In this document: positions 1-23,106 of the stretch, one piece after another
Layout of the letters: every line of letters starts with the position of its first letter
How positions within the stretch are numbered: position 1 is the first letter of the stretch
Source: a virus
IMG/VR virus record: IMGVR_UViG_3300044638_007655
Location: 1 to 23,106 of that record
Direction: 5' to 3' (one strand)
Length of the DNA stretch: 23,106 bases
Program-made: the position numbers and the translations under genes
The notes under the pieces: generated by a model
Databases searched by the model: none
Told to the model about the DNA's origin: nothing
What the model saw: the letters and a program-made list of their open reading frames with translations, nothing else

Positions 1-419
1 TTGGTCTTGTCATGAATGAAGTAAGTCGTCGCTATGTTACCTTTGAACCAGAGATCTATGTACCTCTATGGAGAAATGCTCCAACCAATGGAGCAAAGCA
101 AGGCAGCAGTGGTGCTATTGAAAATCTTGATACGTGTATTAAATTACGTCAAGAATATTCTGGTGTTGCAAAAGAATGTTTGGATTTATATAACCGTCTA
201 TTAGCAGATGGTGTTGCACCAGAACAAGCACGATCAATTTTACCACAGGGTACATACACAGAATTCGTATGGACCGGTTCACTCTATGCATTTGCAAGAG
301 TTTATAATCTTCGTATTGACACACATGCCCAATGGGAAGTGCAAGAATTTGCTAAAGCAATTGACAAATTAATTGCTCCCCGTTTCCCAGTTTCATGGCA
401 TACTCTAACAACTAAATAA
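1..419 (+). CDS. thyX: Flavin-dependent thymidylate synthase ThyX, C-terminal part (5' end outside window)
   Basis: ThyX makes dTMP from dUMP using methylene-tetrahydrofolate, FAD and NADPH, in the cytoplasm. The reading frame is open to the window edge (first full codon at base 3), so the ATG at 12 is an internal methionine and not the start. Visible residues begin inside the family's signature, reading GLV-MNEVSRRY, the second half of the RHR...NE.S.RY motif. They continue through the YVP-WR segment and KQGS, which in the family contact dUMP and FAD. The C-terminus (FP-SWHTL) is also typical. About 139 residues are seen; the missing N-terminal part should hold the RHR residues. The next gene, nrdJ, makes deoxyribonucleotides, so the pair forms a dNTP-supply module. 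The stop codon lies 23 bases before nrdJ. Confidence 0.9.
   Translation, partial: GLVMNEVSRRYVTFEPEIYVPLWRNAPTNGAKQGSSGAIENLDTCIKLRQEYSGVAKECLDLYNRLLADGVAPEQARSILPQGTYTEFVWTGSLYAFARVYNLRIDTHAQWEVQEFAKAIDKLIAPRFPVSWHTLTTK
412..418 (+). promoter_or_regulatory. Weak late-promoter-like box CTAAATA before nrdJ
   Basis: CTAAATA overlaps the thyX stop codon (417-419) and lies 24 bases before the nrdJ ATG. A start 5 nt downstream would leave a leader of about 19 nt containing the GGAG ribosome binding site at 431-434. It may be chance, because a dNTP-synthesis gene is not expected to be late. Confidence 0.25.
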
Positions 420-442
420 AACACCCACTAGGAGTTCATTAT

Positions 443-2332
443 ATGGCAGATGCTTTAACACCGTTTCAATCTTTTATTTTTATTTCTCGTTATTCTCGTT
501 GGCTCCCTTCACAGAATCGCCGTGAGAGTTGGGACGAATGTGTAGACCGTTGGTGGAATTATTTCACCGATAAAGTTCCGTCTCTTAGTGAGAGACCCGA
601 TGTCAAAGAAGCAATTTTAAATCTTGAAGTTCTTCCTTCAATGAGAAGTTTGATGACTGCAGGTATTGCTCTTGACCACGATAATACTTGTTTGTATAAC
701 TGCTCGTATCTTCCAATTGATTCTGTTGAATCTTTTGCAGAACTCTTTGTCATTCTTATGAATGGTACTGGTACTGGGTATTCTGTAGAGCGTCAATATA
801 CCGATAAACTTCCAACTGTTGCTAACAAGATTGTAAAGAATTTTGATAAGGTGATTGTTGTAGAAGATTCGAAGGAAGGTTGGGGCGATTCGCTTAAAAC
901 ACTATTCAATGACCTATATGCTGGTAAGCACCCTAAATGGGACTTGTCAAAGGTTAGAGCCTCTGGTACACGACTTAAGACTTTTGGTGGTCGTGCTTCT
1001 GGTCCTGCTCCATTAGACAATTTATTCAAATTTTTGGTCAAGGTCTTCTACAATGCACAGGGACGCAAACTTTCTGCTTTAGAATGCCATGACACCTGCT
1101 GTGCCATTGCGAATGCCGTAATCGTGGGTGGAGTCCGTAGATCCGCTATGATCTCTCTAAGTGACCTGGGAGACCGTGAAATTGCTATGTGCAAGAGTGG
1201 TGCATGGTGGGAACAAGCCGGATTCCGGTCTTACGCTAATAATTCAGCAGTTTATCGTGGTAGACCCCCCATGGGACAGTTTCTTGAGGAGTGGACCTCT
1301 CTGTACAACTCCCACAGCGGAGAACGCGGCATGATCAATCGTAGGGCTCTACAGGAGCAAGCAGCGAAGTGGGGACGGGATGAAAACTGCGAATATGGTA
1401 CCAATCCATGTGCAGAAATTATTCTAAGACCCTTTGAATTTTGCAATCTTTCAACGGTGGTAGTTCGTATAGACGATACTGCAGCAAGCCTAAAGAAGAA
1501 GATTGAAATTGCTACTATTATTGGGACTGTGCAATCTACTTTTGTGAAATTTCCTTATCTTCGTCCTGAGTGGAAGAAGAACTGTGAAGAGGAAAGATTG
1601 CTTGGTGTTTCCATGACAGGAATTTTTGATAATAAACTTACCAGTGGTCTTGAAGGTAAGCCAAAATTAGTTCGACTTCTTGAGAATTTACGTGACCATG
1701 CAACGGCTACAAATCTCAAATGGGCAGAGAAGTTGGGTATTAATCCTAGCAAGTCAATCACTTGCGTAAAGCCAGAAGGTACTACTTCTTGCTTGGTGGA
1801 TTCAGCTTCGGGTTTACATCCACGCTATGCGGATTATTATTTCCGCAGAATACGGTTGGACAAGAAAGATCCTTTATATAACTTGATGAAGGATCAAGGA
1901 GTCCCCTGCGAGGATGATGTGATAAACCCAACTTCTACTGCCGTATTTACTTTTGCAATGAAGGCTCCTCGTGGTACTGTTACTACAGAAGATCTTCGTG
2001 CACTTGACCATCTTGATCTGTGGAAAACATATCAAGAGCATTACTGTCATCACAAGCCTTCCGTTACTGTCAACTATAAGGATAGTGAATTCCTTGAAGT
2101 AGGTAATTGGTTGTGGGAGAACTTTGATGTTGCAACAGGTATTGCATTCTTACCGGGTGGTGATAATCATACATATGCTCAGGCACCGTTCGAGCAAATT
2201 GATTCTGCAACATATGCAGCACATCCAAAGGTCAAGGTTAACTTCAATGATCTCATGAAGTATGAGTCAGAAGATAATACAGAAGTTGGTAAGGAGTTTG
2301 CCTGTACTGCAGGTGGATGTCAGATAGTGTAA
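443..2332 (+). CDS. nrdJ: Adenosylcobalamin-dependent (class II) ribonucleotide reductase
   Basis: Reduces ribonucleotides to deoxyribonucleotides using a cobalamin-generated thiyl radical; it needs no oxygen and no second subunit. The 629 residues carry the full cysteine set known from the Lactobacillus leichmannii enzyme (C119, C408, C419, C731, C736). These are a first cysteine at C83 or C87, the NPCAE radical loop with N321, C323 and E325, a partner C334 exactly 11 residues after C323, and a C-terminal C621-x4-C626 pair (CTAGGC) that passes electrons from thioredoxin or glutaredoxin. KPEGTTS (443-449) is the phosphate-binding loop region. The protein is about 110 residues shorter than the 739-residue Lactobacillus enzyme, and some of the loss lies between the first and radical cysteines. 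The start is supported by GGAG at 431-434. It lies between thyX and tRNA-Asn. B12 must come from the host or the environment. Confidence 0.95.
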   Translation: MADALTPFQSFIFISRYSRWLPSQNRRESWDECVDRWWNYFTDKVPSLSERPDVKEAILNLEVLPSMRSLMTAGIALDHDNTCLYNCSYLPIDSVESFAELFVILMNGTGTGYSVERQYTDKLPTVANKIVKNFDKVIVVEDSKEGWGDSLKTLFNDLYAGKHPKWDLSKVRASGTRLKTFGGRASGPAPLDNLFKFLVKVFYNAQGRKLSALECHDTCCAIANAVIVGGVRRSAMISLSDLGDREIAMCKSGAWWEQAGFRSYANNSAVYRGRPPMGQFLEEWTSLYNSHSGERGMINRRALQEQAAKWGRDENCEYGTNPCAEIILRPFEFCNLSTVVVRIDDTAASLKKKIEIATIIGTVQSTFVKFPYLRPEWKKNCEEERLLGVSMTGIFDNKLTSGLEGKPKLVRLLENLRDHATATNLKWAEKLGINPSKSITCVKPEGTTSCLVDSASGLHPRYADYYFRRIRLDKKDPLYNLMKDQGVPCEDDVINPTSTAVFTFAMKAPRGTVTTEDLRALDHLDLWKTYQEHYCHHKPSVTVNYKDSEFLEVGNWLWENFDVATGIAFLPGGDNHTYAQAPFEQIDSATYAAHPKVKVNFNDLMKYESEDNTEVGKEFACTAGGCQIV

Positions 2333-2339
2333 ATCAAGT

Positions 2340-2412
2340 TCTTCGGTAGCTCAGTGGTAGTAGCATTCGCCTGTTAAGCGAAATGTCGCTGGTTCGATCC
2401 CAGCCCGAGGAG
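2340..2412 (+). tRNA. tRNA-Asn (anticodon GTT)
   Basis: A full cloverleaf can be drawn: a 7-bp acceptor stem (TCTTCGG with CCGAGGA, one G-U pair), a D arm of three pairs, a perfect 5-bp anticodon stem (TTCGC/GCGAA) around loop CTGTTAA, variable loop ATGTC, and a perfect T stem (GCTGG/CCAGC) with loop TTCGATC. The anticodon is GTT. The discriminator base is G, as expected for tRNA-Asn. CCA is not encoded. It starts 8 bases after the nrdJ stop and is followed by a terminator, so it is probably cotranscribed with nrdJ. Confidence 0.95.
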
Positions 2413-2432
2413 TTTCAAAATCTGTAATAATT

Positions 2433-2454
2433 AATCCCCGCAAGGGGATTTTTT
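2433..2454 (+). terminator. Rho-independent terminator after tRNA-Asn
   Basis: A 7-bp hairpin, AATCCCC, loop GCAA, GGGGATT, is followed by a T run (TTTT after the stem). It closes the thyX-nrdJ-tRNA unit and separates it from the protease gene. Confidence 0.85.
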
Positions 2455-2457
2455 ATT

Positions 2458-2464
2458 CTAAATA
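2458..2464 (+). promoter_or_regulatory. T4-type late promoter box CTAAATA for the protease
   Basis: CTAAATA ends 8 bases before the ATG at 2473. It is one of a repeated set of TATAAATA-like boxes in front of genes without a Shine-Dalgarno sequence, and it lies just after a terminator, where a new promoter is expected. Confidence 0.6.
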
Positions 2465-2472
2465 TTAATGCC

Positions 2473-3270
2473 ATGAGTATGAGGGCTTTAATCCTCGCAC
2501 TGTGTCTGGCGACAAGCACTGCTTGCAATAGCATATCCTGCTCCCAAAAATTCGACGAACCGGAACAGAACAAAACACCAGGAGTAGCGGGAGTTCCCTC
2601 ATTTCTTTTGGATTCATCGAAGTACGATTCCATCGAACATGACGAGAATGACCGCTACTCCTGTGTAGGTGCTTTAGTTACACAACATGTTGATATAATA
2701 GGTTCAGCAGTTTTAATTCATCCAAGAGCAATACTAAGTGCCAGACATTGCTTTAGTGATCCTGATAATTTTCCTTGTTATTTCTGGACACACAGTGGAC
2801 AACTAGTAAGAATTATAAAAGTAATTACTAAAGAACCATATTATAGTGGAATGTTAATCAATGATATTGTTATTTGCATTCTTGATACCGATTGTATTGA
2901 ACCACCAACAAATCTTATAAAAACAACTTTTGAATTGGTTCCTGGTGAATCTCTAATCACTGTTGGGTGGAGTCTAGGTTATAAAAAAGTAAGTGAAAAA
3001 GGTGTGATGAGTTACTATGGAAGTTTGATTGAAGACAATGGTCAGATTATGAGAATGCTTGCAAATAAAGGATCAATATATTTTGGTGATTCCGGTGGTG
3101 GTGTATTTGAAGATAATGGTAAGTTAGCAGGTATAATTGATTTTATGAGTATTGACCCAGAAACACAATCTGTTGTAGACAATGGTGCTGCAAAGATTGA
3201 TTATTATTATCCATGGATAGATATTGTTATGAAACAAGAAGTCTGTGACTGGCCTTGGTTTTCGGAATAA
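2473..3270 (+). CDS. Secreted trypsin-like (S1 family) serine protease, possible lipoprotein
   Basis: Predicted endopeptidase outside the cytoplasm. The N-terminus has a short basic start, a hydrophobic stretch (ALILALCLA, 5-13) and then STAC, which gives either a weak lipobox with C18 or an ordinary signal peptide cleavage. The chymotrypsin-fold triad is readable: LSARHC (H92, the TAAHC position), NDIVICIL (D131) and YFGDSGGGVF (S207 in GDSGG). Several further cysteines could form disulfides, which fits export. At 265 residues it is near the usual length for a secreted S1 enzyme. It stands alone between a terminator and a RuvC-like gene and has its own late box, so it looks like an added cargo gene. 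M3 (2479) is an alternative start. The substrate is unknown; lysis, envelope modification or virion processing are possible. The S1 assignment is firm. Confidence 0.85.
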   Translation: MSMRALILALCLATSTACNSISCSQKFDEPEQNKTPGVAGVPSFLLDSSKYDSIEHDENDRYSCVGALVTQHVDIIGSAVLIHPRAILSARHCFSDPDNFPCYFWTHSGQLVRIIKVITKEPYYSGMLINDIVICILDTDCIEPPTNLIKTTFELVPGESLITVGWSLGYKKVSEKGVMSYYGSLIEDNGQIMRMLANKGSIYFGDSGGGVFEDNGKLAGIIDFMSIDPETQSVVDNGAAKIDYYYPWIDIVMKQEVCDWPWFSE

Positions 3271-3273
3271 ATA
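3267..3273 (+). promoter_or_regulatory. Late promoter box ATAAATA overlapping the protease stop
   Basis: The box contains the TAA stop codon (3268-3270) of the protease. By the T4 rule transcription would start near 3279, downstream of the ATG at 3277, which favours the ATG at 3286 as the translation start of the next gene. Confidence 0.55.
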
Positions 3274-3285
3274 TCCATGTACCAT

Positions 3286-3825
3286 ATGTTAATAGGAATC
3301 GATTATTCTATCACTTGCCCTTGCTTATGTTTATTTGATGAACGCAAGGCATTTAAATTTGATAATTGTTTTTTCTATTATCTAACCAATATTAAAAAAT
3401 ATGCTGATAAGATTGCACCAAATATTACTGGTGAATCATTTCAGGAATACGTACAAGACGTAGATCGATTTGACACAATATCAGAATGGGCAACCAATCT
3501 TTGCATTGGTGCTGCTGATGTTGGTATGGAAGGTTATGCATATGGTGCTAAAGGTAGAGTATTTAATTTAGCCGAGAACATGGGTCTTCTCAAATACAAG
3601 CTCTACAAGCACGCCATTCCTGTAACCATCGTAGAGCCATCTAAGGTCAAGAAGTGCGCCACAGGCAAAGGTAACGCCGATAAACAGGTAATGTATGAGA
3701 CCTTCAGCAAAGAAACAAACACTGATTTAAAATCAATGTTTGGTCAGAAAACTTTAAGTAATCCTGTTACAGATGTAATTGACAGTTACTATGTTTTAAA
3801 GGCTTTGATAGAATCTAAAAATTAA
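3286..3825 (+). CDS. RuvC-like Holliday junction resolvase / RNase H-fold nuclease
   Basis: Predicted structure-specific DNA nuclease for resolving branched DNA during recombination or before packaging. It has the RuvC-type acidic set, numbering from the ATG at 3277: LIGIDYS (D9) on the first strand, GMEGYAYG (E85), and a closing DVIDSYYVLKAL with D166 and D169. That DxxD spacing matches E. coli D138/D141. VEPSKVKK and the following GKGNADK resemble the basic DNA-binding part of the family. I chose the ATG at 3286 (179 residues) because RuvC proteins start only a few residues before the first strand and because the late box suggests transcription starts after 3277; the ATG at 3277 would add three residues. 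Its stop overlaps the convergent FmdB-like gene by 4 bases. It replaces the unrelated endonuclease VII used by T4 itself. Confidence 0.8.
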   Translation: MLIGIDYSITCPCLCLFDERKAFKFDNCFFYYLTNIKKYADKIAPNITGESFQEYVQDVDRFDTISEWATNLCIGAADVGMEGYAYGAKGRVFNLAENMGLLKYKLYKHAIPVTIVEPSKVKKCATGKGNADKQVMYETFSKETNTDLKSMFGQKTLSNPVTDVIDSYYVLKALIESKN

Positions 3826-4127
3826 CGTAGTCTTCTAACAGCATTAGAATTTAGACTGTTGTCCAATTTTTCATGAAATCTCTTTGGAACTTGACCATTG
3901 GATTTAATCTTATCAATAACTTCTTTGAATTGACTACCCATGGCTTTTGTTGGAGTAAGTGTAGCATCTGCCATTAAGATTGGCTTGCTTTCACCCCAAT
4001 TTCTAAAAACCTTTTTCTTATTGCATTTTGGACAAGGTTTCTTTAATGGAATGTCTCTATCTGATAAATTTAATATTTCATCAAATCCATGATCACAATT
4101 TTCACACTTAAAAGCATAATTGGGCAT
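3822..4127 (-). CDS. FmdB-type zinc-ribbon protein
   Basis: A 101-residue protein that starts MPNYAFKCENC, the standard opening of FmdB-family zinc ribbons. It has two metal-binding pairs, C8-x2-C11 and C32-x2-C35, separated by a DRDIPLKKP linker. The remaining two thirds are charged and end NAVRRLR. Family members are called putative regulators, but no activity is established. It is coupled to the HNH gene upstream on the same strand: the HNH stop and this ATG share one base (TAATG). Its own stop overlaps the RuvC-like gene tail to tail. A role as a zinc-dependent DNA or protein adaptor is only a guess. Confidence 0.75.
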   Translation of the reverse strand: MPNYAFKCENCDHGFDEILNLSDRDIPLKKPCPKCNKKKVFRNWGESKPILMADATLTPTKAMGSQFKEVIDKIKSNGQVPKRFHEKLDNSLNSNAVRRLR

Positions 4128-4657
4128 TATTTTTTCTTTCTAAAGGTAATTAGCATAGATTCAAACAAGAATCCATAGGAAGGTTCTTTTGGTTTATTTT
4201 TTAAAACCATTTGTGCTTCTTTTGGGGTTTTACTTCCTTTAAACAAATTACATGCTCTACACGATGCTACCATATTCACCCATGAAGATGCTCCACCTTT
4301 AGAGGTAGGTATAATGTGGTCAATAGTAGCATCTTTGTTATTCATTTCTTTTCCACAATATTGGCAGCAATACAAATCTCTTCTTAAAATATTCTGCCTA
4401 GATGCAGCAGCTTTTTTAAAGGGTAATTTTACATAATATTTTAAAATTAAAATTTTAGGAATTTTGATAGTCTTAGATACAGAGACTACTTCAATAAATT
4501 CATCTGAGGTATCGCCCCAAACTTTGTCTCGGCTGATCAATTTAAAGGCTTTACTAATGGTAATGATATTAAGCGGTGTACTATCTTGGTTTAACAAGAG
4601 GACCTGTTTATTCATACCTTTTAAGTATTTATAGAAATCTAAATATTTCATAGCCAT
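4127..4657 (-). CDS. HNH endonuclease with zinc-binding cysteines
   Basis: A DNA endonuclease of the stand-alone HNH family common in bacteria. It has an N-terminal VLLLNQDSTPLNI module (19-31), then RRDLYCCQYCG (C98, C101), TIDHIIPTSKGG with catalytic H114, WVNMVASCRACN (N128, C133, C136) and KGSKTPKEA. Both CxxC pairs should hold a structural zinc and H114 activates water, by family knowledge. The first 14 residues precede the region conserved in the family, and M15 (ATG at 4615) has a perfect TATAAATA 10 bases upstream, so a shorter 162-residue product is likely at late times. The ATG at 4657 has a sigma70-like promoter upstream. The start codon overlaps that of the divergent gene in CCATGG. 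It could be a homing nuclease or a DNA-processing enzyme. Confidence 0.85.
   Translation of the reverse strand: MAMKYLDFYKYLKGMNKQVLLLNQDSTPLNIITISKAFKLISRDKVWGDTSDEFIEVVSVSKTIKIPKILILKYYVKLPFKKAAASRQNILRRDLYCCQYCGKEMNNKDATIDHIIPTSKGGASSWVNMVASCRACNLFKGSKTPKEAQMVLKNKPKEPSYGFLFESMLITFRKKK
4626..4633 (-). promoter_or_regulatory. Perfect late promoter box TATAAATA inside the HNH gene start
   Basis: On the minus strand TATAAATA ends 10 bases before the ATG at 4615, with AAAGG between. It would drive a short form of the HNH protein starting at M15, where family homology begins. Confidence 0.5.
4639..4645 (+). promoter_or_regulatory. Late promoter box CTAAATA for the 622-residue protein
   Basis: CTAAATA ends 10 bases before the plus-strand ATG at 4656 and lies within the N-terminal codons of the divergent HNH gene. 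No Shine-Dalgarno sequence is present. Confidence 0.5.
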
Positions 4658-6524
4658 GGATAATAAACAAGATAGACTATTTTACTGGGAAGTCAAGGAT
4701 TTTTTAACCAAAACAAAGAATCCGGACATCAATTCTGTTAAACGTGCATCAACCTTAAAGGAAGACATTACAAAAGTTATGTCATTAAATTCTCCTTTTT
4801 ATGTTGAGAAAGACTTGGTACAACCACGTATCTCAGATGATATAAGAAATAGTGTATTACCACTCATTGCTTTGAATGAAAGTTTTATTCAAAAAGCAAC
4901 TCCAAGAAATGTTGGATCGTCTCCTAACATTACATCTAATTTATTTAACTTAACAGAAGCACCAGCACAATCATTTGGCTCATTGGGTGGCGGTGCGTCA
5001 TCAAGTGGTTCTACAAGACGTAGACCAGAAGATGAGCGTCCAGCTTGGAGAGATCGTGATCCAAGAAATGAAGAAAAATATCAAGAAAATCTAAAAAAAC
5101 AAACTGAATTAAAAACAAAACGTGAAGATAAGGTAAAAGAGCTTGATTCTTATAAACAACAGGGTCCAACTGATCCTTCTGAGCGTGGTAGAATGCAAGC
5201 AACTCGTATAGCAGATGTTATTTCCAGAACATCTGCTCAAGATCCTTCTACATTAAGTGCTAAAGATGCTGGTGAATTAGCATTAGCCAAAATAATGATG
5301 AGAGGTGGAGATTTATCAAAAGCTAATGCTGAGTTAGAAACAACTGTTAGAAGTAAAGTTGCAGGTATGCAGGGTAAACCAGCTCTTTCTTCGGAGCTTT
5401 CTAGTAATATTAGTAGTTTCCAACAGGAAGATGACATTGCTGCTCTTGCTGCTGCAAAGAAAACTCCAGAAGAAGCTGCAAAAGAAGCAGCTGCCCGTAC
5501 TCGAAGTAAAGCCTATTTTGATTCTGATACTGAATCATCATTTGCTTCATCCAGAGACGCTACTCAAAGAGATGTAACACAAAGAGAGCAACAAAATCGT
5601 GCAGATGCTGCTCAACAAGCTTCTGATCGTAAAGAAAAAATGCAGAATGTCAAGATTCAAGGTACTAACATGACTTACGGTGAGTTCAAGTCAAATACTG
5701 GTAGAGATTATGATGCTACTAATAGAGAAGACAGTTCATTAGTAATCAAACAAGCTGGAGCTATGGGTGGAAGATATAGTTCAGCAGAAGCTAGAGATCT
5801 TGCTGGGTCAACCGATAGCATGATAAACATGCAAAGATCTGCAAATGATGCACGAGTAGCTGAAGGTGGTAGGCTCACACGTCAAATGGATCGGTCTGCC
5901 CAAGAACTAAGTGATTTCCAAAATAATCCAGAAATTCGAGCACGAGAGATTGCTAAAGATAAAGCTTCTGTGATGCCACAGGTAATGGCTCAAATTAATA
6001 AAGAAAAAGTACAACAAGGTTCTTTAGAGAATCAAGGAAGATTACAAGCTGCTGCAGACAAAGAAACTGCACTCAAAGCATCTCTACAAAAAAATAGTAC
6101 TAGAATACCATCTCTATTTGAACCTGGTATCATGGGTCCACCAAAACCAAAAGTACCATTTATGTTAGGTGGTACTGAGCAAAGAGCAGCCCCAGAACCA
6201 TTCTTACCAACTCCAACTGGTGGTGATAATGCTAACCTTGCTGCTGGTAGAGCTGATGTAAGAGCAAGAGAACAAAATCAAAAAAATTTAGATGCTCAAG
6301 CTACACAGGCTAGAAAAAGAGAACAAGAAAAACGGCAACAAAGAGCAGTACCCGGAAAAGCTGGTGATGCAGATGTAGCTGGTCCAGTACAGCCAGCTGA
6401 ATATGGAACATCATTATTGTCAGATATTATGAACTCAGGTACATCAACTACTTCTAGACCTGCAGTTGCTCCTGGAAGCCCTAAAGATATTGAAGATCAA
6501 CTTAAACGTCTTAGAGGACAATAA
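4656..6524 (+). CDS. Large low-complexity, charged protein, probably virion-associated
   Basis: Not recognised as a named family. It has 622 residues. The first hundred are moderately ordered, then the chain is rich in Gln, Ala, Ser, Arg and Glu, with a Gly/Ser segment (SLGGGASSSGS, about 109-119), a charged stretch (EDERPAWRDRDPRNEEKY) and long helical, probably coiled or disordered runs. It ends IEDQLKRLRGQ. Two candidate prohead-protease sites of the T4 type (L-x-E before a small residue) are visible: ALNE|S at 75 and NLTE|A at 101. It is followed two bases later by another large low-complexity gene with a GAGG ribosome binding site, so the two are an operon. A scaffold, internal head protein or ejected protein would fit; none is shown. 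Confidence 0.7.
   Translation: MDNKQDRLFYWEVKDFLTKTKNPDINSVKRASTLKEDITKVMSLNSPFYVEKDLVQPRISDDIRNSVLPLIALNESFIQKATPRNVGSSPNITSNLFNLTEAPAQSFGSLGGGASSSGSTRRRPEDERPAWRDRDPRNEEKYQENLKKQTELKTKREDKVKELDSYKQQGPTDPSERGRMQATRIADVISRTSAQDPSTLSAKDAGELALAKIMMRGGDLSKANAELETTVRSKVAGMQGKPALSSELSSNISSFQQEDDIAALAAAKKTPEEAAKEAAARTRSKAYFDSDTESSFASSRDATQRDVTQREQQNRADAAQQASDRKEKMQNVKIQGTNMTYGEFKSNTGRDYDATNREDSSLVIKQAGAMGGRYSSAEARDLAGSTDSMINMQRSANDARVAEGGRLTRQMDRSAQELSDFQNNPEIRAREIAKDKASVMPQVMAQINKEKVQQGSLENQGRLQAAADKETALKASLQKNSTRIPSLFEPGIMGPPKPKVPFMLGGTEQRAAPEPFLPTPTGGDNANLAAGRADVRAREQNQKNLDAQATQARKREQEKRQQRAVPGKAGDADVAGPVQPAEYGTSLLSDIMNSGTSTTSRPAVAPGSPKDIEDQLKRLRGQ
4669..4696 (-). promoter_or_regulatory. Sigma70-like promoter for the HNH-FmdB pair
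   Basis: On the minus strand TTGACT is followed after 16 bases by TATCTT, then 11 bases to the ATG at 4657. It shares the TTGACN and 16-base spacing of the three minus-strand promoters near 17 kb and would leave a leader of only about 5 bases. It lies inside the coding sequence of the divergent gene. Confidence 0.5.
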
Positions 6525-6526
6525 TA

Positions 6527-8587
6527 ATGAGTAAACAACACTCAATTGTAAAATATCTTTTAGAACAAAGATATCAACAAAATATTTTGAATGAAGCTCT
6601 TGATGATGGTGGTGACAATAGTTTTTCTTATAATAAGTTACGTAAAGCAAAGGGTCCCAGACCTGAAGATATAAGAGACTTAGCTATTGATGTTGCTTAT
6701 GAAAAGTTTCCGGGTGTCAAAGGTATGGCACAAGCTGAAGTTCCATTTGCTAAAAAAGATCCAGTTGCATATGATAAAGCAAGATCAGTATTTGCTAAAG
6801 CATTAGTTGATGCTCGTAAAGAAGCTTTTGATGAACGTCAAAAACTTATTGCCGGTGGTCAACCTGACTCTGCTACAATTGATGAAACTGAAGTCTTAAA
6901 AAAAGCTTTAGCAAAGAAACCAGAACTTGCTCAAATACTGACACGAGATGAATATGAAAGTCTAGCGGGAGATATAACAAAACCTTTAGAATTAAATATA
7001 TCTGGAAAAGATGAAAAAACTGGAAATGAATATTCTAAAGCTCCAGTTACAATGGATAAATGGGGTGGAATAGATGATAATTCTGCAGCACTTTATGGTT
7101 TCTTACGTGGTGCTCAAGATAGTTTAACGACACCAGAAGGACTTGCAATGGCTGCAGCTGGTGGTGCACTATTTAAAGGTGCAGGTATGGCAGCTGGAGC
7201 TGCAGGAAGAGCTGTTGGCCCCAAAGTTGCAAAACTCATTCCTAATTTTCTTAAACCTGTTTCAAAAGTTATTCCAGCAGCTATTGGTGGTAGAGCAAGA
7301 AATGCTGCTGAAGGAGGAGCTGCTTTTGCTCAATCTGCGGTTAATTTAGGTGGTTTAGGTGCATTAGGATATGGGGCATATCAAGCAGATCAATCTGGTC
7401 AACTTCCAAGATTTGCTGGTCAAGTTGCTGGTGGTGTTGGTCCATTTGCAATTGGTGGTAAAATAGCTGAAAAAGGAATTCCAGCTGCAATAAAAGCTGC
7501 TCCTATAGCTTATGCTAAAGGAAAAGAAGTTGCTGGAGATATAGGAGTAGTTGCAAAAGGAACTGCAGACTCAGCTGTTCAAGCTGGTAAAAACGTAGCT
7601 GGAGCAGTTAGTGCAGCTGGTAGAGCTATTGCAGATACTTCATTGTCAGACATTCCTGGAAATATAAGAACTGGTATTAAAGAACTAATTCCAGATCCAC
7701 GGGTTAAAATTGTTAGAGGAAGACCGCAACGAGTTCCACTCGATACTGGATATAATCTTGAACCTATAGATCCTACAATTCCAAATCAAAGATCAGTGTG
7801 GGATACATCAACACAAACTACACCAGAAGTATATCAACCTGCTGAACCTGTACCATATAGTGTATCCTCGACATCATCCTCAAAACCAACTAGTAGTTCA
7901 AAACAACGTGCTGCTGTTACTGCAATGGCTGCTCTTGCAGCACGCAATGGAGTTCCAGCTACTAATGTAGACATTTCAAAACCAAGTTCATCAATAAGTT
8001 CTGTAGAAACAGCTCCAAGAGAAAATCTTGGAAATGTTGAAATGAGACCACCAACTGTTCCAGAATCAAAACCAGTATCAGCAGTAGATAATACCTCGAG
8101 TTCTTCTAATAGAATAGTAACACCTGGAAGTAAATCGTCAACATCTGTTCCCGTAAATGTATCTACAAATTCAAATGTTTCTGCAAAACCTTTAATTGCA
8201 ACCTCAGATACTAATAAACAAACAGTTAATAAATATTCGAATGATTGGTGGAAAGCTTTACAAGGAACTAAAGTTTCTGCAAAAGAAAAAGTTCCTGCAA
8301 AAGACACTCAAACACAAAAAGCAGATTTTTCATTAAATAAGATAACTGGTGGTACTTTACTTCCTCCAGCAAATGTAGTAACAGTTCCTTCTACCCAGAC
8401 ACCACCTCCACCACCTCCCCCACCAATTATACCCCCAGTAGTACCTCCTGTAGGAACAGGTAGTATGGGTTCCGGTGGTGGTCGTGGAAGTTATGATGAT
8501 GATGAATGGAAACGAATGAAGGGTGGCGATATTAATGCCATGATTCAAAATTTATATCAAACAGCCCGTACTATTAGACTTAGATAA
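6527..8587 (+). CDS. Large Ala/Gly- and Ser/Pro-rich protein, probably virion-associated
   Basis: No family recognised; 686 residues. The N-terminus (IVKYLLEQRYQQNILNEALDD) contains LNE23|A24, a T4-type prohead-protease site, so the first 23 residues may be a capsid-targeting leader. Residues about 200-360 are rich in Ala and Gly, with weakly hydrophobic, glycine-zipper-like segments such as GGALFKGAGMAAGAAG and GGLGALGYGAYQ. Residues about 430-600 are a Ser/Thr/Pro-rich disordered region. Near the end come eight consecutive prolines (TPPPPPPPPII) and a Gly-rich GSMGSGGGRGS. The C-terminus is charged (DDDEWKRMKGG). Such a layout could belong to a protein stored in the head and inserted in a membrane on ejection, but that is inference. 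The start follows the previous stop by two bases, with GAGG upstream. Confidence 0.7.
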   Translation: MSKQHSIVKYLLEQRYQQNILNEALDDGGDNSFSYNKLRKAKGPRPEDIRDLAIDVAYEKFPGVKGMAQAEVPFAKKDPVAYDKARSVFAKALVDARKEAFDERQKLIAGGQPDSATIDETEVLKKALAKKPELAQILTRDEYESLAGDITKPLELNISGKDEKTGNEYSKAPVTMDKWGGIDDNSAALYGFLRGAQDSLTTPEGLAMAAAGGALFKGAGMAAGAAGRAVGPKVAKLIPNFLKPVSKVIPAAIGGRARNAAEGGAAFAQSAVNLGGLGALGYGAYQADQSGQLPRFAGQVAGGVGPFAIGGKIAEKGIPAAIKAAPIAYAKGKEVAGDIGVVAKGTADSAVQAGKNVAGAVSAAGRAIADTSLSDIPGNIRTGIKELIPDPRVKIVRGRPQRVPLDTGYNLEPIDPTIPNQRSVWDTSTQTTPEVYQPAEPVPYSVSSTSSSKPTSSSKQRAAVTAMAALAARNGVPATNVDISKPSSSISSVETAPRENLGNVEMRPPTVPESKPVSAVDNTSSSSNRIVTPGSKSSTSVPVNVSTNSNVSAKPLIATSDTNKQTVNKYSNDWWKALQGTKVSAKEKVPAKDTQTQKADFSLNKITGGTLLPPANVVTVPSTQTPPPPPPPPIIPPVVPPVGTGSMGSGGGRGSYDDDEWKRMKGGDINAMIQNLYQTARTIRLR

Positions 8588-8593
8588 TAAAAT

Positions 8594-8621
8594 TTGTAAT
8601 TTATATAATATGTGTTATACT
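8594..8621 (+). promoter_or_regulatory. Sigma70-like promoter for the exonuclease-NUMOD pair
   Basis: TTGTAA (8594-8599), 16 bases, then TATACT (8616-8621), 17 bases before the ATG at 8639. It has the same 16-base spacing as the minus-strand promoters. It argues against the in-frame GTG at 8612, which lies upstream of the predicted transcript. Confidence 0.5.
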
Positions 8622-8638
8622 TATCAGAATGTGTATTC

Positions 8639-9292
8639 ATGAATAACTTTTTACATAAACCAATAGAAATAGACAATAAATTAAAAGAAGTTACCATTGA
8701 CGGTAAACGTTTTTATGAAACTCCAGGTGGAGTTTTTCCAAGTGTTACTTCAGTAGTAGGCTGGGATAAACAAAACTTTTTTGCTGAATGGAGAAGAAAA
8801 AATCCAGAAGAAAGCAGAAGAGTTTTATCTAGAGGCACTAAATTACATAGTATAATTGAAAGTTATTTAAATAACGAAGAAATTGACTTTGATAATATGC
8901 TTCCAAATTTTAAAGTTCTATTTAATCAAATTAAACCAGAACTCGACAAAATCCAAAATATAGTTGCTATTGAAACACCACTATGGTCTAAGACATTGGG
9001 TCTTGCTGGAAGAACAGATTGTATCGCTGAATACGATGGTAAGCTTTCAATTATCGATTTTAAAGCCAGTAGTAAAGAAAAAAGAAAACAAGATGTTGAA
9101 AGTTATTTTACACAAGCAACAGCATATGCTTTAATGTTTCAGGAAAGAACTGGAATTATTGTAGAAAACTTTGCCATTCTTATTTCATGTGAAGATGGGT
9201 TAACACAAGTGTTTCAAAATAAACCTATAAAATACGTCAAGAAATTAAAAAATGTAATAGTGAGTTATAATAATAATCATGGAATATTATGA
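8639..9292 (+). CDS. PD-(D/E)XK exonuclease (RecB/Cas4/MGME1-like), T4-like phage type
   Basis: Predicted metal-dependent DNA exonuclease acting on phage or host DNA. The 217-residue chain opens with the phage-type GKRFYETPGGVFPSVTSVVG segment, then SRGTKLHSIIESYL (H70, E74), IETPLWS (E112), GLAGRTDCIAEYDGKLSIIDFKAS with D127, D140 and K142 as the PD-(D/E)XK core, and YFTQATAYALMF with Q159 of the RecB-type motif. This order matches exonucleases of cyanophage-like T4 relatives. I start at the ATG at 8639 because the upstream GTG at 8612 falls inside the promoter. It overlaps the next gene by 14 bases and shares its promoter. Unlike the flanking genes it has no late box, so early or middle expression is likely. 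Confidence 0.85.
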   Translation: MNNFLHKPIEIDNKLKEVTIDGKRFYETPGGVFPSVTSVVGWDKQNFFAEWRRKNPEESRRVLSRGTKLHSIIESYLNNEEIDFDNMLPNFKVLFNQIKPELDKIQNIVAIETPLWSKTLGLAGRTDCIAEYDGKLSIIDFKASSKEKRKQDVESYFTQATAYALMFQERTGIIVENFAILISCEDGLTQVFQNKPIKYVKKLKNVIVSYNNNHGIL

Positions 9293-9881
9293 AATAAAAT
9301 CGTTAGAACAAATGGTCAATACTCGTGGGAGTAAACTTTGGACTAGAATGAATGATAATTCCAAAGCAGCAAACCAAAGAAACGCATTTATTGCACAACA
9401 CGGTGGGTTTTTTAAACAAAATGGTAGATCATGGCAATGGATTCCACCAGAAGATGAAAAGAATGGATATTGGTTAAAACGAGCCGATACTGGTGAAAAA
9501 ACATTCTTTACTAACATGGCAGAATTTGCTAAATCACAAGGAATGACATCTGGAAAGATATGTGAGCTTTTAAATGGAACTCGTAAAACCTATAAAGGTT
9601 GGACAGCAGTAGAAGTACGTGCGACTAAAGCCACTGAGGGTGCCCATTTTAAAGTTAAAAAAGCCCCACCACAAAAGATAGCAATTACTAAACAGGTTGT
9701 ATTCCAGGATATGACCACAAAACAGCTAATTGTTGTAGATAATGTTAGAGAATTTGCCAAAAATAACAATTTAAGTTCAAAGGCTCTTTACCGTGTTAGT
9801 AATGGTAGAGCTAAAAGTCATAAAAATTTAATACTTTACAATCCTTTCAGTAATAAAGGGGATTTTAATAGTGATAAATAA
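9279..9881 (+). CDS. NUMOD-like modular DNA-binding protein with two helix-turn-helix repeats
   Basis: A 200-residue protein with two copies of a module like those attached to homing endonucleases. The first is FTNMAEFAKSQGMTSGKICELLNG then KTYKGW (about 77-107). The second is VDNVREFAKNNNLSSKALYRVSNG then SHKNL (about 153-183). In each, the aEFAk..gls...i..l.nG pattern predicts a small helix-turn-helix. The N-terminal 70 residues have a QNGRSWQWIPP segment of unknown role. No HNH, GIY-YIG or LAGLIDADG catalytic motif is present, so it may only bind DNA, or it may be the remnant of a homing nuclease. It overlaps the exonuclease gene by 14 bases. Its stop codon overlaps the late box of the next gene. 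Confidence 0.7.
   Translation: MEYYEIKSLEQMVNTRGSKLWTRMNDNSKAANQRNAFIAQHGGFFKQNGRSWQWIPPEDEKNGYWLKRADTGEKTFFTNMAEFAKSQGMTSGKICELLNGTRKTYKGWTAVEVRATKATEGAHFKVKKAPPQKIAITKQVVFQDMTTKQLIVVDNVREFAKNNNLSSKALYRVSNGRAKSHKNLILYNPFSNKGDFNSDK
9874..9880 (+). promoter_or_regulatory. Late promoter box ATAAATA for the 790-residue protein
   Basis: ATAAATA ends 7 bases before the ATG at 9888 and overlaps the stop codon (9879-9881) of the upstream gene. There is no Shine-Dalgarno sequence; a T4-like start would leave a leader of about 2 bases. Confidence 0.65.
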
Positions 9882-9887
9882 AGATAG

Positions 9888-12260
9888 ATGAACTTCAAAG
9901 ATCTTTTAAAGTTAACCGAAGCCTCCCGCACTGCCTCCGACTCCTTTAGGACTACTGGGGAAGCTATCGCTAAAGAAAAGGCTACGGGAAACGCAACATC
10001 CAATAAATCAAAGGATGCAGCCCGTAAAAGAGTTGAAAGATCAAAACAAATCCCAAGAGATAGAAAATCCAAAGGGGAATTGGTAAAAGAAGTTATTGCT
10101 GTAAAAACTGCTTCTGGTAGAATCCAATTAATTTTTAAAGACTCTTTTAATAAAGAGAACCATGTAAAATTAAATAAAGGAGATACATTAACGGAAGATG
10201 AAGCAAAGAGTTTTACAAATGATCCAAAATTTGAACAGACTCGTGCGTCCAAATTACTATTTGGTGAATTAAAGAAACAAGAAGACAAAGAAGAAAAAGC
10301 ACCAAAAACAGCTGAAAAAACTGGTGATAAACCAAAAGCAAAAGAAGGTGAGCAAGAAACCGCTGAAGCTCAACCACAGAAGGCTAAACGTCTATCTAAA
10401 GAAGAAATTCTAAAAGCAATGCAGGGTATGGATACCAATCAAATGGCATCTATGCCATTAGATTTACAACAAGAATACTTTAAGAGTATTAGAGCTCCTA
10501 AAAAGTCTGAAGAGTTTGATAATATTACATTTGAAGCACTTACCAATCAATTTGGTATTAATACTACCTCAAATTTACCATATAATCAACAAGTAATAAA
10601 TGCTTTAATTTTTGCTGCCAAATTAAAAGCTGGAGCAAGTGAACAAGAACTTAATGCATTGTTTTCTGGATCAGCTAACTCTTTAGATTTTACAAAAACT
10701 GCTTTTTTACAAGCCAATAAAATTCTATCACAAATTGGTGATGAATGTATTCAGAATCTATTATCAAGTATTGAATCTGGTAACTCTAGTATGTATTCTG
10801 ATGGTGTTCCAGAATTACAATGCGGTGAATATAAATTTAAGATTTCTGCTGGTGGTGAATTCACTATGAGTACAAATTCATTGAATCAAAGTGGAAAAAT
10901 TGTTAGAGGTATTATTGGTAATGCTTTGACCAAAACAATAATGGATCCAGAAATGGCAAAATCTGATCCATCTGTAAAGAAACTTTTAACAGATGTAGAA
11001 GCATCGAGTGAAAAGTTTTCACCACAATTGTTGCCCGATCAATCACTTCAAATGATTTTAAGTAATCCAGAACTGGTAACTAAATTTCAATCCTATGAGA
11101 TTTTTTCTCCATCAGGACAGAGCTTGGGTTTTGCCATAGATCAAAATGGAAATATAAATCCAGCAGTTTCTGTTTCAGCATATGAAGCTTCGATTAAAAA
11201 GTCTGGTAGTGAATTATTTAAAGGTGGAAAAAAGAATCCATTTTTAATTTCTTTGACCAAGAATATATTACAATCATCTTTACGCGGAGATGGTTTAGTT
11301 GATCCTAAAAATGCACCCAATCACATAATCACAACAAATGGTGTATTTCCAATGTCTGATGATTATATGCAGGAGATTGCTAAAACTGCCTCTATTAGTA
11401 TCAAACAGAATGAACAGGCATTAGATACTTCTAATATATCAACATATAAAAAATCCAGTATTCAAAATTTACAAAAATTTCGAACAGTTATTGAAGCAAC
11501 CGAAGACAAATCAAATCTGAAGAAACTTTTTATTGATAGAAAAACAATTGATCCACTGGGAATAATTGTTAAAAATTCAATAGACAATCTTTCTTTTGAT
11601 ATTAATGCTAGTTTATTACCTGGATTTAAACCAGAAGAGTTGAATTCTATAGAATACAATTATGTTACTATTGGAAAAAAGACAATTAAGATTCCAGTAA
11701 ATAAAACTGAAAAAGTTACTGATAAATTGTTAGGTGAAAATTACTTTGTTATTAATGAAATGCTTGTTGAATCTTTGACAAATAATTTCTTATTATCTAA
11801 ATTAAATAAAGTAAATATCATTTCTGATACTGAACGAAGTATGATTGAACATTATGGTCCTCTTCTATTAGAAGAAGATGATCTACGTGCGGGATGCCTG
11901 ATTCCAATTTTAAATAAAATTTACTCATATACAATCGAAAATACAGAATATCTTATTCCTTTGTTTGAAGATATTATTGCTGATAATTTAGAAGAAAAGT
12001 ATATTAGAAATTATAAAAAAGAATATAAGAATTATCACGGCAAACCAAAGCAGAAAAAAGAACGTGCATCAAGAACTGCAGCACGTGAACTTATGATCAA
12101 AAAGGGTGTTGTAAAAAAGGGATCTAAAAAGGATATTGATCATAAAAATGCTATTCGTAATGGTGGTTCTAACAGTGTAAAGAATTTACGTGTTAGAGAT
12201 CGTTCTGAAAACCGAGCCGATAATGGTCATCATAAAGGTGAAACCCAAAACAGGAAATGA
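9888..12260 (+). CDS. Large protein with capsid-targeting-like leader and C-terminal HNH-like domain
   Basis: A 790-residue protein, probably packed in the phage head. Its N-terminus, MNFKDLLKLTEA, resembles the T4 capsid-targeting sequence and has a prohead-protease site LTE11|A12. Next come a basic segment (40-65), a Lys/Glu/Ala-rich linker (about 125-170) and a long ordered region (about 170-690) of no family I recognise. The last 85 residues look like a phage HNH-type domain: a basic lead (RASRTAARELMIKKG), then DIDHKNAI with H752, GGSNSVKNLRV with N766 and RSENRAD with N775, an H-N-N arrangement. One reading is a nuclease delivered with the DNA; another is a structural protein with a borrowed DNA-binding domain. 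It overlaps the next gene's region by the TGA at 12258-12260. Confidence 0.75.
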   Translation: MNFKDLLKLTEASRTASDSFRTTGEAIAKEKATGNATSNKSKDAARKRVERSKQIPRDRKSKGELVKEVIAVKTASGRIQLIFKDSFNKENHVKLNKGDTLTEDEAKSFTNDPKFEQTRASKLLFGELKKQEDKEEKAPKTAEKTGDKPKAKEGEQETAEAQPQKAKRLSKEEILKAMQGMDTNQMASMPLDLQQEYFKSIRAPKKSEEFDNITFEALTNQFGINTTSNLPYNQQVINALIFAAKLKAGASEQELNALFSGSANSLDFTKTAFLQANKILSQIGDECIQNLLSSIESGNSSMYSDGVPELQCGEYKFKISAGGEFTMSTNSLNQSGKIVRGIIGNALTKTIMDPEMAKSDPSVKKLLTDVEASSEKFSPQLLPDQSLQMILSNPELVTKFQSYEIFSPSGQSLGFAIDQNGNINPAVSVSAYEASIKKSGSELFKGGKKNPFLISLTKNILQSSLRGDGLVDPKNAPNHIITTNGVFPMSDDYMQEIAKTASISIKQNEQALDTSNISTYKKSSIQNLQKFRTVIEATEDKSNLKKLFIDRKTIDPLGIIVKNSIDNLSFDINASLLPGFKPEELNSIEYNYVTIGKKTIKIPVNKTEKVTDKLLGENYFVINEMLVESLTNNFLLSKLNKVNIISDTERSMIEHYGPLLLEEDDLRAGCLIPILNKIYSYTIENTEYLIPLFEDIIADNLEEKYIRNYKKEYKNYHGKPKQKKERASRTAARELMIKKGVVKKGSKKDIDHKNAIRNGGSNSVKNLRVRDRSENRADNGHHKGETQNRK

Positions 12261-12262
12261 TC

Positions 12263-13159
12263 ATGAATTCTAAAAACGTTAACATTTTACTTGAAAAGAT
12301 TTTTGCTGAAACAGGACTTGGTAAATGGTTAGCTAAGAAAGCTGCCAATAAGAATTCTAGTTCTATTAAAAAGCGTAATGCTGATAAGAAGACTATGAAA
12401 AGTAAAAAAGAGATTACTGAGAGTAAAGGTAAGAAGCCAGTATTTGTAAAAACTGGTGTTTCTGAAATTAAAGAATCTTATAATGTGTTTTCAGTAGAAG
12501 GTGCTTCTAATGTATTTAAAATGAATTATGATACGATTGAAGCACATGAATTGCTTCCATGTGATGTAATCATCAATGAATCGGGTCAAATGTTAGAAGT
12601 AGATTATATTGAAGAGTCTAATGGACTTTATCATGTAACATTTTTAAATAATAATTGTGAAAGTAATGAAATTTTTGAAGCTAATACAGTAATGGGTTTT
12701 GTAGATAATATTGAAGAAACTTCATATAATGAATACAATGAAAAAATTGAAATATATGAAGAAGGAAATAAAAAAGTCAAATTAAATAAAATTATGGCTG
12801 GTGATGTTAAAAAGTATAAGGTTTTTGTAAAGAATGACAAGGGTAATGTAGTTAAAGTTAATTTTGGTGACCCTAACATGGAAATCAAGCGGGATAACCC
12901 AGCTCGTCGTCGTAATTTCCGTGCAAGACACAGGTGTGATACTCCTGGACCGCGCTGGAAGGCACGCTACTGGGCTTGCAGAACTTGGAGCACCAAATCT
13001 GTAACTGATATGTTGAAAGAGGGTACAGAGGTTTTACCAGATAATAAGGTACAGAATTTAACTAAGTCTATCTCTGCCAATACACTTAATTCATTGCTTA
13101 CAAAACCATATGATCCCAATTTATATGGGTTAATGAATAAGAAAATAATTCAGAACTAA
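12263..13159 (+). CDS. Late protein with conserved Arg/Cys/Trp-rich phage domain
   Basis: Function unknown; 298 residues. The N-terminus (VNILLEKIFAET) is only loosely like a capsid-targeting leader and is followed by a Lys-rich segment. The middle (about 65-160) is acidic and beta-rich. Residues about 180-243 form a compact domain, KYKVFVKNDKGNVVKVNFGD then MEIKRDNPARRRNF, RARHRCDTPGP and KARYWACRTWS, which I have seen as a recurrent module in large marine phage proteins but cannot name. It probably binds a metal or nucleic acid through its Cys, His and Arg. This module is encoded by a GC-rich patch unlike its surroundings. I prefer the ATG at 12263 to that at 12257 because AGGA lies at a proper distance from it. 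Confidence 0.75.
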   Translation: MNSKNVNILLEKIFAETGLGKWLAKKAANKNSSSIKKRNADKKTMKSKKEITESKGKKPVFVKTGVSEIKESYNVFSVEGASNVFKMNYDTIEAHELLPCDVIINESGQMLEVDYIEESNGLYHVTFLNNNCESNEIFEANTVMGFVDNIEETSYNEYNEKIEIYEEGNKKVKLNKIMAGDVKKYKVFVKNDKGNVVKVNFGDPNMEIKRDNPARRRNFRARHRCDTPGPRWKARYWACRTWSTKSVTDMLKEGTEVLPDNKVQNLTKSISANTLNSLLTKPYDPNLYGLMNKKIIQN

Positions 13160-13162
13160 ATA
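13156..13162 (+). promoter_or_regulatory. Late promoter box CTAAATA overlapping a stop codon
   Basis: CTAAATA includes the TAA stop (13157-13159) of the upstream gene and ends 12 bases before the ATG at 13175. No Shine-Dalgarno sequence follows. Confidence 0.55.
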
Positions 13163-13174
13163 TAAAGAACACCA

Positions 13175-13720
13175 ATGAAATTTAAACAATTATTAACCAA
13201 AATTAACGTATTACAAGAAAACGCACCAGAACATACCTTTGGTGGTGGTCTTTATATTGGTGATCCTCAAGGTAGATTAGGTCAATCAGCTTTAACTGAT
13301 AAGGGTACTTTCAACGTAAAGCTACCGCACTCAATTGATGCCATCAATGCTATGCTTTATGGTTTCTCATCAAGAGAATATATTGATCCAGATGGAGTAA
13401 TGGCAGTCATTAAGCAAAAGTTAAATCACTTTGGTTTTGATTTTGGTTACAAGGCTGCATTACAAGACGGACTAAACACATTTGAGTTAGTTCAATATGG
13501 TAGTCCTCAACTTGGTGTATATGGTCAAAATCCTTACGATGATGTAAATGTAAAGGGTTTCAAACAAGGTGATGGAATTAAAGAAAAATTAGGACATTCG
13601 TTAGCTTTATCTGTTACTGTTACTAAGCAACCAAATTTCTTAAAGAAACTTACTATAACAATCGTACCAAGTGTTGATTCTTCGTTAAATAGTGGGACCG
13701 ATTGTGGCTGCATGCATTAA
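13175..13720 (+). CDS. Late protein of unknown function with capsid-targeting-like leader
   Basis: A 181-residue protein not assigned to a family. Its start, MKFKQLLTKINVLQEN, has the Phe-Lys-x-Leu-Leu pattern of capsid-targeting leaders and a possible cleavage site LQE15|N16. The rest looks well folded and mixed alpha/beta: GGGLYIGDPQGRLG, a long helix near DAINAMLYGF, FGFDFGYKAAL and a C-terminal beta segment LKKLTITIVPSVD. It ends in CGCMH, two cysteines two residues apart, which could bind metal. The next gene starts 8 bases after its stop. Position among late genes suggests a virion or head-assembly role. Confidence 0.7.
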   Translation: MKFKQLLTKINVLQENAPEHTFGGGLYIGDPQGRLGQSALTDKGTFNVKLPHSIDAINAMLYGFSSREYIDPDGVMAVIKQKLNHFGFDFGYKAALQDGLNTFELVQYGSPQLGVYGQNPYDDVNVKGFKQGDGIKEKLGHSLALSVTVTKQPNFLKKLTITIVPSVDSSLNSGTDCGCMH

Positions 13721-13727
13721 TATAACA

Positions 13728-14126
13728 ATGAATCCAAAAAGTAGCTTTTTGAATGAAGAAGACTTTTTAGACTTCTGTCAAAAGACTTATTTTAATCCAG
13801 AATGCTCTGGAAAAAATGAATTTATTGATGATTTAAAGCGTATTAAATACGTTAAGAGACTATTACAAAAAATTCATAAGCATAAGACGTTAAAATCTAT
13901 AAGAGAACGTCTTATAATGAACCATATTATTATTTTAAAAAATGTATTTGGTGAAGAAAATTGTATTAGAATTTTGTTTTATAAATTAGAACCAAGACTA
14001 CATTCATATCTAAAATCTTTTCTTGTGTTTCTAGAATTTAATAACGTATCAATTCCTGAAGTGAATTATAATAAAATTAATACAGACCCTAGAGTTGATC
14101 GAAAGTTGTTACAGGCTGAAAACTAA
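13728..14126 (+). CDS. Small helical phage protein (DUF7207-like)
   Basis: A 132-residue, mostly helical protein of the type often found in T4-like genomes: an N-terminal FLDFCQKTYF segment, then FIDDLKRIKYVKRLLQKIHKH, a core ERLIMNHIIILKNVFGEENCIRILFYKL and LKSFLVFLEF. The RLxxNHIIILxNVFG signature is what I recall for a conserved phage family of unknown function (DUF7207, from memory). I use the ATG at 13728, 8 bases after the previous stop. The GTG at 13692 would overlap the previous gene by 29 bases and add twelve residues with no homology support. No Shine-Dalgarno sequence or late box is seen directly upstream, so it is probably read from the upstream promoter. Confidence 0.7.
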   Translation: MNPKSSFLNEEDFLDFCQKTYFNPECSGKNEFIDDLKRIKYVKRLLQKIHKHKTLKSIRERLIMNHIIILKNVFGEENCIRILFYKLEPRLHSYLKSFLVFLEFNNVSIPEVNYNKINTDPRVDRKLLQAEN

Positions 14127-14129
14127 ATA
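14123..14129 (+). promoter_or_regulatory. Late promoter box CTAAATA overlapping a stop codon
   Basis: CTAAATA contains the upstream TAA stop (14124-14126) and ends 7 bases before the ATG at 14137. No Shine-Dalgarno sequence is present between them. Confidence 0.65.
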
Positions 14130-14136
14130 TTAGTAT

Positions 14137-15693
14137 ATGCAGTCTTCATCAGCTTACATACCTTCATTCTCATTATCTAAATTTTCTGAAACTGTTACGG
14201 CTCCTTATACGAGTCTAGCAGCCTTTTCATCTGGAGTAATCGATGCAAATGGTAATCTACTTAAACCAGAAAGTAGCATAGATCCTTACGAATACTTTAT
14301 AATTAAATTGAAGAAGATTTTTGATCAACTTCCTATGAGTTATACAAAAGCTCGTTTAGCTAGTTATGTTTCTACTTTCCAGATGTTTAATGAGGAAGCA
14401 GAATCATTTGGATTAAATTCAAACGAATTTTTATTCTTTATTGAAGGATATCTTGAATCTGGTTTATTAATCAATGAAGATATGGGTACTGGTATGATTT
14501 CTGGTGGTGGTGCTCCCGGTACTCTTGGTACTCCTCAAGATGTTAAGAATACTGGTGCAGTAATGGGATACGATAAACCTTTGGAAGCACCTATGTTTAC
14601 TCGTCTACCAGTAGAAATGTTTGATGTGGATGATAAAGAATTTAAGAATTTTAAAAACGCCAAGGCATGGAAACATATTCCAGATAGCGAAACTAAAAGA
14701 TATCTTAAAAGATTTCAACAACGAAATCCTTCAGGTAAAATGGCAATAAGATCAAATAAAGATATTCATTGGATTTCATATCCTGCTAAAAGTTTTGTTG
14801 AAGAATACGATTTAGAATTTTTAGATATATTAAATGAAAGTTTTACAGAAATGTTACCAAATAACAAAGATCAATTAGAATCTAAATCAAAAAAAACATT
14901 GATAACTATGAAGATACCTAAAGTTCCAGAAAGATTAGGTAAAGAAACAGAAAATGCGTTTAATTTATTTGGCAATAGTACAGTACAAGGTAGTAATGTA
15001 ACTAAAGAAAACGCTATGTTGGGTGCAATAGAAAAAAAATTACAGAGTGCTGGTTATAAATTAAATAATAATGTAACACACAAAAGTGAATTAAAAGTTG
15101 GAGAATATAGTACTTTTGGAGAAGGTGGTGTGTTAAAAGACCATTCTGATATTCATGTTGGTATGGCACATCCAGAAAAAAAAGGTGAGGTTTATCCTTT
15201 AGGAATTGAATCTGGATATAGTATCAGTCAGACAAAACCATATTTAATGCAACTCGGTACACATATTAAAATTCCTAAAATTTTAAAAAGACTTGGTTTA
15301 ACTCCAACTTCATCTAGTTTAGCTACTAAAGAAGAACAAATTAATGTTGGTGATGAAATAATTGAGCGCGGAACAGTTAGTGACTCAAAAAAGAGAATTG
15401 ATTTATGGCCATCACTAAAAAGATTATTTCCAAAAACCATAGAACATGCAAAGCAATTGTTTCGCCCAATGGCGCATGAAGCGATCAGAACTAAATCTGA
15501 TGATATTAGTGTTATAGGTCATACACAAAGAGTTTCAACTATTCATCATAGAAAAAATGATACATTTCAAAGAGAATTGGCTCAACAATTATTAGATCAA
15601 ATGAATATGCACCATACACATGACTTAGATGAACTTACTCTAAATAAATCACCATCTTATGGTGGTTCACAGAAAAAGAAAGAATATCAATAA
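14137..15693 (+). CDS. Late, probably virion-associated protein of 518 residues
   Basis: Function unknown. The N-terminal 120 residues are helical (YEYFIIKLKKIFDQLP, LASYVSTFQMFNEEAESFG) and are followed by a Gly-rich link (GMISGGGAPGTLG). Then comes a module PMFTRLPVEMFDVDDKEFKN, KAWKHIPDSETKRYLKRFQQ and GKMAIRS, which recalls a domain recurrent in head-region proteins of T4-like marine phages, although I cannot name it. The second half has a His-rich, low-complexity tail (MHHTHDLDEL). No enzyme motif is seen. The N-terminal SLSKFSETV is only loosely like a capsid-targeting leader. It is the last gene of the late block and ends at a strong hairpin terminator immediately after its stop. Confidence 0.7.
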   Translation: MQSSSAYIPSFSLSKFSETVTAPYTSLAAFSSGVIDANGNLLKPESSIDPYEYFIIKLKKIFDQLPMSYTKARLASYVSTFQMFNEEAESFGLNSNEFLFFIEGYLESGLLINEDMGTGMISGGGAPGTLGTPQDVKNTGAVMGYDKPLEAPMFTRLPVEMFDVDDKEFKNFKNAKAWKHIPDSETKRYLKRFQQRNPSGKMAIRSNKDIHWISYPAKSFVEEYDLEFLDILNESFTEMLPNNKDQLESKSKKTLITMKIPKVPERLGKETENAFNLFGNSTVQGSNVTKENAMLGAIEKKLQSAGYKLNNNVTHKSELKVGEYSTFGEGGVLKDHSDIHVGMAHPEKKGEVYPLGIESGYSISQTKPYLMQLGTHIKIPKILKRLGLTPTSSSLATKEEQINVGDEIIERGTVSDSKKRIDLWPSLKRLFPKTIEHAKQLFRPMAHEAIRTKSDDISVIGHTQRVSTIHHRKNDTFQRELAQQLLDQMNMHHTHDLDELTLNKSPSYGGSQKKKEYQ

Positions 15694-15716
15694 AAATCCC
15701 CCTTTCGGGGGATTTT
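15693..15716. terminator. Bidirectional intrinsic terminator between converging genes
   Basis: A perfect 10-bp inverted repeat, AAAATCCCCC, loop TTTC, GGGGGATTTT, fills the gap between the stop of the 518-residue gene (15691-15693) and the stop of the minus-strand RMF-like gene (15718-15720). A and T runs on either side of the GC stem give a T tract on both strands, so it can stop transcription from both directions. Confidence 0.85.
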
Positions 15717-15717
15717 G

Positions 15718-15930
15718 TTATTCCTGAATAAATGTCTTACAACACTTGGGCTTTGAACAACCAGCATTTTGTCTGGCTTCAGTAATTATCTTGGTATGAG
15801 CATCATCCCAACCAGTAGCCCACTCTTGCCAATAAACACTGGTAGACTCATAAACATTTGATGCCTTCTCTGCACCACCCATACGGGCTGCATATCCCTT
15901 TTGATATGCTTCACCTGCAATATATGTCAT
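15718..15930 (-). CDS. RMF/CrpP-like small protein
   Basis: A 70-residue protein whose core, GEAYQKGYAARMGG then YWQEWATGWDDAH (about 6-44), follows the ribosome modulation factor pattern of A..rGy.A...G....Y....W..GW..A. In E. coli, RMF dimerises and silences 70S ribosomes in stationary phase; related small proteins called CrpP occur on mobile elements. The C-terminus here adds a cysteine-rich tail (NAGCSKPKCCKTF) not found in RMF. The start overlaps the upstream gene's stop (ATGA) and GGGAG lies upstream. A role in adjusting host translation is attractive, but family similarity does not prove activity. It is the last gene before the bidirectional terminator. Confidence 0.65.
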   Translation of the reverse strand: MTYIAGEAYQKGYAARMGGAEKASNVYESTSVYWQEWATGWDDAHTKIITEARQNAGCSKPKCCKTFIQE

Positions 15931-16361
15931 TGGAACTCTCCCGGATTGTCGATAGGCTTAATAACGATCTGATTAAGCAACTTATCTAATGCCTTAACAT
16001 GTGCAAATTGTTCCTTAATAGCAAGGTATCCACGAATCTCAATAAGTTTAAAATATTCTTCTTGAGTAAAAGGAGTAGTCTTAGGCTTATGCTTAATAGG
16101 TCGACGAGAAGGCTTTGGTGTATTCTGTGGATTAAATGGTTTCTTCTTATTGTCTTGAGCCCATTTATCTAAAAGATCATCCATGTTAAGATAGTCACGA
16201 AGACTATCTGCAGGATTGTCTCCATTACGCATTTGATCCCACATCTTCTTGAACTCTGGGCTAGTATTACCAAAGAAAAAGAATCCATTATTTGGATTGT
16301 TCTCTTCGTTATCATCACCATTTTGCCAGTTTCTAAAATCGTTATAATCTGAATTTCCCAT
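15927..16361 (-). CDS. Acidic, Asn-rich hypothetical protein
   Basis: Not recognised; 144 residues. The N-terminal third is rich in Asn, Asp and Glu and has four consecutive phenylalanines (GFFFFGN, about 27-33). A helical part follows (FKKMWDQMRNG, LRDYLNMDDLLDKWAQ), then a basic Pro/Lys linker (about 72-92) and a C-terminal helix with EEYFKLIEIRGYLAIKEQFA. AAAGGA 6 bases before the ATG gives a clear ribosome binding site, as expected for a gene inside an operon. Its TGA overlaps the start of the RMF-like gene. Confidence 0.65.
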   Translation of the reverse strand: MGNSDYNDFRNWQNGDDNEENNPNNGFFFFGNTSPEFKKMWDQMRNGDNPADSLRDYLNMDDLLDKWAQDNKKKPFNPQNTPKPSRRPIKHKPKTTPFTQEEYFKLIEIRGYLAIKEQFAHVKALDKLLNQIVIKPIDNPGEFQ

Positions 16362-16370
16362 TAGTTTCCT

Positions 16371-16667
16371 TTAGACATCAAAAAATTGTTCGTAAACTTG
16401 CTTACCACGGTTATCTGTAACAGAGACAAATCGAACATGACGTTCAATTGAATCACTAATATTTAGAGGGTCTTTAGGACCAAACTCAATGGTCTTAATC
16501 CATGCAGGACATCCACCAATGGAAATTCGAACCTCAGTTCCATTTGCATCAGTGCCATAAAAATCAAAGGAAGACTTCTCTCCATTATAATAGGTGAAAA
16601 AACAATCAATATGATCATACTTCTTTCGAAGTTCATCAAACGACATCATTGTGGCAGTTTTAGCCAT
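16371..16667 (-). CDS. Hypothetical protein of 98 residues
   Basis: Not recognised. The sequence opens MAKTATMMSFDELRKKYDHIDCFF and continues with an alternating beta pattern (SSFDFYGTDANGTEVRISIGG, HVRFVSVTD), ending VYEQFFDV. It looks like a small alpha/beta domain. The frame is open further upstream to 16739, but the ATG at 16667 is preferred because it overlaps the stop of the 57-residue gene in ATGGCTAA, a coupling arrangement, and has AAGAGA upstream. It is followed 9 bases later by the Asn-rich gene. Confidence 0.65.
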   Translation of the reverse strand: MAKTATMMSFDELRKKYDHIDCFFTYYNGEKSSFDFYGTDANGTEVRISIGGCPAWIKTIEFGPKDPLNISDSIERHVRFVSVTDNRGKQVYEQFFDV

Positions 16668-16833
16668 TGGGCAGTCTCTTTTGCTTGACACACACAGGAA
16701 GTTGACCACTCGCGTCAAGAATGCGAAGTGTACCAACACGAGCCTTCATAAGGCTCTGAATACGGTTGCGCTTCATGCGTTCTTCACGCTTCTTATGAGC
16801 ACGCTTAGTAATACGTTGTTTTGAGTTAGGCAT
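16660..16833 (-). CDS. Small, highly basic 57-residue protein
   Basis: Read by hand from the minus strand: it begins MPNSKQRITKRAHKKREERM, continues KRNRIQSLMKARVG and LRILDASGQLPV, and ends KRLPNG. The first half is a strongly basic helix (Lys/Arg runs), so nucleic acid or ribosome binding is possible; no family is recognised. Support for a real gene: a promoter of the same layout as two neighbours places its ATG exactly 6 bases after the -10 box, and its stop overlaps the next gene's start. A GGAG is present upstream but lies between the -35 and -10 boxes, so it would not be in the mRNA. Confidence 0.7.
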   Translation of the reverse strand: MPNSKQRITKRAHKKREERMKRNRIQSLMKARVGTLRILDASGQLPVCVKQKRLPNG

Positions 16834-16839
16834 AATAAT

Positions 16840-16867
16840 AATATACTCCGGTTTCTTTATTCGTCAA
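16840..16867 (-). promoter_or_regulatory. Sigma70-like promoter giving a leaderless 57-residue gene
   Basis: Minus strand TTGACG (16862-16867), 16 bases, TATATT (16840-16845), 6 bases, ATG at 16833. A start 7 bases after the -10 box falls on the A of the ATG. The -35 box overlaps the last codons of the upstream coiled-coil gene. Confidence 0.7.
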
Positions 16868-17222
16868 GCAAATCAACTCTGGATTGAAGATCATCGAGTT
16901 TATCCATGAGTTCTTCTAATTTTTCAGTAAAGTCAGTAAAGTTTTTAGATGTAAGAATGGTTTCTAGTTGTTTGAGTCGTTGTATTAAATGTTCATTTTT
17001 AATCTGTAATTCTTTCATTCGATCATTGAGTGCTTGATTGATAGCATTTTGGTTTGACCCAGGTTCGGTCAAACCATTTAGAGATGGATCGTATTCGTAA
17101 TGTTTAGGAGTTTTATACATTTTTTTAGCTTGCTTGGCTTTATCCAAGGCTTTATCTAGATTTAGCATCGCATCTTTCTTATAATATGACTTTGTTTTAA
17201 TTGAATCTGGGGGTGTTTCCAT
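16857..17222 (-). CDS. Coiled-coil hypothetical protein of 121 residues
   Basis: Function unknown. From METPPDSIKTKSYYKKD it runs through a Lys-rich helix (LDKALDKAKQAKKMYK) and a short Pro/Gly break near GLTEPGSNQN to a long C-terminal coiled coil with Leu/Ile heptads (MKELQIKNEHLIQRLKQLE, FTEKLEELMDKLDDLQSRVD). The frame allows a GTG start at 17237 and ATGs at 17228 and 17222. I choose 17222 because the -10 box TACAAT occupies 17229-17234, so the transcript should begin at or near 17222. Confidence 0.65.
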   Translation of the reverse strand: METPPDSIKTKSYYKKDAMLNLDKALDKAKQAKKMYKTPKHYEYDPSLNGLTEPGSNQNAINQALNDRMKELQIKNEHLIQRLKQLETILTSKNFTDFTEKLEELMDKLDDLQSRVDLLDE

Positions 17223-17228
17223 AGTCAT

Positions 17229-17256
17229 ATTGTACACATATCTAAGAGTAAGTCAA
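17229..17256 (-). promoter_or_regulatory. Sigma70-like promoter giving a leaderless coiled-coil gene
   Basis: Minus strand TTGACT (17251-17256), 16 bases, TACAAT (17229-17234), 6 bases, ATG at 17222. The spacing is identical to the promoters at 16840 and 17494. It lies just downstream of the tRNA-Tyr 3' end. Confidence 0.7.
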
Positions 17257-17264
17257 ATAATAAA

Positions 17265-17347
17265 TGCAAGAGGAGGGATTCGAACCTTCGTAGAAATTAA
17301 TCATCACATTTACAGTGTGACCTCGTTGACCGCTTGAGTACTCTTGC
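17265..17347 (-). tRNA. tRNA-Tyr (anticodon GTA), long variable arm
   Basis: On the minus strand the acceptor stem is perfect (GCAAGAG with CTCTTGC, discriminator A). The anticodon stem TCACA/TGTGA encloses loop CTGTAAA, giving anticodon GTA. The variable region is long, as in bacterial tRNA-Tyr. The T loop is TTCGAAT, with one A-C mismatch in the T stem. CCA is not encoded. It starts 5 bases after the stop of the 44-residue gene and is probably cut from the same transcript. Confidence 0.93.
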
Positions 17348-17352
17348 GTAGT

Positions 17353-17487
17353 TTATTTAGGTTCCTTTTTAGGCTTTTTCTTTACTGGCTTCTTCTTAAA
17401 AATTGCTTCATAATTTTTGCCATATTGTTCCAAATTTACGTGTCTGGGGGAACTACCCTTACCTGCACCATGTGAACCGTAAGTCAT
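17353..17487 (-). CDS. Lys-rich 44-residue protein
   Basis: Read by hand: MTYGSHGAGKGSSPRHVNLE, then QYGKNYEAIF and a Lys/Pro tail (KKKPVKKKPKKEPK). No family recognised; the basic tail suggests nucleic acid or ribosome contact. It is promoter-proximal on a transcript that also carries tRNA-Tyr. There is no Shine-Dalgarno sequence (the bases before the ATG read CTCCTTTT), but a near-consensus promoter places the predicted transcript start on the A of the ATG. The consistent promoter layout is the main support for this short gene. Confidence 0.65.
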   Translation of the reverse strand: MTYGSHGAGKGSSPRHVNLEQYGKNYEAIFKKKPVKKKPKKEPK

Positions 17488-17493
17488 AAAAGG

Positions 17494-17521
17494 AGTATAG
17501 CATATAGAACTTTTGTGTCAA
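17494..17521 (-). promoter_or_regulatory. Strong sigma70 promoter with extended -10, leaderless start
   Basis: Minus strand TTGACA (17516-17521, perfect -35), 16 bases, TATACT (17494-17499) with TGC directly upstream (extended -10), 6 bases, ATG at 17487. It drives the 44-residue gene and tRNA-Tyr. It abuts the plus-strand late box at 17522, making a back-to-back divergent pair. Confidence 0.85.
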
Positions 17522-17528
17522 CTAAATA
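17522..17528 (+). promoter_or_regulatory. Late promoter box CTAAATA, ATG 5 bases downstream
   Basis: CTAAATA then 5 bases then the ATG at 17534. By the T4 rule the start would be the A of the ATG. It rules out the in-frame TTG at 17513, which lies upstream of the box. Confidence 0.7.
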
Positions 17529-17533
17529 ATAAT

Positions 17534-18178
17534 ATGAAGAACAAAGGTTATTACGGTTGGATTCATTCCTTAAACGAAGCTGGTATGCAAGCCCAACAAA
17601 ATGGATTTGAAATGCTTACAGAACAGCGTTCATATAAAGGTGAAATGCTGAATGAAGCCTATAAGCCTAATCGCAGTGAAGCAGGAATAGCTGCAAAAAG
17701 AGCTCGTGAAGCTGCAGATACTGTAAAACGCCGTGAGAATAGAGAAGCTGCTGCTAAAGCAGCTGCTGCCGCTAAAAGTTCGGGTGGTGGAGAATTAAGT
17801 GATTTTGATTTTGATGGATTTCAGGATAGAGTTGCAGAAATAAGAGCTGAAAAACAATCTGCTGGTACTGGTGTACAACGTGTAGAAACTGGATATCGTG
17901 GAGATGCTGATGACGCATTTGATCCAACAGACCCAGATTCAGGTACAGAAGAAATTGGTAGATTACCATCTTTCCCATGGGCACATGATTCTAAACCAAC
18001 CGATGTTGATAAAGATGGTGATGCCGATGCTCAAGATGTAAAATTAGATGCATCTGATAATGTAATAGGTGATGAAGAAGAACCAGAAAATGAAGGAAAA
18101 TACGAATTTCCTAGCAAAAATTGGAAAACAGTCAAGGAATCAATATCACAAAAGATTTCTAGAATGTTAAGAAATTAA
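17534..18178 (+). CDS. Acidic late protein with three L-x-E sites and a calcium-loop motif
   Basis: Function unknown; 214 residues. The N-terminus contains three T4-type prohead-protease sites in 41 residues: SLNE15|A, MLTE30|Q and MLNE41|A, so a leader could be trimmed stepwise in the head. Next come an Ala/Arg/Glu-rich helix (about 48-82, including AAAKAAAAAK), a Gly/Ser link and an acidic region. Residues 157-168 (DVDKDGDADAQD) fit the EF-hand or dockerin-type calcium loop at positions 1, 3, 5, 6 and 12. The C-terminus is basic (ISQKISRMLRN). It has its own late box and no Shine-Dalgarno sequence. Its stop overlaps that of the convergent minus-strand gene by 3 bases. Confidence 0.7.
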   Translation: MKNKGYYGWIHSLNEAGMQAQQNGFEMLTEQRSYKGEMLNEAYKPNRSEAGIAAKRAREAADTVKRRENREAAAKAAAAAKSSGGGELSDFDFDGFQDRVAEIRAEKQSAGTGVQRVETGYRGDADDAFDPTDPDSGTEEIGRLPSFPWAHDSKPTDVDKDGDADAQDVKLDASDNVIGDEEEPENEGKYEFPSKNWKTVKESISQKISRMLRN

Positions 18179-18381
18179 AGATCTGGGTTTCCAATTTCCC
18201 TAGTCCATTCCCATTCTTGCCACAACATTCTAGCAAAGTCATCGTCAGGATCATGACGGCGCATTTCTAATTCTGCTAGACCCGGTGCTGAGATGGCAGC
18301 ATCCATTTCCCATGATAGCCAAAACCACTCACCTTTTTTAAGAAGGTTGTTGGTAATGAGACATCTAATCTCTTTAGACAC
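18175..18381 (-). CDS. Trp-rich small hypothetical protein
   Basis: Not recognised; 68 residues, rich in Trp and acidic residues (GEWFWLSWEMD, MLWQEWEWTRE). It starts with GTG 3 bases after the upstream stop, and no better start is seen, so it is probably translated by coupling. The composition looks like a real folded protein. Convergent with the acidic late gene. Confidence 0.55.
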   Translation of the reverse strand: MSKEIRCLITNNLLKKGEWFWLSWEMDAAISAPGLAELEMRRHDPDDDFARMLWQEWEWTREIGNPDL

Positions 18382-18384
18382 AAT

Positions 18385-18636
18385 TTAAAATAATTCGTAA
18401 GCTTTCATAGCTTGACTAGCAGTCCAACCATATGTAAAAATTGGATAAATCAAAGTTTGATTTGCTCCAAGAGAAATTGGACCCACAGATGTAATTGCTC
18501 CTGTTGGAGCTAAACTCTGTACTGTGAGCGTTCCAGCCACAGCACCATTGACAAATAACACTCCTTCATTACTTCTGCCACCAGTGGCTCCAGCAACGGT
18601 AGTTCCGAATTCTTTTAATTTTCTAAATGTTCTCAT
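18385..18636 (-). CDS. Small beta-rich late protein ending YELF (paralogue A)
   Basis: An 83-residue protein with a basic start (MRTFRKLKEFGT), then mostly Gly, Val, Thr, Ser and Ala in a beta pattern (EGVLFVNGAVAGTLTVQS, GPISLGANQTLIYPIF), a YGW segment and the C-terminus AMKAYELF. It resembles its upstream neighbour over the whole length, with a shared MR-x-[FY]-[RK]-K-[LI]-K start, an N-x-G-x-L-x-[IV]-N step and the YELF end. The frame continues upstream to 18699, but the ATG at 18636 sits 5 bases after a late box and aligns with the paralogue start. A virion surface or tail protein is plausible; no function is known. Confidence 0.7.
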   Translation of the reverse strand: MRTFRKLKEFGTTVAGATGGRSNEGVLFVNGAVAGTLTVQSLAPTGAITSVGPISLGANQTLIYPIFTYGWTASQAMKAYELF

Positions 18637-18641
18637 AATAT

Positions 18642-18648
18642 TATTTAT
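18642..18648 (-). promoter_or_regulatory. Late promoter box ATAAATA, ATG 5 bases downstream
   Basis: Minus strand ATAAATA then 5 bases then ATG at 18636. It lies 2 bases after the stop codon (18651-18653) of paralogue B. No Shine-Dalgarno sequence. Confidence 0.65.
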
Positions 18649-18650
18649 TC

Positions 18651-18935
18651 TTAAAAAAGTTCGTATCCTATAAGACCAGTTGCACTTGTATCGGTCCATG
18701 AAGAAATTGTAAATGGGATTAATGAAAAATTTGGATTTGTAGCTAATTGAACCGCATTAACATTTACTGCATTTACTGTTAATTCTAATGCAGTAACTGT
18801 TTTATCTACATTTATTATATTTACAGTAAATTCAGCATTATTTACTGTAGTTGGATTGATCACCAACATACCTTTATTTGCTTGACTAGTAGTAACACCA
18901 GTTCCTAAAGGTTTTATTTTTTTATATAATCTCAT
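18651..18935 (-). CDS. Small beta-rich late protein ending YELF (paralogue B)
   Basis: A 94-residue protein: basic start MRLYKKIKPLGTGV, NKGMLVINPTTVNN, then a Val/Asn/Thr-rich repeat-like stretch (FTVNIINVDKTVTALELTVNAV), SLIPFTISSW and the C-terminus GLIGYELF. Its start and end match paralogue A downstream, suggesting tandem duplication followed by divergence. It begins one base after the stop of the upstream gene, so it is probably translationally coupled. A repeated virion decoration or fibre-associated protein is a reasonable guess. Confidence 0.7.
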   Translation of the reverse strand: MRLYKKIKPLGTGVTTSQANKGMLVINPTTVNNAEFTVNIINVDKTVTALELTVNAVNVNAVQLATNPNFSLIPFTISSWTDTSATGLIGYELF

Positions 18936-18936
18936 T

Positions 18937-19347
18937 TTAATATAGTGTTATTATTACAGGAGCACTTACCCAACTTAATCCTGGAGTAGAATCAGCTGTA
19001 ATGGTAATTTTTTGATATGTAAATGGAAAAAATGAAGAATTAAAAGCATTACCACCCCGTACCATTGCAATATCATAAGATCTTGATGTATTAGCACCAA
19101 CATCTCGTTTAAATTGCATAAACATATCACCAAAACTTCCAGTTTCTAGATTAGAAGAAAAAGTTATTCCAGCACCAGCTGGTGTAGTTACTGTTACTGT
19201 TGGATAATATCCTACAGAAACATCATCTACTCCAACAAAAAAAATAAACCCTTTATTATTTTTAAATGGAGGAGTATAATCTAACGTTGCTGCTGGTGCA
19301 GATTCAACTTTATATACAAATGGTTTATAATTATAATCTACAATCAT
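18937..19347 (-). CDS. Beta-rich late protein, likely virion component
   Basis: A 136-residue protein rich in Thr, Val, Gly, Phe and Tyr with a beta-sandwich-like pattern (KGFIFFVGVDDVSVGYYP, TVTVTTPAGAGITF, YQKITITADSTPGLSW), ending PVIITLY. The NNKGFIFFVG step recalls the NKGMLVIN and NEGVLFVN steps of the two smaller neighbours, so it may be a third, more distant member. The frame runs on to a GTG at 19380, but the ATG at 19347 lies 7 bases after a late box whose TAA is the stop of the upstream gene. It has no enzyme motif. Confidence 0.65.
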   Translation of the reverse strand: MIVDYNYKPFVYKVESAPAATLDYTPPFKNNKGFIFFVGVDDVSVGYYPTVTVTTPAGAGITFSSNLETGSFGDMFMQFKRDVGANTSRSYDIAMVRGGNAFNSSFFPFTYQKITITADSTPGLSWVSAPVIITLY

Positions 19348-19354
19348 TCTACCA

Positions 19355-19361
19355 TATTTAG
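19355..19361 (-). promoter_or_regulatory. Late promoter box CTAAATA overlapping a stop codon
   Basis: Minus strand CTAAATA contains the TAA stop (19358-19360) of the upstream gene and lies 7 bases before the ATG at 19347, fixing that start over the longer GTG frame. Confidence 0.6.
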
Positions 19362-19648
19362 GAATCTTTAAAGGATTCACTTAGCCAAAAGGTTTTCAAT
19401 ATTTCTGGATTATCTACAAAATTTGACATCCAGATACAGTGATACTTATTGTGTTTTACTGGCTTACATACTCCAACATGGTGTGTTGCATCTTCACTAT
19501 ATTGATTGACAACAACTTTAAAATTTGTTTTGCTTTCAACTTCATCTATAAAAGATTGAATAAAAGCTGGATATACTTTTACAGGTACTGGTGGAAGAAT
19601 TGGGGTTTTTCTTTTTTTAGCTGGAGCTGTTTTGCGTATTTTTGCCAT
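19358..19648 (-). CDS. Basic-tailed hypothetical protein of 96 residues
   Basis: Not recognised. It begins MAKIRKTAPAKKRKT, a Lys/Arg-rich tail, followed by a Pro-rich link (PILPPVPVKVYP) and a small domain with FIQSFIDEVESKTNFKVVV, HHVGVCKPVKHNKYHCIWMSN and a C-terminal helix. The C and H residues (HHxxxC and HKYHC-like) could bind metal, but the pattern is not a standard finger. The frame stays open to 19690; the ATG at 19648 is the better start because the extension would overlap the divergent gene's start. A weak promoter can be drawn upstream. Confidence 0.6.
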   Translation of the reverse strand: MAKIRKTAPAKKRKTPILPPVPVKVYPAFIQSFIDEVESKTNFKVVVNQYSEDATHHVGVCKPVKHNKYHCIWMSNFVDNPEILKTFWLSESFKDS

Positions 19649-19662
19649 GATTGTATAGATGA

Positions 19663-19690
19663 AATATAATGTATAAATAGTATTATGCAA
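19663..19690 (-). promoter_or_regulatory. Possible weak sigma70-like promoter
   Basis: Minus strand TTGCAT (19685-19690), 16 bases, TATATT (19663-19668), 14 bases before the ATG at 19648. The spacing agrees with the other promoters, but the -35 box matches consensus at only three positions. Confidence 0.3.
19672..19679 (+). promoter_or_regulatory. Perfect late promoter box TATAAATA, ATG 5 bases downstream
   Basis: TATAAATA then 5 bases then the ATG at 19685. A second in-frame ATG follows at 19694. No Shine-Dalgarno sequence between box and gene. Confidence 0.75.
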
Positions 19691-20386
19691 GAAATGAATG
19701 AAGGAAATGTTTATAACATGCAGGATGTTTTTGGTTCAAAACTAAATTCTTCCGCTTTAGGCATTAAAAAAGTCAATAAAGAAATCAAATCTCAATTATT
19801 TGATTCTTTTAAACGTAATAAAATTAATAATAAAAAAGAAATAGTAAAAAAAACTTTTACTAATATTTTTGAAGCAGATGCACCACCTGTACTAGCTCCG
19901 GGTAAAGGTCAAGAAGCAGTTGGTAATGTATTTCCACCATTAACTGCAGATAACAAAACAGGTGCTGGAGTTGTTGTTGTAACAAATCCGGCAGGAACAT
20001 CAACAGACAGAGCAAGTTTTGGTATGGGATTTGAACTAGCTCCAACTTTAACAGCTTCAGTACAACAGTTTGTCAATCAATATGCTGATAAATACGATAA
20101 CAGTGCGGTAAGTAGAGATTATCAGGCAAAAGAACAAGCTAAGTTCAATTTACCACCAGAAGATAAAATTGTAACATGGCAAACAATGAATAATGCTGTT
20201 GCCAATCATCTTAATCAAAATTTAAAACAATTGTTACAAAAATATAATCTATATGTGTCAGATGAACAATCAGGTCGTGCAGCACCAAATGTTCCAACAG
20301 AAACATATCATTACGATCAATATTCTCGACAAGTTTATAAAATTAAAAACTATAATGACAATAGCTCTAATGGAAACAACACATGA
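19685..20386 (+). CDS. Late protein with possible internal prohead-protease site
   Basis: Function unknown; 233 residues. The first 60 residues are basic and Asn/Lys-rich. They end in VKKTFTNIFEADAPP, where IFE|A could be a T4-type cleavage site and TFTNIFE resembles a displaced capsid-targeting sequence. The middle is Gly/Pro/Val-rich and probably disordered, and then a helical part follows (LTASVQQFVNQYADKYDN, WQTMNNAVANHLNQNLKQLLQKY). The C-terminus is polar (NYNDNSSNGNN). It is first in a plus-strand late operon; its TGA overlaps the next ATG. M4 at 19694 is an alternative start. Confidence 0.65.
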   Translation: MQEMNEGNVYNMQDVFGSKLNSSALGIKKVNKEIKSQLFDSFKRNKINNKKEIVKKTFTNIFEADAPPVLAPGKGQEAVGNVFPPLTADNKTGAGVVVVTNPAGTSTDRASFGMGFELAPTLTASVQQFVNQYADKYDNSAVSRDYQAKEQAKFNLPPEDKIVTWQTMNNAVANHLNQNLKQLLQKYNLYVSDEQSGRAAPNVPTETYHYDQYSRQVYKIKNYNDNSSNGNNT

Positions 20387-20775
20387 AAAAACCAATTTTA
20401 TCTTTTAAAGCTTTTATGAATGAAGAATTGGCATTAGTTGGTCCTCCAGGTGGACCTGGAATGCCTCAGATGGGAATGCCTCCGGGTGGGATGCCAGCTC
20501 CTGGTATTCCTTCTAAAAAAGGTAAAAAGGGTATGAAGAGTATGCCACAACAACCCCAAATGGATCCTTTAAAACCACAACCTTATCAGGGGTTTACTAA
20601 TACACCAGAAACCGAAGCAAGACTTAGAAATTTAATTGTAACTCAGTTTGATGATCCTGATACTGCAGAAGAAGAAATTCCACAAGATGCTAAATGGCAG
20701 ACTTTAAATACTTCTCAAGGAAATGCATATCAACGAGAAGTTATGAAACTAAAAGCTTCTCACGGAATGCTATAA
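20383..20775 (+). CDS. Pro/Met-rich late protein with capsid-targeting-like leader
   Basis: A 130-residue protein. The start, MKKPILSFKAFMNEELA, contains the SFKAFMNE core of a capsid-targeting-like leader, with MNE14|E15 as a less ideal cleavage site. Residues 17-45 are a Gly/Pro/Met repeat region (GPPGGPGMPQMGMPPGGMP) followed by a basic patch (KKGKKGMK). The C-terminal 60 residues are helical (TEARLRNLIVTQFDDPD, AYQREVMKLKASHGML). No enzyme motif. The start overlaps the upstream stop (ATGA) and GGAAA lies upstream, as expected for an internal operon gene. Confidence 0.65.
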   Translation: MKKPILSFKAFMNEELALVGPPGGPGMPQMGMPPGGMPAPGIPSKKGKKGMKSMPQQPQMDPLKPQPYQGFTNTPETEARLRNLIVTQFDDPDTAEEEIPQDAKWQTLNTSQGNAYQREVMKLKASHGML

Positions 20776-20792
20776 TAAATTAAGTTTATTAT
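20772..20792. repeat. Short AT inverted repeat over the next start codon
   Basis: ATAATAAA, 5 bases, TTTATTAT is a perfect 8-bp inverted repeat that includes the stop (20773-20775) of one gene and the first bases of the ATG at 20791 of the next. It contains AATAAATT, a degenerate late box. A hairpin of only A-T pairs would be weak. Confidence 0.5.
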
Positions 20793-21660
20793 GATTGTAT
20801 ACAAAGAAAAAAAATGGTTAGTAACTGACTCTACTGGTAAAAAGGTATTGGGGACTCACTCATCTAAAAATAAAGCTATTAAACAATTGGCTGCAATTGA
20901 AATTTCAAAAAATAGCCGTAAAGAGGTTAGAGAATCTAAAATGCTTTCTTTTAAAGAATTTTTAAAAGAAAATACTTCTTCAACTCTTGAATACCATAAT
21001 GAACTAAATCCAAAGATTTGGGATGGTATGCAATTAAGAAAAGATATTAAATCAAAACTTTTAGATATTGGACGTACTTGGGTAGAGTGGGTTGGATTAC
21101 CAGAAAGTGCGGTAGAAGATTATATTCTAGTTGGTGGTAATGCAAGTTACGCATATACATCATATTCAGATATTGATCTTCACATTTTAGTTGATAAAAG
21201 AAAAATTGATAACTGCCCAAATCTAATAGATGACTATCTTAAAGATAAGAAACAACTTTGGTCACTTACACACGATATAACCATTCTAGGACATGATGTA
21301 GAAGTATATGCTCAAGACATCAAAGAGCCTGTGCCACCTGACCAGGGGGCTTATAGCCTTACTAGCGACCAATGGATCACTGAGCCTAAGCAACAAGAAG
21401 TAAATTTAGAAGATCCAAGTATTGAAAAGAAGGTCAACGAATATATTGAAAAAATTGATGATTTAATTTCATCAAATGCGGAAGATGAATCTTTTGATAA
21501 ACTCAAAGAAAAACTTAGAAATATGAGAAGTTCTGGACTCAAAAAGTCTGGAGAAGTGAGTATTGAGAATATGGTATTCAAGGAACTTCGAAATAGAGGT
21601 TACTTGGATAAAATGAATGCGTACATTAAATCAACACAGGATAAACGATTAAGTTTATAA
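20791..21660 (+). CDS. Nucleotidyltransferase-fold protein with an internal capsid-targeting-like leader
   Basis: Predicted nucleotidyltransferase, perhaps packaged in the head. Residues 1-40 form a small module (KKWLVTDSTGKKVLGTHSS then KAIKQLAAIEISK) that I recall in other phage proteins. Residue 51 is a methionine followed by LSFKEFLKE60|N61, almost a textbook T4-type capsid-targeting sequence. The catalytic part follows: YILVGGNASYAYTSYSDIDLHILVD with G115-G116, S119 and the metal pair D127-x-D129, and a likely third acid in DVEVYAQD (D169 or E171). The C-terminal 80 residues are helical and charged. An internal start at 20941 (GAGA 8 bases upstream) would make a 239-residue form with the leader at its N-terminus. 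Substrate unknown: tRNA, protein or nucleotide are all possible. Confidence 0.75.
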   Translation: MIVYKEKKWLVTDSTGKKVLGTHSSKNKAIKQLAAIEISKNSRKEVRESKMLSFKEFLKENTSSTLEYHNELNPKIWDGMQLRKDIKSKLLDIGRTWVEWVGLPESAVEDYILVGGNASYAYTSYSDIDLHILVDKRKIDNCPNLIDDYLKDKKQLWSLTHDITILGHDVEVYAQDIKEPVPPDQGAYSLTSDQWITEPKQQEVNLEDPSIEKKVNEYIEKIDDLISSNAEDESFDKLKEKLRNMRSSGLKKSGEVSIENMVFKELRNRGYLDKMNAYIKSTQDKRLSL

Positions 21661-21663
21661 ATA
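21656..21663 (+). promoter_or_regulatory. Perfect late promoter box TATAAATA overlapping a stop, ATG 5 bases downstream
   Basis: TATAAATA contains the nucleotidyltransferase stop TAA (21658-21660) and is followed after 5 bases by the ATG at 21669. Confidence 0.75.
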
Positions 21664-21668
21664 ATAAT

Positions 21669-22673
21669 ATGAATAACTTAGAATACTACAAAACACTCTA
21701 TGCACAACTTAAAGCCCAAATAAATCTTGTTGAAGCAAATATTGCACAAGCACAAGCGCAAGCCGTAGCAGCAACTGATATGACAGACATGGTATCAAGT
21801 GCACCTATTAAAACTACTGCTGGAACAGCCCCTCCAGGAGGTATTCCAATCCCTCCTGGATTAACACCAGCACCTGGAATATTACCAAGTTGGCCTATGC
21901 CTCCAATTGGTAGTCCAAGTTGGAATACATGGTTAAGTGAATGGGTACGATTAAATGCTCCTACACCACCACGTAGAGGAGAAACGCCAGCACAATATCA
22001 AGAAAGAAGAAGAGCAAATCAAGATTTACAGAAACAATTTGGAAGATGGCGTGATATGTACTGGAGATTGTCACAAGAAAGACCAATGATGGCGGGAGTT
22101 CAAGAAAGTACTAATTTGATTGAGAAACGATTTGATATTAGTAAGTTTAACAAATCAAAGAATAAGAGTAAGAAATCTACCAAAGATTATGATGGTGATG
22201 GTGAAGTAGAATCATCAGAGGATGAGTACTTTGGATCTAAAGATAAGGCAATCAAAAAGGCTATTGTTGATAAAAAGAAAAAGAAAACCCTTAAAGAAGG
22301 TACAGTTATTTCTGATGGTCAATTAAGCTACGGTGGTTTCCCAAGAATTTTAAAGGAAGCTAAAGGTCCATCATCTGCAGATATGCTTCAAGATTTTTTA
22401 GACAATGATGAAGGTGGATCTGCAGGGGGTTCTATTGATCCACAAATTCATTCTGAAATTTCTCAACACCTTAGTCAATTGATCAAAAAAGGAAGTTTAG
22501 ATCAAGCTGATTCTTCACATGCAGAAGGTCTTAAAGCATCATATGAACTTTTAGGTGGTAAAGGTGCATTTGCTGCACACATTGAAGATACATTGCAACG
22601 TATTGGTGATCAAAAAGATGCACGTGGTATGCGCGATGATCAAAATAAGATGTATTTTAGAGGAAACAGATAA
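21669..22673 (+). CDS. Late protein with EF-hand-type calcium loop and prohead-protease-like site
   Basis: Function unknown; 334 residues. It has an N-terminal coiled coil (EYYKTLYAQLKAQINLVEANIAQAQAQA), a Pro-rich region with Trp (about 54-100), and a charged helix (YQERRRANQDLQKQFGRW). Residues 173-184 read DYDGDGEVESSE, which fits all coordinating positions of a canonical 12-residue EF-hand loop; this KDYDGDG...DEYFGSKDKA module recurs in phage proteins. A Lys-rich run (KKKKKTLKE) leads to FPRILKE230|AKG, a capsid-targeting-like segment in mid-protein, so the C-terminal domain (about 231-334, helical) may be released by cleavage. It has its own late box and is followed by a terminator. Confidence 0.7.
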   Translation: MNNLEYYKTLYAQLKAQINLVEANIAQAQAQAVAATDMTDMVSSAPIKTTAGTAPPGGIPIPPGLTPAPGILPSWPMPPIGSPSWNTWLSEWVRLNAPTPPRRGETPAQYQERRRANQDLQKQFGRWRDMYWRLSQERPMMAGVQESTNLIEKRFDISKFNKSKNKSKKSTKDYDGDGEVESSEDEYFGSKDKAIKKAIVDKKKKKTLKEGTVISDGQLSYGGFPRILKEAKGPSSADMLQDFLDNDEGGSAGGSIDPQIHSEISQHLSQLIKKGSLDQADSSHAEGLKASYELLGGKGAFAAHIEDTLQRIGDQKDARGMRDDQNKMYFRGNR

Positions 22674-22703
22674 ATCGTACTAGAATTTGAACCTTTAGTA
22701 TGT

Positions 22704-22736
22704 CAACCCCCGAGAAGTTCGGGGGTTGTTTCTTTT
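22704..22736 (+). terminator. Rho-independent terminator
   Basis: A perfect 10-bp stem, CAACCCCCGA, loop GAAGT, TCGGGGGTTG, then TTTCTTTT. It ends the late unit and directly precedes the next late promoter box. Confidence 0.9.
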
Positions 22737-22737
22737 A

Positions 22738-22744
22738 ATAAATA
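22738..22744 (+). promoter_or_regulatory. Late promoter box ATAAATA for the last gene
   Basis: ATAAATA lies 7 bases before the ATG at 22752 and one base after the terminator's T tract. No Shine-Dalgarno sequence. Confidence 0.7.
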
Positions 22745-22751
22745 TTGTAGT

Positions 22752-23106
22752 ATGAAAACCTTTAAAGAATATTTACTTGAAGCAAACGATATTGTACCGT
22801 TTAATTACGGAGATAAAAAACCAAGAATAAATGACCACAGAGATCATGTACTTGGTCAGTTTTTACATTTTATCAAAAGTGAACTTCCAAATGTAAAAGG
22901 TGATGATGCAGGTATTCATGGTGAATTTAAAAAACACTTAGATGGATCAATATCTAAGATTTTAGGTGATGACTCTCAACACTTTGGAGAATTGCATAAA
23001 AATCTTACTACTCAATATGGTGAGCCTGATTTATATGATGCTCTTCAACATATAACCAAAACTACTCGTGATTCTCTTATAAAAGAAAGAGGATCAAGTG
23101 TTAGTG
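22752..23106 (+). CDS. Late protein with clear capsid-targeting leader (3' end outside window)
   Basis: The first 118 residues are visible and the frame is still open at the window edge. The start, MKTFKEYLLEANDI, is strikingly like the T4 internal-protein leader (about MKTYQEFIAE, cleaved by the prohead protease), with the predicted cut at LLE10|A11. After the leader comes a mixed polar, helical region with many His residues (DHRDHVLGQFLHFIKSEL, GIHGEFKKHLDGSISKIL, SQHFGELHKNL). No enzyme motif is seen in this part; the function is unknown and the rest of the protein is needed. The next gene or domain cannot be judged from here. Confidence 0.8.
   Translation, partial: MKTFKEYLLEANDIVPFNYGDKKPRINDHRDHVLGQFLHFIKSELPNVKGDDAGIHGEFKKHLDGSISKILGDDSQHFGELHKNLTTQYGEPDLYDALQHITKTTRDSLIKERGSSVS

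Follow-up and report, generated by a model that had tools for sequence, protein, structure and literature searches.

Candidate capsid-targeting leaders on many proteins of an environmental T4-like phage

A 23,106-nucleotide fragment of an environmental T4-superfamily phage (IMG/VR record IMGVR_UViG_3300044638_007655, referred to here as the window) carries many genes whose products begin with a short, probably cleaved leader. The leader resembles the tag used by phage T4 to load proteins into its head, so the virus probably delivers a set of proteins, including some enzymes, together with its DNA. This reading, proposed in an earlier note for a stock of head-packaged proteins from this region, is supported by our analysis and we hold it with high confidence, although presence in the virion, cleavage and injection are inferred for this phage. 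Delivery to the host follows from T4 by analogy and is less certain than targeting and cleavage.

All the leader peptides listed by the earlier note lie where it placed them. The clearest leaders, those at 22752 and 20941, match the T4 capsid targeting sequence (CTS) in register. Experiments in T4 assign targeting to residues 4 and 7 and processing to residues 8 and 10 (PMC9026906), which correspond here to F4, F/Y7, L8 and E10. We use the term “class A leader” for this type. When the strict T4 register is written as a DNA pattern (ATG N6 TWY N6 TWY HTN NNN GAR), it gives two matches in the window against 0.10 expected, and 0 of 100 shuffles reach two. In T4, the same pattern picks exactly three places, ipII, ipIII and gp61.1. 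It gives 36 hits in nine related contigs (about 2–8 per contig) against 3 for the reversed pattern, and 0 in T5, SPO1 and phiKZ.

The window alone is therefore modest evidence, while its relatives make the evidence strong. In 14 related contigs, the protein motif ends at residue 10 in 33 of 1255 proteins and in 18 of 459 protein families, where about 0.5 families would be expected from a background of 0.001 per position (P about 5e-23 for families). Internal methionines give 4 of 4644. Secondary peaks at residues 13 and 14 cover spacing variants such as the leader at 20383. The genome is 35% G+C, and AT-rich start regions could happen to encode Lys, Phe, Leu and Glu. However, this chance explanation is refuted by the shuffled, reversed and internal-methionine controls, and by the observation that synonymous codons vary at the motif positions.

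The window encodes ThyX, a class II ribonucleotide reductase, a Cas4-like exonuclease (phrog_298) and many proteins without a known family. Relatives were found with the 14137 product, which has no relative in annotated phages, and with the DNA polymerase of one of these relatives, and they place the window in the T4 superfamily. Four long relatives (108–137 kb), with DNA polymerases 75–82% identical to the one used as query, share 16–24 of 29 window genes. All four encode a gp21-type S77 protease (E 2e-37 to 1e-41) and a gp23 capsid protein (E below 1e-133). The window is too short to show these genes, so its own protease is inferred. Searches for gp21 and gp23 in the first ten short contigs were empty, as expected of fragments without head genes. 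Prohead proteins of the relatives carry similar sites when read by eye, for example MKLITELTE/D in gp21 and HLTE/D in the major capsid protein (MCP); here and below, a slash marks the predicted cut.

The candidate leaders in the window are collected in the table below. Two of them are in exact register, while those at 20383, 9888, 13175 and 6527 have altered spacing.

Candidate leader-bearing genes of the window, with predicted cut sites (coordinates are those of the window)
Coordinates	Strand	Product	Leader or junction	Residue before predicted cut	Remarks
4656..6524	+	Weak candidate	ALNE/S at about residue 80; NLTE/A further on		Shared with close relatives only
6527..8587	+	Large low-complexity protein	MSKQHSIVKYLLE/QRYQQNILNE/A (two sites)	Glu23 (6593-6595)	
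9888..12260	+	790-residue protein	MNFKDLLKLTE/A	Glu11 (9918-9920)	Weak HNH-like C-terminal module (phrog_4590); present in 13 of 13 related contigs
12257..13159	+	Weaker candidate	MNSKNVNILLEKIFAE/T (possible leader, from 12263)		C-terminal DUF5754-like stretch
13175..13720	+		MKFKQLLTKINVLQE/N	Glu15 (13217-13219)	CTAAATA box 19 bases upstream; mature fold not resolved (model pLDDT 55)
17534..18178	+		MKNKGYYGWIHSLNE/AGMQAQQNGFEMLTE/Q	Glu30 (second site)	
19685..20386	+	Long propeptide of 63 residues	TNIFE/A	Glu63 (19871-19873)	
20383..20775	+	Gly/Pro/Met-rich protein	MKKPILSFKAFMNE/E	Glu14 (20422-20424)	
20791..21660	+	Nucleotidyltransferase-like protein	MLSFKEFLKE/N (20941-20970), class A		Separate 44-residue N-terminal module, then leader, then NTase domain
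21669..22673	+		MNNLEYYKTLYAQLKAQINLVE/A, variant of class B	Glu22 (21732-21734)	Later conserved junction YGGFPRILKE/A at residue 230; NTAAATA late-promoter-like box 12 bases upstream
22752..23106	+	Leader-bearing protein, runs off the window	MKTFKEYLLE/A, class A	Glu10 (22779-22781)	Full-length relatives are 160-163 aa

Conservation of the predicted cut sites has been examined site by site. In the 13175 product the Glu is invariant in all 14 orthologues, with L, I, V or Y two or three residues before it, while the residue between varies. In the 9888 product an LxE-, IxE- or VxE-like junction is kept in nearly all 14 orthologues with varied spacing. The leader at 22752 is kept (MKTFKQYLLE, MKSFLQFLSE), as is that at 20383, with orthologues carrying SFKAFINE, SFKEFLNE and, in the distant orthologue, an exact register-10 leader (MLKFSQFINE). 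Glu23 of the 6527 product is kept in most orthologues. The leader at 20941 is also kept, but 20941, given as a start by the earlier note, may be an internal start, since the ORF opens at 20791 with a module present in six relatives. On the other hand, two close relatives start at or near the leader.

Some of the sites in the earlier note require correction. The first site at 17534, SLNE/A, is not conserved (SLNQ, SLNS, TLKN), while the second is conserved in most orthologues, and the 4656 site is weak; neither the first 17534 site nor the 4656 site is supported by conservation as a firm leader. By comparison, the 19685 and 21669 products, listed in the note among more distant matches, are better than it had supposed. 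The long propeptide at 19685 ends NIFE/ADAP, while two distant orthologues start MSKYLKYFIE/ANAP or MSKYLKYFTE/TNDP, that is, with 10-residue class A leaders joined at the same point.

The class A leader is not restricted to the window. A scan of IMG/VR for the back-translated leader returned at least 120 stretches, and in the 80 loci read almost every match opens an ORF of normal length or is cut by the contig end. Of the 11 contigs of 58 kb or more found by the leader alone, 9 have S77 and 10 have gp23. No T7-type RNA polymerase was found in 33 leader-bearing records, which argues only weakly against T7-type podophages as a source of the leader because no positive control was detected in that search. 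Over 203 distinct proteins, residue 11, which is not part of the pattern, is Ser or Ala in 111 (55%) against about 15% background. The cargo includes a SAM methyltransferase (PF13489), lysozyme-like proteins with or without LysM, and DUF6321 and DUF5872 proteins. By inspection of motifs only, it also includes nucleotidyltransferase-, HAD-phosphatase-, P-loop-kinase- and ligase-like proteins and two HExxH proteins.

A second type of leader (M-x5-YYKNLxEQLQ...LxE), which we term class B, has also been identified. It is a longer helix leader of about 22–32 residues. Forty-nine distinct IMG/VR proteins match M-x5-YYKNL[SC]EQLQ, and all have LxE between residues 23 and 31. Because LxE also occurs at residues 13 and 17 in this helix, composition explains part of this observation, and the better argument is cargo exchange. 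Three cargo families occur behind both class A and class B leaders, and their similarity starts at or next to LxE (MKSFIQYLQE/SGLKKAL, NLIE/AGLKRAL and AQLNE/GGLKKAL).

These observations also bear on the possibility that the N-terminal helix is a docking motif for some other partner and is never cut, with LxE being part of the helix. A short amphipathic helix with F4, F7 and L8 would suit docking, cleavage has not been seen here, and class B has LxE at several heptad positions. However, the Ser/Ala bias at residue 11, the joining of leaders of 10, 23 and 28 residues to the same mature sequence at LxE, the invariant Glu with a variable neighbour, and the exact T4 register make this alternative very unlikely. 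The preferred explanation is that the leaders are modular capsid-targeting propeptides of the T4 kind. In this model, the leader helix docks its protein into the prohead core during late infection, the gp21-type protease cuts after L/I-x-E and frees the mature protein inside the head, and the protein leaves with the DNA at the next infection.

Class B genes carry an NTAAATA late-promoter-like box in 15 of 21 cases against 22% (P 2e-6). The box is also found with MCP genes (4 of 4) but not with DNA polymerase, UvsX or gp41 genes (0 of 22). Class A genes show only a non-significant excess (10 of 30, P 0.10), and NrdJ, which is not a head gene, also has the box (8 of 8).

Independent support comes from cyanophage S-SM1, whose virion proteome contained the putative cytidylyltransferase T4-GC190 (PMC3037559). 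This gene (SSM1_190) begins MKKFSAFLNE/A, and its P-SSM2 (PSSM2_194, MKSFSQFLTE/T), S-SM2, DSL-LC02 and S-CRM01 relatives have comparable leaders. The cargo family differs from those of the window, and the leader was not mentioned in the passages of the proteome paper that we read. This shows a leader-bearing enzyme inside purified particles of a related phage, though not its cleaved end, and there is no virion proteome of the present phage or a close relative.

The leader-bearing proteins could alternatively be prohead core or scaffold parts, like gp22, gp67 and gp68, that enter the prohead by the leader and are cut by gp21 but serve assembly or DNA condensation and are not delivered to the host. 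Many of them are low-complexity, proline-rich or charged, several have more than one LxE site, and the core proteins of relatives carry similar sites. On the other hand, several cargoes are enzymes (methyltransferase, lysozyme, nucleotidyltransferases), the set varies greatly between relatives, the leader-bearing cytidylyltransferase stays in mature S-SM1 virions, and T4 proteins with this leader are ejected (PMC9026906). We therefore regard this alternative as unlikely.

By comparison with the T4 internal proteins IPI, IPII, IPIII and Alt, which carry the CTS and are cut by gp21, the leader is alike, but the cargo is unrelated and more varied. No Pfam or PHROGs match to these families was found, so the claim is for the leader and not for the mature proteins. 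The number of tagged proteins, the longer propeptides and the second, exchangeable leader also differ from T4. None of the papers found was seen to describe such tags in cyanophages or environmental T4-like phages, and no open text contained the leader strings, subscription papers not being covered. It is somewhat more likely than not that environmental T4-superfamily phages load an extensive, fast-changing set of effectors and enzymes into their heads with two interchangeable address tags, the T4-like class A leader and a previously unrecognised class B leader. Packaged cargo could then be predicted from sequence alone. The proteins that phages deliver with their DNA are mostly known from a few phages. 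A sequence-readable, interchangeable packaging tag would let the injected repertoire of uncultured T4-like phages be listed from genomes, and it points to enzymes acting in the first moments of infection. The class B tag is a possible second loading signal beside that of T4.

Giant phages SPN3US and phiKZ also have many head proteins with cut N-terminal propeptides, which are inferred to be ejected (PMC5694885). Their protease is of the S80 type with other cleavage motifs, and the propeptides are often above 100 residues.

At least one cargo in the window is an enzyme by family. The 20941 product has the GG-x-DxD pattern of nucleotidyltransferases, and an orthologue passes the Pfam NTP_transf_2 (PF01909) cut-off (21.8 bits against 21). 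Its structural model (pLDDT 81, with the leader residues low) shows only weak fold matches to polymerase-beta-like NTases.

In phage T4, the protein gp61.1, which is annotated as hypothetical, begins MKTFKEFIKE and is a candidate for a further T4 capsid-targeted protein. A conserved junction, [YF]GGFP[RK]..xE with an invariant Glu, has been observed in the 21669 product and in the related contigs G003, G006, G007, G009, G010, G014, and G017. It is found both inside long proteins and at about residue 32 of short ones, and is possibly a further processing site or leader type.

The leader of the nucleotidyltransferase-like protein is preceded by a 44-residue module (KKWLVTDSTGKKVLGTHSSK.., phrog_3684). 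This module is present in six relatives and absent in two close ones, while in G014 it is seen at a protein start. The 14137 product carries a C-terminal extension found in only a few relatives (L001, L002, L003/G003), whereas most end near residue 234. In G012, one of the long relatives, a stretch with unusual ORFs, for which no relatives were noticed in the clade, is a possible insert or assembly artefact.

Three adjacent small genes of unknown function are located between leader genes and are missing from several relatives. A trypsin-like serine protease (PF00089) with a lipoprotein-like signal is found in only two of the relatives.

Locations of the additional features in the window, in T4 and in G012
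Feature	Sequence	Position	Strand
gp61.1	T4 (AF158101)	18966-19130	
[YF]GGFP[RK]..xE junction	window	21669-22673 (residues about 200-230)	
44-residue module	window	20791-20931	
Three small genes	window	18385-19380	-
Trypsin-like serine protease	window	2473-3270	
C-terminal extension of the 14137 product	window	14839-15690	
Stretch with unusual ORFs	G012	about 81-93 kb

Follow-up and report, generated by a model that had tools for sequence, protein, structure and literature searches.

The internal proteins IPI–IPIII of bacteriophage T4 carry a ten-residue leader with an aromatic residue at positions 4 and 7, a hydrophobic residue at position 8 and glutamate at position 10. For IPIII the first ten residues are enough for packaging, and within the T4 capsid-targeting sequence (CTS) positions 4 and 7 serve targeting and positions 8 and 10 serve processing (PMC9026906). 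Packaged enzymes are already known, such as T4 Alt, a head-core enzyme whose N-terminal propeptide is cut by gp21 and which is ejected and acts at once (PMC9026906); a nucleotidyltransferase (NTase) cargo would be an added variant. In the literature searched, whose coverage is incomplete, no description was found of a head-packaged Pol-beta-type NTase, and a packaged takeover enzyme transferring nucleoside monophosphates would be a class without a phage description there. Here, in a stretch of 23,106 nucleotides (the window) from a T4-related water phage, we analyzed an ORF whose product combines, in this order, a 43-residue mini-domain, a T4-type leader and a Pol-beta-type NTase domain (Table 1). 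The reading that we favor, with a probability of about two in three, is that of a late-expressed, head-packaged, protease-processed, and injected NTase; it starts from direct observations of the layout, the invariant acids, the predicted fold, the enrichment of leaders, the late promoters of fused relatives and, in the literature, an orthologue in virions, from which we infer the cleavage, ejection, catalysis, and target.

Table 1. Features of the NTase locus, in positions of the window
Feature	Position	Strand	Remarks
T4-type late promoter box TATAAATA	19672..19679	+	5 nt before ATG 19685
Upstream gene; product with shifted leader of the NTase-leader type (MKKPILSFKAFMNEE)	20383..20775	+	
NTase ORF	20791..21660	+	289 aa, stop included; phrog_36119, E 8e-79
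N-terminal 43-residue module	20791..20919	+	predicted strand-strand-strand-helix; mini-domain widespread among phages
CTS MLSFKEFLKE, residues 51-60	20941..20970	+	in-frame ATG at 20941
Predicted prohead-protease site E60/N61 (L-x-E cut)	20968..20973	+	E60 in 30/30; T4 gp21 consensus
NTase palm region, residues 65-202	20983..21396	+	AF2, Foldseek, VIA-align, PF01909
Catalytic motif GGNASYAYTSYSDID, residues 115-129 (D127, D129)	21133..21177	+	GGN, D, D invariant in 55 relatives
E171, third carboxylate	21301..21303	+	invariant; alignment of relatives
C-terminal helical domain, residues 205-289	21403..21657	+	highly conserved, GE..EN..FKELRN.GY

Both the limits of the ORF and the ATG of M51, followed by LSFKEFLKE, are those given in the preliminary description, which had also placed a separate module before the leader. 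The two parts do belong to different PHROG families, since residues 6-44 match phrog_3684 (E 8.8e-13) and residues 54-289 match phrog_36119, the sequence family of the NTase part, which carries no functional assignment. In the AlphaFold2 model of the whole protein, the module (residues 1-48) and a confidently predicted NTase domain are joined by a linker (residues 42-62, pLDDT <50) that turns helical for a short stretch at the leader. The family is broad, with at least 429 related stretches; NCBIfam gave no match for the ORF product, the plasmid search gave none to the NTase family, and among 84,980 cellular genomes one Cyanobium MAG contig, possibly phage, matched. Elsewhere in the window, several long ORFs between 4656 and 13159 have no Pfam match above the cut-off, among them a 790-residue ORF (9888-12260) that matches an unnamed PHROG at its C-terminus only.

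The core of the NTase domain reads G115-G116-N117-A118-S119 ... S126-D127-I-D129, and G115, G116, N117, D127, D129, and E171 are invariant in alignments of 32 and of 55 phage relatives, the latter with identities to the window protein down to ~48%. From the GG-x2-S...DxD core proposed earlier, the glycine pair and both aspartates held, the latter being kept in 55/55 relatives, but the serine did not, as position 119 is asparagine in most relatives and the conserved motif is GGNA(N/S)YxYTxxSDxD. The sequence features of a Pol-beta-type NTase (G-G loop, D-x-D, and third carboxylate) are thus present. The PF01909 profile gives the window protein 15.5 bits against a cut-off of 21 and matches 31/32 family members (best E 2e-4). 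When the NTase domain was modeled alone with the 55 relatives, AlphaFold2 reached a pLDDT of 90 and a pTM of 0.81, and Foldseek placed at the top the spectinomycin adenylyltransferase AAD(9) (E 3e-4, probability 0.98) and the CD-NTase CdnE (E 3e-4), followed by MNT antitoxins and AadA, the matches being mainly NTases. VIA-align returned Z values of at most 7.0 for minimal NTases (2rff, Z 7.0) and of ~6 for CD-NTases and AadA, with CD-NTases, MNT, and AadA/ANT all within ~1-2 Z units of one another; because Z does not exceed 7.0, the scores support the palm and do not single out one NTase subfamily. The structure prediction suggested in the preliminary description yielded an NTase palm plus a helical bundle as the predicted fold, with NTases as the best PDB matches at moderate scores. 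A chemistry different from that of T4 Alt had also been anticipated, and Pfam and fold searches gave NTase only and no ADP-ribosyltransferase domain. Comparison of the family profile with PDB sequences produced weak ICT1 and MNT matches, which are probably due to chance. Three bigger phage proteins in BFVD (A0A6J5M1C6, A0A6J5N8A7, and A0A6J5P8X5) have the same NTase fold together with amidoligase and LETM1-like regions.

Counted from M51, the leader presents F4, F7, L8, and E10, at the positions defined in T4. N-terminal leaders of this type, counted as aromatic-xx-hydrophobic-hydrophobic-x-E at the protein start, were found 27 times in seven related contigs against 1.59 expected (Poisson P 5e-24), on 20 different protein bodies and with the aromatic residue exactly at position 4 in 26/27, as in T4. 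This pattern indicates that the T4-type capsid-targeting leader, as first proposed, is real and more than chance. The CTS of T4 works at the extreme N-terminus, whereas that of the window protein sits behind 50 residues and is not the N-terminus of the primary product; a strict N-terminal scan gave no match in the window, because the NTase leader is internal and that of the 20383 product is shifted. The leader is N-terminal in two sister phages (L004 and L005) and in most non-fused relatives, which outside the subclade of the window open with MKTFGEFINE, MFSFKNFIAE, MQGFRQFLIE, and similar sequences. In several marine lineages the leaders are shortened, some marine relatives lacking the cleavage half (MKTFKELRLTLRYH), and no clear L-x-E leader is present in the distant homologues from Lak phages and further huge phages. 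In the related genome G005 (47771-51728, locus L109), five adjacent genes encode products that all carry the leader, e.g., MKNFKQFIIE, and form a probable cassette of packaged proteins. G001 (172833 bases, locus L053), a large phage, has the NTase with the good leader MQGFRQFLIE and gave no match to the S77 protease or Gp23.

The virion association postulated in the preliminary description is supported by the cyanophage S-CREM2, because mass spectrometry of its virions detected ORF156 (126012-126725), an orthologue with 49.8% identity over residues 65-289 (~78% of the protein). In the proteome of CsCl-purified particles it is named hypothetical and was identified by six unique peptides covering 15.2% of its sequence (PMC10665884, Table 3). 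ORF156 has a short leader only (MKKLISE), and other members of that proteome open with MKDFDSFLEE (SAM hydrolase), MKRFDAFLTE (kinase), and MKNFSSFLTE (cytidylyltransferase); ORF13 and ORF136 also bear leaders, and all annotated S-CREM2 proteins for which our analysis identified a strict N-terminal leader are in the virion proteome. Leader-type N-termini occur in 6/26 nonstructural or unknown virion proteins, ORF156 itself included, against 3/101 undetected ones, some small undetected ORFs being omitted (p 0.002). A Cas9-like nuclease in the same virions (ORF12, locus L218, 7704-10313) has the leader LRFASFMAEAA behind ~17 residues, and by its sequence is a precedent for an internal leader. 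The authors of the proteome warn that abundant nonstructural proteins in virion preparations may be carry-over (PMC10665884), and some members of the NTase family have decayed leaders, as would fit an ordinary late cytoplasmic NTase of RNA, tRNA, or metabolites that contaminates virion preparations and whose leader is a remnant or a helix arisen by chance. This explanation is unlikely given the enrichment of leaders in the related contigs, the retention of E60 in every fused relative, and the association of the leader with the set of S-CREM2 proteins detected by mass spectrometry. The presence of an orthologue in virions would also suit a structural or scaffold-associated head protein with an NTase fold that is no longer catalytic, but neither the GGN loop nor any of the three carboxylates varies among the 55 proteins, whose identities to the window protein go down to ~48%; furthermore, just a minor share of the searched phage records contains the family, which means that the NTase is not a required head part, and we regard such a role as highly improbable. 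With regard to the packaging machinery, the S77 prohead protease was found in 7/16 related records, many of the remaining ones being fragments, and gp23 matches are also present among them; gp21 and gp23 are absent from the window contig, itself a fragment. The accessible part of the source on Maribacter phage Molly reports no virion mass spectrometry.

How the leader would come to act from an internal position can be approached through the fused relatives, 30 of which were compared. Glu60 is kept in 30/30, Phe54 and Leu58 in 25/30 each, and M51 in only 1/30, while the positions between and after 54, 58, and 60 vary, a pattern that fits an L-x-E protease site and not a conserved internal start. 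Protease cleavage after FLKE would therefore be the better explanation of the conservation, and an internal start is unneeded, since proteolysis at E60 would yield the same mature enzyme. The internal start at 20941 put forward in the preliminary description was accordingly rejected as a general, conserved role of M51, although initiation there is possible in the window phage itself, because this ATG is the sole start available to the module-less sister phages L004 and L005. It is conceivable that the window phage makes two products, the fusion from ATG20791 and a short form from ATG20941, and that only the short form is packaged: M51 puts the leader in the exact T4 register, L004 and L005, from which the module has been lost, offer no further in-frame ATG, GTG, or TTG upstream, and an internal start, at Met45, is known from T4 gp21 (PMC9026906). 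We consider this rather unlikely, as the motif is kept in the fused relatives even where the start codon is not, so that initiation cannot be its general role, and ATG20941 has no well-spaced Shine-Dalgarno sequence (a GAGG lies 14 nt upstream); ATG20791 has none either.

The distribution of the module indicates that the fusion is ancestral to the subclade of the window and that its loss in L004/L005 was a separate event from that in L007; in L004 and L005, a deletion leaves the counterpart of ATG20941 as the sole start and the leader thereby N-terminal. The best matches of the module are phage mini-proteins, and in other phages its homologues are stand-alone proteins of 52-65 residues in which it lies directly behind a leader: MKTYIEFINE in Yersinia T4-like phages, MKSFSDYLNE in LIMEstone1, MKTFDNFLSE in IME250, and the shorter MKYSDLITE in RaK2. 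Since these stand-alone proteins carry it behind the same type of leader, the module is itself likely to be packaged cargo. In the window protein the module precedes the leader, and cleavage would therefore free the enzyme of both. Stand-alone modules were observed at four loci (L127, L128, L129, and L130) of Yersinia T4-like, RaK2-like, and Ackermannviridae phages. PADLOC assigned PDC-S16 to the module only, with an E of 0.008 that is too weak for use. In phage Cr30 the NTase is a separate gene starting with MRKFSQLLED; a tblastn match to the module upstream of it proved spurious, as that region encodes a lytic enzyme in a different frame.

Late expression is suggested by promoter boxes of the T4 type. 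The NTase gene in the window has no late box of its own, and the box at 19672..19679 probably drives a three-gene unit (19685-20383-20791), an operon proposed from gene spacing. In most fused relatives, a NATAAATA box lies directly before the module start. In the clade of the window, this box precedes the ATG by 5 nt in 42 cases, by 7 nt in 21, rarely by 6 nt (4 cases), and never by 4 or 8 nt, with about 2 at other distances, counts in which some contigs are near-copies of each other. Boxes at these two spacings were seen in the window's clade only; in the window they occur at 19672-19684, at 21656-21668, and upstream of 9888, and they were also seen in G002, G005, G006, G007, and others. Genes with the NATAAATA box rarely have a Shine-Dalgarno sequence (two overlaps). 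Because in T4 the late box is positioned roughly one helical turn ahead of the transcription start (PMC2988020), the late mRNAs may be leaderless.

Taken as a mechanism, the favored reading is that the NTase would be expressed late and enter the prohead core by means of its CTS, where a T4 gp21-type prohead protease would cut after E60 and remove the fused module together with the leader, a piece of 60 residues that is within the 7-65 residue range of T4. The mature NTase would then stay in the head with the DNA, be injected at infection, and attach a nucleoside monophosphate to a target from the host or the incoming phage, whether protein, RNA, or small molecule. A T4 head-loading tag together with a relative in particles makes it probable that the enzyme enters with the DNA and works on the host as soon as infection begins; the Alt-like action on a host target upon entry, as envisaged at the outset, may follow by analogy. 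MNT proteins AMPylate HEPN-type toxins, and MenT toxins modify tRNA ends. With these as candidate models, AMPylation of a HEPN-type toxin (MNT-like) or tRNA-end modification (MenT-like), it is a tentative possibility that the NTase preloaded by T4-like aquatic phages tags a component of host defense or translation on injection and so disarms or takes over the cell ahead of all phage gene expression. A virion protein that had escaped notice in a wide phage family thus becomes a probable injected enzyme, nucleotidyl transfer would join the chemistries known to be packaged with T4-type leaders, and an early role in infection is testable in cultured cyanophages such as S-CREM2. Our results also suggest that the leader is usable as a signature for listing the packaged effectors of uncultured T4-like phages.

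Among the known systems, AAD(9)/AadA, the MNT antitoxins, and the CD-NTases are the best fold matches and share the Pol-beta-type palm with the ORF product, the AadA alignments extending into the helical domain, but identities are 10-16% with Z of 7 or less, and these proteins have a GS loop and no leader, in contrast to the GGN loop and leader found here. The SAM hydrolase, APH/ChoK kinase, and NMNAT-like cytidylyltransferase of S-CREM2 share the leader type with the NTase family and the virion proteome with ORF156, and belong to other enzyme families than the NTase. T4 IPI–IPIII have the same ten-residue leader pattern as the window protein, in which, however, 50 fused residues precede it and an enzyme is the presumed cargo. 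T4 Alt resembles the proposed route of the NTase in head-core packaging, gp21 processing, and ejection, and differs in its unrelated fold and chemistry: where Alt ADP-ribosylates, the protein of the window has an NTase palm with two aspartates and a glutamate.
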